Shown piece by piece: positions 1 through 64,000 of a stretch of DNA of 64,000 nucleotides. The notes under the pieces are model-generated. The model saw only the letters and a program-made list of their open reading frames with translations, searched no databases and had not been told where the DNA came from. The DNA is taken from positions 62,001 through 126,000 of the forward strand of contig NZ_AP024655.1 in assembly GCF_019977355.1 (NCBI RefSeq). The letters run 5' to 3'. The stretch comes from Arthrobacter sp. NicSoilB8. GTDB lineage: Bacteria; Actinomycetota; Actinomycetes; Actinomycetales; Micrococcaceae. The position numbers were made by a program, and so were the translations under genes. Position 1 is the stretch's first letter. Each line of letters starts with the position of its first letter.

Positions 1-1
1 C

Positions 2-286
2 CACGACGCCGGGCGGCTTCCCGCCGAGTTCCGCGGACTTCACAACGGGCACGAGGGCAGCCACCACTTCCTGGTGGATGACTTCGCCACGGCCGTCGCC
101 ACCGGCACGCTCCCGCCCGTCAACGCCTGGGAGGCCGCCCGCTACACACTCCCGGGGATCGTGGCGCACGAGTCCGCCCTCCGCGGCGGCGAGCGGCTTC
201 CCGTGCCGGACCACGGCGACGCGCCGGCCCGGCTGCCCGCACAGGTATCTGGCGGGGAAGGATCTGACGGGGAAGCCCGGCGGTAG
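2..286 (+). CDS. Gfo/Idh/MocA-type oxidoreductase, C-terminal end (5' part outside window)
   Basis: Only the last 94 codons are present, read in frame from base 2 to the TAG at 284-286. The segment HEGSHHFLVDDF followed by PPVNAWEAARYTLPGIVAHESAL is typical of the C-terminus of Gfo/Idh/MocA NAD(P)-dependent sugar or polyol dehydrogenases, where this region closes the substrate-binding domain. The NAD-binding Rossmann half lies outside the window. The LacI gene starts two bases after the stop, so both are probably cotranscribed, as expected for a carbohydrate locus with its own regulator. The substrate cannot be told. Confidence 0.7.
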   Translation, partial: HDAGRLPAEFRGLHNGHEGSHHFLVDDFATAVATGTLPPVNAWEAARYTLPGIVAHESALRGGERLPVPDHGDAPARLPAQVSGGEGSDGEARR

Positions 287-287
287 C

Positions 288-1337
288 ATGGTCACTGTGC
301 CACACTCGCCAGCCTCCGCCAGGCCCACGATCACCCGCAAAGACGTGGCCCGGCTGGCGGGCGTCAGCACCGCCGTCGTCAGTTATGTGGTGAACGACGG
401 CCCCAAGCGGGTCTCCCCGGTGACGGCCGCAAAAGTGCGCGAGGCCATCAGCGCCCTCGGGTACCGGCCGAATGCCGCGGCGAGGGCACTGAAACTGGGC
501 TCCAGCGAGATGCTCGGCATGGTGGTCGCGGACACCACCAACCCTTTCTTCGCCGCCCTGGCCCGCGCCGTGGAGGAGGCTGCGGCGGCGCGGGGCTACG
601 CGCTGCTGCTGGCCAACTCGGGGGGATCGGCGGCCAATGAACGCCGCCAGGTCAGGAACCTCGCGAGCCGCCGCGTCGACGGCGTCTTCCTCTCCAGCGT
701 ATTGTTCGAACCCGACCTGACCGAGCTGGAGCATTCGGAGATCCCCGCCGTGCTGCTCAACCACAGCAGCGAGGTGCCCGGCTTCAACTCGGTCGGTGTG
801 GAGCTGCAGGAAGGCTCCCGGCGCGCCGTCGAGCACCTGGTGGGCCACGGCCACCGCAAGATCGCGCTGGTCATGGGCATGAATGTGGGCAATGATCTGG
901 ACGGGCGCGAGATCGGGTGGCAGGAGGGGCTCGCGGACGCCGGGCTTCCGGAAGGGCCGATTGTGCGCTGCGACTTCGACCGCCAGGGCGGCTACCGGGC
1001 CGGGCAGCGGCTGCTCCTGGCCGCCGACCGTCCCACCGCCGTGTTTGTCAGCTCCGACCTGCAGGCTGTTGGCCTGCTCCGCGCGGTGCACGAGGCCGGA
1101 CTGCGGGTCCCGGAGGACCTGGCGGTCTTCTCCTTCGACGGCTCGGCCGAGGCGGAGTACAGCTGGCCGCCGCTGAGCACGGTCGCGCAGCCCGTGGAGG
1201 CCATGGCCGAGGCCGCCGTCGAAGCGCTCATCAACTTCGACGGCGTGTCTCCCACCCGGAACAGGACCTTCCCCGTGGACCTGGTCCTGCGCGCGTCCTG
1301 CGGCTGCGTGCCCGTGCCCGCCGCGCCTGCCGGGTAG
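288..1337 (+). CDS. LacI-family transcriptional regulator
   Basis: 349 aa, the usual LacI length. The N-terminal helix-turn-helix is clear at about residues 11-60 (TRKDVARLAGVSTAVVSYVVND, then the hinge segment GYRPNAAARALK). It is followed by a periplasmic-binding-protein-like ligand domain (GMVVADTTNPFFAALARAVE, RRVDGVFLSS, FSFDGS). ATG 288 is chosen because it puts the HTH at the usual distance from the start and lies two bases after the upstream stop; the frame stays open further upstream, but the sequence there is not LacI-like. It probably represses the upstream sugar-oxidoreductase operon in response to a carbohydrate; the ligand is unknown. Confidence 0.9.
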   Translation: MVTVPHSPASARPTITRKDVARLAGVSTAVVSYVVNDGPKRVSPVTAAKVREAISALGYRPNAAARALKLGSSEMLGMVVADTTNPFFAALARAVEEAAAARGYALLLANSGGSAANERRQVRNLASRRVDGVFLSSVLFEPDLTELEHSEIPAVLLNHSSEVPGFNSVGVELQEGSRRAVEHLVGHGHRKIALVMGMNVGNDLDGREIGWQEGLADAGLPEGPIVRCDFDRQGGYRAGQRLLLAADRPTAVFVSSDLQAVGLLRAVHEAGLRVPEDLAVFSFDGSAEAEYSWPPLSTVAQPVEAMAEAAVEALINFDGVSPTRNRTFPVDLVLRASCGCVPVPAAPAG

Positions 1338-1374
1338 GCCCGTCGGCTAGGCCCGCCGGGTAGGCCCGCGCCTG

Positions 1375-1468
1375 CGGAGTTTCCCCACCTTCAACGCCGC
1401 GACGCCGCCAAACACCGGCGATTCGGCGCAACACGCCAGTCGGAGCTCACGAAGGTGGGGAAACTCCG
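1375..1468. repeat. Perfect 18-bp inverted repeat flanking a 58-nt spacer
   Basis: CGGAGTTTCCCCACCTTC (1375-1392) is exactly repeated in reverse complement at 1451-1468, between the convergent LacI and GntR genes. The spacer is rich in short G/C runs. The arms are too far apart for an ordinary terminator hairpin and have no T-tract. It could be a REP-like or miniature mobile element. No second copy was noticed in this window. Confidence 0.7.
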
Positions 1469-1503
1469 ACGCCGTCGCCGGGCTTGCCCTGGCCGGGCGT
1501 GCG

Positions 1504-2265
1504 TCACTCCCCGTGGACGGCGGACTGGCGTTCCTCTGAGCGGTCCAGATAGGCCAGCAGAAGGTCTCCGGCGCGGTCCAGGTCTCCGGCTTCCAAGGCC
1601 GCGCAGATTTCCTCGTTGTCCGCCAGCCAGCCCCGGTAGAAGTGTGCGTCCAGGGTGGCCTTGTGGAAAAAGAGCCGCATCTCGGCCAGGACCTGGGCCA
1701 TGATGGTGTCCAGCCGCCGGCTGTCGGCCAGGGCCACGATCGCGCCGTGGAAATGCTGGTTGGCGTTGCCCAGGCCCTCCTCGTCGTCGGCGGCGGCCGC
1801 GGCTTTGCCTTCCTCCACTGCCGCGCGGACCGCCGCCACGCGCTCGGGGCTGCCGCCGCCGCGGATCGCGCTCACCTCAATGGCGCGGCGCACCGCGTAG
1901 ACGTCGTGGATGTCGCCGGGCTCCAGGCTGGCCACGAAGACGCCCCGGTTCGGGTGGCGGACCACCAGGCGCTCGGCCGCCAGCTCGGCGAAGGCCTCCC
2001 GGACCGTGTTCCGGGAGACGCCCAGGTCCTCCGCGATGGTCGATTCCGTGAGCCGGGCTCCCGGCAGCAGCAGGCCTTCCGCCAGCTGGAGGCGCAGCTC
2101 CGCCGCCACCCGGTCCGCCACCGACGGGACCGCCACCCGCAGCCGCGCCGCCGCGCCCAGCGCGGCACCCGCTGCGGCGCCGCGCTTGCTCCCCGCCCCG
2201 GCTCCGGGCGCCGCGGTGTGCTGCCTGGCGGAAAGGGTTCGGGATCCTGCTTGGGAGCTGGTCAT
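1504..2265 (-). CDS. GntR-family (FadR/FCD subfamily) transcriptional regulator
   Basis: 253 aa. A low-complexity Ala/Gly-rich N-terminus (about 45 residues) precedes a winged HTH (VADRVAAELRLQLAEG ... LTESTIAEDLGVSRNTVREAF, about 48-100) and an FCD effector domain (DVYAVRRAIEVSAIR ... NQHFHGAIV ... MRLFFHK). FCD proteins usually bind small carboxylates through a metal site. The gene is divergent from the pxp operon across 106 bp, which contains a FadR-type operator core at 2308-2318. It is therefore the likely local repressor of that operon. Because the first 40 residues are low-complexity, an internal start is possible. Confidence 0.88.
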   Translation of the reverse strand: MTSSQAGSRTLSARQHTAAPGAGAGSKRGAAAGAALGAAARLRVAVPSVADRVAAELRLQLAEGLLLPGARLTESTIAEDLGVSRNTVREAFAELAAERLVVRHPNRGVFVASLEPGDIHDVYAVRRAIEVSAIRGGGSPERVAAVRAAVEEGKAAAAADDEEGLGNANQHFHGAIVALADSRRLDTIMAQVLAEMRLFFHKATLDAHFYRGWLADNEEICAALEAGDLDRAGDLLLAYLDRSEERQSAVHGE

Positions 2266-2307
2266 ACTCCAGAATTTACACGATCGTCACATCGTTGGAT
2301 TGAAGAA

Positions 2308-2318
2308 TCGTTGAACAA
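2308..2318. promoter_or_regulatory. FCD-GntR operator-like site
   Basis: TCGTTGAACAA matches the FadR-subfamily core TNGTNNNACNA. It lies inside a larger inverted repeat (GATTG 2298-2302, CAATC 2316-2320), and ATCGTTG occurs twice (2291-2297, 2307-2313). It sits between the divergent GntR and pxpA genes, where a repressor site is expected. Confidence 0.55.
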
Positions 2319-2371
2319 TCTGAACTTTTGGTGCATCCTAGAAGAGGCACAACCATGAGATGAGGATCACA

Positions 2372-3130
2372 ATGGCAACGATCGACCTGAACAGCGACGT
2401 CGGCGAGTCGTACGGACGCTGGACGCTGGGCGACGATCTGGCGATGTTCCGCTCCGTCTCCAGCGCCAACGTGGCGTGCGGATTCCACGCCGGCGACCCC
2501 AGCGTGATCCGCCGGACCTGCCGCGAAGCGGTGGCTGCCGGCGTCATGATCGGCGCGCACGTCGGCTACCGCGACCTCGCCGGTTTCGGCCGCCGCTTCC
2601 TGGATATCGATCCCGGCGAACTGGCGGACGACGTCGTCTACCAGATCGGCGCGCTGCAGGCGCTGGCCGCCGCAGAAGGCGGCAAGGTCACCTACGTCAA
2701 GCCGCACGGCGGGCTCTACAACGCGATCGTCTCGCACACCGCGCAGGCGCGGGCCGTCGTCGAGGCCGTGAAATCGGTGGATCCGAACCTGCCGATACTG
2801 GGCCTCCCGGGCTCGGAGGTCCTGCGCCTGGCCGAGGCCGCCGGGCTCCGGGCCGTCACCGAGGCCTTCGCGGACCGGGCGTACAACCCGGACGGAACCC
2901 TCGTCTCCCGCACGCTTCCGGGAGCCGTGCTGCACGACCACGCGGAGGTCACGGAGCATGTCCTCCGGATGGCCACCGACTCCGCCGTCCGCACGATCGA
3001 CGGCTCCATCCTGAGGATCCGCGCAGAGAGCATCTGCGTGCACGGCGACTCCCCGGGAGCCGTCACCATGGCCGCCGCCGTCCGCGCGGCGCTCAACGCC
3101 GCCGGGATCGGAACCGCCGCGTTCGTCTAA
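2372..3130 (+). CDS. pxpA: 5-oxoprolinase subunit PxpA (LamB/YcsF family)
   Basis: 252 aa, the normal family length. The family signature is present: [11 protein letters not shown] at the N-terminus, [11 protein letters not shown] near residue 40 and VKPHGGLYN near residue 110. PxpA works with PxpB and PxpC in ATP-dependent opening of 5-oxo-L-proline to glutamate. ATG 2372 is preferred over ATG 2360 because GAGGA (2362-2366) lies five bases upstream and [12 protein letters not shown] is the usual N-terminus. It is the first gene of the operon pxpA - transporter - pxpBC - biotin carboxylase. Confidence 0.92.
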
Positions 3131-3203
3131 GCCAGTCCGCAGCACACCGCACTACTTCACACACCAAGCAACAGGCAGCACCCCGCACACCTGGAGGAAA
3201 ATC

Positions 3204-4541
3204 ATGACCACACCGCAGCAGGCCGTTCCGGCCGCCAGCAAGAGGAAGCTGCCGCCCGGCGCCCTCAAGGCGTACATCGCCAGCCTTACCGGCACGTCGC
3301 TGGAATACTACGACTTCGCGATCTACTCCGTCGCGTCGGCGCTGATCTTCCCCAAGATCTTCTTCCCCGTGGGCGATGAGCTGGTCGGCCTGCTGCTGTC
3401 CTTCTCCACCTTCGCTGTCGGCTACCTCGCCCGCCCCATCGGCGGCGTGATCTTCGGCCGGCTCGGCGACAAGATCGGCCGCAAGCACGTCCTGGTGGTC
3501 ACCCTGATGCTGATCGGCGTCGCCACCGTGCTCATCGGCGTGCTGCCCGACTACTCGGCCATCGGCGTCGCCGCCCCGGCGATCCTGGTCCTGCTGCGCC
3601 TGGCGCAGGGTATCGGCGTCGGCGGTGAGTGGGGCGGAGCCGTCCTGCTCTCCAGCGAATTCGGCGATGCACGCAAGCGCGGCTTCTGGTCCTCGGCTGC
3701 CCAGATCGGCCCGCCAGCCGGCAACCTGATGGCCAACGGCGTCCTGGCCCTCCTCGCGGCATCCCTGAGCACCGAGGCCTTCCTGTCGTGGGGCTGGCGC
3801 GTGGCCTTCCTCGCCTCGGCCCTGCTGGTGGTCTTCGGGCTGCTGATCCGGCTCAAGCTCGAGGAAACCCCGGTTTTCAAGGCCATCCAGGCCCACGGCG
3901 AGGCCCCCAAGGCCCCCATCAAGGAGGTCTTCACCAAGGAACCCCGCGCCCTCGTGGCCGCCGCCCTGTCACGCATCTGCCCCGACGTGCTCTACTCCCT
4001 CTTCACGGTGTTCGTGGCCCTCTACGCCACCAAGCAGCTGGGCATGACCACGGGCAACGTCCTCGGCGCCATCCTGATCGGTTCCGCCTTCCAGCTGGTG
4101 CTGATCCCCGCGGCCGGCGCCCTCACGGACCGCTTCAACCGCCGCCTCGTCTACGGCATCGCCACGGTCGGAACCGCCCTGTACATCCCGCTGTTCTTCC
4201 TCATGATCCAGGGCAAGTCCGTGCTCATGCTGACCATCGGCGTCGTGATCGGGCTCGCATTCCACGCCTTCATGTACGGCCCGCAGGCGGCCTTCATCAC
4301 CGAGCAGTTCCCCGCCCGCCTGCGCTACGCCGGCAGCTCGCTGGCCTACACCCTCGCCGGTGTGATCGGCGGCGCCGTGGCACCGCTGATCTTCACGGCC
4401 CTCTACGCCGCGACCGGCAACTGGTACATCATCGCCGGCTACCTGGCCGTCGCCGCCGTCGTGACGGTGATCGGCCTGGTCATCGGCCGGAACCCGCATA
4501 CCGAGGAAGAAGAGCGGCTCCTGCAGGAAGCCCACGCCTGA
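3204..4541 (+). CDS. MFS transporter, metabolite:H+ symporter (MHS) family
   Basis: 445 aa with about twelve hydrophobic segments. MHS signatures are visible: TSLEYYDFAIYSVASALIF in TM1, GRLGDKIGRKHVL between TM2 and TM3, and RLAQGIGVGGEWGGAVLL in TM4. Family members carry organic acids and betaines (e.g. ProP, ShiA, KgtP types). TGGAGGAAAATC precedes the ATG, a strong ribosome-binding site. Lying between pxpA and pxpBC, it probably imports the lactam or carboxylate used by the operon, 5-oxoproline being the simplest candidate. Confidence 0.88.
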   Translation: MTTPQQAVPAASKRKLPPGALKAYIASLTGTSLEYYDFAIYSVASALIFPKIFFPVGDELVGLLLSFSTFAVGYLARPIGGVIFGRLGDKIGRKHVLVVTLMLIGVATVLIGVLPDYSAIGVAAPAILVLLRLAQGIGVGGEWGGAVLLSSEFGDARKRGFWSSAAQIGPPAGNLMANGVLALLAASLSTEAFLSWGWRVAFLASALLVVFGLLIRLKLEETPVFKAIQAHGEAPKAPIKEVFTKEPRALVAAALSRICPDVLYSLFTVFVALYATKQLGMTTGNVLGAILIGSAFQLVLIPAAGALTDRFNRRLVYGIATVGTALYIPLFFLMIQGKSVLMLTIGVVIGLAFHAFMYGPQAAFITEQFPARLRYAGSSLAYTLAGVIGGAVAPLIFTALYAATGNWYIIAGYLAVAAVVTVIGLVIGRNPHTEEEERLLQEAHA

Positions 4542-4588
4542 GCGGCGCGGACTCTTCCCAGATAACGGCGGCAATCATGGAGACAGCA

Positions 4589-6409
4589 ATGGAAACCCTG
4601 GCAGTTCAGCAGGACACGGCCCACAACGGCGCGGCACGGCAGGACACCACCCGCAAGGTCCGCTCCGTGCGGGCCGTGGGAACGCGCGCGGTCCTCGCCG
4701 AGCTCGCCGGCACCCAGGACGTGCTTGCCCTGCAGGCGCTGCTCCTCGAGAAGCCGCTGCCGGGCCAGCAGGACATCCTGGCCGCGGCCGAGACCGTCCT
4801 GGTCAGGGCCGACTCCCCGGCCTCGGCCCGGCGCATCGCCGCCCGTCTGCTGCAGCTCGACCTCACCGCGCCCGTGCAGCGCGACGGCGAGCTGGTGGTG
4901 ATCGACACCGTGTACGACGGCGAGGACCTCGCCGAAGTCGGCCGGCTCACCGGCCTTGGAACCGAGGGCGTGATCGCCGCCCATTCCGGCCAGGTCTGGA
5001 CCGTGGCCTTCGCCGGCTTCGCACCCGGATTCGGCTACATGGTGGGGGAGAACCAGCAGCTGGAAGTGCCCCGCCGCAGCTCGCCGCGCACCGCCGTCCC
5101 CGCGGGTTCCGTGGCGCTGGCCGGCAACTACTCGGCTGTTTACCCGCGCCGTTCCCCGGGCGGGTGGCAGCTGATCGGGCGCACCGACGCCAAGATGTGG
5201 GACCTGGACCGGGAACAGCCCGCCCTGGCCGCCCCCGGCCACCGCGTGCAGTTCCGTCCCGTCCGCGACGCGGTCGCGCTAGCCGCTGAGTCATTGGCTG
5301 GGTCACTCGTAGTGCCAGTCACAGAGCAAGTCGCCGAGCCTGCCGCCGCGGGCTCCGGCACAGTGAATCCCGGCACGGCGAATCCCGGAACGGTGCCGGA
5401 GCCGGCCGCTCGGGACACCAGCTCCGGGCAGGACGTCACGTCGGGCCTCCGGATCGTTTCGCCGGGCCTGCTGAGCCTCGTCCAGGACCTCGGCCGGCAC
5501 GGCCACTCCGGCCTCGGCGTCTCCACCGCCGGCGCGCTGGACCGGGCCTCGCTGCGCCGGGCCAACCGCCTGGTCGGGAACGCGCCGTCGGCCGCGGCGA
5601 TTGAGACCGTCGCCGGCGGACTCAAGGTCCGGGCCGTGCGGGACCAGGTCCTCGCGGTCGCCGGGGCACCGTCGGAACTGAGCATCGAGTCGGCGCCGGA
5701 CGGCGCCGGCGACACCTGGCTCCGCACCGTGCCGGTGGCCACCCCGTTTGCGCTGCTCGACGGCGAAACGCTCAGCCTCGGCGCGCCGCGCAGCGGCTTC
5801 CGCAGCTACCTCGCGGTCCGCGGCGGCGTGGATGCCGCCCCCGTGCTGGGCAGCCGTTCCACGGACACCATGTCGGGGATCGGTCCCGCGCCCCTGGCCG
5901 CCGGGCAGGTCCTTGCCGCGGGCGGCGAGGCCGAGTCCGGCGTCGTCGGGCATCCCGAACTGCAGCCGGACTATCCGGGCACCGGGGTGACCGTCCTCGA
6001 CGTCGTCCCCGGCCCCCGCGCCGACTGGTTTGACCGGTCGGCGCTGGATGCTTTCACCGGCCAGGACTGGTCCGTGCTGCCGCAGTCCAACCGCGTCGGC
6101 ATGCGGCTGGACGGAACCCCGCTGCAGCGCACCCGCCAGGGCGAACTGCCCAGCGAAGGCACCGTGGCCGGCGCCCTGCAGGTCCCGCCGGAGGGCCTGC
6201 CCGTGCTCTTCCTGGCCGACCATCCGATCACGGGCGGCTACCCGGTGATCGCCGTGGTGGTCGACTCCCAGCTTGATCTGGCCGCGCAGGTCCCCATCGG
6301 CGGCAAGATCCGCTTCCGCTGGGCCAAAGACGAACTGCACACGGCGCCCCCGGCCACCGAACACGCCACCCCTGAAGAAGCCACCACCGAAGAAGAAGTG
6401 AGTAACTGA
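4589..6409 (+). CDS. Fused 5-oxoprolinase subunits PxpB-PxpC (KipI-KipA / AHS1-AHS2)
   Basis: 606 aa carrying two subunits that are separate proteins in Bacillus and E. coli. The PxpB/AHS1 half (about 20-235) shows [11 protein letters not shown] and [17 protein letters not shown]...[11 protein letters not shown]. The PxpC/AHS2 half (about 285-590) shows [33 protein letters not shown] and [14 protein letters not shown] Pro/Gly/Thr-rich linker (about 245-285) joins them. ATG 4589 has GGAGA five bases upstream; ATG 4577 is an alternative. The stop overlaps the next start (ATGA), indicating translational coupling. The same AHS1-AHS2 order occurs in urea carboxylase, relevant because the next gene is a biotin carboxylase. 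Confidence 0.9.
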
Positions 6410-8163
6410 TGCGCAAGGTCCTGATCGCCAACCGTGGAGAAATCGCGGTCCGCATAGCCCGGGCCTGCGACGACGCGCAGCTGGCCTCCGCCGCCGTGTA
6501 CGCCGACATCGACGCCGACGCCCTGCACGTCTCCGCCGCGGACGAAGCCTTCAGCCTCAACGGCAACTCGCCCGCGGACACCTACCTGAACATCCCCAAG
6601 CTGCTCGCCGTGGCCGCCGAGTCGGGAGCGGACGCCGTCCACCCGGGCTATGGCTTCCTCTCCGAGAACGCAGACTTCGCCCAGGCCGTCCTGGACGCCG
6701 GACTGACCTGGATCGGCCCCAGCCCGGACGCCATCCGGCTGCTCGGCAACAAGATCACCGCCCGCGACGCCGCCGTCCGGGCCGGCGCGCCGCTGGTCGC
6801 CGGCAGCGACGGCCCCGTGGACACGGCCGCCGAGGCCCGCGCGTTCGCCGAACAGCACGGCCTGCCCATCGCCATCAAGGCCGCCTTCGGCGGCGGCGGG
6901 CGCGGCATGAAGGTGGTCCGGGTCCTGGACGAGGTCGAGGAAGCCTTCGACTCCGCCGTCCGCGAAGCTATCGCCGCCTTCGGCCGCGGTGAGTGCTTCG
7001 TGGAGCGCTATCTGGACCGCCCCCGCCACGTCGAGGCGCAGGTCCTCGCGGACACGCACGGCAACGTCGTCGTCGTCGGAACCCGCGACTGCTCGCTGCA
7101 GCGCCGGCACCAGAAGCTCCTCGAGGAGGCGCCCGCCCCGTTCCTCAGCGAAGAGCAGACCACGCTGATTTACGACGCCGCCAAGGCCGTCTGCCGGGAA
7201 GCCGGCTACTCCGGCGCCGGCACGGTGGAGTTCCTGGTCGCCGCGGACGGCACCGTGGCGTTCCTCGAGGTCAACACCCGCCTGCAGGTGGAGCACCCCA
7301 TCACCGAGGAAACCACCGGTATCGACCTCGTCCAGGAACAGTTCCGGATCGCCGCGGGGGAGCCGCTGCGCCTCACCGAGGACCCGGCGCCGCGCGGGCA
7401 CGCCTTCGAATTCCGGCTCAACGCCGAGGACGTGGGCCGCGGCTTCCTGCCCTCGCCCGGCACCATCGGCGAGTTCGCCGTCCCCACCGGCCCGGGCATC
7501 AGGCTCGACACCGGGGTCCGCTCCGGCTCCTTCGTCGCTCCGCAGTTCGACTCCCTGCTCGCGAAGCTGATCGTCACCGGCGCGGACCGCCAGCAAGCCC
7601 TGCGCCGCGCCCGCCGGGCCCTCGCCGAGATGCGCATCACCGGGGTCGCCACCGTGCTGCCGTTCCACCGGGCCGTGCTGGAGTCCCCGGACTTCACCTC
7701 CGAGGCCGGGCTGGGCATCCATACCCGCTGGATCGAGACCGACTTCGCGGACACCGTCTCCATCTCAGCCGATCCCGGCTACAGCACCACCGCCCCCGGC
7801 GGCGCACGCCGCACCATCACCGTCGAGGTGGACGGCCGGCGCCTGGCCGTCGGACTGCCGGCAGATCTGCTCGACGGCTGGGCACGCTCGGGCGGGATAC
7901 TGCCCGCGGGGGCGGCTTCGGTGTCCGACGGCGGTTCAGCCGCCATCGATCCGGGGGAGTTGCGGGCCGACATGGCCGGAACCGTGGTGAAGTGGCTCGT
8001 GGAACCTGGCGTCGAGGTCTCGGCCGGGGACCCGGTGGTGGTCCTCGAAGCCATGAAGATGGAAACCCAGGTCTCCGCGCACCGGGCGGGGACCGTCACC
8101 GACGTCCGCACGGAAGCGGGCGGGGTTGTCACGGCCGGAGCGGTCCTGGCCCTGATCGGCTAG
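6409..8163 (+). CDS. Biotin carboxylase with C-terminal biotinyl domain (AccC-BCCP type)
   Basis: 584 aa. An N-terminal biotin-carboxylase domain ([34 protein letters not shown]), an ATP-grasp with [10 protein letters not shown], and the metal/bicarbonate region [18 protein letters not shown] are followed by a biotinyl domain with EAMKMETQ; the biotinylated lysine is about residue 550. It would carboxylate biotin with ATP and bicarbonate. No carboxyltransferase gene is adjacent; by analogy with urea carboxylase the partner could be the AHS1-AHS2 protein encoded immediately upstream. Sharing an ATGA overlap with pxpBC, it belongs to the operon. Whether it takes part in oxoproline cleavage or acts on another lactam/amide is inference. 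Confidence 0.9.
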
Positions 8164-8191
8164 CTTCCTTCCGGTGTTCGCGCGAGCGAAG

Positions 8192-8219
8192 GGGCCGGTT
8201 CCGCCGGGCGAACCGGCCC
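8192..8219 (+). terminator. Terminator-like hairpin after the pxp operon
   Basis: GGGCCGGTTC (8192-8201) pairs perfectly with GAACCGGCCC (8210-8219) around an 8-nt loop, 28 bases after the stop of the biotin carboxylase gene. There is no T-tract, which is common in high-GC actinobacteria. Confidence 0.5.
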
Positions 8220-8319
8220 GTTGGGGCCTGCGCGGAGGGCAGGCGCGCTGGCCGGCTTTCCGCATTGCAACCCGAGAACGTTTCCGGCCTCGACTCCTGC
8301 CAGATCATTTCTGCTGCGA

Positions 8320-9798
8320 TTATCTCCTCAACTGTTCGCGCACGTGGGGAAAGGTGGGAGGGAACAGCTCCCTGGGCGCTCGGCGTTCACTGTCCCGCTC
8401 CGAATACGCTTCCCTCATCTGCTCGAAAAGCCGCTGGGCCTCCGCCGTCAGACCCGGGATATCAATTCCCGGGATCATGCCGTCCCGCATGACGAGGCGC
8501 CCCGCGACGACGGAATGAGTGGCCTGCCGTGCCGTTCCGTTGAGCAGGAGGGTTCGAATCGGATCGTCCAGGACCCCGTCCCTGATGTCGTCAAGGGAGA
8601 ACGCAACGAAGTCGGCCTGGGCCCCCGCTTCCAGCCTTCCCAGGTCCGGGCGGTCCAGGGCGCGGGCTCCGCCGAGGGTTGCCGCTTCAAAGTAGTGCTC
8701 CGCCGGGGCTGAGTCCTGCCTGTGGTCAAGAAGCTTGGCCAGGTGCACGCCCGTGTCCATGCCCCGGATGAGATCCGGCGGGAAGGAGTCCGTTCCGAGG
8801 CACAGATTGACGCCGGCCTCCCGGAAGGCCGCGAACGAGTCGAGGGCCATGCCGTATCTGAAGGATGTGAGCGGACAATGGACGATGGAGATGTTGGCCG
8901 CCGCCAAGGTCTGAAGATCGCCCAGGTCGGTTCCGTCCACGAGCGGATTGCGGTCCACGAAGATCCCGTGCGGGATGAGAAGACGCTCGGCCAGGAGCCC
9001 TGTCTGTTCCAGGAGCTCGAGGGGAGTCAGTCCGTGCCAGCGCTGCAGTAACTCCCGTTCCAAAGCTCCCTGAAGGCAGTGTAACCGCACCAGCGAATGC
9101 CGTTCCCGGGCGATTTTAGCCGTGGCGCGCAGAAGTTCAGCGGTAAGCGTTTCAATCCTGCACGGCAGCAAGACCCCGTTGACCAGGGGATCTGCCAGCT
9201 CGTCCGCGTAGTCCAGGAAACGAACGGCATCGGCAAGCCCGGCACGCCCCTCTTCCTCGTCGAATGCGACGTCGCGTTGCCCATCGGCCCTGAGAACATT
9301 TACCCCGGAACGGTAGGCCGGGCCCAGGTAGCCCCGCAGCCCGATCTGGCGGGACGTCTCGGCCATGCCGGCAAGCTCGTCAAAGCCCTCTGCCCAGGCG
9401 GAATGGATTTCCGATGCTATGGGCATGTAGGTAGTGACACCGTGCAAGGCCAGCTGCACCAAAGCGTATTTCCTGATGGTCTGGCGCTCCTCCGCGGTGA
9501 AGACGTCCGCGCGTCGGTTGCGGAAATAGTCCTCGGACCATTGCATGCCACTGGCCCGGTCCGCGGACGCCCACGAGTCGACTAGCAGGTGATCGATATC
9601 GGTGAGGGCGTCAAGATCGATCAGACCCGGCGTGATGAGGGACCGGCCAAGATCGAATGACTCGTCCGCCGGACCCTCGTAGTGCGCCCCGACGTACACA
9701 ATGCGGCTGTCCTCATAGACAACGTGGCCGTCGTGGATGAGCACGTGCTGACCGGCCTCGTGCCCGAGCACAAATTCAGCGCTGTATATGGTGCGCAA
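8320..9798 (-). CDS. Amidohydrolase-superfamily protein, chlorohydrolase/deaminase-like, first metal motif altered
   Basis: About 492 aa, resembling AtzB/TrzN/cytosine-deaminase-type hydrolases: N-terminal beta-sandwich strand (HVLIHDGHVVYEDSRIVYVG), then RLHCLQG, LLIPHGIFVD, SIVHCPLTSFRYG, LCLGTDSFPPDLI and a C-terminal GRLEAGAQADFVAF. The usual first metal motif PGxxNxHxH is replaced by PGLIDLDALTDIDH, so the HxH pair is absent. TTG 9798 is proposed as start because GGAGG lies five bases upstream; the frame stays open to 9909, but that stretch contains the operator at 9863-9878 and does not look like protein. It is divergent from the DUF3100 gene and belongs to the TTTGGTATACCAAA regulon. 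Substrate unknown. Confidence 0.8.
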   Translation of the reverse strand: MRTIYSAEFVLGHEAGQHVLIHDGHVVYEDSRIVYVGAHYEGPADESFDLGRSLITPGLIDLDALTDIDHLLVDSWASADRASGMQWSEDYFRNRRADVFTAEERQTIRKYALVQLALHGVTTYMPIASEIHSAWAEGFDELAGMAETSRQIGLRGYLGPAYRSGVNVLRADGQRDVAFDEEEGRAGLADAVRFLDYADELADPLVNGVLLPCRIETLTAELLRATAKIARERHSLVRLHCLQGALERELLQRWHGLTPLELLEQTGLLAERLLIPHGIFVDRNPLVDGTDLGDLQTLAAANISIVHCPLTSFRYGMALDSFAAFREAGVNLCLGTDSFPPDLIRGMDTGVHLAKLLDHRQDSAPAEHYFEAATLGGARALDRPDLGRLEAGAQADFVAFSLDDIRDGVLDDPIRTLLLNGTARQATHSVVAGRLVMRDGMIPGIDIPGLTAEAQRLFEQMREAYSERDSERRAPRELFPPTFPHVREQLRR

Positions 9799-9862
9799 AC
9801 CAACCTCCGATTCGATGATGGGACGGCCATCCAAGCGGGCGGCACAGATCAAACAATAGCGA

Positions 9863-9878
9863 TTTTGGTATACCGAAT
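9863..9878. promoter_or_regulatory. GntR-regulon operator, site 1
   Basis: TTTTGGTATACCGAAT is centred on the GGTATACC core. It lies 65 bp upstream of the TTG start of the amidohydrolase gene and directly abuts a possible minus-strand -10 (TAGATT, complement of 9878-9883). One of six related sites between 9.8 and 20.5 kb. Confidence 0.7.
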
Positions 9879-9947
9879 CTAGGGGCTTAGAAGAACTGGT
9901 GGAGTTCACCCTCTGCTCCGACCCTAAAACTGGGGGTTTGAAAGTGA

Positions 9948-9992
9948 TTTACATCTCGCCAGCCCTGCCCTATTCTATTTTGGTATACAAAC
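9948..9992 (+). promoter_or_regulatory. Sigma70-type promoter with overlapping operator (site 2) for the DUF3100 gene
   Basis: TTTACA (9948-9953), a 17-nt spacer and TATTCT (9971-9976) form a good sigma70-type promoter. It is followed directly by operator TTTTGGTATACAAAC (9978-9992) at the expected transcription start. The -35 region is part of GTGATTTACATC (9944-9955), which recurs at the ABC-operon promoter at 20.4 kb with the same spacing. Confidence 0.7.
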
Positions 9993-10077
9993 TGGTTTGT
10001 GAGCTAGACACCATACCCCCGACCCAGCAACCGCCTAGTACGGGTGGCAGGTCTTTCCCCAAAGGACAGTTACTCCC

Positions 10078-11451
10078 ATGGCTTCAGAAGCCCAGCTAGT
10101 CAATCCATCCCCCACTGCGGTCGCGGACCAGCAGATCACGCGCCGACACTGGTGGACGGTAGTTACCGTGTCAATGCTCGTCTCAGTGGTGGCCGTACTG
10201 ATTGGCACCTACAAGTTCCAATTGGGCCCGGCACCCGTGGTCCTCTTCCCCATCATCTGGGCCGTCGTCATCGGCGGAATCCTCGGAACCCAGCGCATCC
10301 GCCGAGTCTCCGGGGCCAGCCGGGCCGTTGCAACGCTGCTCCTAGAGATTGGGATCATCCTCTTCCTCGCCCGGCTCGGCACCCAGATCGGGCCGTCCCT
10401 GGCAAAAGTCACTGAGATCGGTCCCGCCATCCTTCTGCAGGAAGCAGGGCACATCTTCGGCACCGTCATACTCGCGCTGCCGATCGCCGTGGCGATGGGA
10501 CTGGGCCGGGTTGCGATCGGAGCCACCTGGTCAATCGATCGCGAGTCATTCCTCGCCTTCGCCATACAGCGCTTCGGGGTCCGTTCCGGAGAGTACAGGG
10601 GCGTCTTCTCTGTGTGGTTGCTCGGCAGCCTCTTTGGTGCTGTGTTCATCTCCCTGCTCGCCGGATTCCTCGGTGGACTGAATATCTTCGACCCCCGCGC
10701 TTTGGCCCTGGGGCTGGGACTCGGCTCAGCGTCGATGATGCTTGGGGGCGTCGGGGCGCTGTCCCTGCTTTACCCGGATCAGGCCGGCGAAATCATGGCG
10801 CTGGCCGCACTGTCCAACCTCGTCACGAACATCGTTGGCTTCTATGCGGGCGTCTTCCTGTCACTGCCTCTGTGCCGGCGGCTCTACGCGTTCTGGAGCC
10901 GTCTTTTCGGAAGGGACGACGACGGCCGGCCCACCCGCGGGGCACGGAGCAAACCGGCGGTGCCCGCCGCCGCGCGGCCTGCCGTCCCGGTGGCTGTGGA
11001 GGTGGATCCCACGCTCAAAGCGACGCCGCGAATCACCATTCTCGCCTTTGCCATCGCCGGAGCCTCGGCCCTTGTCATGAACGTCGTCGGGACAAAGAAC
11101 TTCTCGTGGAATGACGCGGCGGGCGTGATCGTTCTCCTGCTGCTGACGGGCCTGTCATTCCGCCTGGCCCGGTTGCTGCCGTCCGTCCCTTCAAGCGTGT
11201 GGGTACTGACCATCACAACGGTGCTCTCGGCACCGTTCCTGCCCACTGCAGGGCTCCTCGCGGCACTGACCGAACACTTGGACGTGATTCTCATAGGGCT
11301 GCCGGCGCTGACCCTGATCGGGCTCACCGTTGGGCGGGACATCAAGGCGCTGAAGTCCCTGAGCTGGAAGATCATCGTGGTTGCCCTCGTGACCTACAGT
11401 GCATCCTTCATTGCGGCGGCCGCACTGGGGCAGATGGCCCTCGGGAGGTAG
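10078..11451 (+). CDS. DUF3100-family multispanning membrane protein, putative transporter
   Basis: 457 aa with about ten hydrophobic segments separated near residue 295 by a hydrophilic, Ala/Pro-rich loop. The stretch LGLGLGSASMMLGGVGALSLLYP and the N-terminal WWTVVTVSMLVSVVAVLIG pattern fit DUF3100 membrane proteins, which are of unknown function. In the families I know they tend to sit next to amidohydrolase or amidase genes. Start ATG has AAAGGA upstream. The gene has its own promoter and operator and is divergent from the amidohydrolase. I infer that it imports or exports the compound handled by the regulon. Confidence 0.75.
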   Translation: MASEAQLVNPSPTAVADQQITRRHWWTVVTVSMLVSVVAVLIGTYKFQLGPAPVVLFPIIWAVVIGGILGTQRIRRVSGASRAVATLLLEIGIILFLARLGTQIGPSLAKVTEIGPAILLQEAGHIFGTVILALPIAVAMGLGRVAIGATWSIDRESFLAFAIQRFGVRSGEYRGVFSVWLLGSLFGAVFISLLAGFLGGLNIFDPRALALGLGLGSASMMLGGVGALSLLYPDQAGEIMALAALSNLVTNIVGFYAGVFLSLPLCRRLYAFWSRLFGRDDDGRPTRGARSKPAVPAAARPAVPVAVEVDPTLKATPRITILAFAIAGASALVMNVVGTKNFSWNDAAGVIVLLLLTGLSFRLARLLPSVPSSVWVLTITTVLSAPFLPTAGLLAALTEHLDVILIGLPALTLIGLTVGRDIKALKSLSWKIIVVALVTYSASFIAAAALGQMALGR

Positions 11452-11546
11452 GGAGCCGGCGTTGAACGCCGGAAATGACGGGACAGTGAGGCGAGAGGGG
11501 CGACGGCGGAAAATGCCGTCGCCCCTGTCTTCTGCCGCATCGACAG

Positions 11547-11560
11547 TTTGGTATTCCAAA
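11547..11560. promoter_or_regulatory. GntR-regulon operator, site 3
   Basis: TTTGGTATTCCAAA is a palindrome with one mismatched pair at the centre. It lies 83 bp upstream of site 4 (centre to centre) and 103 bp upstream of the MFS start, so it may be an auxiliary operator allowing looping. Confidence 0.7.
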
Positions 11561-11625
11561 GGCTCACTGTCACCATGCGATGGGGCCAATTTCCTTGCCC
11601 AGCCGTAGCTGGCGAGATCTCGCGC

Positions 11626-11643
11626 TATTCTTGGTATACCAAA
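11626..11643 (+). promoter_or_regulatory. -10 element with overlapping operator (site 4) for the CynX-type MFS gene
   Basis: TATTCT (11626-11631) overlaps the perfect 12-bp palindrome TTGGTATACCAA (11631-11642). The -10 hexamer is identical to that of the DUF3100 promoter, but no good -35 is seen 16-18 nt upstream. The regulator bound here would block RNA polymerase directly. Confidence 0.7.
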
Positions 11644-11662
11644 TAATTGTCAGGAGACGACC

Positions 11663-12976
11663 GTGGAAGAAATCCCCCAAGCGCCCTGGAATCGGCCCCG
11701 GACACCTGCGGCTTCAAAGATCGCATGGACCCTTATTGCCTTGAGCCTCGTTTCCATAAACCTTCGGCCTGCCATCACGACCGTCGCCGGGTCCATGGGC
11801 CAGCTGGACCGGGGGCTCGGGATAGATGCCCGGACGATTCCCCTCCTTGCGGCGCTTCCGGTGCTCGCCTTCGGGATTTCCGCCCCGTGCGGACCGTGGC
11901 TCGCCCGGCGTCTGGGTGCAGGGAGGACCGTCGCCCTGTCGATGCTGGTGCTGGCCGTGGCACTGACTGCCCGCGTGCTGCTGCCGGTCCTTCTGCTCCC
12001 CGGGACTTTCCTGGCCGGGACGGCCATCATGACGGCAAGTGTGCTGTTGCCCCAGATCGTCAAGGCCAACGGGGGCTCGGGCTGGTGGACGGGGCTGTGC
12101 AGCATGGGCTTCGGCCTCGGAGCGGCACTGGGAGCAGGGCTGATCCAGCCGCTGCAGTACGTATTGGGCGGGAGTCTGCAGGGTGCCTTGGCCGTGTGGG
12201 CTGTTCCTGCTGTGCTGGGGGCCGTACTGATCCTCAGGCATGGCGGCCGGCGGACAGAACCCGCGGCTCCGGGAACCTCCGTTCTCGCCGACCGCGCCGT
12301 CGTTGCCGGCAGAACGACTGCTGACGCCCAGGCGCGGTCCCGCGCCGCACGCGCACTGCCGCAGCAGGCAACTGCCTGGGCGGTGGCGGCATTCTTTGGT
12401 CTCCAGGCGATGCTGTATTTCGCCGTAACTTCATGGCTGACGGTCTTCCTCGTGTCGAAGGGCATCACCGCCGGCGACGCTGCGGCGCTCCTTGCCTGGT
12501 TCAGCGTGGCCGGCCTTCCCGCCAGCCTGCTGGCACCAGTGCTGGCCAGCCGGCCGGCGGTTCTCAAGATCATGGCGCCCGGATTGGGGGTGCTCGTGGC
12601 GGCCGCGTTGCTCGGGGTGCTGGCGGGCCCGGCCGAGCTGCAGTTCCTCCTGGTGGGTGTCTTGGGGATTGTCCAGAGCGCGGGATTCGGGCTGGCCGTT
12701 GCGCTAGTGGTGCTCCGATCGACGGGACCCCAAACCGCCGGGAAACTTTCGGCGATGAGCCAGGGCCTGGGCTTCGCCCTCGCCTCCTTGGGGCCCGTGG
12801 GAGCCGCACTGCTTCATGACGTGACCGGCGGCTGGGAGGCAGCGTTCTGGGCTTTGGCGGGAGTCGCCATGCTCCTGGCGCTGGCGGGGTACCTCGCGGT
12901 GAACGGGCCCGTGGTGTCCGTCGAAGAAGCAACCGTGCCTGCCGGGCAGGCCCGGCCGGCCGGCGTCGGAAGCTAA
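11663..12976 (+). CDS. MFS transporter, CynX/NimT family
   Basis: 437 aa with about twelve hydrophobic segments. The start of TM1, LIALSLVSINLRPAITTVA, and the TM4-TM5 pattern VLLPQIVKANGG...GWWTGLCSMGFGLGAALGA are hallmarks of the CynX/NimT branch, which includes cyanate and 2-nitroimidazole transporters. GTG 11663 has CAGGAGA six bases upstream. Sites 3 and 4 of the palindrome regulon precede it. It probably moves a small nitrogen compound or excretes a by-product of the two amidohydrolases; direction and substrate are unknown. Confidence 0.85.
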   Translation: MEEIPQAPWNRPRTPAASKIAWTLIALSLVSINLRPAITTVAGSMGQLDRGLGIDARTIPLLAALPVLAFGISAPCGPWLARRLGAGRTVALSMLVLAVALTARVLLPVLLLPGTFLAGTAIMTASVLLPQIVKANGGSGWWTGLCSMGFGLGAALGAGLIQPLQYVLGGSLQGALAVWAVPAVLGAVLILRHGGRRTEPAAPGTSVLADRAVVAGRTTADAQARSRAARALPQQATAWAVAAFFGLQAMLYFAVTSWLTVFLVSKGITAGDAAALLAWFSVAGLPASLLAPVLASRPAVLKIMAPGLGVLVAAALLGVLAGPAELQFLLVGVLGIVQSAGFGLAVALVVLRSTGPQTAGKLSAMSQGLGFALASLGPVGAALLHDVTGGWEAAFWALAGVAMLLALAGYLAVNGPVVSVEEATVPAGQARPAGVGS

Positions 12977-12994
12977 ATCAGAGAACAGGCAGAA

Positions 12995-13032
12995 AAAGCG
13001 GCAGGTCCCTCCACAGAGGGACCTGCCGCTTT
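12995..13032. terminator. Bidirectional rho-independent terminator
   Basis: A perfect 17-bp stem (12995-13011 with 13016-13032) around loop CACA, beginning with AAA and ending with TTT. It lies between the convergent MFS gene and the deaminase gene ending the ABC operon, and can serve both directions. Confidence 0.88.
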
Positions 13033-13042
13033 GTCGCAGGGG

Positions 13043-14284
13043 CTAAGGAAGTAGCTGCAACTGGTCCGCCACGACGCGTCCGCGGTGGATCACGGTGCGG
13101 TCGGTGCCTCGGTCCATGACCGCGGAGGCCACCGTTTCGCCGTCGACCAGCAGCAGCTCGGCGGGATCGCCGGCCTCGAGGCCCGGCCGGTGGGCTGTGC
13201 CCTTCAGCCGCGTGGCAGCCGGATCCAGCACGCTGGCGCCGCCCACGGTGGCGATCGCCAGGCAGTGCTCGATCAGCTCATCCCTGCGGAAACCGTGCGT
13301 GAAGGCGAGCTGCCAGGTACGGTCCAGCATGTCGGTGTTGCCGTAGGGGGACCAGTAGTCGCGCTGGCCGTCTTCGCCAAGACCGACGCGGACTCCGGCC
13401 TCGGCCAGCAGCGGGAGCGGGAGCTGGCCGGCTACTGCCGGAGCCACGGAGGCCATCGAAACGTCCAGCTCCGCGAACTCCTCGATCAGACGACGCGTCG
13501 TGGCCTCGGAGACACTTCCCAGCTGGTAGGCGTGGGACATGGTGACTTTGCCCTGCATTCCCAGGGCGCGGGTCCGCTCCAGCACCAGGTCCGTGCTGAA
13601 CACGCCGAGCTCACCGGGCTCGTGGAGGTGGATGTCGATGGGGACCTGGTACTTCTCGGCCAAGCCAAAAACGATATCCAAATGCCGTGCGGGGTCACGG
13701 TCCAGGCTGCACGGATCAATGCCACCCATGACATTTGCCCCGGCCCTGAGGGCCTCCTCCATGAGCGGCACGGTGCCGTCCTCGAGCAGGAGGCCTGCCT
13801 GCGGGAAGGCGATGATGTCGACGTCGGCCCGGTCCTTGAACTGTTCCTTGGCCGCCAGGACGGCTTCGAACCGTTCCAGCCGGCAGTCCACGTCGACCTG
13901 GGCGTAGGAGCGGACCCGTGTGGTGCCGCGCGCGATCATCCGGCCCAGGGTGTTGTTGACGCGTTCCTGCAGCGCGACCTCGGCGTTGCGCCAGTTCTGC
14001 CGGTCGTTCATCATCATGGTCCAGACGCCCGGACCGCCGGTGTGCTCGCGGAACGGCAGGCCGATGCGGGTCGAATCCAGGTGAACATGGACATCCGAGA
14101 AGGACGGGAGCAGCAGCCGGCCGCGGCCCTCCACGATTGTGGCTGCCTCGCCCGGGGTGCCGGACGACTCCGACGGCGTTCGAGCCGGGTTATGCGCTTC
14201 GACGCCGGCGATCGTGCCGTCCTTGAGCAGGACGTCGCTCAGCGCCTGTCCCCAGGGACGGACGGCGCGGATCAGGGTAGTCAA
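13043..14284 (-). CDS. Cytosine-deaminase-like amidohydrolase
   Basis: 413 aa, close to bacterial cytosine deaminase. The metal and catalytic motifs are intact: DVHVHLD near residue 65, IDIHLHEPGE (substrate His/Glu), VTMSHAYQLG, and GEDGQRDYWSPYGNTDML, corresponding to the Asp of the second metal site and the C-terminal substrate loop. Start: TTG 14284 with GGAG seven bases upstream. It is the last gene of the six-gene ABC operon, suggesting the imported compound is deaminated or hydrolysed by this enzyme. Substrate could be a pyrimidine, isoguanine-like purine, triazine-like ring or creatinine-like compound; the sequence does not decide. Confidence 0.82.
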   Translation of the reverse strand: MTTLIRAVRPWGQALSDVLLKDGTIAGVEAHNPARTPSESSGTPGEAATIVEGRGRLLLPSFSDVHVHLDSTRIGLPFREHTGGPGVWTMMMNDRQNWRNAEVALQERVNNTLGRMIARGTTRVRSYAQVDVDCRLERFEAVLAAKEQFKDRADVDIIAFPQAGLLLEDGTVPLMEEALRAGANVMGGIDPCSLDRDPARHLDIVFGLAEKYQVPIDIHLHEPGELGVFSTDLVLERTRALGMQGKVTMSHAYQLGSVSEATTRRLIEEFAELDVSMASVAPAVAGQLPLPLLAEAGVRVGLGEDGQRDYWSPYGNTDMLDRTWQLAFTHGFRRDELIEHCLAIATVGGASVLDPAATRLKGTAHRPGLEAGDPAELLLVDGETVASAVMDRGTDRTVIHRGRVVADQLQLLP

Positions 14285-14307
14285 TGTAATGCTCCTTTGT
14301 GTTGGGA

Positions 14308-15339
14308 CTATTGGACACCGGCGGGGGAGGCGGCTGCCAGACCCGCGTGGTGGCATGCCGGCGCGGCTGGGCCGGCCGGCGAGGGAATGTCGCTGATGCA
14401 GAGCTGCTGCCGGCTTTCGGGCAGCGTGCTGAACAGCGGGCAGCGGGTGCGGAATACACAACCGCTGGGTGGGTTGGCCGGTGACGGTAGATCTCCGCGG
14501 AGCCGGATCTTCACCTGTTGCCGGGCTGCGCGCGGATCGGGCAGCGGCACCGCGGACAGGAGCGCCTGCGTGTACGGGTGCCGGGGAAGGCGGAACAGTT
14601 CCTCCCGGGGGCCCTGTTCGGCAATCTTGCCGAGGTACATGACGGCCACGTGGTGGGAGATATGCCGGACGACGGAGAGATCGTGGGCGATGAAGATGTA
14701 CGCGACGCCGGTGTCGCGCTGGATCTCCTGCAGAAGGTTGACCACCTGCGCCTGGACGGAGACGTCCAGGGCGGACACCGGTTCGTCGCACACGATCACC
14801 GAGGGGCTCAACGAAATGGCGCGGGCGATTCCCACGCGCTGGCGCTGGCCGCCGGAGAACTCATGCGGAAAGCGGTTGTAGTGTTCGGGTTTGAGGCCGA
14901 CCTGTTCCATCAGTTCTTTGACGCGGGTTTTCAGTCCTGCGGGCGGATTGATTTTCTGCGCCACCATCGGTGCGGCGATCGCGGTGCCGACCGTCTGCCT
15001 CGGGTTCAGTGACGCGAACGGGTCCTGGAAGATCATCTGGACCTTGCGCCGGAAGTTGTACAGATCCTGACCGCGCAACTGGCTGATGTCGACGCCGTCG
15101 ACGACGATCCGCCCGCCGGTGGGGTCCAGCAGGCGGGCCACCATGCGGCCCGTCGTGGATTTTCCGCACCCGGACTCGCCCACAAGCCCGAGCGTCTGGC
15201 CTCGGTCGAGACTGAACGAGACGCCGTCGACGGCTTTGACGGTTTTGGCTGCGCGGCCGCCGCCGGACGAGAAGAGCCCGCCCTTGACGGGGAAATGCTT
15301 CTGAAGGTTCTCCACCTGGAGAATTGGCTGCCTGTCCAT
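14308..15339 (-). CDS. Peptide/nickel-type ABC transporter ATP-binding protein (DppF/OppF)
   Basis: 343 aa ATPase. Walker [10 protein letters not shown] (about residue 53), signature [14 protein letters not shown], Walker [13 protein letters not shown] and the C-terminal oligopeptide/dipeptide extension with a Cys-containing segment ([13 protein letters not shown]) are all present. It pairs with the DppD-type ATPase encoded nine bases upstream. The tail after the Cys segment ([13 protein letters not shown]) is not a family feature. Confidence 0.92.
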
Positions 15340-15348
15340 GGCGGGGTC

Positions 15349-16425
15349 CTAACGCGAAGTCCGGATAGAGATGAGCTGGGGACTGCTGAGATGGCAGCGC
15401 TTGCCATGGCCGTCCTCCACCAGGAGCTCGGGGCGCTGCTCCCGGCAGACGCCGGCCCCGGCCAGCGCGGCGTAGTCGCACCGGGAGCTGAAGATGCACC
15501 CTGACGGCAGGTCCAGCAGCGACGGCGGCTGGCCCGGGATCGGGTTGAGCGGGCCGGAGGTTCCGGCGAGCGTCGGCATGGAATTGAGGAGGCCAAGGGT
15601 GTACGGATGCCGGGTGTCGTAGAAGATCTCGTCCACCGGTCCGGACTCGACGCATTGGCCGCCGTACATGACAAGGACGGAATCGCAGACCTCGGCCACG
15701 ACGCCCAGATCGTGGGTGATGAGGATCAGTGCAGAGTTGGTTTCCGCCTGGAGTTCGGCCATGAGGTCCAGGATCTGCGCCTGGACCGTCACGTCCAGGG
15801 CCGTGGTGGGCTCGTCCGCGATGAGCAGTTCCGGTTCGCAGATCAGGGCCATGGCGATCATGGCCCGCTGCCGCATGCCGCCGGAGAAATGGTGCGGGTA
15901 CTCGTCGTAGCGCTGCTCGGGGCTGGGAATCCCCACCCGGCCAAGCATGTTGATGGCCGCGGCCCGGGCCTGCTTCCTGCTCGCCTCGTGGTGGACGAGG
16001 TAGGCCTCAGCTATCTGGTGCCCGACCGTGTAAAACGGGTGCAGTGCCGACAGCGGGTCCTGGAAGATCATGCCGATGTTCCGCCCCCGCAGCTGGCGCA
16101 TCCCTGACTCGGACAGCGTGATGAGGTCCTTGCCCTGGAACAGGGCCTGGCCGGAGACCTGGGCCGAGGTGCCTTTCAGCAGGCCCATCAGTGCCTGGCT
16201 CGTCACCGATTTTCCGGATCCGGATTCGCCAACGATGCCAAGCGTCTGGCCGCGCTCAAGGGTGAAATCCATGCCGTTGACGGCCGAGACCAGGCCGTCG
16301 TCGGTGGGGAACCCGACTGACAGGTTCCGGACGTCCAGGAAGGCGACGGCCCCGCCATCGTCCGCGCCATGGGTTGGGGCGGAGGACGGCAATGCCGCCG
16401 GCGCGCCGGGGTAGGTCTGGGTCAT
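15349..16425 (-). CDS. Peptide/nickel-type ABC transporter ATP-binding protein (DppD/OppD)
   Basis: 358 aa. Walker [11 protein letters not shown]-loop [14 protein letters not shown], signature [15 protein letters not shown] and Walker [19 protein letters not shown] are followed by the Opp/Dpp C-terminal domain with conserved cysteines ([12 protein letters not shown]). An Ala-rich N-terminal extension of about 28 residues precedes the ATPase fold, so a slightly later start is possible. The ATG overlaps the stop of the upstream permease gene by four bases, a sign of coupled translation. Confidence 0.92.
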
Positions 16426-17423
16426 TGGAGCCTCACTCGGGGATCGATGGCGGCATAGGCGAGGTCGACGGCGACATTGGCGACGATCACGAAGAAGGCG
16501 GCCAGCATGGTGATGGCCATGGTGACAGGCAGGTCGCCGGAGATCGCGGCCCGGACGGCGGTGAAACCAAGCCCCGGCACGGAGAAGATCTGCTCGGTGA
16601 GGACGGCGCCGCCAAGCAGCAGCCCGATGTCCATGCCGAGCATGGTCACAATCGGGCTGATTCCGGCCCGGACTCCGTGCTTGAACGTCACGGTCCGCGG
16701 GGCCAGTCCTTTGGCCCGCGCCGTGCGGATGAAGTCCTCGCCGAACGTTTCAATCATGTTGGTGCGGGTGACCCGGATGTAGGAGGCGCTGAACAGCACT
16801 GCGAGGGCAATCCACGGCAGCACATAGTTCAGCACCCAGGCCCACGGCCCCAGGGAGCCGAACGGGCTGTTGATCTCATTGGTGGTGAACGGCAGGAGAT
16901 GGAGCTGATTGACGAATACCAGCAGCAGGAACAGGCCGGTGACCGGGATCGGCAGCGAGACGCCTATGGACGCGGCGCCGACGATGAATTTGTCGGTGGC
17001 ACTGCCTTTCCTGAGGGCTGCGAGCAGGCCGAGACCCACTCCCGAGACCGTCCAAAGGACCAGGGCGCCGACGGCCATCGAGAGCGTGTAGGGCAGGGAC
17101 CGGCTGATGATATCCGAGACGTTTTCATTCGTCTGGAACGATTTGCCGAGGCAGGGCCACTGGCAGACGGACTCAGCCCCAGGGGCGCCGATCATGCGCG
17201 GTGAGACCAGGCCGCGCATGTAATCGGCGTACTGGATGATGAACGGCTGGTCCATGCCGAGGGCGATACGTGCCTCGGCGACACGTTCCGGCGTGCATTC
17301 CTGGCCGCAGGCGGCCGAGGCCGGATCGGCCGGACCCAGCTGGAACAGCGTGAAGGTGATGAAGCTGACGGCTATGAGCAGCAGGACCAGGGAGCTTGTC
17401 CGGCGAAGTATGAATCTGATCAT
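16422..17423 (-). CDS. ABC transporter permease (DppB/OppB)
   Basis: 333 aa with six predicted membrane spans. The N-terminal LLLIAVSFITFTLFQLGPADPA segment is the standard DppB signature, and the EAA loop appears as TARAKGLAPRTVTFKHGVRAG. A loop with CGQEC and SVCQWPC cysteine pairs lies between TM1 and TM2. It is the third gene of the ABC operon, between the binding-protein and DppD genes. It forms the channel with the DppC-type permease. Confidence 0.92.
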   Translation of the reverse strand: MIRFILRRTSSLVLLLIAVSFITFTLFQLGPADPASAACGQECTPERVAEARIALGMDQPFIIQYADYMRGLVSPRMIGAPGAESVCQWPCLGKSFQTNENVSDIISRSLPYTLSMAVGALVLWTVSGVGLGLLAALRKGSATDKFIVGAASIGVSLPIPVTGLFLLLVFVNQLHLLPFTTNEINSPFGSLGPWAWVLNYVLPWIALAVLFSASYIRVTRTNMIETFGEDFIRTARAKGLAPRTVTFKHGVRAGISPIVTMLGMDIGLLLGGAVLTEQIFSVPGLGFTAVRAAISGDLPVTMAITMLAAFFVIVANVAVDLAYAAIDPRVRLQ

Positions 17424-17483
17424 TGTGGTTGCGGGCCGCCCGCCTGAATCCGGGCGGCCCGCGCCTCCTTCTGTGAGGACCGG

Positions 17484-19208
17484 TTAGTGCTCGACGCCGA
17501 CGATCGAAAGGTCGATGCCGCCGAAGAAGTAGCCCACCTGGGCATTGCGGACATTGGAACCGACGACGCTGTTCGTGTGGCTGCGGACAAGAGGGATGAT
17601 CGGGTAGGTCTTCAGGGCTTGTCCGAACGCCTCGGACCACTTCTTGCCCAGCTCCTCCGAGGTCCCCGCGGTGTCCCTCAGCTCAAACATGGCCTTGGAT
17701 ATCTGGGGGTCGAAGTAGCGGGAAGTGTTGGAGAACCCGTAGCTGGTGCCATCGTTGTTCGGGCCAAGGATGGGGTCCGCCGAGGTCCGGATCGAAGCCG
17801 GATCCGCGCCCCCGCACCAGCCTGAACGTCCGATGTCCGGCAGCTGCTCACTGGCCATGACGGAGTAGTAGTTCGGAGCCGGAATCGGCACCAGCTGGAC
17901 GTCGATGCCCAGGGCCTTGAGGTTTTCCTGGACCACCGTGCCGGTGTTCTTGTAGGCGTCCCGGTTATTGGCGTAGCCGAAGGTGAGGGACTTGGGGTAC
18001 GTCTTGCCTTCGAGGAGTTTCTTGGCTTCGTCCAGCTTGGGCTTTCCGCTGGGATCGATCTCCAGCTCCTGGGCCACGTATCCGCGCATCTTGTCGTTCA
18101 GCGGCGTCTGGGTGAGCTCGCCGAAGCGGCGTCCGCCGTACTGGACCAGGATCGACTGGCGGTCCAGGGCAAGCGCAATGGCCTTGCGGACATCCGGGTC
18201 CTGGATCTTCTGCGTGTTCAGGCTCAGCACGTCGTTGCAGCCGAGCAGTCCCGAGGCGACCCGGTCCTTGACCTGGGCATCAGCCAGCTTGGCCGAATCC
18301 GAGGTCTGCAAGGCACCGTTCGAGTCCAGGGTGATGGCGTCGGGGTCTGCATTGGCCAGCAGCTGCTGACTGATGGTGGCCTGCGACGTGGACAGCGAGA
18401 AGCTGAAAGAGTCCGGGAGCGCCGTGCGGTTGGGGTCCGTGGCGGCATCCCAATGCGGGTTCCGGACAAGCTTGAGCGACTTGCCGCGGCTGTACGACTC
18501 CACCATGTAGGGCCCGGATGAAACCGGATGGTTCGTGTAATCCAGTTTGCTGTCCCTGTCCCGGGGCACGGGCGCGGTGTTGGACCGCGAGGCCAGCGCC
18601 GGAAACTCAGCGAACGGCTTCTTCAGATGGAATACGACAGTGCGCCCGTCAGGGGTTTCAACTGCCTGGAGCACCGCGGCAGGATCTTTGTAGGGTCCCT
18701 TGTAGCCGGCGGCGTCGAGCGCGGAATTCAGCTCCTGGGGCGCCTGGGTGTAGACGTCCTGGGCGAACGTGCGTTCGATGCCGTATTTGACGTCCGCGGC
18801 GGTGATCGGGCGGCCGTCCTCGAACTTCACGCCGTCCCGGAGCGTGAACGTCCAGGTGAGGCCGTCGGCAGAAGCCTTCCCGGTGTCCGTGGCGAGGTCC
18901 GGGACGATCGTGGGCGGCTGGCCCGCGGTTTCCTTGGCCATGGTGAGCGTCCGGTAGTACAACTGTCCGACGTTGGCCGTCTGGACGTAGTTGCTGTTTC
19001 CAGGGTCCAGCGTCTGGAAGTCGGAGGACATCAGGACATTGATGTTGCCGCCTTTGGCGGTGAAGCCGGGCTTCACGACCGCCGCGGCCAGCTCCGTTGC
19101 TGAACCGCTGGTTTTGGTGGCGCCCGGCTGGCCCTGGGACGCGGCACAGCCGGTGGCGGCCACGGAGATCAGCACGGCAAGTGCCAGAACTCTGGATGGG
19201 TATTTCAT
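17484..19208 (-). CDS. ABC transporter substrate-binding lipoprotein (SBP family 5)
   Basis: 574 aa. Residues 1-20 form a lipoprotein signal ending in AATGC, with the acylated cysteine at position 21. The mature part shows the SBP_bac_5 pattern: SSDFQTLDPGNSNY, LATDTGKASADGLTWTFTLRDG, FEDGRPITAADVKYGIERTF and VRKAIALALDRQSIL. ATG 19208 is chosen because AGGAGA lies just upstream and the signal peptide starts there. Family 5 proteins bind peptides, nickel, opines, sugars and other organic solutes, so the family alone does not give the ligand. The gene lies between the dppC- and dppB-type genes, an unusual order. Confidence 0.92.
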   Translation of the reverse strand: MKYPSRVLALAVLISVAATGCAASQGQPGATKTSGSATELAAAVVKPGFTAKGGNINVLMSSDFQTLDPGNSNYVQTANVGQLYYRTLTMAKETAGQPPTIVPDLATDTGKASADGLTWTFTLRDGVKFEDGRPITAADVKYGIERTFAQDVYTQAPQELNSALDAAGYKGPYKDPAAVLQAVETPDGRTVVFHLKKPFAEFPALASRSNTAPVPRDRDSKLDYTNHPVSSGPYMVESYSRGKSLKLVRNPHWDAATDPNRTALPDSFSFSLSTSQATISQQLLANADPDAITLDSNGALQTSDSAKLADAQVKDRVASGLLGCNDVLSLNTQKIQDPDVRKAIALALDRQSILVQYGGRRFGELTQTPLNDKMRGYVAQELEIDPSGKPKLDEAKKLLEGKTYPKSLTFGYANNRDAYKNTGTVVQENLKALGIDVQLVPIPAPNYYSVMASEQLPDIGRSGWCGGADPASIRTSADPILGPNNDGTSYGFSNTSRYFDPQISKAMFELRDTAGTSEELGKKWSEAFGQALKTYPIIPLVRSHTNSVVGSNVRNAQVGYFFGGIDLSIVGVEH

Positions 19209-19248
19209 GGTTCTCCTCATATGGGGGTCGGTGATGGTGATGGGTGCT

Positions 19249-20334
19249 CTAGTGGCGTGAGGCCTTGGGGTCCAGGGCATCGCGGACGGCGTCGCCGAGC
19301 AGGTTGAACGCCAGGACGGTGACGATCAGCATGGCGCCGGGGACGGCCAGGAACCACGGATCGCTGAGGTACCAGTTGCCGGACTGGGCGGCGTTGAGCA
19401 TCTGGCCCCACGACGGCGTGGGGTCTTTGACGCCGACGCCGAGGAAGGACAGTGCGGCCTCCGCGGAGATGTTGGTGGGGATGAGCATGGTGGCATAGAC
19501 CAGCACGACGCCCATCACGTTGGGGATGATCTGCCGAAACAGCACGCTGAGGTGGGAGGCGCCGAAGGAGCGGGCCGCCTCAACGAATTCACGCTCCCGG
19601 AGGCTGAGGACCTGGCCCCGGACGATCCGGGCAAGGTACGCCCAGCCGAAGAACCCCAGGATGATCACCAGCGAGGCCATGGGCAGGAAGCTGCCTTGGC
19701 CCAAAGGCGTGCCGCGCAGCCGGGACTGAAGGATGGGCGTCAGTGAGAGGACCAGCAAGAGGTGCGGGAAGGCGAGGAAGAGATCCATGATGCGGCTGAT
19801 GATCGCGTCCGTCCTTCCTCCGAAGTAGCCGGCCGCTGCCCCGAGCACAGTTCCAAGGAAAACTGAGACGGCCGTCGACAGCAGGGCGATGGTGAGGGAA
19901 ACCTGACCGCCGAAGGCGAGCCGGGCGAACAGATCCCGCCCCAGACCGGGTTCTACGCCAAGCCAGTGCTGCTCAGAGGGGTACATGTAGCCGGGAAGCG
20001 GCAGTCCAGGGGTTTCGAAATCATCGAGCACCTCAGGGCTGGTGTTGGAGGTGAAGGGATCATTTCCGGACCAGGCACTGAGGAAAGGCGCGAGAGCCGC
20101 AAACAGCACGATCGCGACGACGACACAGAGGCTCAGCAGGGCGATCTTGCTCCTGCGGATCCTGAGCCAGGCCGTCGCCAGCAGCGACCGCGCCTGGGCG
20201 GGAACAGCACTGACGGCGGCTTGGCCGCCGGGGGACGAGGGGCGGCTGACGCCGTCGCCTCTTCCGTCGCTGCCGTTGTCGCCGGGCGACGGACTCGCAG
20301 CAGTTGGTGTGGCACCGGACTGGAGCTGGGTCAT
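19249..20334 (-). CDS. ABC transporter permease (DppC/OppC)
   Basis: About 361 aa if started at ATG 20334. After a disordered Ser/Gly/Pro-rich N-terminus (about 45 residues) come six membrane spans with the DppC pattern [19 protein letters not shown], the EAA motif [24 protein letters not shown] and the ending [19 protein letters not shown]. The frame stays open to 20388, but that part overlaps operator site 5 and a promoter, so the later start is preferred; no strong ribosome-binding site was found. It is the promoter-proximal gene of dppC - SBP - dppB - dppD - dppF - deaminase. Confidence 0.88.
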
Positions 20335-20374
20335 CGGGAACGCTCGATTCAGGGTCCAAGGAGCAAGCTCCATC

Positions 20375-20421
20375 GTTTTGTATACCAAACATAGATTAGA
20401 GCACCATTTGTGCGATGTAAA
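20375..20421 (-). promoter_or_regulatory. Promoter of the ABC operon with overlapping operator (site 5)
   Basis: On the minus strand TTTACA (complement of 20416-20421), a 17-nt spacer and TAATCT (complement of 20393-20398) precede operator GTTTGGTATACAAAAC (complement of 20375-20390). The layout repeats that of the DUF3100 promoter at 9.95 kb: the same -35, same spacing, related -10 and operator immediately downstream. Confidence 0.72.
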
Positions 20422-20426
20422 TCACA
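20411..20426. promoter_or_regulatory. CRP/GlxR-like site overlapping the -35
   Basis: TGCGATGTAAATCACA fits TGTGA-N6-TCACA with one mismatch. Its inner 12 bases are exactly conserved at 9944-9955, where the outer half-site is weaker. This may be a real cAMP-receptor-type site or simply a conserved -35 context. Confidence 0.4.
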
Positions 20427-20437
20427 AAATGATGATA

Positions 20438-20451
20438 TCTGGAATACCAGA
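20438..20451. promoter_or_regulatory. GntR-regulon operator, site 6
   Basis: TCTGGAATACCAGA is a palindrome with one mismatched pair, related to TTTGGTATACCAAA. It lies 62 bp from site 5 (centre to centre), on the side of the divergent GntR gene, so it may serve autoregulation. Confidence 0.6.
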
Positions 20452-20623
20452 AGCGGCGTGGCTTGAGCTCTGCGGCCCGCTGGCCGGCCTGCCGTGCTCT
20501 ACGGAAGGCACCCCGGGCTGGCTGTGCGGGGGCCATCGAATGTGCCCGGAACCGGCAGCCGGGCACGTGTATGCTCAGGTGGAACGCTGAGCGGCACCGT
20601 CCGCCAGGGCCACGGGGTGAGTG

Positions 20624-21325
20624 ATGAACGGCGGTGTGAGTGTGGTTGAACCGAAGGGGGATGCGCTGAACGGGCGGGACGACGAGGTCCGGGCCGAACA
20701 CGTGTATCAGCTTGTCCTTGAGGGGATCGTAACCGGCAAATATGAGCAGGGCATGCGGCTGCGCGAACGGGAACTGTCAGAACTTCACAACGTGTCCAGA
20801 ATTCCCGTACGGGAAGCCATTCAGCGCCTCGAGCAGGACGGCTTCGTTGAGACTTTTCCCCGCCGGGGTGCGGCAGTGCGGCGGCTAACGCTCACCGACG
20901 TCAACGAACTCTTCGACGTCCGCCTCTGCCTCGAAACGTTCGCTGCGCGGACCGCGGCCGTCCGGGTCGCCGAGGGGCAGGACGGCGCAAGGCTGCAGGA
21001 ACTCGTGGACGAGACGCGGCGGGCCATCGACGACGGTCCGGAGGCGAGGGTTGCAAGTCTCAGCGCCGAATTCCATGCCGAAATAGTGCGGCTCTCTGGA
21101 AACCGTCTGCTGGTCGAATCCGTCAAACCGCTCTTTGGCCGCATGCGCTGGATATTTGGCCTGGCCCACAACCGCAGCAATGAGCTGCAGCGTGACGAAC
21201 ATGTGGAACTCTGTAATGCCATCCTCAAGGGCCGTCCGGATTTGGCCTATTCGCTGGCGTATTCACATATTGAGCTCGGCCGTGAACCAGTTCTTGCCGG
21301 CCTCGCCCACACACTCGCGCCGTAA
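20624..21325 (+). CDS. GntR-family (FCD) regulator, probable master of the TTTGGTATACCAAA regulon
   Basis: 233 aa. Winged HTH at about 17-80 (EHVYQLVLEGIVTGKYEQGMRLRERELSELHNVSRIPVREAIQRLEQDGFV) is followed by an FCD domain (ELFDVRLCLETFAARTAAVR, SAEFHAEIVRLSGNRLL, RDEHVELCNAILKG). GTG 20621 or ATG 20624 start; the sequence GGGGTGA precedes both. It is divergent from the ABC operon with two palindromic operators between them, and is the only GntR gene adjacent to these sites, so it is the natural candidate to bind all six. The effector is likely the imported substrate or its hydrolysis product. Confidence 0.88.
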   Translation: MNGGVSVVEPKGDALNGRDDEVRAEHVYQLVLEGIVTGKYEQGMRLRERELSELHNVSRIPVREAIQRLEQDGFVETFPRRGAAVRRLTLTDVNELFDVRLCLETFAARTAAVRVAEGQDGARLQELVDETRRAIDDGPEARVASLSAEFHAEIVRLSGNRLLVESVKPLFGRMRWIFGLAHNRSNELQRDEHVELCNAILKGRPDLAYSLAYSHIELGREPVLAGLAHTLAP

Positions 21326-21454
21326 CCGGCCGTTTCCCTGGGGCCTCCGGCTCTCTCTTAAAGCAAACGCCCTCCCGGGCCCGGGCGGGCAGGCACGGCG
21401 ACCACCTTGCTGCGGAATGCAACGCGAGCGGGCGTATCCGTGTCAGGATCAGTT

Positions 21455-22393
21455 ATGGCCGACCGTCTGATGCTGCTCGACACCGCGTCGCTGTACTTTC
21501 GCGCGTTCTACGGCGTGCCCGACTCGATCCGCCGGGCAGACGGCACGCCGGTGAACGCTGTTCGAGGGCTGCTCGACATGATTGCACGGCTGACGACCGA
21601 CTACGGCGCGACGCATCTCATTGCATGCTGGGACGACGATTGGCGCCCGCAGTGGCGGGTCGCCCTCATCCCGACCTACAAATCGCATCGGGTCGCAGAA
21701 GTGGTGGCCGGCGGCCCTGATGTGGAGATCGTGCCGGATGCGCTCGAGGCGCAGATTCCGATGATCCGCCGGGTGCTCGGGCTCGCCGGTATCGCCATCG
21801 TCGGGGCAGCCGGACATGAGGCCGACGACGTCATCGGCACCTACGCCAGCCACGCCCGGCTGCCGATTGACGTGGTAACGGGCGACCGCGACCTCTTCCA
21901 GGTCGTCGACGACGCCCGTCAGGCGCGGGTGATCTACACAGCGCGCGGCATGAAGAACCTCGAAATCATGACCGACGCGGCCATCGTCGGCAAGTATCGC
22001 ATCCTGCCGGCGCAGTATGCCGACTACGCGACCCTCCGCGGTGATACCTCCGACGGGCTCTCGGGCGTCGCCGGCATCGGCGAGAAGACCGCGGCGTCGC
22101 TGCTCGGAGAGTACGGCACGCTCGACCGGCTGCTCACGGCCGCCGCGGATGCAGGAAGCGGGCTGTCCGCTGCCGTGCGGTCGAAGCTCTCCGCGGCCTC
22201 CGACTACCTGGCGGTTGCGCCTTCAGTCGTGAAGATCGTGCGGGACCTCGACCTGCCGACCCTCGAGGAGGCCGGCGCGCAACTTCACCCCGTGGTCGGC
22301 AGTTCGCGGGCCGACCTTGAGCGTCTCGCCGCAGAGTGGAATCTGGGCGGTTCGGTCCGGCGCCTCCTCGAGGCGCTCGACCTGCGTCGCTGA
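21455..22393 (+). CDS. 5'-3' exonuclease (FEN-like, PolA N-terminal domain type)
   Basis: 312 aa, stand-alone version of the DNA polymerase I 5'-nuclease domain. Visible are the metal-binding start LMLLDTASLYFRAFYG, IACWDDDWRPQWR, the arch region LIPTYKSHR, GHEADDVIGTYA and VVTGDRDLFQVVDD, and the helix-hairpin-helix LRGDTSDGLSGVAGIGEKTAASLL. ATG 21455 has AGGAT upstream, and the longer open frame lacks family sequence. It would remove RNA primers or flaps. It appears unrelated to its neighbours. Confidence 0.93.
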   Translation: MADRLMLLDTASLYFRAFYGVPDSIRRADGTPVNAVRGLLDMIARLTTDYGATHLIACWDDDWRPQWRVALIPTYKSHRVAEVVAGGPDVEIVPDALEAQIPMIRRVLGLAGIAIVGAAGHEADDVIGTYASHARLPIDVVTGDRDLFQVVDDARQARVIYTARGMKNLEIMTDAAIVGKYRILPAQYADYATLRGDTSDGLSGVAGIGEKTAASLLGEYGTLDRLLTAAADAGSGLSAAVRSKLSAASDYLAVAPSVVKIVRDLDLPTLEEAGAQLHPVVGSSRADLERLAAEWNLGGSVRRLLEALDLRR

Positions 22394-22500
22394 CGAAGGG
22401 AAATCCCTGGATGGCGTGCTTCCCGCAGCCCGGGGTCGTGGGGTTTGCGGGATTCGGGGCGAGGGTCGTCGGCTGGCGGAAGCGATGTGCTGCGAGGCCT

Positions 22501-22537
22501 GGCCGGAGGTGCGTTCCACGGGACCGCACCTCCGGCC
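22501..22537 (-). terminator. Hairpin terminator after csbD
   Basis: GGCCGGAGGTGCG (22501-22513) pairs perfectly with CGCACCTCCGGCC (22525-22537) around an 11-nt loop, directly downstream (minus strand) of the csbD stop. No strong T-tract follows. Confidence 0.6.
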
Positions 22538-22551
22538 GCCGGCGGCGTACT

Positions 22552-22728
22552 TCAGTGTTTCTTGAAGGCGTCCTTGACCTTTTCGCCGGCCTGCTTCAGG
22601 TCGGCTTTGATCTGTTGGCCTTTGCCCTCGGCCTTCAGCCGGTCGTTGCCGGTGGCGTCGCCGGCGGCTTCTTTGCCCTTGCCGTGGAGCTTTTCGGCGG
22701 CGTTGTGGATCTTGTCACCCAGGCCCAT
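22552..22728 (-). CDS. CsbD-family stress protein
   Basis: 58 aa. The protein starts MGLGDKIHNAAEKLHGKGKE, continues with AAGDATGNDRLKAEGKGQ and ends KQAGEKVKDAFKKH, the standard CsbD pattern of a small, highly charged helical protein made under general stress. AGGAGG lies six bases before the ATG. A hairpin terminator follows. Monocistronic. Confidence 0.93.
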   Translation of the reverse strand: MGLGDKIHNAAEKLHGKGKEAAGDATGNDRLKAEGKGQQIKADLKQAGEKVKDAFKKH

Positions 22729-22858
22729 GATGATCCTCCTTATTTGGTCGCCCCCGCGACGTGAATGCCTTGGAGGGCAACAATTAATTGTAGGGACAGA
22801 CTGCCGGAAGTGGGGCCGTTTCCGCCGGGCGGAAACAGCCCCACACCGTGCGCGGCGG

Positions 22859-23320
22859 CTATTTCGGCCGCGCGGCCAGGGCTGATGCCAGTGCCGTGGC
22901 CGAGCTCGTGCTGCTGTTGATCCGCCAGTCTGTTTCCTTGTTGAAGTTGAACCAGACCACCGCGGTGACGTCGGCCTGAGCGGCCAGATAGCTGATCAGG
23001 GACGTGTTCCAGTCAGCTTTGGAGCCGCCTTGTTCCGCGGAAGATGTCTCTGCCACAAGCACCTGTTTGCCCGGGGCAAGCCGTCTCAGTTCGGACAGGC
23101 CGGGCCCGAAGAGCTCCGGGGGCGCGATCCAACTGCTCCAGGCCGCCGAGGTGCCCCAGTTGTACCCGTCGAGAGCTACCGCGTCCACGTAAGCGGGGCC
23201 GGGATACAAGCCGTCGAGCGGGGAAAGGGATGGCTGGGCGATCAACAGATGCTCCGCCGCGCGGCTGAAACCGTCGTGGTCGACGACGGCCAGAAAGTAC
23301 TTTAGCTTTCGTGTGTCCAC
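22859..23320 (-). pseudogene. Chimeric remnant: LysR HTH start joined to C-terminus of a GH26-like glycoside hydrolase
   Basis: An open frame of 153 aa starts at GTG 23320 (AAGGAG five bases upstream). Residues 1-33 (VDTRKLKYFLAVVDHDGFSR, then AAEHLLIAQPSLS) match the first half of a LysR-type DNA-binding domain. From about residue 34 the sequence switches to a secreted beta-mannanase/GH26-like C-terminus: YPGPAYVDAVALDGYNWGTS, VLVAETSSAEQGGSK, AVVWFNFNKETDWRINSS. Neither parent is complete: the LysR part lacks the rest of the wing and the effector domain, and the hydrolase part lacks its signal peptide and acid/base half. A deletion fusing two genes explains this best. The frame is intact across the joint (near 23220). 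Confidence 0.75.
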
Positions 23321-23468
23321 GCCAGCTCCTTCACCGGTTGTTGGGCTTCCGCGGCGCTGGTGGGTATGTCCCTGAGGCTTTATGGGTGAGGCTTTATGGA
23401 TGCGGCGCTCAAGCACAGATAGCCTACGCCTATCAGGGCACGGGCACGGGCAGGTGCGCGGGGCAGGA

Positions 23469-24215
23469 TCAGGGTGCGGTCGGGGCTCCCGGCAGCGAGA
23501 GGCGGGCTGCGAGGCCCGAAAGCAGGATGGTGATTCCTTCATCAAGTTCCGCCATCCCGTCGTAGTCGGCCAGGACAGGGGCGAGGGTGCGCAGATGGGG
23601 GAAGTCTTTGGCTGGAAGGCGATGCAGGCCCAGGCGGAGGAGGGCTTCGTTTTCGTCGGGGTCAACGATGAATTCCTGCAGCTCGTTGAGGATGTGCCCG
23701 TAGAGGAATCCGTAGTAGGCGCGGTAGACGTGCAACGCGTCTTCGGGTGCGAATCCGGCGTCGATCAGCAGGCCCAGGATCTGCTCCAGGGGCCGCAGCG
23801 TCCCCAGTGGGCGGAGCCCCAGGGGTGTTGACAGTGGGCGGGTGACGAGGAGGGGGACAACGTTGGGATGCCGGAGCGCCAGAAGCCGCAGGTCGTGGGC
23901 AATGCGGCGGAGCTGTGACTGCCAGTCGGGGTCGTTGGGAATGATGGCCAGTTCATTCAGGACGAGTTCCGAGACTCCGTCCAGCAGTGCAGCGCGGTTC
24001 TCGGCGTAGCGGTACAGGCCCATGGGATCCCGTCCGAGTTCCTGCCCGAGCCTGCGCATGGTGAGGGCGTCGAGTCCTTCGGCATCCACCAGGGTAAGCG
24101 CCGCTGACAGAACAAGCTCCCGAGTGAGGCGCTGCTTCTTGCCGGGGGCCGCTTGGGGCGCCGGGTTCGCTTCGGGCAACATCATGTTCCGTTCGGGTCG
24201 GTTCGGAAAATTCAC
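23469..24215 (-). CDS. TetR/AcrR-family regulator with TetR_C-type C-terminal domain
   Basis: 248 aa. HTH at about 28-75 (LTRELVLSAALTLVDAEGLD, then ALTMRRLGQELGRDPMGLYRYAENRAALLDG) and an all-alpha ligand domain (LRRIAHDLRLLALRHPNVVPLL, EDALHVYRAYYGFLYGHIL) resembling the tetracycline-repressor C-terminal family. GTG start at 24215 after GGGAA; ATG 24185 is an alternative. A palindrome at 24265-24277 in the upstream gap is the likely autoregulatory operator. No transporter or enzyme gene stands next to it, so the target is unclear. Confidence 0.88.
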   Translation of the reverse strand: MNFPNRPERNMMLPEANPAPQAAPGKKQRLTRELVLSAALTLVDAEGLDALTMRRLGQELGRDPMGLYRYAENRAALLDGVSELVLNELAIIPNDPDWQSQLRRIAHDLRLLALRHPNVVPLLVTRPLSTPLGLRPLGTLRPLEQILGLLIDAGFAPEDALHVYRAYYGFLYGHILNELQEFIVDPDENEALLRLGLHRLPAKDFPHLRTLAPVLADYDGMAELDEGITILLSGLAARLSLPGAPTAP

Positions 24216-24264
24216 GCTTCCCGCATATTCGGCAGGTTGCTTATTATGTAGTCTACGCCTAGAG

Positions 24265-24277
24265 TCTACGTTGTAGA
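24265..24277. promoter_or_regulatory. Probable TetR operator
   Basis: TCTACGTTGTAGA (arms TCTAC/GTAGA) lies 50 bp upstream of the TetR start. AGTCTACG is also repeated directly at 24250-24257 and 24263-24270, giving two overlapping half-sites 13 bp apart. Confidence 0.5.
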
Positions 24278-24451
24278 TTCATCGTTTTGACTGGCTTCCG
24301 CGACACGTGGATTCCCGGCATCACGCTCTACTCCGGGTCTGCGGCGACGCAGCAACCGGGATCATGCTTCGACGCCGCGTGCACGGCATTGAAGCACAGC
24401 TGCTGTAGCCACACGGCGGCACAGAATGCACCGCGAGGAAATGAGCCACTC

Positions 24452-24709
24452 ATGGCAACTTCTCACTATGACCAATTCCTGCAGGAAGCCACCACTCGTG
24501 ACCCTGTATCCGACCACGTCCTGGGCCGGGATCCGCTCTACGGCCTCTATACCAGCTGGTGCTTCCTGAGCCAGGCTGCACCCTGTCCCGAGGATGTCTT
24601 CTGGGCGGCCATGAAGAGGAAGCAGATCCATCCCAAGCGCACGGGCCTCCGCATGAAAGGGCCGGCCGCAGCCGACTACATCCTGGCCAGCTACCCGGGC
24701 CTGGTTTGA
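24452..24709 (+). CDS. Small hypothetical protein
   Basis: 85 aa, no recognised domain. The sequence HYDQFLQEATTRDPVSDHVL, then LYGLYTSWCFLSQ, AAMKRKQIHPKRTGLRMKGP and AADYILASYPGLV looks like a folded soluble protein with a winged-helix-like C-terminal half; I recall similar small proteins only from Arthrobacter-type genomes. GCGAGGAAATGAG lies upstream of the ATG. The next gene starts five bases after the stop, so the two form an operon. Confidence 0.65.
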   Translation: MATSHYDQFLQEATTRDPVSDHVLGRDPLYGLYTSWCFLSQAAPCPEDVFWAAMKRKQIHPKRTGLRMKGPAAADYILASYPGLV

Positions 24710-24714
24710 CCCGG

Positions 24715-25143
24715 ATGACAACCACGTCCAGCACGTACCTGCCCCGGGATGCCCACCAGCCTAGGGGCCGTCGTCCGTGGTGCGCGACATGCGCCACCGA
24801 CCGGCACCTCCTCGTGGACTCCGTCACCGTGATGAACCTGCAGCAGGAAACTCTCGCGGCTGCCATCAGTTGCACAATGTGCGGCAACGCTCATGTGGTG
24901 GCGACGACTGCGCAGTTTCTCGCAACCCTCCAGGGGCGGAATGGGAGCAGCGGCGGCGGCATGCACCGCTATGACGCCTACCGCCACTGCCAGGAGCCCA
25001 TGTCCGTGGTGGACCCTGAGCGACGGAGCGCGCACGGGCCAGTTTCCAATCACGCCGGGACCCCGGACTTTCTGGGGGACTACCTCCGGACACGCGTCCT
25101 GCGGTGCAGGTGCGGCTTCCAAATGGACGTACCCCGCCGCTGA
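24715..25143 (+). CDS. Hypothetical zinc-ribbon-like protein
   Basis: 142 aa. It carries CATC near residue 24 and CTMC near 55, with further cysteines in RHCQEP and LRCRCGF at the C-terminus, suggesting one or two zinc sites. No named family recognised. It follows the 85-aa gene by five bases and is probably translated with it. The position and the composition (DAHQPRGRRPWCATCATDRH) give no functional hint beyond metal binding. Confidence 0.6.
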   Translation: MTTTSSTYLPRDAHQPRGRRPWCATCATDRHLLVDSVTVMNLQQETLAAAISCTMCGNAHVVATTAQFLATLQGRNGSSGGGMHRYDAYRHCQEPMSVVDPERRSAHGPVSNHAGTPDFLGDYLRTRVLRCRCGFQMDVPRR

Positions 25144-25195
25144 CCGGCGGCATCCTCCGGGGAACGCATGATGCTCCAATCCGGCAACTGAGTAC

Positions 25196-25861
25196 TTACT
25201 GGAGATAATCCGGAGCCGCTTCCAGGCCGAAGTAACCCTCAAGGGTGGCGGTGACTCTAAGGGCGAGGTCCGGTCCCACATAGCGCAGATGCCATGGCTC
25301 GTAGGTGTAGCCGGTAGTGGCCTCGGCCCCGGCCGGGTATCGGATGATGAATCCGTACTTCGGGCCGTTCTTAGCCGCCCACTGGCCCGCCGGGGTGTTT
25401 GCGAAACAGGCCTGCAGGGCGCAGGTTCCGCTGGCATTGCCGATGTCCATGGCCAGGCCGGTCTGGTGTTCGCTGTAGCCGGGCCTGGCGGCAATAGTAT
25501 CCGCCGTAGCCTGTCCGTACTGGCGCACGTAGCTGTCATAGAGGCTGGCCTGCTGGCTGAAGGAACGGTAGCCGCTGATCGGTATGATGTTCACGCCGGC
25601 CGCCTTGGCGGCTTTGGCAAACTGCTTGTAGGCGTCCGCGGCCGGTGCCCGCAGCTGTTCCCCCTGGACCCTGACCAGCGACCCCGGCACGTACGTGGCC
25701 GGGTTCAGCTGCCGGTGCTTGTTGACCACCACCTGCAGGCTGGAGGCGGAATCGATGTCGTAGCCCACCGCCGCGACTGCCGTCACCGACGGTGCGATCA
25801 TGCCAAGCGAAAGCACAAGCCCCGCCACAGCACCTGAGATCCTGCTGAGTCTTTTTAGCAC
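25196..25861 (-). CDS. D-alanyl-D-alanine carboxypeptidase, VanY/M15B family
   Basis: 221 aa, exported. A signal peptide (about 1-32, ending near VTAVAA) precedes the M15B catalytic domain with ISGYRSFSQQASLYD, the zinc motif SEHQTGLAMDIG (His and Asp ligands), and EPWHLRYVG with the third ligand His. It trims D-Ala from peptidoglycan stem peptides. GTG 25861 is preferred over TTG 25873 because GGGAG lies five bases upstream and the shorter form starts with the basic end of the signal (MLKRLSR). Confidence 0.9.
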   Translation of the reverse strand: MLKRLSRISGAVAGLVLSLGMIAPSVTAVAAVGYDIDSASSLQVVVNKHRQLNPATYVPGSLVRVQGEQLRAPAADAYKQFAKAAKAAGVNIIPISGYRSFSQQASLYDSYVRQYGQATADTIAARPGYSEHQTGLAMDIGNASGTCALQACFANTPAGQWAAKNGPKYGFIIRYPAGAEATTGYTYEPWHLRYVGPDLALRVTATLEGYFGLEAAPDYLQ

Positions 25862-26231
25862 GATGGCTCCCAAGAAGTGTCCGGAACAGTTGCGGGAACT
25901 TTACCGGCCTGTAGGTGCCGTAGTCGAGGGGCGGATGGTCGGAACTGCCGTCCAGGAAGACTCCGAACTTGTGCGGCAGGTGATGGGCATCAGCTTCGGG
26001 GAGGCCCCGGACGATTCGGGACCGTAATTTTGCCGCAGGAGGTCCACGGCCCGGTCCGGTTGCATATTCTCTGCAGCGTGACGGCGGCGTCGGTCGTACT
26101 GCTGGGTGCCTCACGTGACCTCGTCGAGCACCGAGGGGGACCTCTGGCCGGGTTGTGCCGTCGCGCCTGGAATTGAGGTGGGCGCAACCGGGCAAGGCAC
26201 CTCGAGGGGTACTGGAGAGCCGGCAACAAGG
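25862..26231. other. 370-bp intergenic stretch without a convincing gene
   Basis: Between the carboxypeptidase start and the end of the SOS operon. One 54-codon frame (25863-26027, +) opens with MAPKKCPEQLREL, faintly like the start of IS3 OrfA, but the rest does not match. No RNA gene or repeat was recognised. Confidence 0.4.
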
Positions 26232-26612
26232 CTAGCGCCAGCGGTACGATTCCAGCGCGCGAAGCAAGGGAGCGGGGCTGCCTCTTAGATGGTCAACGGG
26301 GCGGGCTCCGGCAAGTTCCCTCGACGGAGTGACCATCCAGATCGTGAAGTAGTTGTGCGGGATCTGCAGCTCCAGCGCCCGGCGAAAAAGTCCAAGGACG
26401 GCCGGGTGGAGCAGCCCGCCCGGAAGGAACTGGAATCCCGGGCAGAAAGTGCCGTCGTCGATGAAGACGCGCACGAGTTGCCGCGTCACGGGTTCGGGGT
26501 CCTCCATGAGCTCGGAGAGCCGTCGTTGCACCTGCCCGAGGGTCGGCAGCGTGAATTCGGTCCTGATCGCTTCCCATACCTGACCGCTGATTGACCGGCT
26601 GTTTGTTGCCAC
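26232..26612 (-). CDS. Hypothetical protein with MbcA/ParS-type (DUF2384-like) C-terminus
   Basis: 126 aa, GTG start 26612. The C-terminal pattern IWMVTPSRELAGARPVDHLRG followed by SPAPLLRALESYR resembles the antitoxin/toxin-binding ending of MbcA/ParS/Xre proteins (N-P-x-L-G-x-RP-x-D-L). The N-terminal half (SGQVWEAIRTEFTLPTLGQV) shows no clear HTH. No toxin gene adjoins. It begins six bases after the preceding stop and so is the fourth gene of the SOS-box operon; a role in damage response is inference from that position only. Confidence 0.6.
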   Translation of the reverse strand: MATNSRSISGQVWEAIRTEFTLPTLGQVQRRLSELMEDPEPVTRQLVRVFIDDGTFCPGFQFLPGGLLHPAVLGLFRRALELQIPHNYFTIWMVTPSRELAGARPVDHLRGSPAPLLRALESYRWR

Positions 26613-26618
26613 CGTTGC

Positions 26619-26936
26619 CTAGTCGCCGTCTCTGTTGTCTTCCAGGAGCCACTGCGTGGAGTGCGGATCCCGGAGGAGCGTGAAAGTCCGCAGCGCAGAG
26701 TTGGAGCCAAGGACCCGCACTTGCCAGTGCTCGACGTTCCCCAGGTCGCCGCCGTCTGCGGCGGCTGCGGGTCTGGTATCCGGCCAAGGGTTCCTTCCGA
26801 ACCAGTGCTGGGGGTCGGTGCCGGGATCGACGAGCCAGATTTGGCCGTCGTGCCGGATGGCAAGAGGTTTGCCTGCCGCATCGGTTCGGACCTGCAGGCC
26901 GCGGGTCTGGGAGGGGGCTTCGGGTGTGAGAGTCAT
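26619..26936 (-). CDS. Small DUF6504-like protein linked to the Y-family polymerase
   Basis: 105 aa. Features HDGQIWLVDP, then EHWQVRVLG and RTFTLLRDPHSTQWLLE suggest a compact beta-rich fold. The order resembles DUF6504 proteins, which I associate with error-prone polymerase genes; the assignment is tentative. It lies 42 bases after umuC on the same strand, six bases before the next gene. A role as accessory factor of UmuC is inferred from context. Confidence 0.6.
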   Translation of the reverse strand: MTLTPEAPSQTRGLQVRTDAAGKPLAIRHDGQIWLVDPGTDPQHWFGRNPWPDTRPAAAADGGDLGNVEHWQVRVLGSNSALRTFTLLRDPHSTQWLLEDNRDGD

Positions 26937-26978
26937 GCGTGGGTTCTTTCGTGCTGCGGGGTGCGGATGGGTTGGGGT

Positions 26979-28277
26979 CTAGGCGGCTTTGACGAGGGGG
27001 AGTTCGTCCCAGTGGGTGGTGTAGCGGGGGGAGAGCATGTCCCGTTTCATGGTCCAGTCCGGGCCGCCGCGTATTCCGGCGTGGCCGAGGCCGATGGAGC
27101 CGCGCCCGTACCGGCGGGTGACATCCTCCAGGAGGGTTCCGACGCGGCGTTCCTCGTGCGGGTTTTCGAACAGGGCAAGGGGTGCCTGGTTTCCGGTGGG
27201 CCGGAGGTCGGTGACCATGATGCCAGCCCTGGCGTACCTGATGCCCTCGAGGATATGGGGTAGGAGGGCGTGGGCGGCCTTGGTGAGAAGCACGGGATCG
27301 GCGGTGGGCATCGGCAGCGGCACGCACACGGAAGGGTAGGAGGTGGCTTTCGGGTTGAAGTGTGAGGTGCCGGCGAACGCGGTGAGGACCTTGGCCTGGA
27401 GTCCGTGCTTGGCGAGCCGCGCCGAGGCCTGCTGGCCGTAGACGGAGAGGACCTGCCGCATCCCGGCCGCGGTGGTGATGGGGGTCGCGAAGGAGCGGGA
27501 AAAGATCAGCTGGTCCCGGCCGACCCGTTCTTCCTCCATCGGGATGCATGGGGTGCCCTGAAGTTCCAGGACGGTGCGCATCATGACGACGGAGAAGCGG
27601 TCCCGGATCATGACCGGGTCGGCCCGGGACAGGTCAAGGATGGACTGAATCCCGGTTGCGTTCAGCCGCTTGGTCAGTCGCGCGGCGACACCCCAGATCT
27701 CAATGACTGAAAGGCGGCGCATCAGGGATTCCCTGTCCGCGGCGGGCACGGAGCCCCAATGGCAGACCCCGTCGAACGTCGGGTTGTGCTTGGCCCACTT
27801 GTTGGCCAGTTTCGCCAGGGTCTTCGTGGGCGCGATCCCGACGCAGACCGGTACCCCGACGTTGCGCCGCACCGCCGACTTCATGGTCCGGCCCTGGGCC
27901 AGCAGGTCCTCCGGGGTGCCTTTGACGCCGAGGAAGGCCTCGTCGATGCTGTAGACCTCCAGCCATGCCGAGTACCTCCCCAGCAACTGCATGACCCGGG
28001 CGCTGATGTCGCCGTAGAGCTCGTAGTTGCTGGACAGGGCAACGAGTCCCCACTCCTTGGCCCGTGGGGCGAGTTTGAACCACGGCTCACCCAGGGGGAT
28101 GCCGAGGGCCTTGGCTTCCGGGGACCGGGTGACGGCGCAGCCGTCGTTGTTGGACAGGACCACCACCGGCCGGCCCTCCAGGGACGGGTCGAACGCGCGC
28201 TCGGCGGAGGCATAGAAGCAGTTCACGTCCACGTGCGCGATCTGCGGCATGTGCCGCATCGGGGCGGGCTTAGACAT
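26979..28277 (-). CDS. umuC: Y-family DNA polymerase, UmuC (translesion polymerase V catalytic subunit)
   Basis: 432 aa, full UmuC length. Catalytic palm/finger motifs [13 protein letters not shown] (metal Asp) and [11 protein letters not shown] (catalytic Asp-Glu) are present, followed by the thumb HhH ([19 protein letters not shown]), the little-finger domain, and a UmuC-type C-terminal extension ([21 protein letters not shown]). ATG 28277 is preferred over the TTG at 28289 because GAGG lies seven bases upstream. It copies past DNA lesions at low fidelity. It nearly overlaps umuD and shares its SOS box. Confidence 0.94.
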
Positions 28278-28285
28278 GGCGTGCC

Positions 28286-28717
28286 TCAAACATGGTGTAG
28301 GCAGCGGGTCGCGACGCCCCAGATGACCAGGTTCGAGACTGAGGGGACCCGGATGTCCGGGTACGCGGGGTTCTCCGCCTGCAGCACGACGCCTGATGCC
28401 GTGATCCGCAGCCGCTTGATGGTCAGTTCCCCGTCCAGGACGGCGATCACCACGGACCCGTCCTTCGGTTCCAGGGCCCGGTTTACGATCAGTTCATCGC
28501 CGTCGCTGATGCCGGCGCCCTCCATCGAGTCACCGGAGACCCGCACCACATAGGTGCTGGTGATGTCCTTGATCAGGTGCTCGTTCAAGTCAATGCGGCG
28601 ATCGAAGTAGTCCTGTGCCGGCGAGGGATAACCGGCCGCAACGGGGACCGGAGAGATCAGCACCGACAACAGCGACATGCCCGCGTCTATCACGCGGGGA
28701 CCTACAACAACGCCCAC
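28286..28717 (-). CDS. umuD: UmuD-like self-processing protein of translesion polymerase
   Basis: 143 aa, S24/LexA-like. The cleavage bond is seen in [12 protein letters not shown] (Ala28-Gly29). Catalytic Ser is in VSGDSMEG and catalytic Lys in GELTIKRL. As in other UmuD proteins there is no DNA-binding domain. GTG 28717 has AAAGG six bases upstream; ATG 28678 is a possible later start that would leave only 15 residues before the cleavage site. RecA-stimulated self-cleavage activates it for UmuC. A LexA box lies just ahead. Confidence 0.93.
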
Positions 28718-28730
28718 AACACACCTTTAT

Positions 28731-28746
28731 TCGAATATATGTTCGA
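28731..28746. promoter_or_regulatory. SOS (LexA) box of the umuDC operon
   Basis: TCGAATATATGTTCGA differs by one base from the actinobacterial/Gram-positive LexA consensus CGAACRNRYGTTYG and is centred 21 bp upstream of the umuD start. A minus-strand TATATT -10-like hexamer lies within it. Confidence 0.85.
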
Positions 28747-28910
28747 TTCTTTCAGTGTAGCGGTAGGGGCCGACAAAAGATGTTCCCCACCATGTTGCAT
28801 CTCGTGAATGACGCATTTTGGGGGAGTGAACCTGCTGGTGGCCAGGAGGGTGGAAAAATTTCGCTGTCGAGGTAGTCGGGGAAACTGCCCGGGTGGGCGG
28901 GGCGACGTCG

Positions 28911-29528
28911 CTAGTCGGCGAGGATGCGGTAGAGCGCGCGGCGGGTTTCATCGATTTTTTCCATCGCGGCGAGGCGCTGTTCCTCGGTCGCCGAGAAGCG
29001 GAACTGGTGGATGACTCCCATGAGTTTTCCCACGCTCTCATGAAATGCCGGGCCGGATCCCTGAGTGTCTGTGTTCCACGCGTTCCCCAGCTCCTCGGCG
29101 TGATCGGCCACGTATGCCCTGCCCGCCTCAGTGAGGGTGAACTCGGTGCGCTTGCCGTCACCGAGCGGAGCGATGAGTTCTTCATCCACGAGCTGCTGCA
29201 GCGTCGGGTACACGGAGCCCGGGCTGGGACGCCAGGCGCCGGACGTCTTTTCGGCGATGGTCTTGATCAGGCCGTAGCCGTTGGAGGGTGATTCGGCCAA
29301 GAGGGAGAGAATCGCCGAACGGACGTCGCCCCTGCTGGCCCGCCGTGGACCGCCGGGACCGAAGCCCGGCCCGAAGCCAGGGCCGAAGCCCGGACCAAAA
29401 CCCGGCCCAAACCCGCGGCCCGGACCGAATGCGCCGTGTCCGTGGGGTCCGCGGCGGCTCCTGCCGCGCCCGAAGCGTCCCGAGGCGGGTCCGCCGTCGG
29501 TGAATTTGTCGTCGTGCATGCCTTTCAT
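28911..29528 (-). CDS. PadR-family regulator with a Gly-Phe-Gly-Pro repeat N-terminus
   Basis: 205 aa. The first 62 residues are disordered: an Arg/Gly-rich part followed by five consecutive copies of the tetrapeptide GFGP (residues 39-58). The PadR winged helix follows (RSAILSLLAESPSNGYGLIK, WRPSPGSVYPTLQQLVDEELIAP, KRTEFTLTEAGRAYV), then a C-terminal dimerisation helix (EEQRLAAMEKIDETRRALYRIL). A CGATATATCG palindrome 68 bp upstream is the likely operator. PadR proteins usually repress nearby exporters or detoxification genes; none is adjacent. Confidence 0.9.
   Translation of the reverse strand: MKGMHDDKFTDGGPASGRFGRGRSRRGPHGHGAFGPGRGFGPGFGPGFGPGFGPGFGPGGPRRASRGDVRSAILSLLAESPSNGYGLIKTIAEKTSGAWRPSPGSVYPTLQQLVDEELIAPLGDGKRTEFTLTEAGRAYVADHAEELGNAWNTDTQGSGPAFHESVGKLMGVIHQFRFSATEEQRLAAMEKIDETRRALYRILAD
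29355..29414. repeat. 12-bp tandem repeat encoding GFGP
   Basis: Five tandem 12-bp units of the type CCGAAGCCCGGC lie inside the padR gene with a few third-position changes. They encode residues 39-58. Slippage-prone. Confidence 0.85.
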
Positions 29529-29591
29529 GACGGCATCGTCCTTCCACTTAAGTTGCGTTGTCCCTGAGGGCCGCCGATCTTCCGGCGATAG

Positions 29592-29807
29592 TTAACGATA
29601 TATCGGTGAATATCGTCGGTCAAGAGGCGATTCAACTGGATGGCCGTTTAGTTTGCCGGTGTTTCCGCAGCCCTCCTGCGTCCCCGGAGTTTCGCCGGAG
29701 AGTTGCCAGGTGGTGCCCAGCACAGCGGTCAAGGCCATGGCGGCCAGCGCCGACTTAAGTCCGGTGCGGCCGGCGGTCAGCGGGGCGATGGGGCGGTAGA
29801 TGATCAT
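29592..29807 (-). CDS. Possible small membrane-anchored protein
   Basis: 71 aa open frame with AGGAG eight bases before the ATG at 29807. One hydrophobic segment (LKSALAAMALTAVLGTTWQL, about 18-37) could be a signal or anchor. The remainder is polar and unrecognised. Its end overlaps the PadR operator. It could be a real small exported peptide or a chance frame. Confidence 0.3.
   Translation of the reverse strand: MIIYRPIAPLTAGRTGLKSALAAMALTAVLGTTWQLSGETPGTQEGCGNTGKLNGHPVESPLDRRYSPIYR
29596..29605. promoter_or_regulatory. Possible PadR operator
   Basis: Perfect palindrome CGATATATCG, followed 5 bp later by ATATCG, in the region upstream of padR. AT-rich against the local background. Confidence 0.4.
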
Positions 29808-29954
29808 CGGGGGTACTCCTTGGCGCGGATGTTCCTTTAACCACTCTCCCGCGGAGGAATTGCTGAGGGCTTAGAGGAACCTTTGTCCTGGCTGTGCGCC
29901 TGGCCGGCCCCTTAGCGCAGGAGTGCGGCTTTGCTCCGTGGGAGACTTTCTGCC

Positions 29955-30302
29955 ATGGAGCCAATTGATTGTCTGGTCATCTACGTTCCCACCGAAGCTG
30001 CGCACGCTGTCCGGCAGGCCATTGGCGACGCCGGGGCGGGCACCCTGGGCAACTACTCGCACTGCTCGTTCAGCCTCGAAGGCACGGGGCGCTTCACACC
30101 GCTGCCGGGTGCGACCCCGGTCTTCGGCACCGTCAATTCCCCCCAAGAGGTGCCGGAAACCCGGATCGAGGCAATCTACCCTCGCTCCCGACGCAATGCC
30201 GTCCTCGAGGCCGCACTTTCCGCGCATCCGTACGAGACGCCGGCGTTCATGACCTTTCCGGCGGATGCCAGCCTGCCGGACAGAACCGGTTCCGCGGACT
30301 AG
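29955..30302 (+). CDS. Nif3/YqfO-type PII-like domain protein
   Basis: 115 aa. The pattern IDCLVIYVPTEAAHAVRQAI, then GAGTLGNYSHCSFSLEGTGRF, PLPGATPVFGTVNSPQEVPE, TRIEAIYPRS and SAHPYETPAF matches the CutA/PII-like domain inserted in NIF3/YqfO proteins, here as a stand-alone protein. It probably binds a metal or small ligand as a trimer; no enzymatic role known. No obvious partner gene. GGGAGA precedes the ATG by ten bases. Confidence 0.88.
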   Translation: MEPIDCLVIYVPTEAAHAVRQAIGDAGAGTLGNYSHCSFSLEGTGRFTPLPGATPVFGTVNSPQEVPETRIEAIYPRSRRNAVLEAALSAHPYETPAFMTFPADASLPDRTGSAD

Positions 30303-30458
30303 CACACGTACAGTGCTCGGCGCCCTTGCCGTGTTCCGGTTGTTGTTCATCATCGGGTCTCGCGTTCCTGATTGCGCTGAGTCGACGGCGAGCCAGGGCA
30401 CCGGGCGGCGAAGAAGCGAGGCCCTCACAGGAATCCGACAGATGCGCGAGGAACAACC

Positions 30459-30572
30459 GTGAGCTACGAACGAGACCTGATTTTCAGTCTGCGTATCCGC
30501 GGGCTCTCGGACGATGAGATCACTCGGACCCTGGCGGACGTCCGCGCACACGAGGCCGCCACCGCGGGCTGA
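30459..30572 (+). CDS. Very small protein resembling the start of a HAAS-type domain
   Basis: 37 aa from GTG 30459 with GAGGA seven bases upstream. The sequence SYERDLIFSLRIRGLSDDEI, then TRTLADVRAHEAATAG is amphipathic and resembles the first part of HAAS domains (short helical domains paired with PadR regulators), normally followed by a membrane protein. Here it stops after 37 codons, so it is either a microprotein or a fragment. A PadR gene lies 0.9 kb away. Confidence 0.45.
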   Translation: MSYERDLIFSLRIRGLSDDEITRTLADVRAHEAATAG

Positions 30573-30641
30573 GCACTCACACGGACAGCATGACAGCCGT
30601 TCAAGCCGCGAACGATTCGCGGCACCGCGGAGGTGATTCGG

Positions 30642-33308
30642 TCACGCCGCCGGCGTCGCGGCCGATTGCTCGATCGTGACGATGCCGGCGTCGCCGTCGA
30701 CGTGGATCCGCTGCCCGCTGGTCAGCCTTTGGGTGGCCACCCCCGTGCCGAGTACGGCCGGGATGCCGTACTCGCGGGCCACGATCGAGCTGTGGCTCAG
30801 CGGGCCGCCGACGTCGGTGACCACGGCGGAGGCCATCGCGAACAGTGAGGTCCAGGCCGGAGTGGTGATGCGGGCCACCAGAACGTCGCCGGGCATCATC
30901 CGGCCGAAGTCCTGGGGCCCGCTCAGCACGCGCGCGGGAGCCGTGACCTGGCCCGAGCTGGCGCCGGCGCCTTTGATGACGTCGCCGAGCTGATCCTGCG
31001 GGCCCGCCGGCATCATCGACCCGAAGGCCCGCTCCATCCATCGGCTCTCCGGCAGCAGCTGCGGGGCGGCGGCCTTGGCCTGTCCCCGCCATAGCATCTT
31101 GCGCTCTGCGACGGCACCGGCGCGGACGGGCCGGTCTGCCCCGGTAATCGCCACCGCGGCCGGTGTGCCCGGCCCGGCAAGGCCGAACTCGACGGTGCTG
31201 CGCAGCTCCCCGTGACGCAGCCAGAAGACGTCGCCGGGCTCGGCGATGACAGCGGAGTCGACCAGCCGTCGTCCGAGCTCGAACAGCATCCGCCGCAGCA
31301 GCGGCCAGGCCAGGCCGACGTCGGCCAGGGCATCCTCGCGGATCGGGGCCGCATGCTGGGCCCACCGGAGCAGGCGGAGGAAAGCGGCCCGGCGGTTCGG
31401 TCCGAGCCGGGCGGCCGTTCGGCTGGTTTCGTCCTCCCGGCGGGCGGCCGACAGCCGCTGCCGCTCATACGGATCGTTGCCCTGTCCGCGCAGGTAGAAC
31501 TTCACCGTCTCCAGCAGCGGCGAGGGATCGTCGGCCGGCACCGGGCTGACGAAGTCCAGGTTGTAGACCGCATGGCCGAACCGGCCAAGATGCTCCTGGA
31601 AGCGGGGATGCCATTGCTGCCACAGTGCCGGGTCCATCCCGGCAGGCGGGGCGCCGGTGCGCTGCGACTCGACCAGCGCCGCCGTGGGTTCCTTGAGGAT
31701 CGCCGGCGCCAGCGCCGGAACTTCCCGGGCCCAGACGGCGAGGTCGTAGAGCGACTTCTCGGCCCGGATGGGTTCGCTGTCGTAGCCGAGGAGGAACGTC
31801 TGGGCGGGGGGATCCCCGTCGCGCCGCACGAACTTGTCGTAATACATCCGGAAGGAGATTTCGCTGGTCGCGGCGATCGGAATGATGGACTGCACGGCCG
31901 TGTAGTAGACGGTGCCGGCGTCCAGCAGCGTCTGCACACCCTCCAGCAGTTCCTCTCCGGAGAGCTCCACGACGGGCTTCGCCGACCAGTCCTTGATCAC
32001 CTTCTCGTAGCGGGGATGCGAGAACTCCCGCCAGCCGGCAACTCCCATGTGCGCCTTGCCGCGGGCCAGCGCACGGACCGCGGTCAGCGACCTGCCCATC
32101 ACCCGCCACATTCCCGAATTGCGGTAATAGTAATAGGCGTAACCGTTGATGGTGGGCAGTCCGACGTCGTCCTCGCGGATGACGTTCTTGCCGACGGCGC
32201 CGGCCATCAAGGCCCTCAGCGACCGGGACACCGAGCCGTCAATGAGGTCGGCGAACAGCGGCGAGAGCGGGTCGGGCAACTGTTCCACGATGCTCGCCCG
32301 GAAGTAGAGCCCGTGCCGGTAGGGCACCGGCCAGGTGTCCGGGATGTCGGCCTCCGGTTCGGGCAGGGCGGTGATGGGCCGGGATTGCAGGATGAAGAAC
32401 TCGCCGCCGGCCCGTGCCCATTCAATGTCCTGTGGCGTCCCGAAATGATCGGCAATCCGGGTTCCGTGGCCGGCCAGCTCGGCCGCCGCCCGGTCGACCA
32501 GTACGGGCTGACGACGGCGGACCGCCGGCACCGGCTGCTCCCGCGTCCCGTGTTCCGCGTAGACGGTCATGACTTCCTTGTCAGCTGTCCGGCGGGACAG
32601 CACGCGGCCGGTCCCCGCTTCGACGACGACGTCATCCGTGGTCACCGTTCCGCTGACCACGGACTCGCCCAGGCCCCACGCGGCACTGATCACAATCTGG
32701 TCGCGGCGCCCGTTGGCCGGATTGGCGGTGAACATCACGCCGGCCGCTTCGGCTTCGACCATCCGCTGGATCACGACGGCGAGGCGCACCGTGTCCGGTC
32801 CGATGCCTTCGCGAGCCCGGTAGGCCATGGCGCGCGCCGTCCATAGGGAGGCCCAGCAGTCGATCACGGCCGTGGCTAGGGCCTCCGCCCCGCGGACGTT
32901 CAGGTACGTTTCCTGTTGCCCGGCGAAGCTGGCCGAGGCGAGGTCCTCGGCCGTGGCGGAGGAGCGCACCGCCACGGCCGTGTCCCCGCTACCGAGACCT
33001 CCGTAGGCGGCGTCGAGTTCGGCCGCGATCGCGGCCGGCATGGTTCCGCCGGTGAACAGGGCACGGATCCGCTCCGAGGCGTCCTCGTAGTCCTGTGGCG
33101 CGGCCATCGGTGACAAGGCGGCGAGCTCCTGGATGCCGGCTTCGAGGTGGTTGGCCTTCACGAAATCCGCATAAGCTGCGGTGTTCAGTACAAACCCCGG
33201 AGGGACCGGCAGGCCGGCCTGAACGAGGCCGCCCAGTCCCACGCCCTTGCCGCCGGCCGCGGCGACGTCGCCTGGTCCCACATCGCCGAAGTTGTTGATG
33301 TAGGTCAT
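30642..33308 (-). CDS. Rifampicin phosphotransferase / PEP synthase-like enzyme
   Basis: 888 aa, three domains in the order of rifampicin phosphotransferase: ATP-grasp PPDK_N (about 1-315; AAGGKGVGLGGLVQAGLPVP, VRSSATAEDLASASFAGQQE, AAWGLGESVVSGTVTTDD), a long variable middle region (about 330-780), and a PEP-utilising swivel domain with DVGGPLSHSSIVAREYG, the phospho-histidine being about residue 839. Length and order match Rph, which inactivates rifamycins by phosphorylation, but PEP synthase-like proteins of unknown substrate share the architecture. I saw no clear rifamycin-associated upstream element. Confidence 0.78.
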   Translation of the reverse strand: MTYINNFGDVGPGDVAAAGGKGVGLGGLVQAGLPVPPGFVLNTAAYADFVKANHLEAGIQELAALSPMAAPQDYEDASERIRALFTGGTMPAAIAAELDAAYGGLGSGDTAVAVRSSATAEDLASASFAGQQETYLNVRGAEALATAVIDCWASLWTARAMAYRAREGIGPDTVRLAVVIQRMVEAEAAGVMFTANPANGRRDQIVISAAWGLGESVVSGTVTTDDVVVEAGTGRVLSRRTADKEVMTVYAEHGTREQPVPAVRRRQPVLVDRAAAELAGHGTRIADHFGTPQDIEWARAGGEFFILQSRPITALPEPEADIPDTWPVPYRHGLYFRASIVEQLPDPLSPLFADLIDGSVSRSLRALMAGAVGKNVIREDDVGLPTINGYAYYYYRNSGMWRVMGRSLTAVRALARGKAHMGVAGWREFSHPRYEKVIKDWSAKPVVELSGEELLEGVQTLLDAGTVYYTAVQSIIPIAATSEISFRMYYDKFVRRDGDPPAQTFLLGYDSEPIRAEKSLYDLAVWAREVPALAPAILKEPTAALVESQRTGAPPAGMDPALWQQWHPRFQEHLGRFGHAVYNLDFVSPVPADDPSPLLETVKFYLRGQGNDPYERQRLSAARREDETSRTAARLGPNRRAAFLRLLRWAQHAAPIREDALADVGLAWPLLRRMLFELGRRLVDSAVIAEPGDVFWLRHGELRSTVEFGLAGPGTPAAVAITGADRPVRAGAVAERKMLWRGQAKAAAPQLLPESRWMERAFGSMMPAGPQDQLGDVIKGAGASSGQVTAPARVLSGPQDFGRMMPGDVLVARITTPAWTSLFAMASAVVTDVGGPLSHSSIVAREYGIPAVLGTGVATQRLTSGQRIHVDGDAGIVTIEQSAATPAA

Positions 33309-33575
33309 GACCGTGCGTCCTTCCTACCCGGAACCCGGGCGCCCGCATTGCGCCTGATTCCCAACATACTGGCACTGCCGCAGGCAAGAGGCCATAGCTG
33401 AGCGGGGCACCGGGAAAGCCTTCCAGGAAGCCACGCGCCCGGAGGGCATGTGGGACAGCCTGGCGGCGGGCCCGACGGCGATCGCCGAGCGGGAATAGAC
33501 GCCAACACCCCGGTTCGCGATGCAGGAGGGAACTTCGGCCCTCAGGCCACGGCCTGCGTCATCCGGGGCGGCGAG

Positions 33576-33971
33576 TCAGCCTTCAGCCTTTGGCGGGGCC
33601 GGCCGTTCTGCTGATTTCCGCACGGGTCCGACGGTTCCGTCGGCGCCGTAGTCGCCTTCCGAGTACCGGCCGACTTCGGATTCCGCGGTGCGGCCAGGTG
33701 CCGACCCGGCATCGCCGTAATTCGCCTCCACATAGCGTCCCGATTCCCTGGCCTTGTCGCCCAGGGGTTCGGGCAGGCCGCCTTCGCTGCCGGCCGCGCC
33801 GTAATTCCCTTCGATGTATTGGCCTTCCTCGTCGTCCGCATGGCGGCCGCTCTGCGCACCCGCCTTGCCGTAGTTGCCTTCGACGTACCGTCCACGCAGT
33901 TCTGGTTCTTCTGGCTTCTTGTCCGAACCTGCCTCATTCGCAGTGTCTTCGAAGCCGCTGTTGCCGGTCAT
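33576..33971 (-). CDS. Acidic disordered protein with four G-[RQ]-Y-x-E-[GA]-[ND]-YG repeats
   Basis: 131 aa, rich in Gly, Glu, Asp and Ala, no predicted folded domain. Four repeats about 25-28 residues apart read GRYVEGNYGKAG, GQYIEGNYGAAG, GRYVEANYGDAG and GRYSEGDYGADG. ATG 33971 starts a clean N-terminus (MTGNSGFEDTANEAGSDKKP); the frame extends to 34016 without support. Not matched to a named family; the composition suggests a hydrophilic stress or desiccation-type protein, which is inference. Monocistronic. Confidence 0.75.
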   Translation of the reverse strand: MTGNSGFEDTANEAGSDKKPEEPELRGRYVEGNYGKAGAQSGRHADDEEGQYIEGNYGAAGSEGGLPEPLGDKARESGRYVEANYGDAGSAPGRTAESEVGRYSEGDYGADGTVGPVRKSAERPAPPKAEG

Positions 33972-34102
33972 GATCGTGCCTTTCCCGAGACGAACTCTGC
34001 GTCTTCTGCGGCGCAAATTAAGTCTAGCGAGGCCGCCCCTCCGGGGACAGAATCAGTGCTTTCCAGCCGTGGGCGGGGTGGGATCGTCCTGAAGGACGGA
34101 AA

Positions 34103-34858
34103 TCAGCCGTCGGCAGGAGTGTGTCGCGGAGGGACTATTTCCCCGCTGCGGGCGAGATGCTCGGCGATGTCCCGGAGTTTGATGTTGGATTTGGAACTGA
34201 CACGGCTGAGGAGGAGGAAGGCCTGCTCTGCGGTGATCTTGTATCGTTCCATCAGGATGCCTTCTGCCTGGCCGATGAGTTGCCGGGATACCAGGGCTTC
34301 GGACAGCTGACTGATTTTCTGGGAGTCGGCGAAAGCCACGGCGGCGTGCGCGGCGACCAGCAAGCCGACCTGTTCGGACTCGTCGTTGAAGGCATTGGGA
34401 CCTTTCCCGTAAAGATTCAGTGCACCGAGGCGGTCGCCTTCAACGAATAGCTGGATTGAGAGCATGCTCCGTGCCCCGAGTTCCACGGCACCCCGGGAGA
34501 ACGCCGGCCAGCGGCCTTCCCGGCTGAGGTCCGGGACACGAACCACCCGTTCCTGGTAGGCCGCGTCCAGGCAGGGCCCCTGGCCGGTGGAGTTCTGCAG
34601 GGCATCGACACGGCGTGGAAGGTCTCCCGAGGCGACTTCGGAGTCAACTTTCTTCCGGCCCGTCACAAGGCTGATGGATGCCTGCGCGGTCCCGGGAATG
34701 AGGTCCAGGGCGGCATGGACGATGCCGGAGAGGACGGCGTGGACGTCGTGTTCCTGCTGCAGCTCCCGAGCGAGGTCGCTGAGCTGGGTTGCCAGCTCGG
34801 CGCTGACACGGCCGTTACCGGCCCCGGCAGTGCTCATCTCTGGTCGGTTCGCGTCCAT
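34103..34858 (-). CDS. GAF-ANTAR domain protein (RNA-binding antitermination regulator)
   Basis: 251 aa. GAF domain at about 35-180 (ALDLIPGTAQASISLVTGRK, STGQGPCLDAAYQERVVRVPD, LGARSMLSIQLFVEGDRLGALNLYGK) is followed by a C-terminal ANTAR three-helix domain (LSEALVSRQLIGQAEGILME, RYKITAEQAFLLLSRVSSKS). ANTAR proteins bind paired RNA hairpins and prevent termination; GAF supplies the signal. Common in actinobacteria, often stress linked. No two-component partner is adjacent. Confidence 0.93.
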   Translation of the reverse strand: MDANRPEMSTAGAGNGRVSAELATQLSDLARELQQEHDVHAVLSGIVHAALDLIPGTAQASISLVTGRKKVDSEVASGDLPRRVDALQNSTGQGPCLDAAYQERVVRVPDLSREGRWPAFSRGAVELGARSMLSIQLFVEGDRLGALNLYGKGPNAFNDESEQVGLLVAAHAAVAFADSQKISQLSEALVSRQLIGQAEGILMERYKITAEQAFLLLSRVSSKSNIKLRDIAEHLARSGEIVPPRHTPADG

Positions 34859-34888
34859 CCTGGCCTCCGCTGCTCCGCGTGGTTGAAC

Positions 34889-35770
34889 CTAGGCCGTGTC
34901 GAGAGACGCCGCCTGGGCGACATCCTCCGTCGCTGCCCAGGAGGCGAGGAGTCTGAGCGCTTCATCGGAGGGGCTGCCGGGGATGGCGGGATAGACCGTC
35001 AGGGTGTGCCCGGGATCTTCTTCGAGTTCCATCACCTGGTAGCTCAGCTCGAGGAGTCCGACGACCGGGTGCTGGAATTGTTTCGTTCCCGAGTAGTGGC
35101 GGCGGACGTTGTGCGCTGCCCAGCGTGAGCGGAATTCGTCGCTGCGCACGGAGAGTTCGCCGACGAGTTCGGCGATGCGCTTGTCGTGCGGGAAGCGGCC
35201 GGCGTCGCGTCGCAGGATCGCGACGTTGACGTTGGCCGCACGCTCCCAGTCCGGGTAGAAATCGCGGGCACGCGGGTCAAGGAAGATGAAACGAGAGTGG
35301 TTCGCAGGACGGGCCGTGCCGCGGTACATGTCGGAGTAGAGGGCGTAGCCGAGCGCGTTGGCGGCGACGATATCCATCCGGTTGTTCCCGATGAACGCGG
35401 GCGCCGCGGTGATGGCGTCCAGTAGGTTCTGGAGCACGGGGCGAACGGCAGACGCCGCGGAGGTCGTGGGGCGGTTCCGGCTCGAGGTATTCGCTGTGCG
35501 GGCGAGGTTGTAGAGGTGGTCGTGTTCGGCGCGGTCGAGCTCCAAGGCGCGCGCAATGGAGTCGAGGACGCTGTCGGAGGCGCCGGTGAGATTTCCGCGT
35601 TCGAGGCGGGTGTAGTAGTCGACGCTGACGCCGGCGAGGCGGGCGACTTCTTCTCTTCGAAGGCCCGTCACGCGCCGCCGGCCGCCGATGGGCTCGAGGC
35701 CAGCCTGCTCGGGGGTGATGCGTCCGCGGCGCGAGGCCAGGAACGCGCGCACCTCGGCTCTGTTATCCAT
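34889..35770 (-). CDS. HTH regulator with MmyB-like ligand-binding domain
   Basis: 293 aa. N-terminal XRE-type HTH (VTGLRREEVARLAGVSVDYY, TRLERGNLTGAS) and a C-terminal MmyB-like PAS domain (LDAITAAPAFIGNNRMDIVA, ANALGYALYSDMYR, NHSRFIFLDPRARDFYPDWE, RRHYSGTKQFQHPVVGLLEL). The family senses hydrophobic ligands such as fatty acids and controls adjacent genes. It is divergent from a Bcr/CflA-type exporter, its likely target. About 35% of residues pattern-match the second MmyB-type regulator at 38.1 kb by eye, so the two are paralogues. Confidence 0.9.
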   Translation of the reverse strand: MDNRAEVRAFLASRRGRITPEQAGLEPIGGRRRVTGLRREEVARLAGVSVDYYTRLERGNLTGASDSVLDSIARALELDRAEHDHLYNLARTANTSSRNRPTTSAASAVRPVLQNLLDAITAAPAFIGNNRMDIVAANALGYALYSDMYRGTARPANHSRFIFLDPRARDFYPDWERAANVNVAILRRDAGRFPHDKRIAELVGELSVRSDEFRSRWAAHNVRRHYSGTKQFQHPVVGLLELSYQVMELEEDPGHTLTVYPAIPGSPSDEALRLLASWAATEDVAQAASLDTA

Positions 35771-35904
35771 AGGGAAACGTTACGTCGAAACCGCGAAGCC
35801 GTGGGAGGGTCTGCCGTAACCCGTTTCATCAGGGCCGTGGCTAGGCGCGTCCATCGTTTGTTTGATGGAGAAAACCCCCAGCATTCAACGAGATGGAGAA
35901 GCAT

Positions 35905-35940
35905 ATGCACGCAACGACCATGAACGCCCCCGGCCCGTGA
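35905..35940 (+). CDS. Possible 11-codon leader peptide overlapping the MFS start
   Basis: ATG 35905 has a strong GGAG six bases upstream and encodes MHATTMNAPGP, ending in TGA at 35938-35940. This stop overlaps GTG 35937, the proposed start of the Bcr/CflA gene (GTGA). The ribosome-binding site therefore fits the short frame and not the transporter, suggesting translation coupling or attenuation. Confidence 0.4.
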   Translation: MHATTMNAPGP

Positions 35941-37316
35941 GCCCGTCGGCGATCTCAACGCGGGCGCCGTCGTCGGGGATCGTCCCGGCGTCGGTCGTCG
36001 CCACGGTCATCTTCCTCACCGCTGTCGCGCCGCTGGCGACCGATATGTACGTCCCGGCGTTCCCGCGCGTGACGGAGGAATTCGGCACGACGGCATCGGC
36101 GGTGCAGTTGACGCTGACGACGTTCTTCGCCGGGATGGGACTCGGACAGCTCGTCGGCGGACCGTTCAGCGACCAGCGCGGCCGGCGGATGCCCCTGGTC
36201 GCGGGCACGATTCTGATGACGGCCGCCTCGGTAGCCTGCGCCCTGGCCCCGGGCGTCGGGATCTTGATTATCGCCCGGTTCCTGCAGGGCTTCGGCGGCG
36301 GCTGGGCGATGGTCGTCGGCCGCGCCGTGATCGTCGACCGCGCCCATGGCCCGCAACTGGTCCGGGTGCTCAACATCGTCATGGGCATCGGCGGCGTCGC
36401 CCCGATCATCAGCCCCCTGCTTGGGGCGGTCATCTTGCAGCTGACCGGCTGGCGGATGACGTTCTGGGTACTCGCGGCCCTCGGCATCCTCATGACCTTG
36501 TGCGCCCTGTTCGTCGTTCCAGAGTCCCTGCCGCCCGGGAAACGGCACGCAGGCGGCCTGCGCGAATTCGGCCACGCTGCGCGCACCGTGCTGGCCAGCC
36601 GCCGATTCGTCGGCTATGTCGTCGTGGCATCCTCGGCGTTCATCGCCCTGTTCGCATACGTCGCCACGTCCTCGTTCATCCTGCAAAACATGAACGGCCT
36701 GTCGCCGGTGGCGTACTCAATAGTGTTCGCCGCCAATGCTGGCGGCATGACCGTTGCCGCCCTCGTCTCGGCGCGCCTGGCAGGCCGCGTATCCACGCGC
36801 CGGGTAATCCTCACCGGCCAGATCATCGCCCTGGCCGCGGGCGTGGCCATGCTAGCGGGAGCCCTGTGGTTTGGCACGCCGCTGCCGGTGGCTTTGGCCA
36901 GCTTCTTCGCCCTCATGGTCGCGCAGGGCCTCGTCAACACCAACGGGGGCGCTCTCGCGTCGGCGGAGGTGCCGGAGCACCCGGGAACCAGTTCCGCGGT
37001 GCTCGGGCTCGTGCAATGGACCACCGCGGGCATCGTCGCACCGATCGCCGGCTTGGGCGGCTCGGACACCGCGGTCCCCATGGCGGCACTGATGATCGCC
37101 GGAGCCTTGCTGTCCCTTGCTGGGCTCCTCGTCCTGGCCCGGCCTGCCGCCCGCAGCTTCGGTCCGCTTCTTCAACCGCGGCACGGTGACATCGAGCGGG
37201 TGGGTCAGCGCCGTGAGCCACCAGGCCCCCGGTCGAGGGATACCGCCGCATGTTCGAATTGTCCCCGGCCGGACGGGGGCACCCGCGCAACACCAGCGCG
37301 GGCACCCGCCGGCTAG
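35937..37316 (+). CDS. Bcr/CflA-family drug efflux MFS transporter
   Basis: 459 aa from GTG 35937; an upstream ATG at 35865 in the same frame lacks a ribosome-binding site. Twelve hydrophobic segments; family motifs LATDMYVPAFPRVTEEFG, VQLTLTTFFAGMGLGQLVGG, PFSDQRGRRMPLVAG and RFLQGFGGGWAMVVGRAVI. Divergent from an MmyB-type regulator. The last 55 or so residues after the final membrane span are Arg/Pro-rich and unlike the family, and the gene overlaps the convergent RhtB gene by four bases; a late frameshift or read-on may have replaced the normal end. Confidence 0.87.
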   Translation: MSPSAISTRAPSSGIVPASVVATVIFLTAVAPLATDMYVPAFPRVTEEFGTTASAVQLTLTTFFAGMGLGQLVGGPFSDQRGRRMPLVAGTILMTAASVACALAPGVGILIIARFLQGFGGGWAMVVGRAVIVDRAHGPQLVRVLNIVMGIGGVAPIISPLLGAVILQLTGWRMTFWVLAALGILMTLCALFVVPESLPPGKRHAGGLREFGHAARTVLASRRFVGYVVVASSAFIALFAYVATSSFILQNMNGLSPVAYSIVFAANAGGMTVAALVSARLAGRVSTRRVILTGQIIALAAGVAMLAGALWFGTPLPVALASFFALMVAQGLVNTNGGALASAEVPEHPGTSSAVLGLVQWTTAGIVAPIAGLGGSDTAVPMAALMIAGALLSLAGLLVLARPAARSFGPLLQPRHGDIERVGQRREPPGPRSRDTAACSNCPRPDGGTRATPARAPAG

Positions 37317-37951
37317 GAGGTCGTGCTGGAGGCCAGAACGCCCAGGCCGAGTGCGGCGATGATGCCGCTGCTGCCGCGTTCGAGCCAGGCACTCACCCGG
37401 GGGCGCTGCAGCCAGGCCATGGCCTTCGCGGCCGCGATGGACACGGCCACCAGATAGAGAAAACCAATGACGCTTTCGATGACACCCAGCACCAGGGCGG
37501 TGTCCAGCGTGTTGCCGCCGTGCGGAATGAATTGCGGCACGACGGCGAGGTAGAACAGGCCGACCTTGGGGTTGAGCAGCGTGGAGAGCGCGCCGGCGCC
37601 GAACCCCGTCTTTCGGCTGTAGTTTCGGCGGGGAGCGTGCCCGGTCGTTGCGGAAGGAGTTGCGGTACGGCGGGCCCGGATCAGCGACGAGATCCCCAGA
37701 TACAGCAGGTACAACCCGCCTGCGATCTTTAGCCAGCGGAACACTTCGGCGGAGTCCTCCAGCACGGCGGCGAGTCCCACTCCCACCAGCGCCGCCCAGA
37801 CCATGGATGCCACAGCCGAGCCGAACGCCGCGGCAATGCCGGCCCCGGCATTCTGCAGCGAGATCCGCAGCACCAGGAACGTATCCGGGCCCGGGGTGAC
37901 GGAGAGCAACAGGCACAGCCCGGCAAAGGCGAACAGGGTCACGGCAGTCAT
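37313..37951 (-). CDS. LysE/RhtB-family amino-acid exporter
   Basis: 212 aa with six predicted membrane spans. Signature FAGLCLLLSVTPGPDTFLVLRISLQNA at TM1 and TGFGAGALSTLLNPKVGLFYLAVVPQF at TM4 are typical. Such proteins export homoserine, threonine, lysine or similar amino acids. It lies tail-to-tail with the Bcr/CflA gene. Substrate not predictable. Confidence 0.92.
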   Translation of the reverse strand: MTAVTLFAFAGLCLLLSVTPGPDTFLVLRISLQNAGAGIAAAFGSAVASMVWAALVGVGLAAVLEDSAEVFRWLKIAGGLYLLYLGISSLIRARRTATPSATTGHAPRRNYSRKTGFGAGALSTLLNPKVGLFYLAVVPQFIPHGGNTLDTALVLGVIESVIGFLYLVAVSIAAAKAMAWLQRPRVSAWLERGSSGIIAALGLGVLASSTTS

Positions 37952-38073
37952 GGGGACTATTGTCCGCGGGCCGGCCGTCTGGTGGCAATTGTGGCAGCCC
38001 CGCGCCGTTGCCCCGCCCGCGGTTCCGGAGACCCGGCGTGGTGCCCGGCTCCGGTCTTTCAGGGGGCTTGGGG

Positions 38074-38088
38074 GTGTCTGACAGACAC
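38074..38088. promoter_or_regulatory. Perfect 15-bp palindrome upstream of the second MmyB-type gene
   Basis: GTGTCTGACAGACAC (7-bp arms around a central A) centred 38 bp before GTG 38119. Likely autoregulatory operator of the MmyB-type protein. Confidence 0.6.
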
Positions 38089-38118
38089 TGCCACCGAAGG
38101 CCCGGCCTGCGTAGCGTG

Positions 38119-39105
38119 GTGAACGTGGACAGAAAAGAGGAAATCCGTGAGTTCCTGATCTCGCGGCGCGCGAACGTCAGCCCGGACAGGGCCGGTATCC
38201 CCAGCTACGGGGAGTTGCGCCGCGTCCCGGGCCTTCGCCGTGAGGAAGTGGCGCAGCTCGCCGGGGTGAGCACGGACTACTACACGCGGCTGGAGCGCGG
38301 CAGCATACGAGGCGTCTCAGACGGGGTACTCGAGGCGGTCGCCTCGGCCCTCCAGCTAGATGAGGCCGAGCAGGCGCACCTGATGGACCTGGCGCGGACG
38401 GCCAACACCCCGGCACGTCGGGCGCCGCGGCGGCCACCGCAGCAGCGGGTCCGCCCCGGCATGCTGCGCCTCCTGGATGCCATGACCGGAGTGGTTGCCC
38501 TGGTGCAGAACGGCCGTTCAGACGTGCTGGCCGCCAACCTGCTGGGCCGTGCGCTCTATGCGGAGGTGTTCAACTCCGCCGCGCAGGCGGCCCCGGACAC
38601 CCCGGCCCGGCTGCCCAACCAGGCGCGCTACCTCTTCCTGGATCCGCACGCAGCGAATTTCTATCCCGATTGGCGCGCGGTCGCCGCCACTACGGTGGCG
38701 ATGCTGCGCCTGGAATCGGGGAGGAACCCGCGTGACCGGGCGCTCAACGAACTGGTCGGGGAGCTGGCCACGCGCAGCGGGATGTTCGCCGCGCTTTGGG
38801 CCGGGCACGACGTGCGGATCCACACCACGGGGACCAAGCGCTTCCACCACCCGGTCGCCGGGGATTTGTCCCTGCAGTTCGAGACGTTGCACCTTCCGGG
38901 CGATGAGGGACAGGTGCTGTTCACCTTCACAGCGGAGCCCGGCTCTGCATCCGAACACGCGTTGGCGTTCCTCGCCAGCTGGGCGGCTTCGCCTCCCGAA
39001 ACAACCGTCGCCGGCAATCCCGCCGGTGGAGCAACCGGCCCTGAGTTGCGTTCCGACGCGCAACCGGGGACACGTCACCCAGGAAAGACAGAACCACATG
39101 ACTGA
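38119..39105 (+). CDS. HTH regulator with MmyB-like ligand-binding domain (second copy)
   Basis: About 328 aa. HTH (VPGLRREEVAQLAGVSTDYY, TRLERGSIRGVSDGVL) and MmyB-like domain (LLDAMTGVVALVQNGRSDVL, RYLFLDPHAANFYPDWRAVA, VRIHTTGTKRFHHPVAGDLS) with a Gly/Pro/Thr-rich tail of about 30 residues. The start is uncertain among GTG 38116, 38119 and 38125, with no good ribosome-binding site, so a leaderless message is possible. Its end overlaps a candidate ATG of the SDR gene, a regulator-SDR pairing that is common for this family. Confidence 0.88.
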   Translation: MNVDRKEEIREFLISRRANVSPDRAGIPSYGELRRVPGLRREEVAQLAGVSTDYYTRLERGSIRGVSDGVLEAVASALQLDEAEQAHLMDLARTANTPARRAPRRPPQQRVRPGMLRLLDAMTGVVALVQNGRSDVLAANLLGRALYAEVFNSAAQAAPDTPARLPNQARYLFLDPHAANFYPDWRAVAATTVAMLRLESGRNPRDRALNELVGELATRSGMFAALWAGHDVRIHTTGTKRFHHPVAGDLSLQFETLHLPGDEGQVLFTFTAEPGSASEHALAFLASWAASPPETTVAGNPAGGATGPELRSDAQPGTRHPGKTEPHD

Positions 39106-39154
39106 ACAGGAGCACATGGCTGGGCAGGAATACCTGAGAGGGCAAGAGGACAAC

Positions 39155-39993
39155 ATGACCGAGAAGAAGGTCTGGTTCATCACCGGTGCCGGCCGCGGCA
39201 TGGGCACCGACATCGCGAAGGCGGCCCTGGCTGCCGGCCACGGGGTGGTTGCCACCGGCCGCAACCCGGGAAAGGTCGCCCGGGCCATAGGCGAGAACGA
39301 AAATCTGCTGGCTGTGACGCTCGACGTCACCGACCCCGCCGCCGCGGGAGCGGCGGTGCAGGCCGCCGTCGACCGGTTCGGAAAGATTGATGTTCTCGTC
39401 AACAACGCCGGCAACTTCTACGCCGGATTCTTCGAAGAGATCACCCGGAGGACTTCCGGGCGCAGATCGAAACCACCATATTCGGGCCCATGAACGTCAC
39501 CCGCGAGGCCTTGCCGGTCCTGCGGGCCCAGCGCTCCGGGCTGGTCGTCACCATCTCCTCCACCGCCGGCATCGCGGGCGGGGAGTTCCTTTCCGCCTAC
39601 GCCGCCTCCAAGTTCGGGCTGGAGGGCTGGGCGGAGTCGCTGGCCCTGGAAGTCGCCCCATTCAGCATCCGCACCATGATTGTGGAGCCAGGGTTCTTCC
39701 GCACCGAACTTCTCACCCCCGAATCCACCAGCTACGCCGTTTCCACCATCGAGGACTATGCCGAGAGGACCGAGCAGACGGTCACCGCGTGGAAAGGCAT
39801 GAACGGCCTGCAGGGCGGTGACCCGGCCAAGCTCGCCGACGCCCTAATCCAACTCACCGAGCTGGACGAGCCGCCGCTGCGCTTTGCCGCCGGCGCCGAC
39901 GCCGTGGGGGTCTTCGAGACCCGGGCCAAGGAGCTGCTTGCCCAGGCCGACGCCCACCGCGATCTCTCCAGCAGCCTCGCCTACGATGCCTGA
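39155..39993 (+). pseudogene. SDR-family NAD(P)-dependent oxidoreductase, interrupted by a 1-nt frameshift
   Basis: The 5' part (to about 39446) encodes KVWFITGAGRGMGTDIAKAA (Rossmann glycine motif) and KIDVLVNNAGNFYAGFFEEIT. The 3' part, in the next frame, continues PEDFRAQIETTIFGPMNVTR, VTISSTAGIAGGEFLSAYAA, SKFGLEGWAESLALE (catalytic Ser, Tyr, Lys). Adding one C to the CCC at 39444-39446 restores a 279-residue SDR with ITPEDFRAQ. The lesion lies in a short C run, so either a recent frameshift or a sequencing error. ATG 39155 has GAGGA four bases upstream; ATG 39098 and 39116 are alternatives. Confidence 0.85.
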
Positions 39994-40152
39994 CACGGCC
40001 AATGCCGGCCACAGGTCCGATCGCGAATGCGAAGCAACCGGGTTTTGAGCCGTGCCCCGACAGGGCTGCGCTGATTCCCGACTCCACCACAGCGGCTCCA
40101 TGACACGCTAAACGGCCGCACCCCACCGGACCCAACTCATGAGGACGCACCC

Positions 40153-41448
40153 TTGACGCCAGAGTCATCCATCGCCGAAACACCGGCGCCCGCCGCATCA
40201 CGACAGTCGCACCCGGCATCACCACAGTCGCTGCCCGAGGGAACGGTCCCCGCCCCGAGGTTTCCGCGGGGCGGCCTGCTGATCCTCGCCGCGGCGGGTT
40301 TCACCGCGGTCACCACCGAACTCCTGCCGTCGGGGCTGCTGCCGCAGATCAGCCGCGACCTCGGGGTGGAGGAATCAGCCGTGGGTTCCCTGACGGCCGC
40401 CTACGCGGCCGTCATCGTCTTCACCGCGCTTCCACTCTCAAGGCTGCTCGCCGGGCGGGTTCCCCGTAAGACGTTGTTGATCGCCACCGTCCTCGCGTTC
40501 GCGGTCAGCAACGTGATGCTGGCACTCAGCCCCGTCCTCGGCCTGGCCATTGCCGCCAGGCTTCTGGGCGGCGTGGCCCACGGGATGCTGTGGTCCAGCA
40601 TGGCCCCATACGTGGCACGGATCGTTCCGGCGCATTCGGTCGGTAAGGCCATGGCCATCGTCTTCAGCGGCAACAGCATCGCCCTGGCCGTCGGCGCGCC
40701 GATCGGCACGCTCATGGGATCGGTGCTGACCTGGCGTGACTCCTTCCTTGTCCTGGCGGGAGTCGGAGGCCTGCTCGCCTTGCTGGCGGTCTGGGTGCTC
40801 CCCGCTGCTCCGGACGGGGGCGGCGCTACAGCGCCGTCGCTGCGCGGAGCCCTGAAGCTGCCGGGCGTGATAGCCGTGGCCACGGCCTGGCCGCTCCTGC
40901 TTCTGGGGCACTTCACCCTCTTCACCTACATCGCCCCCTTCCTCCAAAGCTCCGGCCTGCCGGACGCCTTCACGGGCATCTCCCTGTCCGTGGTGGGGGT
41001 CGCCAGCCTTCTCGGGATCTGGATCGCGGGCCTGACGGCGGATTCGCGTCCGCGACGCTCCCTGCTGTCCGCGGTGGCCGTGCTCGTGGGAGCCTTCGCC
41101 CTCTTGCCCGTACTGGGCGGCACCTGGGCGGGGGAACTTGCGCTGGTGACGTTGTGGGGAGCCGCGTTCGGGGCCATCGGCATCTACAACCAGGCGGCGA
41201 TCCTCCGCGCCGGCGGAGAGCACAAGGACGCTGCCAACGGCCTGACGGTGGTCACCATCCAGCTGGGCATCGCCGTCGGCGCCGGGTACGGCGCCGTGGC
41301 CCTAGGCGCCGTCGGCGCCCGGTTCGTGCCGCTGGCAGCAGCAATCCCGACGGCGGCAGCCCTCGCGATCATCCTGGCCAGCCGCCGCGGCGGCTACCCC
41401 GCCGGCCCCCGCGAAACGCGCAAAGTCCGGACTTCAGCAATCTCGTGA
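40153..41448 (+). CDS. MFS transporter (DHA1-type efflux family)
   Basis: 431 aa, twelve hydrophobic segments after a polar 35-residue N-terminus. Motifs FTAVTTELLPSGLLPQISRD, AAYAAVIVFTALPLSRLLAG and RLLGGVAHGMLWSSMAPYVA match the arabinose-exporter/chloramphenicol-type DHA1 group. TTG 40153 with GAGGA seven bases upstream. It follows the SDR on the same strand at 160 bp. Exported compound unknown. Confidence 0.87.
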   Translation: MTPESSIAETPAPAASRQSHPASPQSLPEGTVPAPRFPRGGLLILAAAGFTAVTTELLPSGLLPQISRDLGVEESAVGSLTAAYAAVIVFTALPLSRLLAGRVPRKTLLIATVLAFAVSNVMLALSPVLGLAIAARLLGGVAHGMLWSSMAPYVARIVPAHSVGKAMAIVFSGNSIALAVGAPIGTLMGSVLTWRDSFLVLAGVGGLLALLAVWVLPAAPDGGGATAPSLRGALKLPGVIAVATAWPLLLLGHFTLFTYIAPFLQSSGLPDAFTGISLSVVGVASLLGIWIAGLTADSRPRRSLLSAVAVLVGAFALLPVLGGTWAGELALVTLWGAAFGAIGIYNQAAILRAGGEHKDAANGLTVVTIQLGIAVGAGYGAVALGAVGARFVPLAAAIPTAAALAIILASRRGGYPAGPRETRKVRTSAIS

Positions 41449-41494
41449 GCGGCCACTGGCCGCCGGCGGGCCAGCCACCATCGAATCACGCGTT

Positions 41495-42235
41495 TCAGGT
41501 GTCCCGGCGGCCCAGGTCCAAACCCAGGCTGACGGTGGTTGGTGCCGGGTTGGAACCGCAACCCTCGCAGCAGTCGCCCGCCTCGGCACCGAGAGACGCC
41601 GCCGGGTGCGGGACGGCGCAGCAGACGTCGCCTTTCCAGGCGTTGATTCCTTCGCGGACAGCGATGACAGCGATGACCAGCGCGGCGCCGGCGTCCGCCC
41701 ACCACCAGCCCAGCGCGCTGTTCAGGACCAGCCCGAGCAGCAGAACGGCGGAGAGGTAGGTGCACAGCAGGGTCTGTTTGGAATCTGCCACCGCCGTCCG
41801 GGATCCGAGCTCGCGGCCGGCCCTGCGCTGCAGCCAGGACAGCACGGGCATGATGACAAGGCTCAGCGCGGCGATGGCGATGCCCGGCGTCGAATGCCGC
41901 GCCTCGCCGCCGCCAGCCAGGGAGGTCACGGAGTCGAAGGTGACGAAGGCGGCGAGGGCAAAGAAGGAGATGGCGATGAGGCGCAGCGTCAGGTGCTCGC
42001 GCCGCTCCGGATCGTTGGCGGAAAACTGCCAGGACAGGGCGACGGCGGACGCAACCTCGATCACCGAGTCCAGCCCGAAACCGATCAGCGCGGAGGAGTC
42101 GGCGACGCCCCCGGCCCAGAGGGCGACAGCGGCTTCAACGATGTTGTAGCTGATGGTCGCGGCTGCGAACAGCCGGATGCGGCGGCTCAGCACGGCGCGG
42201 CGGACGGGATCGGGTGCCGCCGTGGTGCCCGTCAT
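41495..42235 (-). CDS. Cation diffusion facilitator (CDF) family metal efflux protein
   Basis: 246 aa with six membrane spans. The metal-site pattern is visible in TM2 (SSALIGFGLDSVIEVASA) and TM5 (LGWWWADAGAALVIAV). The C-terminal tail is cysteine-rich (DVCCAVPHPAAS, GDCCEGCGSNPAP), replacing the usual cytosolic ferredoxin-like domain and perhaps binding thiophilic metal. ATG 42235 overlaps the ArsR stop (ATGA); 42244 is an upstream alternative. With a CmtR-type sensor upstream, it probably exports cadmium, lead or zinc. Confidence 0.88.
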   Translation of the reverse strand: MTGTTAAPDPVRRAVLSRRIRLFAAATISYNIVEAAVALWAGGVADSSALIGFGLDSVIEVASAVALSWQFSANDPERREHLTLRLIAISFFALAAFVTFDSVTSLAGGGEARHSTPGIAIAALSLVIMPVLSWLQRRAGRELGSRTAVADSKQTLLCTYLSAVLLLGLVLNSALGWWWADAGAALVIAVIAVREGINAWKGDVCCAVPHPAASLGAEAGDCCEGCGSNPAPTTVSLGLDLGRRDT

Positions 42236-42558
42236 GCCAGGCACGTCCCGTCGGGAGCGCAGCAGGCAGGATCCACGGCCAGGACGACGCCGAGCAGGTC
42301 GCCGATCGCGTGGCCGAGCCGGGCATCGGCCAGCTCATAGCGGTTCCGCCGGCCGTCCGGAACAGCCACCACGAGCCCGCAGCCGCGAAGGCAGGTGAGA
42401 TGGTTGGACATGCTCTGCCGCGAGACCCCGAGCGAGTCGGCGAGATCGGAAGGGTAGGCCGGCGCCTGGGCCAGTGCCAGCAGGACCCTGGCCCTGGTCG
42501 GGTCCGAGACGGCATAGCCGAACCGCGCCAGTACCGGGGCGTGCGTGAGTGTCTCCAT
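42232..42558 (-). CDS. ArsR/SmtB-family metal sensor, CmtR-like
   Basis: 108 aa. Winged helix with PSDLADSLGVSRQSMSNHLT in the recognition region, directly followed by CLRGCGLVV. That CxxxC spacing in the DNA-recognition helix, with further cysteines in the tail DPACCAPDGTCLA, is the CmtR arrangement (two Cys from the helix, one from the C-terminus of the partner) for Cd(II)/Pb(II). It would release DNA on metal binding and derepress itself and the coupled CDF pump. Confidence 0.9.
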   Translation of the reverse strand: METLTHAPVLARFGYAVSDPTRARVLLALAQAPAYPSDLADSLGVSRQSMSNHLTCLRGCGLVVAVPDGRRNRYELADARLGHAIGDLLGVVLAVDPACCAPDGTCLA

Positions 42559-42570
42559 GACTTCAAAGTA

Positions 42571-42586
42571 CAGCCGCGGATGTATT
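42571..42586. promoter_or_regulatory. Probable CmtR-type operator
   Basis: TACAGCCGCGGATGTA is an imperfect palindrome (TACA ... CGCG ... TGTA) starting 13 bp before the ArsR start codon. Confidence 0.5.
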
Positions 42587-42697
42587 CAGGCAATCGTGTA
42601 GCGAGAGTGTGTCGGGATCCGGTTCAGCTGCCCGCGGGCCCGGGCCCGGGCTCGGGACGGCTCTGTGTGAGGCATAGGTTTCCCGGGTTTCCCTGGT

Positions 42698-43984
42698 TCA
42701 TCCGGCGGGGTGGTGGTCGGTGGCGCGCATCCGGACGGCGACCAGGATGCCTGATGCCCCGGTGAGGGCACCGACGGCGGCGACGGCCGCCGGGATCCCG
42801 TAGGCGTCCGCGAGGATGCCGGCGAGCAGTGCACCGACGGCGAATCCGCCGTCGCGCCATAGGCGGTAGATGCCCACCGAGCGGGCACGCCATTGCGGGT
42901 GCGCGACGTCACCGATGGCGGCCAGCAGGGTGGGGTAGACCATGGCGGTGCCGAGCCCGAGGAGAGCGGCGGCGGCGAGCCAGATGCCGAAGCCGGTGCC
43001 CAGTGCGATCATGCCGAGGGCCGCGGCCTGGACGAGCATGCCGCCGACGATCAGCCATTTCCGGCCGTATTTGTCCGAGAGTGCGCCGGTGACAAGTTGG
43101 GCGGCGCCCCAGACGGCGGGGTAGACGGCGGCGAGAATGCCGATCTTTTCGATGCTCAGCCCCGCAGCGGCAAAGAGGACGGGAAACAGTCCCCAGGCGA
43201 GGCCGTCATTGAGGTTGTTGACCAGGCCGGCCTGGCTGATCGAGGAGAGGGACCTGTCCCGGAAACTGGTGAGGGTGAAAATCTCCCGGTTGTTCAACTG
43301 TCCGTGCGCGCCGGCATGGGCGGACGTGTGGCCGGCTGCCTCCAGCCGGGCGTGGCCCCGGGTTTCCTTGACGGCGAAGACCGAGAGGCCCAGGCCGAGC
43401 GCGATGTAGGCGGCGCCGAGCAGGAAGGGCCCCGGCCGGAGCCCGTAGTGGGCGGCGATGTAGCCGGTGGCCAGGGCGGTGCCGGCGACGCCGAGGTACC
43501 CGGCGGCCTCGTTCAGGCCCATCGCCAGGCCGCGGCGGGACGGGCCGGCAAGGTCCATTTTCATGACCACCGTGGTGGACCACGTCAGGCCCTGGCTGAT
43601 ACCCAGGAACACGTTTGCGGCGACGATCCAGGCCCAGGACGGTCCGAAAATCAGCAGCAGCGGGACGGGGAGGGCAATCAGCCAGCCGGCGACCAGCACC
43701 GGTTTGCGGCCGTAGCGGTCCGAGAGGGTGCCGGCAAAGTAGTTGGTCCCTGCCTTGGCGACCCCGAAGGCCAGGATGTAGGTCAGGGCCGAGGTGTAGA
43801 GGTCCAGGTGGAATACCTGTCCGGCCAGCAGGGGCAGCACTGTGCGTTCCTGGCCGAGGGTCCCGCCGACCAGGGCGTTGACGGCGACGAGAAGCATGAA
43901 CTGGGCGATGTTCTGACGCAGGCCCAGGGCAATTGCGTCCCCGGTGCCTTCGCGTATCTTTCCGGTGCGGCTGTCCAGATTCAA
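42698..43984 (-). CDS. MFS transporter
   Basis: 428 aa, about twelve membrane segments with two copies of the MFS loop motif (GTLSDRYGRKPVLVAG after TM2, GALSDKYGRKWLIVGG after TM8). TTG 43984 is the likely start, no good ribosome-binding site. It is divergent from an ArsR-rhodanese gene, with an inverted-repeat operator in the gap, so its expression is probably released by a metalloid or reactive-sulfur signal. Substrate unknown. Confidence 0.85.
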   Translation of the reverse strand: MNLDSRTGKIREGTGDAIALGLRQNIAQFMLLVAVNALVGGTLGQERTVLPLLAGQVFHLDLYTSALTYILAFGVAKAGTNYFAGTLSDRYGRKPVLVAGWLIALPVPLLLIFGPSWAWIVAANVFLGISQGLTWSTTVVMKMDLAGPSRRGLAMGLNEAAGYLGVAGTALATGYIAAHYGLRPGPFLLGAAYIALGLGLSVFAVKETRGHARLEAAGHTSAHAGAHGQLNNREIFTLTSFRDRSLSSISQAGLVNNLNDGLAWGLFPVLFAAAGLSIEKIGILAAVYPAVWGAAQLVTGALSDKYGRKWLIVGGMLVQAAALGMIALGTGFGIWLAAAALLGLGTAMVYPTLLAAIGDVAHPQWRARSVGIYRLWRDGGFAVGALLAGILADAYGIPAAVAAVGALTGASGILVAVRMRATDHHPAG

Positions 43985-44040
43985 GGCGGCGAGGACCTTC
44001 GTTTCTTGCGCGCCGGGTGAAGCTCCGGCGGCTCAGTGGT

Positions 44041-44060
44041 ATTCCATAGAAACATGGAAT
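44041..44060. promoter_or_regulatory. ArsR-type operator between MFS and ArsR-rhodanese genes
   Basis: ATTCCAT (44041-44047), six bases, ATGGAAT (44054-44060): a perfect inverted repeat of the spacing typical of ArsR proteins. A further ATGGAT half-site lies at 44081-44086, close to the ArsR start. Confidence 0.75.
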
Positions 44061-44100
44061 AGTATCTTTTCCAGTATTACATGGATTTTTGGAGGAGTGC

Positions 44101-44778
44101 GTGGGAGACAAGACCAGGAAATCGGAGCTGTTCGAGGAATTCGCCCGGGTCGGCAAGGCCCTCGCCAACGGGAAACGGCTGGAGCTGTTGGACCTCCTCA
44201 GCCAGGGCGAGCGGAGCGTGGAGACCCTCGCCGCAGCCGCCGGGCTGGGGCTGAGCACCGCTTCCGCCCACCTGCAGGCCCTGCGCCAGTCCGGACTCGT
44301 CACCACGCGACGGGACGGCAACCGGATTTACTACGACATCGCCGGCCCCGACGTCCTTCGGCTCTACAGCCTGCTTCGGTCAGTTGCTCAGGAGCGCGTG
44401 GCCGATCTCGAAGCCAAACGGGCCGCCTACCTGGGGCTCGGGCAGGGCCGGGCGGGCGGCGAGGAGATTACGCGCGAAGAGCTGCTGGCCCGGGCCGGCG
44501 CCGGTACCGTGACCGTCCTCGATGTGCGTCCGGGCGAGGAATTCGAGGCCGCTCACATCCCCGGGGCGATTTCCATCCCGCTCGAGGAGCTCCGGGGCCG
44601 GCTCTCCGAGCTGCCCGAGGACCGGGAGGTCGTCGCCTACTGCCGCGGTGCCTACTGCGTCCTGGCCTACGAGGCCGTTGACCTGCTGCATTCCGCCGGC
44701 CGTCGGGCTCGTCGGCTGAACGAAGGCATGCTGGAATGGCGGCTTGGCGGGTTCGCTGTGGAAGGCGCCGCAGCCTAG
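44101..44778 (+). CDS. ArsR-family regulator fused to a rhodanese domain
   Basis: 225 aa. ArsR winged helix at about 10-90 (FARVGKALANGKRLELLDLL, ASAHLQALRQSGLVTTRRDG) is followed at about 125-215 by a rhodanese domain (TVTVLDVRPGEEFEAAHIPG, ISIPLEELRGRL) with active-site loop AYCRGAYCVLAYEAV. The catalytic Cys is the first of CRGAYC. GTG 44101 has GGAGGA four bases upstream. Such fusions may sense sulfane sulfur or arsenic species through the rhodanese cysteine; this is inference. Likely controls the divergent MFS gene. Confidence 0.9.
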   Translation: MGDKTRKSELFEEFARVGKALANGKRLELLDLLSQGERSVETLAAAAGLGLSTASAHLQALRQSGLVTTRRDGNRIYYDIAGPDVLRLYSLLRSVAQERVADLEAKRAAYLGLGQGRAGGEEITREELLARAGAGTVTVLDVRPGEEFEAAHIPGAISIPLEELRGRLSELPEDREVVAYCRGAYCVLAYEAVDLLHSAGRRARRLNEGMLEWRLGGFAVEGAAA

Positions 44779-44791
44779 GCCGGTCTGTTGT

Positions 44792-44820
44792 GAACCCTGC
44801 GCCGAAATCCGTCAGGGTTC
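44792..44820. terminator. Possible bidirectional terminator
   Basis: GAACCCTG (44792-44799) and CAGGGTTC (44813-44820) form an 8-bp stem with a 13-nt loop between the convergent ArsR-rhodanese and lipoprotein genes. Confidence 0.45.
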
Positions 44821-45281
44821 TAGCACTTGACCTCAGCCCGGAGGTCACGAATGGCGGCTTCGACGTTGGATGCCTCGTCGCGGAGGGAATTGGTTGCCTG
44901 AGTCAAAGTGGCGTCGTCGGGCACCGCGGCGACGGCCGCATTGAACTTGGCCTCGGCCGCTTTGACGGCATCGGCCCGCTCTTTGGCGAGGTTCTCGCCC
45001 GCCTTGACGAGATCTTCGTAAGCCTTCGTGACTTCATCCCGGGCAGCGCGGACCTCCTCGATCGTGGCATCGGGCTTGAGCGTGGCCTTGAAATTCGCCA
45101 GGGCCGCGGCATGGGCATCGGCCGCGGCGCAAACCTGCGACGTGCTTGCCGGCGGGCTCGAGACGGTCAGTGTCGGAGTGGGGGTGGCTGCCGGCGGGCT
45201 GGCCGGGCTGCACCCGGTCAGCAGTGCGACGGCGGCCCCGAGCGCGATGGATCCCAAGATGATGGGGTGAGGTCTCGGCAT
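44820..45281 (-). CDS. Small lipoprotein with coiled-coil domain, function unknown
   Basis: 153 aa. Signal peptide with lipobox LLTGC near residue 24, a Pro/Thr/Ser-rich linker, then a long Ala/Lys/Glu-rich helical region (about 55-150) that should form a coiled coil. It ends in a cysteine (EVKC), and another Cys (QVCAAA) starts the helix; the two could form a disulfide. ATG 45281 has GAGGAG upstream and begins a clean signal peptide. It is anchored to the outer face of the membrane; no enzymatic motif. Confidence 0.82.
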   Translation of the reverse strand: MPRPHPIILGSIALGAAVALLTGCSPASPPAATPTPTLTVSSPPASTSQVCAAADAHAAALANFKATLKPDATIEEVRAARDEVTKAYEDLVKAGENLAKERADAVKAAEAKFNAAVAAVPDDATLTQATNSLRDEASNVEAAIRDLRAEVKC

Positions 45282-45391
45282 TGGAAGCTCCTCTACCAGT
45301 GGGGTGTCGGCTCTGAGCATCGCGGGCCATGTTCATCGTCTGCCTCGATGCGGGCGTGGGCCTCACCCGCAGGGGGTGAAATCCCTCTCCG

Positions 45392-46006
45392 CTACCCGGC
45401 TTCCGTCGCGGCGTGCACGTGGATCACGGCCACTATTGCGGATTCACAATCCAGGGTCTCGGGCTCCGGTCCGGGCAGGAGGAATTGCATTGGAACCAGC
45501 TTCCGCCCCTCGCCGGTCCGGGCAGATCCGGCCAGGAGGACCACGGCGACGGCGGTGGAAGAAATGGCAACGCGTCCGTCCTGCAGCTGGACGTCAATCG
45601 CCCCCGAACACGCGGACCGGCGCGTGATGAGGTTGATGACGGATGTGGGTCCGGTGACAACCTTGACCGCCACCTCGTCCTCGCCGGAGAAGGCTACGGG
45701 CCGGCCCTGACACACCGCGCGTTCGGCACCTGCGACGTCCAGGATCAGGGCTGAGGGGGTGGCCACGAGGAACTGCCGGTCGGCGTCGTCGAACGTCGAG
45801 AACGCGGCGTCTTGAACGATGTCGGCCACGCTGATGCGCCACCAGAACCCGGTACTCCGGATCTCGGTGTTCTCGCCCGGAGCCGGAAAGACGGCAATTT
45901 CACGGGTGGTGCCTGCCCCGTTTTTCCAAGGCATTCGGGGCAGGCGGTCCGTATGAACGATTGAACGCTGGTGGAGCGGTGTAGCTGGCTGTGAAGGGCT
46001 AGGCAC
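45392..46006 (-). CDS. HutD/Ves-family cupin-like protein
   Basis: About 204 aa. The hallmark LPRMPWKNGAGTTREIAVFP, together with WRISVADIVQDAAFSTFDDADRQF, identifies HutD/Ves proteins, bicupins linked to histidine utilisation or cold response whose biochemical role is unsettled. The start is uncertain: GTG 46006 overlaps the end of amt, and the frame continues to an ATG at 46039. It is downstream of amt on the same strand and probably cotranscribed, linking it to nitrogen metabolism here. Confidence 0.82.
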   Translation of the reverse strand: MPSPSQPATPLHQRSIVHTDRLPRMPWKNGAGTTREIAVFPAPGENTEIRSTGFWWRISVADIVQDAAFSTFDDADRQFLVATPSALILDVAGAERAVCQGRPVAFSGEDEVAVKVVTGPTSVINLITRRSACSGAIDVQLQDGRVAISSTAVAVVLLAGSARTGEGRKLVPMQFLLPGPEPETLDCESAIVAVIHVHAATEAG

Positions 46007-47288
46007 GGTGCGGGGAGCCGAGCTCGACGGGTTCTTCATCGATCAGGTAGGCGGCCTCGGAGTGGGCCGCGATGTCGATACCGAGCAGTTCATCGGCCTC
46101 GTGAATCCGGAGCCCCATGGTGACGTTGAGGACCTTGGCGATAATCCACGTCACGGCAAAGGAGTAGGCGAGCACGGCCACGGTTGCCACGGCCTGGATG
46201 CCGAGGAGGTCCAGGCCCCCGCCGTAGAAGAGCCCGTTTACCTTGTTCGGGGCAGCGTCGGTAGCGAAGAGGCCGATCAGGAGCGTTCCGATGATGCCGC
46301 CGATCAGGTGCACCCCGACGACGTCGAGCGAGTCATCGAAGCCCAGCCGGAACTTCAGTTCAATGGCCAGGGAGCATACGGCGCCGGCGATGGCCCCGAT
46401 GGCCAGGGCGCCGAGCGGGCTGACCGCGCCGCACGCCGGGGTGATAGCGACGAGGGCCGAGATCAGGCCGGAGGCGGCTCCCATGCTGCTGGCGCTGCCG
46501 AGCCTGAACCGTTCCACCAGTGTCCAGGCGAGCAGGCCGGCGGCGCCGGCCACCGCGGTGTTCAGGAATACGACGGATGCGGACTGGCCCGCGGTGAGGG
46601 CGGACCCGGCGTTGAAGCCGAACCATCCGGCCCAGAGCAGCCCGGCGCCTACCAGGACGAGGGGCCGGCTGTGGGGTTTGGCGTGTTCGCTCTTCGGCCA
46701 GCCCGCGCTGCGTCCCAGGACCAGGGCAAGGGCGAGGGCGGCGACGCCGGCGTTCATGTGCACTGCGGTTCCGCCGGCGAAGTCGATGGCCTTGAGGCTG
46801 TTGACGATCCACCCTCCGGTGACGCTGCCGTCTGCCGAGGTAAAGGCGAAAACCCAGTGAGCGACCGGAAAGTAGACCAGCGTTGCCCAGAGGGCTGCGA
46901 ACGTCATCCAGGCGCCGAATTTCATGCGCCCCGCAGCGGCGCCGGCAATGATCGCGGTGGTGATACCGGCGAAAAACAGCTGGAAGGCCGCGAACAGGGC
47001 CGCCGGTATGGGTGCGGCCGGGTCTTCGGCGAGCAGCTGCTCCATGCCGAAATACTCGGTGACGTCGCCTATGAGGCCGGCGCCGCCGACCGAGTTGCCG
47101 AAGACTATCGAGTATCCGAACACGGCCCACAGCACGGCGACGATGCTCACGCCGCCGAAGCACATCATCATCATGTTCAGGATCCGGCGGGACCCCACCA
47201 TGCCTCCGTAAAACAGGGCCAGGGCGGGGATCATCATGCAGACCAAGGCGCTGGCGGCGAGGATCCAGGCGACATCTCCAGAATTCAT
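45999..47288 (-). CDS. amt: Ammonium/methylammonium transporter (Amt family)
   Basis: 429 aa, eleven membrane spans. Family signatures: PALALFYGGMVGSRRILNMM near the N-terminus, DFAGGTAVHMNAGVAALALA (first pore His region) and FDDSLDVVGVHLIGGIIGTL (second conserved His). ATG 47288 starts a typical Amt N-terminus (MNSGDVAWILAASALVCMMI). It is divergent from the GlnT/GMAS gene. Amt proteins also carry methylammonium, which fits a methylamine function of the facing operon. Confidence 0.94.
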   Translation of the reverse strand: MNSGDVAWILAASALVCMMIPALALFYGGMVGSRRILNMMMMCFGGVSIVAVLWAVFGYSIVFGNSVGGAGLIGDVTEYFGMEQLLAEDPAAPIPAALFAAFQLFFAGITTAIIAGAAAGRMKFGAWMTFAALWATLVYFPVAHWVFAFTSADGSVTGGWIVNSLKAIDFAGGTAVHMNAGVAALALALVLGRSAGWPKSEHAKPHSRPLVLVGAGLLWAGWFGFNAGSALTAGQSASVVFLNTAVAGAAGLLAWTLVERFRLGSASSMGAASGLISALVAITPACGAVSPLGALAIGAIAGAVCSLAIELKFRLGFDDSLDVVGVHLIGGIIGTLLIGLFATDAAPNKVNGLFYGGGLDLLGIQAVATVAVLAYSFAVTWIIAKVLNVTMGLRIHEADELLGIDIAAHSEAAYLIDEEPVELGSPHRA

Positions 47289-47628
47289 GGAAACTCTCCA
47301 ATCGGGGAACGGGTTCTGGCGGCCGGAATGGCCGGGGAAGTTTAGCGGGTGCGGGTAAGCCTCAGCCCGCTGGCGACCGAGTCCCGGTATCTGCGGTGTG
47401 CGGCGGGCCCGGGCGGTTTCGGCCCCCACAATCGAGTAGTGGGGTGAAACCATGATTCACGCCAGTGAACGACCATGGGTTTCGGTGGCGTTAATTCCGC
47501 GTTCCAATCGGGCGCCGGGGCCGTCATCCGGATTTAACAAACAGGGAGCACGTCCGTAACATCATTTTGACTACTGTGGTTCAACAAGGTTTCCCAGCAG
47601 GTAACAACGATTGAACAGGACAGTTCCG
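47289..47628. other. 340-bp divergent promoter region between amt and the GlnT/GMAS operon
   Basis: It has no coding frame of merit. It should carry both divergent promoters and nitrogen- or amine-responsive sites. TTCAAC (near 47581) and ATTGAAC (near 47610) form a loose inverted pair close to the GlnT start. No riboswitch was recognised. Confidence 0.5.
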
Positions 47629-49017
47629 ATGACAAGTCTCGCAACCCCTGCACTACCAAGTGCCTCTGCGCTATCAACCGCCGCGGTCCCGACGAACGCC
47701 GGAGACATTTCCCTGGCGGACATCGCCAGGGCCCATGACGTCCGCTTCATTCTTGCCACGTTCGTCGACATGACCGGCAAGCCCTGCGCCAAGCTGGTTC
47801 CGGTCGAGGCCGCGGACGAGCTCGAGCGCGGAGCCATGGGGTTTGCCGGCTACGCGGCCGGACTGATCGGCCAGAAGCCGCAGGACTCCGACCTCATTGC
47901 GGTCCCCGATCTGGCCTCCTTCACGCCCGTGCCGTTCATCCGCGAGGGCCTGGCGATCGTGCACTGCGATCCGCACGTGGACGGCAAGCCGTGGCCCTAT
48001 GCCCCGCGCGTCATTCTGAAGAACACGCTCTCCCGCCTTGCCGGGCAGGGAATGCAGGCCAAGGTGGGCGCGGAAGTGGAGTACTTCCTGGTCAACAAGA
48101 ACCCCGACGGCTCCCTGAGCACAGCCGACGCCCGTGACGACTCGCCCCGCCCCTGCTACGACGCCCGCGGCGTCACCCGCATGTACGACCACCTGAGCTC
48201 CATCTCGGAGGCGATGAACGGCCTGGGCTGGGGCAACTACGCCAACGACCACGAGGACGCAGCCGGCCAGTTTGAACAGAACTTCAACTACGCCGACGCC
48301 CTCACGACGGCGGACCGGGTGGTCACTTTGCGCTACATCCTGAACATCCTTGCGGAGCAGCGCGGCATGACCGCCACGTTCATGCCCAAGCCCTTCACCG
48401 ACCGGACCGGCACCGGCCTGCACTTCCACCTCTCGCTGTGGTCCGGCGCCAAGGCGCTGTTTCCCGGGGACGACGGCGGACGGGGACTCGGGCTGTCAGG
48501 CCTTGCGTACTCGTTCATTGGCGGCATCCTCAACCACGCGCCGGCGCTCCAGGCGTTCCTGGCCCCGACGGTCAACTCCTACAAGCGTTCCGGGGCGACC
48601 ACAAGTTCCTCCGGCGCCACCTGGTCGCCCCGGAAGGCCTCGTTCGGCGGAAACGACCGAACCCACATGATCCGGGTCCCGGACGAAAAACGGATCGAAC
48701 TCCGCTCCGGGGACGGCTCCGCCAACCCCTACCTGGCCATCGCCACGGCGATTGAAGCCGGGCTGGACGGGGTCGCGAACGCCACCGACCCGGGAGCGCC
48801 CTCCGGCCCCGGCGAGGCGAAGCCGGAGGCCCACCTTCTTCCCGCGACGCTGCTGCACGCCGTCGAGGCCCTGCGCCGTGACCCGGTCATCCTCGCCAGC
48901 CTCAGCGGCGATGAGGAAATCGGCAGGTACTACGCGGACGCCAAGGAAGAGGAGTTCCTGAGCTGGCACAACCAGGTCAGTGACTGGGAAATCCGCGCAT
49001 ATTTGACTTCAATCTAG
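47629..49017 (+). CDS. Type III glutamine synthetase-like enzyme (GlnT / gamma-glutamylmethylamide synthetase)
   Basis: 462 aa. GS fold with AKVGAEVEYFLV (metal site), GQFEQNFNYADAL, TGLHFHLSLW (HxH loop), LAPTVNSYKRSG and RIELRSGDGSANPYLAIATA. The GlnT branch contains both rhizobial GlnT and gamma-glutamylmethylamide synthetase (GmaS), which joins methylamine to glutamate with ATP. The neighbouring GlxBCD genes and facing amt are the typical GmaS neighbourhood in methylamine users. ATG 47629 with AGGA upstream. GlnT and GmaS cannot be separated from sequence reading alone. Confidence 0.85.
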   Translation: MTSLATPALPSASALSTAAVPTNAGDISLADIARAHDVRFILATFVDMTGKPCAKLVPVEAADELERGAMGFAGYAAGLIGQKPQDSDLIAVPDLASFTPVPFIREGLAIVHCDPHVDGKPWPYAPRVILKNTLSRLAGQGMQAKVGAEVEYFLVNKNPDGSLSTADARDDSPRPCYDARGVTRMYDHLSSISEAMNGLGWGNYANDHEDAAGQFEQNFNYADALTTADRVVTLRYILNILAEQRGMTATFMPKPFTDRTGTGLHFHLSLWSGAKALFPGDDGGRGLGLSGLAYSFIGGILNHAPALQAFLAPTVNSYKRSGATTSSSGATWSPRKASFGGNDRTHMIRVPDEKRIELRSGDGSANPYLAIATAIEAGLDGVANATDPGAPSGPGEAKPEAHLLPATLLHAVEALRRDPVILASLSGDEEIGRYYADAKEEEFLSWHNQVSDWEIRAYLTSI

Positions 49018-49059
49018 CCCGTCGTCGATCTGACCAACCACCAAGTAAAGGACACACCA

Positions 49060-49965
49060 ATGTGTGGAATAGCCGCGCTGCAGCTGCGCAACCCTTCGCT
49101 GCACCCCCAGATGGGGAGCCTCCTGTCATCCATGCTGTGCCAGATTGTGGACCGCGGGCCGGACTCTGCCGGGCTGGCCGTCTACGACACCCCGGGCCTG
49201 GTCTCCGAAGGAACCGCCACGCTCAGCCTGCTCGGCAAGGACCAGGGCCTGCCCGTCACCGACATCACGGCAGCGCTGGCTGCCCTCCTCCCGTCGGCCG
49301 CAGCAGCCGTGAAGGTGGTGGGTGACACCACGCTCGTGAGTGCCGCCGTCGGGACCGGGCTGCTCGTCAAGGCCGTCAGCGAGACGCTCCCGCAAGCCAC
49401 CATCATTGGCCGCGGCGAACACGTGGCCGTCATGAAGAGCGTCGGCCACCCCATGGAGATCGCCGCCGAGCACGGGCTGGAAGCGATGTCCGGCAGCCAG
49501 GGTCTCTCGCACACCCGCATGGCCACCGAATCCGCCGTCACCGCCGGAGGATCCCACCCCTTCTCCGTGGCGGATGACCTGTGCCTGGTGCACAACGGCT
49601 CCTTCTCCAACCACGCCACCATCCGGCGAAACCTGGTGCGTGACGGCGTCGTCTTCGACTCCGACAACGACACCGAAGTGGGCGCGCGCTACATCGCCTC
49701 CCGCCTGCAGCAGGGCGACGACCTCGAAACGGCGCTCACCAACCTCGGCAAGGTCTTCGACGGCTTCTACACCCTGGTGGTCACCACCGCCGACAGCATG
49801 GCCGTGGTCCGGGACCCGATCGCCTGCAAGCCCGCCATCATCGCCGAAACAGACGACTACGTGGCCATGGCCTCCGAATACCGCGCCCTGGCAGCCCTGC
49901 CCGGCATCGAAACAGCCCGCATCTTTGAACCGGAACCCGGAAAGGTCTACACATGGTCACTCTGA
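49060..49965 (+). CDS. Class II glutamine amidotransferase, GlxB / N-methylglutamate synthase subunit A
   Basis: 301 aa. N-terminus MCGIAALQL gives the Ntn nucleophile Cys after Met removal, followed by IVDRGPDSAGLAVYD, SHTRMATESAVTAGGSHPFS and CLVHNGSFSNHATIRR. It corresponds to the amidotransferase domain of glutamate synthase as a separate protein. In MgsABC it would hydrolyse gamma-glutamylmethylamide, passing methylamine to the FMN subunit. AAAGGA precedes the ATG. It overlaps the next gene by 13 bases. Confidence 0.88.
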   Translation: MCGIAALQLRNPSLHPQMGSLLSSMLCQIVDRGPDSAGLAVYDTPGLVSEGTATLSLLGKDQGLPVTDITAALAALLPSAAAAVKVVGDTTLVSAAVGTGLLVKAVSETLPQATIIGRGEHVAVMKSVGHPMEIAAEHGLEAMSGSQGLSHTRMATESAVTAGGSHPFSVADDLCLVHNGSFSNHATIRRNLVRDGVVFDSDNDTEVGARYIASRLQQGDDLETALTNLGKVFDGFYTLVVTTADSMAVVRDPIACKPAIIAETDDYVAMASEYRALAALPGIETARIFEPEPGKVYTWSL

Positions 49966-50714
49966 CAGCCCCCGAAACCGCCCACACCTCGACAGCCACA
50001 GCAGGCACCGCAAGCGCCGGCGCCACCTTGATTGACGGCGCCACCCTGATCGACCTGGCCGGAAGCTCCGTCCGCGACCTCAACCAGGCCCTGCACCAGG
50101 CCACCGACGGCCAGGCCTGGACCGTCAAAACCCCGGGCGGGAAACACAGCCTCGCGGTCGGGATCGACGCCGACATCGACGTGACCATTGACGGCCATGC
50201 CGGCTACTACGCCGCCGGCATGCACCAAAAAGGCGAGGTGACCATCAACGGGAACGCCGGCGTCGGGCTCGCCGAAAACATCATGTCCGGAAAAGTGCAC
50301 GTCACCGGGGACGCCTCCCAGTCGGCGGCGGCCACCGGCCACGGCGGTCTCGTGGTGATCGACGGCAACGCCGGAGCGCGCTGCGGCATCTCCATGAAGG
50401 GCGTGGACATCGTGGTCGGCGGGAACATCGGCCACATGTCAGCCTTCATGGCCCAGGCCGGCCGGCTGGTGGTCTGCGGCCATGCCGGGGAAGCCCTCGG
50501 TGACTCCATCTACGAGGCCCGGATCTACGTCAGGGGAACCGTTGCATCGCTGGGGGCGGACTGCATCGAAAAGCCCATGACCGCCGAACACCTCGACGAG
50601 CTCGCCGGCCTGCTCGCCGCAGCCGGCCGCACCGAGGACCCGGCGGATTTCCGGCGCTACGGATCGGCCCGGAACCTCTACCACTTCAGCGTCCACAACT
50701 CGACGTCGTACTAA
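49953..50714 (+). CDS. GXGXG-domain protein, GlxC / N-methylglutamate synthase subunit B
   Basis: 253 aa, the beta-helix (GXGXG) domain of glutamate synthase as a separate subunit. Repeated Gly-rich turns are seen in GEVTINGNAGVGLAENIMSG, VHVTGDASQSAAATGHGG, VDIVVGGNIGHMSAFMAQAG and RIYVRGTVASLGADCIEKP. It holds the complex together around the ammonia/methylamine tunnel. Overlap with the upstream gene and a nine-base gap to the next indicate coupled translation of the three subunits. Confidence 0.88.
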   Translation: MVTLTAPETAHTSTATAGTASAGATLIDGATLIDLAGSSVRDLNQALHQATDGQAWTVKTPGGKHSLAVGIDADIDVTIDGHAGYYAAGMHQKGEVTINGNAGVGLAENIMSGKVHVTGDASQSAAATGHGGLVVIDGNAGARCGISMKGVDIVVGGNIGHMSAFMAQAGRLVVCGHAGEALGDSIYEARIYVRGTVASLGADCIEKPMTAEHLDELAGLLAAAGRTEDPADFRRYGSARNLYHFSVHNSTSY

Positions 50715-50723
50715 GGACACTCC

Positions 50724-52097
50724 ATGACCATCACCTCACTGCCCCAGGACACGGTTTCCCCCGCCCACCTCACCCCTGCACAGCACACCGAAGAGCTGGG
50801 CCTGCGCGAATCGGCAACCTTCGACCGCGCCACCATCGCGGACATCCAGCGGGCCGCCGCCACCGGCGTCTACGACATCCGCGGCTGGGGGGCCAAGCGG
50901 AAGGTCCCGCACTTCGATGACCTGCTGTTCCTGGGGGCGTCCATGTCCCGCTACCCGCTCGAGGGCTACCGCGAAAAGTGCGACACCGACGTCATCCTCG
51001 GCGACCGCCACGCAAGCCGGCCGCTGCACCTGCAGACCCCCGTGACCATCGCCGGCATGAGCTTCGGCGCCCTGTCAGCCAACGCCAAGGAGGCCCTGGG
51101 CCGCGGCGCCAGCGAAGTGGGCACCTCCACCACCACCGGCGACGGCGGCATGACTCCCGAGGAGCGCGGCCAGTCCAAGCACCTCGTCTACCAATACCTC
51201 CCGTCCCGCTACGGGATGAACCCGGACGACCTCCGCAAGGCCGATGCGATCGAGATCGTGCTCGGCCAGGGCGCCAAGCCCGGCGGCGGCGGCATGCTGC
51301 TGGGACAGAAAATCACCGAACGCGTCGCCGGAATGCGCACCCTGCCCGTCGGTATCGACCAGCGCTCCGCCAGCCGCCACCCGGACTGGACCGGCCCCGA
51401 CGACCTCGAAATCAAGATCGGCGAACTGCGCGAAATCACCGACTGGAAAACCCCCATCTACGTCAAGATCGGCGCCTCCCGCCCCTACTACGACACCGCC
51501 CTGGCCGTGAAGGCCGGAGCCGACGTCGTCGTCGTCGACGGAATGCAAGGCGGCACCGCCGCCACGCAGCAGGTCTTCATCGAAAACGTCGGCATCCCCA
51601 CCCTGGCCGCCATCCCGCAAGCCGTCCAGGCCCTCCAGGAACTCGGCCTGCACCGGAAGGTCCAGCTCATCGTCTCCGGCGGCATCCGCACCGGCGCCGA
51701 CGTCGCCAAGGCCATGGCCCTGGGCGCCGACGCCGTCGCGATCGGCACCGCGGCGCTGATCGCCCTAGGCGACAACGATCCCCGCTACGCCGCCGAATAC
51801 GCCGCGCTCGGCTCCGCCGCGGGCTTCTACGACGACTTCCAGGACGGCCGCGACCCCGCCGGCATCACCACCCAGGACCCCGAACTGTCCTCCCGGCTCG
51901 ACCCGATCGCGGGCGGACGCCGCCTGGCCAACTATCTCCGCGTCCTGACCATGGAAGCCCAGACCATCGCCCGCGCCTGCGGCAAGTCCCACCTGCACAA
52001 CCTCGAACCCGAAGACCTCGTGGCCCTCACCATCGAAGCATCCGCCATGGCCCGCGTGCCGCTGGCCGGCACGAGCTGGATCCCGGGAGCCAAGTGA
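50724..52097 (+). CDS. FMN/FeS glutamate-synthase-like subunit, GlxD / N-methylglutamate synthase subunit C
   Basis: 457 aa. Central and FMN domains of glutamate synthase: PVTIAGMSFGALSANAKEAL, STTTGDGGMTPEERGQ, LGQGAKPGGGGMLLGQKIT, VKIGASRPYYDTALAVKAGA, VVVDGMQGGTAATQQVF and SGGIRTGADVAKAMALGADA. It would add the released (methyl)amine to 2-oxoglutarate, forming N-methylglutamate or glutamate. The TGA overlaps the ATG of the FAD oxidase gene (TGATG), placing that oxidase in the same translational unit. Confidence 0.9.
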   Translation: MTITSLPQDTVSPAHLTPAQHTEELGLRESATFDRATIADIQRAAATGVYDIRGWGAKRKVPHFDDLLFLGASMSRYPLEGYREKCDTDVILGDRHASRPLHLQTPVTIAGMSFGALSANAKEALGRGASEVGTSTTTGDGGMTPEERGQSKHLVYQYLPSRYGMNPDDLRKADAIEIVLGQGAKPGGGGMLLGQKITERVAGMRTLPVGIDQRSASRHPDWTGPDDLEIKIGELREITDWKTPIYVKIGASRPYYDTALAVKAGADVVVVDGMQGGTAATQQVFIENVGIPTLAAIPQAVQALQELGLHRKVQLIVSGGIRTGADVAKAMALGADAVAIGTAALIALGDNDPRYAAEYAALGSAAGFYDDFQDGRDPAGITTQDPELSSRLDPIAGGRRLANYLRVLTMEAQTIARACGKSHLHNLEPEDLVALTIEASAMARVPLAGTSWIPGAK

Positions 52098-53245
52098 TGA
52101 CCGAATCATCTGAATATGTCGTGGTCGGCGCAGGCCTGGCCGGCGCCGCCACGGCCTGGCAGCTGGCCTCACGCGGCCACGACGTCACGATCCTGGAACG
52201 CACCGTCCCGGCCAGCCACGACGGGAGCTCGCACGGCTCGGCCCGGATCTTCCGCTACGCCTACCCGGACGAGTTCTACACCCGGGCAGTCATCGAGTCC
52301 AAGGCCCTGTGGGACGACCTCGACCGGGCCAGCGGCCAGGCGCTGATCAGTCCCTTCGGCGCCGTGGACTACGGGCCCGATCGGCAGCCCGAGGTTCTCG
52401 CCCGGGTCCTCGCGGACGCCGGAGTGGAGCACGAACTCCTCAGCGCCGCCGACGCCAGGTCCCGCTGGCCCCAGTTCTCCTTCGACACCCCCGTCCTCTG
52501 GCACCCCGGTGCCGGAGTGATCGACGCCGAGAGTGCGGTCCACGCGATGGCCGGCCAGGCGGTGCGGCACGGCGCCCGGCTCCTGACAGGCTGGGACGTC
52601 ACCAGCGTGACAAAGACCAGCGGCGGTTACCGGCTGGCCTCTGCCGGGGGGAAGGAAATCACTGCCGGCAACGTGATCATCAGCGCCGGCGGCTGGCTGC
52701 CGCAGCTGCTGGGCCGGCTCCCGGTGCCGGCCGGGTTCCTGGCCGGCCTGCCGGAGATCACGGTCCGGCAGGAACAGGCCTACCATTTCCGCTACCGCGA
52801 GTTCTCCGGCAGTGTGGCCGCCTGGCCGACCTTCATCCACAAGAGCGCCGACATTCAGACCTACGGGCTTCCGGGCGGCCGGGACGCGGGCTTCGCCGGG
52901 CAAAAGGTGGCGGAGTACAACGGCGGAAAGTTCATTCCGTCAGCTGCCAGGCAGACCGGAATTGTGGACCCCGCCAACCGCGGCCGGGTGGTGGACTACG
53001 TGAAAAAGTACCTCCCCGGACTCGACCCCGAGCCGTACGCGGAAGCCACGTGCCTGTTCACGAACACCCCGAACGAGGATTTCCTCATCGACCGGGCAGA
53101 GGGAATCACGGTTCTCTCCCCGTGTTCGGGACACGGCGCCAAGTTCGCGCCGCTGATCGGACAGTGGGCGGCCGACCTCGCCACCGGCACCGGCGGCGTG
53201 CCCCCACGCTTCCGCCCGGCCACCGCCCGGATCGGCGCCACTTAG
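52097..53245 (+). CDS. Monomeric sarcosine oxidase-like FAD enzyme (MSOX/MTOX family)
   Basis: 382 aa, the MSOX length. Dinucleotide fold YVVVGAGLAGAATAWQLASR, SSHGSARIFRYAYPD (His/Arg residues of the flavin site), ATCLFTNTPNEDFLID with the cysteine at the position of the covalent FAD link of MSOX, and SPCSGHGAKFAPLIGQ. The family oxidises N-methyl amino acids to the amino acid, formaldehyde and H2O2. Coupled to GlxBCD, N-methylglutamate is the attractive substrate; sarcosine remains the default alternative. No signal peptide. Confidence 0.87.
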   Translation: MTESSEYVVVGAGLAGAATAWQLASRGHDVTILERTVPASHDGSSHGSARIFRYAYPDEFYTRAVIESKALWDDLDRASGQALISPFGAVDYGPDRQPEVLARVLADAGVEHELLSAADARSRWPQFSFDTPVLWHPGAGVIDAESAVHAMAGQAVRHGARLLTGWDVTSVTKTSGGYRLASAGGKEITAGNVIISAGGWLPQLLGRLPVPAGFLAGLPEITVRQEQAYHFRYREFSGSVAAWPTFIHKSADIQTYGLPGGRDAGFAGQKVAEYNGGKFIPSAARQTGIVDPANRGRVVDYVKKYLPGLDPEPYAEATCLFTNTPNEDFLIDRAEGITVLSPCSGHGAKFAPLIGQWAADLATGTGGVPPRFRPATARIGAT

Positions 53246-53337
53246 CCGGTCAGCGCCAAATAACCGGTCAGCGCCCGCTGAACCGCTTCGCTCCGCCTAC
53301 CCGTGAAAATCCCTCGAGCAACAGAACGGACCATCCC

Positions 53338-54594
53338 GTGACCACTTCGGCGACACCAACGGCAACCGCCACCGTATCCGGCCTCCTGCGGGACATCTCC
53401 GGCATCGGCCGGGACAAAACGCGCGGCGGCTACTCGCGGCCGGTCTTCTCAACGGCGGAAACCGATCTCCGTCACTGGTTCGCCGAGCAGGCTGCCCGGC
53501 GCGGGCTGGACGTCGGCACCGACCGGAACGGCATTCTTTGGGCGTGGTGGGACACGGCAACCGGCGCCCGCCGGGACGCGGTCGTGACGGGCAGCCATCT
53601 GGATTCCGTTCCGGGCGGGGGCGAGTTCGACGGGCCTCTGGGCGTAGCGTCGGCACTGATCGCCGTCGATATCCTCAAGAGCCGGGGCCTGCGCCCGCGC
53701 AGGCCGTTGGCCATCGCGGTGTTCCCGGAAGAGGAAGGCTCCCGCTTCGGTGTCGCGTGCCTGGGTTCGCGGCTGCTGACGGGAGCCATCGACGCCGACA
53801 AAGCCCGCAACCTGAAGGACCCGGACGGGAACACCTACGCCGACGTCGCCGCCGCCGGCGGACAGGACCCGCGGTTCATCGGAGCCGACCGCAAGACCCT
53901 GCAGCAGCTGGGCGTATTTGTCGAACTCCATGTCGAACAGGGAAGGGGGCTGGTGGATCTTCACCAGCCGGTTGCGATCGGGTCCTCCATCCTGGGGCAC
54001 GGGCGGTGGAAACTCTCCGTGAACGGTCAAGGCAACCATGCCGGAACCACCCTGATGGGGGACCGTAAGGATCCCATGATCGCCGCCGCGAAGATCATGA
54101 TCGGCATTCGGGACACAGCCAAGAACTATCGTGACGCCCGGGCCACGGTGGGCCGGCTCCAGCCGGTGCCGGGAGGCACCAACGTGATCGCCTCCCGGGT
54201 GGACCTGTGGATCGATCTGCGGCACCCGCGGGACGAGATCACCGCCGCCCTGGCGGAGTCCATCCACCTCAACGCCCAGGTGATCGCCGCCGAAGAAGGG
54301 TGCACAGTCAGCTTCGGCACGGAATCGCTGAGCCCCACCGTTCACTTCGACACCGGGCTGCGCAACCAGCTGCAGACGCTGCTACCCGGCGCACCGGTGC
54401 TGGACACCGGTGCCGGTCACGACGCCGGTGTTCTCACCGGACATATCCCCACCGCCATGCTGTTCGTGCGGAACCCCACCGGCATATCCCACTCGCCGGA
54501 CGAGCTCGTCGAGGACGACGACGCCGAGAAAGGCGCCGCTGCGTTGGCCGATGCCTTGGCGGGCCTGCTGGGCACAGCGCAGGTGATCGGATAG
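53338..54594 (+). CDS. M20-family amidase/hydantoinase (N-carbamoyl-amino-acid hydrolase or allantoate amidohydrolase type)
   Basis: 418 aa. Dimetal peptidase-like fold with VVTGSHLDSVPGGGEFDGPL (His/Asp ligands), FPEEEGSRFGVACLGSR (Glu-Glu), ELHVEQGRGL (His) and the C-terminal GAGHDAGVL (His), plus a lid domain carrying GNHAGTTLMGDRKDP. Family members cleave N-carbamoyl-L-amino acids, ureidoglycine/allantoate or formyl/acetyl amides. GTG 53338 is the likely start. With an MSOX-like enzyme upstream, N-carbamoylsarcosine (creatinine route) is one alternative substrate; another is an N-substituted glutamate. Confidence 0.85.
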   Translation: MTTSATPTATATVSGLLRDISGIGRDKTRGGYSRPVFSTAETDLRHWFAEQAARRGLDVGTDRNGILWAWWDTATGARRDAVVTGSHLDSVPGGGEFDGPLGVASALIAVDILKSRGLRPRRPLAIAVFPEEEGSRFGVACLGSRLLTGAIDADKARNLKDPDGNTYADVAAAGGQDPRFIGADRKTLQQLGVFVELHVEQGRGLVDLHQPVAIGSSILGHGRWKLSVNGQGNHAGTTLMGDRKDPMIAAAKIMIGIRDTAKNYRDARATVGRLQPVPGGTNVIASRVDLWIDLRHPRDEITAALAESIHLNAQVIAAEEGCTVSFGTESLSPTVHFDTGLRNQLQTLLPGAPVLDTGAGHDAGVLTGHIPTAMLFVRNPTGISHSPDELVEDDDAEKGAAALADALAGLLGTAQVIG

Positions 54595-54622
54595 GGCCCT
54601 GGCCCCCGCCTATGATGGCTCC

Positions 54623-55276
54623 ATGACCAACAACGCCAACCCCTTCACCGCCCAGCCCTCAGAAACCGGGGCCGGGGAAACAGGGGCCGGGCCGGCGTCG
54701 GGCACGGAAGAAGGGCCGGGCAAGCTCGAACGCATCATCGCCGGGCAGGTCCGCCGCTACCGGACCGCGAACGGTCTGTCCTCTGCGGAGCTGGCCGCAC
54801 GGACCGGCTTGTCCAAGGCGATGATCTCGAAGATTGAAACAGCCAGCACCTCCTGCTCGCTGACTACCTTGCAGCGGCTGGCAGACGGACTGAAAATCCC
54901 GGTCACGGCGCTGTTCCGCGGGGCGGACACCGACCGGGACGCCACGTTCACTAAGAACGGCCAGGGCAGCCTGACCATACGCAGCGGGACCCAGCACGGC
55001 CACGAGTACCGGGTGCTTGGCACGCTGAAGGGCCGGACCGATGCCATCGAGCCAACGCTCGTCACTCTGACGAACGCCTCGGACGTGTTTCCTTTGTTCC
55101 AGCACCCGGGCACGGAATTCATCTACATGCTCACCGGCAAGATGGTCTATGGCCACGGCGCCTACGAATACGCCATGGAGGCCGGTGACTCGCTCCTGCT
55201 TGACGGCGAAGGACCCCACGGTCCGCTCGAGCTGCTGGATCTGCCCATCCAGTTCCTGGCCATATCGGCACGATAG
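54623..55276 (+). CDS. XRE-family regulator with C-terminal cupin domain
   Basis: 217 aa. A disordered N-terminus (about 35 residues) is followed by an XRE HTH (RRYRTANGLSSAELAARTGL, SKAMISKIETASTSCSLTTL) and a cupin sensor (FPLFQHPGTEFIYMLTGKMV, YEYAMEAGDSLLLDGEGPHG). This architecture regulates amine and nitrogen catabolic operons (PuuR-like) by binding a small ligand in the cupin. It lies 28 bases after the M20 gene on the same strand, so it is probably the operon's own regulator. Confidence 0.9.
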   Translation: MTNNANPFTAQPSETGAGETGAGPASGTEEGPGKLERIIAGQVRRYRTANGLSSAELAARTGLSKAMISKIETASTSCSLTTLQRLADGLKIPVTALFRGADTDRDATFTKNGQGSLTIRSGTQHGHEYRVLGTLKGRTDAIEPTLVTLTNASDVFPLFQHPGTEFIYMLTGKMVYGHGAYEYAMEAGDSLLLDGEGPHGPLELLDLPIQFLAISAR

Positions 55277-55367
55277 AGCCGCCGGGTTACCTTCTTGGAG
55301 CATCTCCGCTCGCACAGTTCCTCAGGAAGCAGGAGGTTCGCTCTGGCCGCGCCCAGGGCATAGCGCA

Positions 55368-55418
55368 CTGCAGGCTGGAACCGTCCCAGTCATCCAGGAA
55401 CCGGCGTCCAGCCTGCAG
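55368..55418. repeat. Perfect 12-bp inverted repeat between two convergent operons
   Basis: CTGCAGGCTGGA (55368-55379) and TCCAGCCTGCAG (55407-55418), 27-nt spacer, between the XRE-cupin and LLM genes. It could act as a bidirectional terminator or be a junction scar. Confidence 0.55.
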
Positions 55419-55457
55419 CGCAGGGAGCCATCGTCGTGGCTCAGTCACCAGTTGAGG

Positions 55458-56525
55458 TCAGCGTGCCGCTGTGGCGGTCTGCTCCTGGAAGGCCGGCACG
55501 ACGTGCTCGATGAAAAGTTCGAGCGAACGCTTTTTCTCTTCATGGGTCAGGCTGTTGTCGGCCCAGATGCTGAATTCGGTGACGCCGAGTGCCTCGTAGT
55601 GGCGGAGCCGCTCGATCACTTCGTCAGGCGTCCCGATCATTGCCGTGTGGTGGAGGGCCTCAGGTGTGAACTCCGGGCGGTCGGCGAACTTCTCCGCAGG
55701 GCTGGGCTCGAGGAAGCCGTTCTTCGGAGTGGTCTTGTTTCCGAACCAGGCATCGAACGTCCGGTAGAACTTCTGGATGCCCTCGGCCGGACGTCGCCAT
55801 CCGTCGGGCTCGTCTGCGGCGTGGACGTGCGTGTGGCGGAGCACCATCAGGTCCGGGCGGGGGACACCGGGGTTGTTCTCCACAGCGGTGTCGAACTTGT
55901 GCGCAAGGTCTTCGACTTCCTCGTCGCCCTTCATCAGCGGCGTCACCATCACATTGCAGCCGTTGGCAACGGCGAACTCGTGCGAGGAGATGTCGCGGGC
56001 GGCGATCCACATGGGCGGGGTCGGCTTCTGCAGAGGCTTGGGCACGCTGGTCGAGGTCGGGAACTGCCAGACCTCGCCGTCGTGGGCATAGTCGCCTTCC
56101 CAGAGCGCGCGCACGGCCGGGACGAGCTCGCGCAGGTGTTTGCCGCCATCAACTGCAGACATGCCGCCCATGAGGCGGTCGAACTCGAACTGGTAAGCAC
56201 CACGTGCCAGTCCCACCTCCATGCGGCCGTTGCTGATGACGTCCAGGAGCGCCGTCTCCCCGGCTACGCGCAGCGGGTTCCAGAAGGGCGCGATGATCGT
56301 TCCGGCACCCAGACGGATGCGCGACGTGCGCGCGGCCAAGTATGCAAGCTGGGGCATGGGGCTGGGAGAGATGGTGTACTCCATCGAGTGGTGCTCACCA
56401 ATCCAGACGGTACTGAACCCTCCGGCCTCCGCGATCAGGGCGAGCTCCGTCAGGTTCTCGAAGCATTCGCGGTGTGAGACGGTCTCGTCCCAGCGCTCCA
56501 TATGAGCGAAGAGGGAAAAGCGCAT
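55458..56525 (-). CDS. LLM-class flavin-dependent monooxygenase (luciferase-like)
   Basis: 355 aa TIM-barrel enzyme. Luciferase-family marks: MRFSLFAHMERW, FSTVWIGEHHSMEYTISPSP, TSRIRLGAGTIIAPFWNPLR, LLDVISNGRMEVGLARGAY and KPTPPMWIAARD. It uses reduced FMN from a separate reductase and O2; relatives open rings (RutA on uracil, pyridine monooxygenases) or oxidise sulfonates and amines. The facing operon encodes a flavin reductase, completing a two-component system. It is the last gene of the catabolic operon. Confidence 0.9.
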   Translation of the reverse strand: MRFSLFAHMERWDETVSHRECFENLTELALIAEAGGFSTVWIGEHHSMEYTISPSPMPQLAYLAARTSRIRLGAGTIIAPFWNPLRVAGETALLDVISNGRMEVGLARGAYQFEFDRLMGGMSAVDGGKHLRELVPAVRALWEGDYAHDGEVWQFPTSTSVPKPLQKPTPPMWIAARDISSHEFAVANGCNVMVTPLMKGDEEVEDLAHKFDTAVENNPGVPRPDLMVLRHTHVHAADEPDGWRRPAEGIQKFYRTFDAWFGNKTTPKNGFLEPSPAEKFADRPEFTPEALHHTAMIGTPDEVIERLRHYEALGVTEFSIWADNSLTHEEKKRSLELFIEHVVPAFQEQTATAAR

Positions 56526-56782
56526 TAGTGACTCCTTCGTTCGGCGGCGGTGTTTGCCGACGCCTCGTTGATGGGTGCTGCTTCCAAGGCTGCTGTGTTG
56601 CGTTCGGCGATGGTTTGGTTGCCGCGGGACCAGTGTTCATGTTCGATTTCACGGATAATTACGGTGGTGTTTTCGGGTGCCGCGCCCACTGAGCGTTCGG
56701 CGGCCAGGTGAAGCTCGCTGATGAGCGAGCGGAGCTGCTCCGGGGTCCGGCCCCGGGCGATGGAGACTTCGATAAGGGGCAA
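56525..56782 (-). CDS. 4-oxalocrotonate tautomerase-family protein
   Basis: 85 aa. N-terminal MPLIEVSIARGRTPEQLRSL gives Pro1 as catalytic base after Met removal; ENTTVIIREIEHEHWSRGN is the second strand region with the Arg and Trp that line the pocket. The C-terminal 25 residues exceed the usual 4-OT length. The family moves double bonds in unsaturated keto acids from ring cleavage, so it supports a ring-opening pathway. The stop overlaps the LLM start (TAATG). Confidence 0.87.
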   Translation of the reverse strand: MPLIEVSIARGRTPEQLRSLISELHLAAERSVGAAPENTTVIIREIEHEHWSRGNQTIAERNTAALEAAPINEASANTAAERRSH

Positions 56783-56787
56783 TGTGT

Positions 56788-58275
56788 TCAGCTCCTCATC
56801 ACGAAGGGGTCGGCAAGGGGCGACTCGTCCGTGTTGATCCAGACACTCTTGACCCTGGTGTATTCACGGATGCTCTCGATGCCGTGTTCGACTCCGACGC
56901 CGCTGGTTTTGAAGCCTTCCCGGGGTGATTGGGGCGACATGGTGCGGTAGGTGTTGACCCAGACGGTGCCGGCCTCCAGACGGCTGGCCATGCGGTGGGC
57001 CCGGGAGAGGTTGGTGGTCCAGATTCCGGCGGCCAGACCGTAGGTGGTGTCGTTCGCCAGGCGGAGCACCTCCTCCTCCGTTTCAAACGGCATGACCGCG
57101 GCGACAGGCCCGAAAATCTCCTCCCTGACCACGCGCATTGAATTGTCCACATCGGTCAGGACGGTGGGCTCGAAGAAGTAGCCATCGAGGCCGGTGTTTG
57201 GACGCCCGCCGCCGGTCAGGACGGTCGCACCTTCGGAGACGCCGAGATCGACGTAGCTGGCGACCTTGTCCCGCTGGTCCTGGAAGGCCAGCGGTCCGAG
57301 TTCGGTGGCGTCAAGGAGCGGGTCTCCGATGACGATGCTCCTGGCGCGGGTGGCGACCCGTTCGAGCAGTTCGTCGTACACGGATTTGTGCGCGAACACG
57401 CGGCTGCCTGCGATGCAGGTCTGGCCGGCCGCGGCGAAGATGCCGGCCACCACACCCATGGATGCATTGGCTATGTCGGCGTCGGCGAAGACGATGTTCG
57501 GGGATTTTCCGCCCAGTTCCAGCGTTGAGCCGATGAAGCGGGATGCGGTTGAGGAGGCAATGCGGGCGCCGGTGGCGGTGCTGCCGGTAAAGGAGATTTT
57601 GGCCAAGCGGCGGTCATCGACGAGTGCGGCCCCAGCTTCTGCGCCGAAGCCGGTGACGACATTGATGACACCGGGCGGGAATCCGGCCTCGGCGGCCAGA
57701 GCGGCCAAGCGCAGAACGGTGGCAGAGGTGTATTCGGACGGTTTGATCACAATGGTGTTGCCCGTCGCGAGGGCGGGGGCCAGCTTGCTGGTGGTCAGCG
57801 TCAGCGGCGAGTTCCATGGCGTGATGGCTCCCACGACCCCGAGGGGTTCCCGGAGTGTGTAGTTCAGCATGGCCCGGCTGGACCCCGGGATGGTGTCGCC
57901 CTGGATCTTGTCGGCAAGCCCGGCGTAGTAGTAGTAATACTCAGGCATCGCCGTCAGCTGGGCGCGCATTTCCCGAAGAAGCTTGCCGTTGTCTTCGGAT
58001 TCCATGCGGGCGAGTTCGTCCGCGTGCTCGCCCACGAGATCGCCCAGGCGCCGGAGAAGGTGCCCGCGCTTTGTCTGGCTGAGGTCCCGCCATGCGGGGT
58101 TTTCGAAGGCGGCCGCCGCGGATGACACTGCCCGCTCGACGTCGGCTTCGTTACCGCGTGCGGCCCGGTAGAGAACGTCCAGGGTGGCCGGGTTGGTGCT
58201 TTCGAAGTACTCCCCGGATGACGGGGGAACCCAGTCCCCGTTGATGAAGTGCTCGTAGCGGCGATCAGTCGACAT
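56788..58275 (-). CDS. Aldehyde dehydrogenase (NAD(P)-dependent)
   Basis: 495 aa. Standard ALDH motifs: FINGDWVPPSSGEYFESTNP, VVGAITPWNSPLTLTTSKLA, KISFTGSTATGARI, LELGGKSPNIVF (catalytic Glu), AAGQTCIAGSRVF (catalytic Cys) and EIFGPVAAVMPFETEEE. Its start overlaps the upstream hydrolase gene by 11 bases; five bases separate it from the tautomerase gene. It likely oxidises an aldehyde arising from ring cleavage; the substrate is unknown. Confidence 0.93.
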   Translation of the reverse strand: MSTDRRYEHFINGDWVPPSSGEYFESTNPATLDVLYRAARGNEADVERAVSSAAAAFENPAWRDLSQTKRGHLLRRLGDLVGEHADELARMESEDNGKLLREMRAQLTAMPEYYYYYAGLADKIQGDTIPGSSRAMLNYTLREPLGVVGAITPWNSPLTLTTSKLAPALATGNTIVIKPSEYTSATVLRLAALAAEAGFPPGVINVVTGFGAEAGAALVDDRRLAKISFTGSTATGARIASSTASRFIGSTLELGGKSPNIVFADADIANASMGVVAGIFAAAGQTCIAGSRVFAHKSVYDELLERVATRARSIVIGDPLLDATELGPLAFQDQRDKVASYVDLGVSEGATVLTGGGRPNTGLDGYFFEPTVLTDVDNSMRVVREEIFGPVAAVMPFETEEEVLRLANDTTYGLAAGIWTTNLSRAHRMASRLEAGTVWVNTYRTMSPQSPREGFKTSGVGVEHGIESIREYTRVKSVWINTDESPLADPFVMRS

Positions 58276-59014
58276 GTGAATGCTCCTTGAAGAAAGCAGT
58301 GAGGGTGTTGGCGAGCTCTTGGGGACGCTCCACCGGCATCATGTGGCGGGCCCCGCTGATGACGGAGTACGTGCAGCCGGGGACGGCCGCGGCCAGCCGG
58401 GCACTCATTTCCGGGGTCGACCCCGGGTCCAGTTCACCGGTCACGGCATGGGAGGGGACGGTGATCCGGGGGAGTTCCGGTGCTATTTCCGCATCTGCGG
58501 TTGCGAAGACGCGATAGCAGGCCAGGAAGGATCGGGGATCGTTACGAAGCAGGACTTCCCTCGTCGACTCGACCAGTTCCGCCGGAACGGGGGAGCCTTC
58601 CGGGTACCACCTGAGGATGGAGGCCTCCACCGTCGCGGGAAAGTCCGATTGCGCTGAGGCGAGGCGCATCATCACCGCAGCGTGCTCCTGCTCCGTACGG
58701 TCGCACACCGATGCGACGGAGACCAGGGAGGCAACCAGGTCGGGCCGGAACCGGGCCAGATGCTGCGCGACGAGGGCACCGAGTGAGAACCCCACCACGT
58801 GGGTGCCCGGCTCGAGGCGCTCCGCGACGTCCGCCGCGAGCCCGGCCAGGGTCACGTCTTCGGGCGCAGCCTCCCGGGTCCCGTGCCCAAGGAGTTCGAG
58901 GACCTGAATGTCGTATTCCGGTTCGAGGAATTCGCGCAGGGGCCCCCACATCGACCCGTCGAGGCCGACGCCGTGGATCAGTGCTATGCGGGCGCGGCTC
59001 ACGACGACGGTCAC
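58265..59014 (-). CDS. Alpha/beta hydrolase
   Basis: 249 aa. Oxyanion-hole strand IALIHGVGLDGSMWGPL, nucleophile elbow HVVGFSLGALVAQ (Ser), acid in AVTGELDPGSTPEM (Asp), and catalytic His in ISGARHMMPVERPQEL. Resembles RutD/3-oxoadipate enol-lactonase-like hydrolases that cleave amides, carbamates, enol-lactones or C-C bonds in catabolic operons. GTG 59014 follows directly after the upstream stop. Acts between the DUF1185 proteins and the ALDH by gene order. Confidence 0.9.
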   Translation of the reverse strand: MTVVVSRARIALIHGVGLDGSMWGPLREFLEPEYDIQVLELLGHGTREAAPEDVTLAGLAADVAERLEPGTHVVGFSLGALVAQHLARFRPDLVASLVSVASVCDRTEQEHAAVMMRLASAQSDFPATVEASILRWYPEGSPVPAELVESTREVLLRNDPRSFLACYRVFATADAEIAPELPRITVPSHAVTGELDPGSTPEMSARLAAAVPGCTYSVISGARHMMPVERPQELANTLTAFFKEHSHVD

Positions 59015-59569
59015 CTACTTCGTTTCGGTGGCGAACGCCGCGAGGCGCTGCTGCGGGCGACCCTGAGCCGCGGCGGCGAGGGCGATCACGATCTCGTCGG
59101 CGTGCGGTGCGTCATTGATCCGGACCTCGATGCTCTGGTGATGGGAGCGGATGGTCGCGTCGGTGATGTGCTTGAGCGGAATATCAAACACAACACCCGC
59201 CGGCCCGCGCTTTTCCACGGCCGGCAAAAGTGTGGTGGCATTCGCGGCGTCACGGAAATGGTTTCCGAAGGCAAGGGTGTGGATCAGGCCGGAACCATGC
59301 TCGATTTCACCGTTCAGGCCCACGATGGCAGCTTTGCCGTACGCTTCGGCGGGGGCGCCGAGGGCTTCGAGCACGCGGGGGGCGAGTAGCGCGCCGATGT
59401 CTGAGGCGTTGCCGTCGATTCCGGTGGAGAGATCCTCGACGAACCCCTTTCCGGCCCAGGGGTTTTTGATAATGGCCGCGACGACGGCGACGCGAGCGTT
59501 CGGCGTGACGTCCCGGCCGCCCTCGATGAGGATGTCTTCGGTCAGGGTAACGATTTTGCGGATGCTCAT
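59015..59569 (-). CDS. DUF1185 (amino-acid-synthesis family) protein, copy 2
   Basis: 184 aa. Shares with the next gene the pattern IRKIVxxxEDILxEGG, NPWAGKGFVEDLSTG, YGKAAIVGLNGEIEHGSGLI and HTLAFGNHFRDA. The invariant E-H in NGEIEHG and the His in LIHT could be catalytic. Structures of the family exist but I know of no established reaction. The ATG overlaps the copy-1 stop (ATGA). It is about 40% similar to copy 1 by eye, suggesting a heteromeric enzyme or two successive steps. Confidence 0.87.
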   Translation of the reverse strand: MSIRKIVTLTEDILIEGGRDVTPNARVAVVAAIIKNPWAGKGFVEDLSTGIDGNASDIGALLAPRVLEALGAPAEAYGKAAIVGLNGEIEHGSGLIHTLAFGNHFRDAANATTLLPAVEKRGPAGVVFDIPLKHITDATIRSHHQSIEVRINDAPHADEIVIALAAAAQGRPQQRLAAFATETK

Positions 59570-60174
59570 GAAATTAGTTCTCCTAGGGTGTCTGCTTTGA
59601 CGACGGGGTCGGTGAGTCGGTCCCCGATGCGCGAGTGCGGGCGGGGTCCGGTTGATGCGCCTACTACGACGACGATTTCTCCGGGCCGGGGTGCGTCGCT
59701 GATCCGCGCGGTGATGGTCTGGTAGTGCGTGCGGGTGGCGGCAGCGTTCTTGTGCCAGAGGGGCACGACGAGTGAGGCGCCGGCGTCGGCCCGGTCATCG
59801 GCGAAGCAGATGATCGATTCGCCGTCGAAATACTCCCGCACGAGGTTGCCGAAGAACGGTGTGTGGATGAGGGCCGCGCCGTGTTCAATCTCTCCGTCGG
59901 TGCCGACAATCGCCGCTTTACCGAAGGCCTGGATTGCGTCCACGCCCCCGAGTTCCTTCGTGAGCACCTCGGTGAGCCTGCGTGCCAGCACGGGGGCTAG
60001 CTGAACGACTTCCTCGTTCAGGTCATCGGTGGGCTTTCCGCCCAGCCAGGGGTTGGAGACCACGGCCGCTGCCGTGGCACGGACTGCGGGAACTGAGGGG
60101 GACAGGCCGTTCTCCAGCAGGATCTCCTCGCTGTAAAAGACGATCTTGCGGATGCCCGAGCCCTGGTCACCCAT
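59566..60174 (-). CDS. DUF1185 (amino-acid-synthesis family) protein, copy 1
   Basis: 202 aa. Pattern GIRKIVFYSEEILLENGLSP, NPWLGGKPTDDLNEE, FGKAAIVGTDGEIEHGAALI and HTPFFGNLVREYFDGESII, with a C-terminal extension not in copy 2. It is the first enzyme-like gene after the GntR gene, 66 bases downstream. The tight packing of both copies with a hydrolase, ALDH, tautomerase and LLM oxygenase suggests a catabolic role in this pathway rather than amino-acid biosynthesis, despite the family name. Confidence 0.87.
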   Translation of the reverse strand: MGDQGSGIRKIVFYSEEILLENGLSPSVPAVRATAAAVVSNPWLGGKPTDDLNEEVVQLAPVLARRLTEVLTKELGGVDAIQAFGKAAIVGTDGEIEHGAALIHTPFFGNLVREYFDGESIICFADDRADAGASLVVPLWHKNAAATRTHYQTITARISDAPRPGEIVVVVGASTGPRPHSRIGDRLTDPVVKADTLGELIS

Positions 60175-60240
60175 TAGTTGGCCCCTTAATTGGCCCCGCG
60201 TGAAAAATGGAGAAGCGCATGGCTTCCTTTCGTGGTTGGT

Positions 60241-60909
60241 TCAGTTCCGGAGCGACTGCGCCGGTTCGGTGAGGGCCTCTCGGGACGAGGCATGGACGTG
60301 GTTCCTCATGGCGGTTTCGGCGCCGAAGGGGTCTTTGTTTTCGATCATTTCGAGGACGGCGCGGTGCTCGCGGGTGGAGGCTGCGATCCTGCCCGGGTGC
60401 TCAATAGTGCGCAGGACCAGCCGGTGGTAGGCGAGTTGGTTCATGAGTCGCTCATAGTGCTCGGCAAGTTTGAGATTGTCCGAGCCCCGGACGATGGTCC
60501 AGTGAAACTCGTGTACCAGCCGGGCATAGGCCTCGCTGTCGTTCGTGAGGACGGCGGCCTCGGAGTCTTCGAGGTTCAGACGAAGGGCAGACAGCTCGGG
60601 CGTTTCGCCGCGGCGGGCGAGCAGCGATGCGGCGAGCCCCTCGAGGGACTCCTTTAGCTGGAACAGTTCGATGATCTCCCTGTGGGTCGGCTCGCGGACG
60701 AAGGTTCCCACCTTCGGCCGGATCTCCACCAGTCCCTCATTCTGAAGCTGCTTGAGTGCTTCCCTTACCGGAGTCCGGCTGACTTCGAATTCCTGGGCGA
60801 GGAAAGCCTCCGGCAGCACTGCGCCGGGAGGAAAATCACCTCCCAACACGAGCCCCCGGATTTTTTCGAGGAGGCCCTTCCGCTCGTCTGCTTCAACACT
60901 GAGCATCAT
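60241..60909 (-). CDS. GntR-family (FCD) regulator of the flavin oxygenase cluster
   Basis: About 222 aa. Winged HTH (GDFPPGAVLPEAFLAQEFEV, SRTPVREALKQLQNEGLVEI) and an FCD domain (ELFQLKESLEGLAASLLARR, VHEFHWTIVRGSDNLKLAEH, REHRAVLEMIENKDPFGAET). The frame runs to 60942, but that part consists of the tandem operator, so ATG 60909 or 60906 is preferred, with AAGAAG upstream. It heads the minus-strand operon and faces the reductase-permease operon, so it probably controls both directions and itself. Confidence 0.88.
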   Translation of the reverse strand: MMLSVEADERKGLLEKIRGLVLGGDFPPGAVLPEAFLAQEFEVSRTPVREALKQLQNEGLVEIRPKVGTFVREPTHREIIELFQLKESLEGLAASLLARRGETPELSALRLNLEDSEAAVLTNDSEAYARLVHEFHWTIVRGSDNLKLAEHYERLMNQLAYHRLVLRTIEHPGRIAASTREHRAVLEMIENKDPFGAETAMRNHVHASSREALTEPAQSLRN

Positions 60910-60911
60910 TT

Positions 60912-60950
60912 CTTCTTGCATGCATGACAGCTTATGTTGCATGCAAGAAG
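60912..60950. promoter_or_regulatory. Tandem TTGCATGCAA operators of the divergent catabolic cluster
   Basis: CTTCTTGCATGCA (60912-60924) and TGCATGCAAGAAG (60938-60950) form a perfect 13-bp inverted repeat. Each half contains the palindrome TTGCATGCAA (60937-60946 exact; 60916-60925 with one change), 21 bp apart, i.e. two helical turns. Two bound GntR dimers on the same face are expected. Confidence 0.8.
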
Positions 60951-61024
60951 AGAGTCAAGAGCCGGAGGGTGCCATTGGCAATGACCCAGAATCGCCGCTA
61001 TTTAAGGGTTTTACAAGGTTTCTG

Positions 61025-61054
61025 TTGACGCGATCATGTGACCTGCCTTACGGT
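61025..61054 (+). promoter_or_regulatory. Promoter of the reductase-permease operon, probably leaderless
   Basis: TTGACG (61025-61030), 18 nt, TACGGT (61049-61054). The start site would fall about at ATG 61062, which has no ribosome-binding site. The half-site TATGCAA (61061-61067) overlaps the start codon. Confidence 0.5.
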
Positions 61055-61061
61055 CATTGGT

Positions 61062-62000
61062 ATGCAACAGACACTTGAACCGCTGATCACGTCAGCCTGG
61101 CTCGCGGCTTGGGACAGGGGCGACTTAGATGCCCTCGACGGTCTCGTGGCGGCTGACTACACGCGCACCAGTAAGGCGACAGGCGCAACCGTCGACATCA
61201 CTGGTCTCAAAACCGAGATCGCCGCAGTGAGGGAAGCTTTCCCGGACTTGCGCACGACCATCGATGACATCGTAGAGAGTGCGGAAACGGTGGCCGTCTT
61301 CTGGACGTCCACGGGCACCCACACCCACGAATACCTCGGTGTCCCGGCAACGGGGCTTACCGTTCAGACCAGGGGCTCGAACATCCTGATCCTCAAAGAC
61401 GGGAAGATCACGAAGGAAACCGTGACGTGGGACGGCGGCGAGCTGCTGGCCGGCCTCGGGATTCGCCCGCTGCGCGGAATAGCCGCACAAGAGGTTGGAG
61501 AGGGCAACGACTTCCCGGAGCTCGACGCGGACTTGATGAAAGCGTTCAACCGCCAGTTCATCACCGGCGTCACCGTGGTCACCACCAAGGAAGGCGAAAC
61601 CCCCAAAGGACTGGCCGCGAATTCCTACTGCTCAGTCTCCGTCGAGCCACCACTCGTGCTCGTCTGTGTCCAGAAGACCTCCAGCACCTATCCGGCGCTG
61701 TTCTCCTCGAGCCACCTCGGCATCAACATCCTGGGCACGGGACAGAAGGATACAGTCCGGGTCTTCGCTTCCAAGGCCCCGGACAAGTTTGCGGAGCTCG
61801 ACTGGCACGAGGGCCCGAAAGGTAGCCCGCTCCTGGACGGCTCGGCCGCATCCCTCGAGGCTGAAATTCAGGAACGATTCCAAGCAAAGACCCATACCGT
61901 CTTTATCTGCCGGGTCCGGCACGCCGAGATCGACAACACGGCACCCATGGTCTACAAAGCCGGGCATTTCTATGACGGCGCAGACCTCACCGAACTCTAA
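61062..62000 (+). CDS. SnoaL-like domain fused to a flavin reductase
   Basis: 312 aa. The N-terminal half (about 1-130) is a SnoaL/NTF2-like alpha+beta barrel (WLAAWDRGDLDALDGLVAAD, EAFPDLRTTIDDIVES, GTHTHEYLGVPATGLTVQTR). The C-terminal half (about 150-312) is a RutF/HpaC-type flavin reductase (FNRQFITGVTVVTTKEGETP, GLAANSYCSVSVEPPLVLVC). The reductase would supply FMNH2 to the LLM enzyme encoded by the facing operon. A SnoaL domain on a reductase is unusual and could isomerise, cyclise or dehydrate a pathway intermediate. ATG 61062 appears leaderless. Confidence 0.85.
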   Translation: MQQTLEPLITSAWLAAWDRGDLDALDGLVAADYTRTSKATGATVDITGLKTEIAAVREAFPDLRTTIDDIVESAETVAVFWTSTGTHTHEYLGVPATGLTVQTRGSNILILKDGKITKETVTWDGGELLAGLGIRPLRGIAAQEVGEGNDFPELDADLMKAFNRQFITGVTVVTTKEGETPKGLAANSYCSVSVEPPLVLVCVQKTSSTYPALFSSSHLGINILGTGQKDTVRVFASKAPDKFAELDWHEGPKGSPLLDGSAASLEAEIQERFQAKTHTVFICRVRHAEIDNTAPMVYKAGHFYDGADLTEL

Positions 62001-62101
62001 GTTCCGGCGCGGCTGACCACCCTCGGACAGGAAACCAGCCGCGCCGACCCAATCTGCTCGCAAGCAGCGCACCAGGGTGCGCATCCAACTTTAGGACAAA
62101 A

Positions 62102-63532
62102 ATGAGCGAAGACACCATGCGCGCTGCCGAAAACAGTGTCGCCGAAGACCGCGGCTACCGCAACAGCCTCACCAAAATCGAGCCTTACGGCATTGAACAC
62201 ATCCCCGACGTGGAACGCCACGGCAAGCCCCGCTCGCAGTTCTTCCTCTGGTTCGCGGCAGGCATGAACTTCCCCATCGTCGTCCTCGGCTTCAGCGCCG
62301 CCTACTTCGGCCTGCCCTTCTGGGCCGCCGCCCTGGCGATTGTCCTCGCCGGCGTGACCTCCTCGGCAGGAATGGGATACCTGTCGGCCATGGGCGTCCG
62401 GCTGGGCGTCCCGCAGCAGATGCAGGGCCGAGGACCTCTCGGATTCATCGGCAACCTGTTCCCGGTCGCCTATGTGAATGTCTTCGCCGGCATTGGCTGG
62501 GCCGCCGTGACCGTCATTCTCGGCGGACAGGCCATCTCGCTGTTGACCGGCATTCCGTTCTGGCTCTCGTCGCTTATTCTCATGGGCATCCAGCTCGGCG
62601 TAGCGGTCATCGGATACAACCTGATCCACTTCCTCCAGCGCATCCTGTCCTTCGTTCTGGTGATCGGCTTCGCCTTCATCACCATCGTTGCCGCTGCCAA
62701 CGGACGCATCGTCAACGTTGTCAATGAATCCGCCCCGGGCTTTGACGGCATTGGCGGATGGATCATCTTCTTTGGATGGTTCTTCTCCTTCATCGTCGCC
62801 TGGATGCCATTCGCATCCGATTACTCCCGCTACCTCCCCAACACGCCCGGCAACAGGCGCGGTGCCAGCCAGGCCACCATGCTCGGAAACTTCATCACCC
62901 TGGTCTGGATGGGAATCCTTGGGACCCTCCTCGGATCCACCACCACCGCGTCCGACAGCATCGGCGCCCTTAAAGAGGTCATGGGACCCTGGGCCGCCGT
63001 CGGACTGGGCGTCGTCGCATTGTCTTCCTTCACCCAAAACTTTCTGAACGTCTACGGCGGCGCGATATCCATCCAGACCATGGGAGTGCCCGTCAAACGC
63101 CACACCGCCGTCGTGGTCATCTGTGTCGCCTCCTACCTCGTCGCTTTGTTCGGCCAGGAAGGGTTCAACGCAGGTTTCACCGCGTTCCTCAACCTGACCG
63201 CCTACTGCATTGCCCCGTACGTAGCGGTCCTCGTGTGCGACTACCTTTTCGGAGGACGCCGCACTGAACGAGGTCTCCGCGAACTCTTCGACAAGAGCAG
63301 GAAGTTCGAGTGGGGCTTCGTGGCCTGGGCCGCGGGCGTCGTCCTCTCATCGCCGTTCTGGATGTCCTCGATCTACACCGGTCCGATCGCAGCGGCGTTC
63401 CCCCAGATCGGAGACCTCTCCTACTATGTCGGGGCCGCCGTCGCGGTGGGTGTCTACTTCGCCACCCACCGGCGCCAGCGCCTCTCGGGACACGAAATGC
63501 TCGACCGCAGCAGCGCCGGACAGACCCTCTAA
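62102..63532 (+). CDS. NCS1-family permease (purine-cytosine permease type)
   Basis: 476 aa with twelve membrane spans. Family patterns: GIEHIPDVERHGKPRSQFFL, WFAAGMNFPIVVLGFSAAYF, IGWAAVTVILGGQAISLLTG, WMPFASDYSRYLP and LNLTAYCIAPYVAVLVCDYL. NCS1 proteins carry cytosine, uracil, hydantoins, allantoin, nicotinamide- or pyridoxine-like rings in symport with H+ or Na+. This is the strongest clue that the cluster's substrate is a small N-heterocycle. It follows the reductase gene by 101 bases. Confidence 0.92.
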   Translation: MSEDTMRAAENSVAEDRGYRNSLTKIEPYGIEHIPDVERHGKPRSQFFLWFAAGMNFPIVVLGFSAAYFGLPFWAAALAIVLAGVTSSAGMGYLSAMGVRLGVPQQMQGRGPLGFIGNLFPVAYVNVFAGIGWAAVTVILGGQAISLLTGIPFWLSSLILMGIQLGVAVIGYNLIHFLQRILSFVLVIGFAFITIVAAANGRIVNVVNESAPGFDGIGGWIIFFGWFFSFIVAWMPFASDYSRYLPNTPGNRRGASQATMLGNFITLVWMGILGTLLGSTTTASDSIGALKEVMGPWAAVGLGVVALSSFTQNFLNVYGGAISIQTMGVPVKRHTAVVVICVASYLVALFGQEGFNAGFTAFLNLTAYCIAPYVAVLVCDYLFGGRRTERGLRELFDKSRKFEWGFVAWAAGVVLSSPFWMSSIYTGPIAAAFPQIGDLSYYVGAAVAVGVYFATHRRQRLSGHEMLDRSSAGQTL

Positions 63533-63535
63533 AGC

Positions 63536-63569
63536 CCGGTGGCTCCCCGCGGACGCGGGGAGCCACCGG
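63536..63569 (+). terminator. Strong hairpin terminator after the NCS1 permease gene
   Basis: Perfect 15-bp stem (63536-63550 with 63555-63569) around loop GGAC, three bases after the stop codon. GC-rich, no T-tract. Confidence 0.75.
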
Positions 63570-63651
63570 TCCAGGCACCGCCCCGGACTGCCGGGGGCCA
63601 TGCGGTACAACCCCACCTGCCCCACAACGATCGAGCCGGACGAGGAGCACC

Positions 63652-64000
63652 ATGAGTAGCGCAACGCTGTTACGGGCAAGCGGACAGGCACATTCACCCG
63701 CACAAACCCAACCCCGTGCGGTAGTGGCTGTGGTCGTCCAGAGACACGGACGAATAGCCCTCTTCAGGCGAAGCCAGTCCGTCGGACATGACCGCGGGCG
63801 CTGGCATTGCATCACCGGCTACCTCGAGCCTGGAACCTCTCCGGAAGGGCAAGCCATCACGGAACTTCGTGAGGAAACAGGGCTTACCCAGAACGACCTA
63901 ACCGATTTCCGGCAGGGCGAACCGCTCCTGCTAACAGACCACAGGGGCAGCCCATGGCTGGTGCACACCTTCACAGCGGCTACCTCGCGACGCAAATTGA
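63652..64000 (+). CDS. Nudix hydrolase, 5' part (continues beyond window)
   Basis: The first 116 codons are present from ATG 63652, with GAGGAG six bases upstream. AVVAVVVQRHGRIALFRRSQ leads to the Nudix box GYLEPGTSPEGQAITELREE followed by TGL, matching GX5EX7REUXEEXGU with all acidic metal ligands present. It would hydrolyse a nucleoside-diphosphate-linked compound; class unknown. It follows the permease terminator, so it is a separate transcription unit. Confidence 0.88.
   Translation, partial: MSSATLLRASGQAHSPAQTQPRAVVAVVVQRHGRIALFRRSQSVGHDRGRWHCITGYLEPGTSPEGQAITELREETGLTQNDLTDFRQGEPLLLTDHRGSPWLVHTFTAATSRRKL

Follow-up and report, generated by a model that had tools for sequence, protein, structure and literature searches.

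Trigonelline (N-methylnicotinate) is a widespread plant betaine whose bacterial breakdown has been worked out in a gammaproteobacterium. In the tgn scheme of Acinetobacter baylyi, aldehyde oxidation precedes hydrolysis; the underlying cluster, tgnA-F, was reportedly described by Perchat et al. (PNAS, 2018), a study cited in PMC7913881 and PMC8269262. Two-component pyridine ring opening by a luciferase-like (LLM) oxygenase (PyrA), leading towards succinate semialdehyde, is likewise said to be carried out by PyrA-E of Arthrobacter sp. 68b. For methylamine, PMC5023230 describes the N-methylglutamate pathway, comprising GMAS, MgsABC and MgdABCD.

Here we analyze a gene cluster in the window, by which we mean the whole 64,000-nucleotide stretch of Arthrobacter sp. 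NicSoilB8 DNA under study. Pfam domains and open reading frame positions bear out the gene families and coordinates given in an earlier note on this DNA:

55458..56525, minus strand: LLM flavin-dependent oxygenase (PF00296), TgnB orthologue and predicted ring-cleaving component
56525..56782, minus strand: 4-oxalocrotonate-tautomerase family protein (PF01361), TTG start followed by Pro
56788..58275, minus strand: aldehyde dehydrogenase (ALDH; PF00171), TgnD-like
58265..59014, minus strand: alpha/beta hydrolase (PF12697), TgnC-like
59015..59569, minus strand: AAS2, the second AA_synth (DUF1185) paralogue (PF06684), on its own branch
59566..60174, minus strand: AAS1, an AA_synth (DUF1185) protein (PF06684) grouping with TgnF-type proteins
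60241..60942, minus strand: GntR/FCD regulator (PF00392 and PF07729)
61038..62000, plus strand: SnoaL and Flavin_Reduct fusion (PF07366 and PF01613), TgnA-like reductase
62102..63532, plus strand: NCS1-family permease (PF02133), proposed substrate importer
63652..64000, plus strand: start of a NUDIX gene that runs off the end of the window (start converted from L048:1653)

The tautomerase and LLM genes meet at TAATG, the hydrolase and ALDH genes overlap by 11 bp, and AAS2 and AAS1 share an ATGA overlap. The flavin reductase domain (PF01613) lies adjacent to this minus-strand block and is divergently transcribed, and the plus-strand operon continues past the window end (L048) with the NUDIX gene, a riboflavin kinase, a gene resembling succinate-semialdehyde dehydrogenase (SSADH) and an isochorismatase-family hydrolase.

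The A. baylyi tgn cluster holds counterparts of the GntR regulator, a DUF1185 protein (TgnF), the hydrolase, the flavin reductase, the LLM (TgnB), the ALDH and the NCS1 permease, plus an SSADH. Although the pathway had been put forward as undescribed, the cluster thus matches the tgn type function by function, apart from its additions: the tautomerase, the SnoaL domain on the reductase, the second DUF1185 gene, the NUDIX gene and the riboflavin kinase. It further differs in gene order and in the divergent transcription of the reductase, with no porin seen, and its proteins are ~24-50% identical to those of A. baylyi or Acinetobacter baumannii. Alphaproteobacterial LLM/AA_synth clusters (Thioclava, Leisingera, Ruegeria, Paracoccus) likewise combine GntR, AA_synth, hydrolase, reductase, LLM and ALDH genes, some with BCCT and SSADH. 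The earlier note's proposal of a two-component flavin oxygenase that opens an N-heterocycle ahead of ALDH and hydrolase steps, under one GntR, is supported, but it predicted hydrolysis before aldehyde oxidation, whereas in the tgn scheme the two steps come in the opposite order.

Comparison of 18 actinobacterial clusters (clade B) with 85 proteobacterial-type loci (clade A) revealed that the cluster is real and conserved. The GntR regulator, both DUF1185 proteins, the hydrolase, the ALDH and the LLM each occur in 18/18 clade B clusters, the SnoaL domain and the reductase each in 17/18 and the tautomerase in 16/18; because the same block recurs across 18 clusters, it is more than a chance assembly. 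SnoaL and reductase are fused in 8 of the 18 and separate close neighbours in 9, and plasmid pDCT5 of Arthrobacter dokdonellae carries a complete cluster at 82-96% protein identity. The second DUF1185 gene, universal in clade B, is found in 2/85 clade A loci, 81 of which have a single AA_synth gene, and neither the tautomerase nor SnoaL yielded a match at E <= 1e-3 in the 85 clade A loci. Together with the second DUF1185 gene, the tautomerase and the SnoaL domain are a conserved actinobacterial addition and the unusual feature of the cluster. Among the papers listed, judged by titles and abstract openings, none describes such a cluster in actinobacteria.

The carrier is the variable part. NCS1 occurs in 4/18 clade B clusters and BCCT, a betaine-family transporter, in the other 14. 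Among the clade A loci, BCCT occurs in 10 and NCS1 in 23, the latter including tgn-type loci of Acinetobacter and Burkholderiaceae. Given both distributions, the NCS1 permease is not supported as a pointer to a pyrimidine or hydantoin.

Directly upstream of the cluster, at 47.6-55.3 kb, lies an operon of the GMAS/N-methylglutamate-synthase type, preceded by a transporter gene:

45999..47453, minus strand: Amt-family ammonium (possibly methylammonium) transporter (TIGR00836 above cut-off; PF00909)
47626..49017, plus strand: gamma-glutamylmethylamide synthetase-like protein (GMAS; TIGR03105 at 580 bits, cut-off 470)
49060..52097, plus strand: GlxB, GlxC and GlxD-type genes, proposed N-methylglutamate synthase MgsABC from the A. 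baylyi gene order
52097..53245, plus strand: monomeric sarcosine-oxidase-like flavoprotein (PF01266), proposed N-methylglutamate oxidase
53353..54594, plus strand: M20 amidohydrolase of the allantoate/carbamoylase group, from family matches
54623..55276, plus strand: candidate XRE-cupin-like regulator (our own reading), 43% identical to a relative beside the A. baylyi GMAS gene

The two best PDB matches of the GMAS protein are 7cql ('Type III glutamate--ammonia ligase'), which we take to be a GMAS, and 9qur ('Glutamate--methylamine ligase'); the flavoprotein matches two sarcosine oxidases, 7exs and 1zov. No named family model matched the GlxBCD-type genes above its cut-off, and the regulator had no NCBIfam match at 1e-20. 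In A. baylyi, GlxBCD homologues follow GMAS in the same order, with GlxD 84% identical to that of the window; this gene set flanks the A. baylyi locus on one side, and SoxB/SoxA-type genes, folD and purU flank it on the other. Relative to the N-methylglutamate pathway, the operon shares GMAS and GlxBCD-type genes but has a single monomeric sarcosine-oxidase-like gene in place of MgdABCD and an added M20 amidohydrolase.

The BCCT carriers of the 14 clusters and the neighbouring methylamine-type operon both suggest that the substrate is an N-methylated pyridinium betaine, with trigonelline the leading candidate. On these grounds, and from the homologies described here, the cluster is most probably an actinobacterial catabolic cluster of the trigonelline type joined to a methylamine-assimilation operon.

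By sequence, the LLM is a TgnB-type oxygenase. It and the A. baylyi LLM are reciprocal best matches, a relation established for the LLM among the cluster proteins, at 50% identity against 27% for the next best, and the two types form a joint clade (99/99) apart from 12 other LLMs. Half of the sequence nevertheless differs from A. baylyi, which also lacks counterparts of the added functions, so the precise substrate may not be the same. A different pyridinium betaine or an N-methylpyridine, such as homarine (N-methylpicolinate) or an N-methylpyridone, would suit the BCCT carriers and methylamine operon equally, since these fit any N-methylpyridinium betaine; the tautomerase, SnoaL and second DUF1185 would then handle a different ring-opened product, in keeping with the placement of the clade B LLMs on a branch of their own (99/99) and with their extra conserved functions. 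We nonetheless consider this unlikely. Of 109 LLM columns conserved in both clades, 105 are identical between them, and 34 of these are not shared by six other LLMs; the four differences are conservative. Moreover, in the class sample 11 genomes have an LLM match at E <= 1e-130 and each has a single one, the pattern that two clades with a common function would give, and homarine is argued in PMC8269262 to be a sterically unlikely substrate of TgnA/TgnB. Among the 120 relatives listed for the A. baylyi LLM, three Acinetobacter proteins (91-92% identical) carry the NCBI name 'flavin-dependent trigonelline monooxygenase oxygenase component', and JGI gives the trigonelline monooxygenase name to five of the 120 listed for the window LLM (75-80% identical). 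Most remaining names in both listings are generic or missing.

Proximity of the GMAS operon might instead reflect chance or regulation, with no functional relation to the LLM cluster. At E <= 1e-90, GMAS was absent from 10/18 actinobacterial LLM-bearing genomes (including G002, which has a truncated LLM only), and the ~8 kb flanks of 82/85 clade A loci lack it. Against this, the methylamine-type operon adjoins the cluster in this genome and three other actinobacterial genomes, and the pairing spans four actinobacterial genera. GMAS lies <10 kb from the cluster in G000, G028, G211 and G136, while in G676 the distance is 31 kb. The pairing recurs in A. baylyi and, within ~8 kb, at three clade A loci (two MAG loci and one of Fuscibacter oryzae). 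Across the order sample, 5/9 cluster genomes, counting that of the window, have GMAS, versus 12/288 others (p 3.6e-5 with kinship ignored; p 1.6e-4 by genus). An unrelated operon thus seems quite improbable to us.

That the substrate is a small N-heterocycle without a methyl group (pyridine, nicotinate, pyrimidine or hydantoin), as the earlier note proposed from the NCS1 permease, would accord with the isochorismatase-family hydrolase after the SSADH-like gene and with PyrA of Arthrobacter sp. 68b, which acts on a ring lacking N-methylation, but it is hardly credible given the replacement of NCS1 by BCCT and the methylamine-type operon adjoining the cluster in several lineages. The Rut pyrimidine pathway resembles the cluster in its LLM and flavin reductase logic and its alpha/beta hydrolase; RutF (85 bits, cut-off 254.75) and RutD (43.6, cut-off 238.5) fell far below their curated cut-offs, and RutA did not appear in the top 25 of the 29 families matched by the window LLM, in agreement with the earlier exclusion of this pathway.

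For the trigonelline-type reading, homology, gene order and co-localisation are the direct evidence; substrate and reactions are inferred. Judging by its family, the NCS1 permease would import the pyridinium betaine. On the model of the pathway of A. baylyi ADP1, the flavin reductase domain would supply FMNH2, with riboflavin kinase encoded nearby, and the LLM would open the pyridinium ring, between C5 and C6 if the tgn scheme applies, to an N-methylformamido hydroxybutyrolactone/aldehyde. By the same model, the ALDH would oxidize this product to a methylene-succinate, the alpha/beta hydrolase would release CO2, formate, methylamine and succinate semialdehyde, and SSADH would yield succinate, a DUF1185 protein assisting. 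Methylamine would pass, to go by the protein families, through GMAS, MgsABC and the sarcosine-oxidase-like enzyme to glutamate and formaldehyde. Our conjecture is that the initial product undergoes a rearrangement, ring-chain or Z/E, which is probably accelerated by the tautomerase together with the SnoaL domain and the second DUF1185 protein.

A bolder version, possible if rather doubtful, is that the actinobacterial route has enzyme-catalyzed steps absent from the described pathway, with tautomerase, SnoaL and the DUF1185 paralogue pair acting on the hydroxybutyrolactone/aldehyde, the substrate perhaps being another pyridinium betaine. We know of no reaction for DUF1185, and if this were true the family would gain its first defined one. 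Published work reports solved structures for the family (PMC2954203) and failed stimulation tests with HcdD (PMC7913881). The cluster would set two DUF1185 paralogues beside a tautomerase and a SnoaL domain in a small testable system, offer a concrete gene set for trigonelline-type chemistry in soil actinobacteria, and tie methylamine recycling to pyridinium breakdown by position in unrelated phyla.

The remaining proteins relate to their tgn counterparts to differing degrees. The ALDH is 45% identical to that of the same cluster type in A. baumannii and the hydrolase only ~29% identical to the A. baumannii hydrolase. The window hydrolase shares the catalytic residues S77, D196 and H224 and a TG..DP.ST..M motif with the A. 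baylyi and Thioclava hydrolases. In a quick tree of DUF1185 proteins, AAS1 falls on branch B1 beside the tgnF group (SH-aLRT 92) and AAS2 on a separate branch, B2. The NCS1 permeases of the window and A. baylyi are only ~24% identical and therefore probably independent recruits. For the SSADH-like ALDH of L048, the best families are SSADHs, with scores of 557.8 bits (cut-off 646.35) and 536.7 bits (cut-off 828); because these lie below the curated cut-offs, the name leans on gene position and on the SSADH annotation of its pDCT5 counterpart.

Finally, the locus sequence and the cluster comparison point to a probable GntR operator:

60916..60946: putative GntR operator pair, TTGCATGCAT at 60916 and TTGCATGCAA at 60937

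The core TGCATGCA lies inside or adjoining the divergent promoter region in 10/18 actinobacterial clusters, and together with the pair at the locus this supports the earlier proposal of such a site. The true GntR start is probably internal to the called open reading frame, near 60909, and that of the SnoaL-reductase fusion may be 61062 rather than 61038.

The cluster most likely encodes a new, actinobacterial version of an already known type of pathway, and trigonelline is its most likely substrate. An earlier note had proposed an undescribed N-heterocycle pathway, a claim that does not stand: a trigonelline degradation (tgn) type locus in Acinetobacter baylyi carries most of the window's functions, and its luciferase-like flavin oxygenase (LLM) is the reciprocal best match of the window LLM. 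The genes and junctions described in that note were all confirmed by Pfam and the DNA:

55458-56525, minus strand, LLM
56525-56782, minus strand, 4-OT tautomerase with a TTG start and a TAATG junction
56788-58275, minus strand, aldehyde dehydrogenase (ALDH)
58265-59014, minus strand, alpha/beta hydrolase with an 11-bp overlap with ALDH
59015-59569 and 59566-60174, minus strand, two AA_synth/DUF1185 (PF06684) proteins, the paralogues AAS2 and AAS1 respectively, with an ATGA overlap
60241-60942, minus strand, GntR/FCD regulator
61038-62000, plus strand, divergent from the GntR side, SnoaL and flavin reductase fusion
62102-63532, plus strand, NCS1 permease

In the organism's own genome (locus L048), the plus-strand operon extends beyond the window end through NUDIX, riboflavin kinase and succinate-semialdehyde dehydrogenase (SSADH)-like genes. 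The best families of the SSADH-like protein were SSADH, at scores below the curated cut-offs (557.8 of 646.35; 536.7 of 828); the A. baylyi SSADH passes the TIGR01780 cut-off (682.6). An isochorismatase-family hydrolase gene follows (L048:4152-4691), its start overlapping the stop of the SSADH-like gene, and a PDB search with its product returned weak relatives only. The block recurs on plasmid pDCT5 of Arthrobacter dokdonellae, where the counterparts of the window genes are 82-96% identical and are joined by NUDIX, riboflavin kinase and a gene annotated as SSADH.

The window LLM and that of A. baylyi DSM 14961 were reciprocal best matches (50% identity, E 1e-122), with the next best at 27%. 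Among the best 120 listed relatives of the A. baylyi LLM, three Acinetobacter proteins (91-92% identical) bear the NCBI name 'flavin-dependent trigonelline monooxygenase oxygenase component', and a figure legend in PMC11354265 gives UniProt Q6F9F6 as TgnB, the flavin-dependent trigonelline monooxygenase. The same name, from JGI, is attached to 5 of 120 listed relatives of the window LLM (P0035, P0046, P0048, P0075 and P0119; 75-80% identical), most other names there being generic. In a tree of 58 of the 119 distinct extracted LLMs (a sample of the A. baylyi-type, proteobacterial clade A, the actinobacterial, window-type clade B, and 12 others; the truncated G002 LLM, L006, included), clade B and the A. 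baylyi type were joined against the 12 others at 99/99. Clade B was monophyletic at 99/99; the A group was weakly supported (70/15), so clade B may lie within it. Outgroup branches were long. Across 24 A and 18 B sequences (L006 was set aside, as were L137-L139, three LLMs that are actinobacterial but fall outside clade B), 109 alignment columns reached 95% conservation in each clade. The two clades had identical residues in 105 of these, and at 34 of the 105 the residue was absent from all six other LLMs compared. The four differences were conservative (V77I, M93L, Y115F, A127G).

The A. baylyi gene order is GntR, then AA_synth, hydrolase, reductase, LLM, ALDH, NCS1, a porin-like gene (assigned by reading), SSADH and a CMD-family protein. 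Of the window functions, only the tautomerase, SnoaL, NUDIX, riboflavin kinase and a second DUF1185 lack a counterpart there. A search of 85 clade A loci at E <= 1e-3 found none of the first four; the set comprises the best 80 of 547 matches to the A. baumannii LLM plus five plasmid loci and is hence biased to close relatives of that LLM. One DUF1185 copy was present in 81 of these loci, two in 2 (L065 and L127) and none in 2. The hydrolases of the window and A. baylyi type have in common the G-x-S-x-G motif, residues D196 and H224, and the stretch TG..DP.ST..M; overall identity between the window and A. baumannii hydrolases is ~29%, and PDB matches of the window hydrolase were esterases, a probable hydrolase and an enol-lactonase. 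The pathway of Perchat et al. 2018 reportedly proceeds by ring cleavage at C5-C6 and oxidation to methylene-succinate. Hydrolysis is then said to yield CO2, formate, methylamine and succinate semialdehyde, with SSADH, helped by TgnF, acting last. Excerpts of PMC8269262 describe opening of the aromatic ring by TgnA/TgnB and better growth of Ruegeria pomeroyi on trigonelline than on homarine. As excerpted, PMC7913881 describes TgnF as homologous to the DUF1185 protein HcdD and as stimulating TgnE-dependent succinate semialdehyde oxidation, with no such effect observed for HcdD. The Rut pathway, already discounted in the earlier note, can be dismissed, as scores fell short of the curated Rut cut-offs. 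Among related loci, a Mesorhizobium plasmid (L031:7205-9004) encodes a single protein in which the hydrolase and flavin reductase of this type of pathway are fused, and L065 (Caballeronia pedi) holds two trigonelline-type LLM genes and two DUF1185 genes within 17 kb, its second LLM (2632) branching apart from the first.

The tautomerase, SnoaL domain and DUF1185 pair may be accessory rearrangement enzymes. A Pro directly after the tautomerase start and a later GR pair were kept in every match reaching the start (one further, chance match, E 0.92, did not reach it), and residues kept in the SnoaL domain across 17 sequences include D70, D76, E127, W131 and D132; both therefore look functional. 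The fusion is widespread among Arthrobacter-type bacteria: in 119 of the 120 listed of 502 matches, both SnoaL models occur with the reductase domain, and the remaining one (P0168) has one SnoaL model and the reductase. Separate SnoaL and reductase matches lay 45-228 bases apart, which marks the fusion as a joined pair of partner functions. In a quick tree of 61 of 127 DUF1185 sequences (SH-aLRT only), AAS1 grouped with TgnF-type proteins and AAS2 formed a separate branch, on which basis a recent tandem duplication was rejected. SPO0826 (2qtp), considered as a solved TgnF, was dropped: it is a DUF1185 relative but, at 112 bits, no close match to the Thioclava TgnF type. The literature searched contained no paper linking the amino acid synthesis family to degradation and a flavin reductase. 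Elsewhere, a diverged DUF1185 gene (36%) sits directly beside a 4-OT-type tautomerase at ~9057-9778 of L037 (G077:C1:4152000-4171900), a locus with no LLM match; this recurrence hints that the pairing is general.

In the order sample (297 genomes), PF06684 was found in 13, of which 9 carry it as a tandem pair; none of 14 control genomes had it. The LLM was found at E <= 1e-60 in 4 of 59 relatives, the G002 copy being truncated. Of 394 genomes in the class, 11 had a match at E <= 1e-130, namely the window's own, G002, six more with clade B LLMs, and three small genomes with LLMs outside clade B. We compared 18 clade B clusters (8 found via LLM hits, 8 via tandem DUF1185 hits, the window and pDCT5; G002 excluded). 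GntR, AAS1, AAS2, hydrolase, ALDH and LLM were each present in all 18, the tautomerase in 16, SnoaL in 17 (8 fused to the reductase, 9 separate) and a window-type reductase in 17, with L034 giving no reductase match at the comparison threshold and a weak one (32%) in another search. Both DUF1185 genes were present in 8 of the 9 clade B loci found via the LLM, making the pairing independent of the DUF1185-based choice of other clusters. The ninth, L047 (G002), has a truncated LLM at 8839-10080, the only cluster gene matched in its 20 kb, and is probably a remnant of cluster loss.

Of the 18 clusters, all of which hold the DUF1185 pair and LLM, just 4 have NCS1 (window, pDCT5, L045 and L034), the other 14 having a betaine-family (BCCT) carrier by the reductase side, confirmed by Pfam in both proteins tested (L046 and L033). 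The G025 cluster, with an LLM 94% identical to that of the window, has a BCCT carrier. In clade A (85 loci), 23 loci, from Acinetobacter and Burkholderiaceae, had an NCS1 gene and 10 a BCCT gene. Because the two carriers alternate in both clades, NCS1, which had been taken as pointing to the substrate, is not decisive; the BCCT carrier suggests a betaine-like solute.

Directly upstream, at 47.6-55.3 kb, lies an operon encoding a glutamine synthetase-type protein resembling gamma-glutamylmethylamide synthetase (GMAS), then GlxB, GlxC, GlxD and a sarcosine-oxidase-like protein. The best two PDB relatives of the GMAS were 7cql ('Type III glutamate--ammonia ligase'), which we take to be a GMAS, and 9qur ('Glutamate--methylamine ligase'), with E values of 9e-113 and 8e-99 against 5e-55 for ordinary glutamine synthetases. 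A GMAS gene lies less than 10 kb from the cluster in four genomes (G000, G028, G211 and G136); in G676 the distance is 31 kb. Across the order, GMAS occurred in 17 of 297 genomes sampled and 5 of 9 cluster-bearing ones, including the window's own (p 3.6e-5, ignoring kinship); by genus, in 4 of 6 cluster-bearing versus 7 of 94 overall (p 1.6e-4, ignoring kinship); and within the own genus (n=37), 7 genomes had GMAS, 4 the LLM (one truncated) and 3 both (p 0.016, ignoring kinship). Against this methylamine clue, GMAS at E <= 1e-90 was not found in 10 of 18 actinobacterial LLM genomes and, within the flanks examined, was present in just 3 of 85 clade A loci, leaving 82 without it. In A. baylyi, GMAS-GlxBCD and an XRE-cupin-like gene lie ~10 kb beyond SSADH; on the other side of the cluster, SoxB/SoxA-type genes are followed by folD and purU type genes (L154:16190-17946), which suggests an N-methyl/C1 island. 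The window's methylamine-type operon also contains an M20 amidohydrolase (53353-54594), scoring above the allantoate amidohydrolase equivalog cut-off and having no obvious role there.

Finally, a TGCATGCA core was present in or adjoining the divergent promoter region of 10 of the 18 clusters. TTGCATGCAA-like sites (<=1 mismatch) occurred three times in the window against 0.93 expected, a number reached by 5 of 100 shuffles, and two of the three fall at the cluster's divergent promoter region. As the annotated GntR start lies inside the predicted operator, the protein probably starts further in than annotated.
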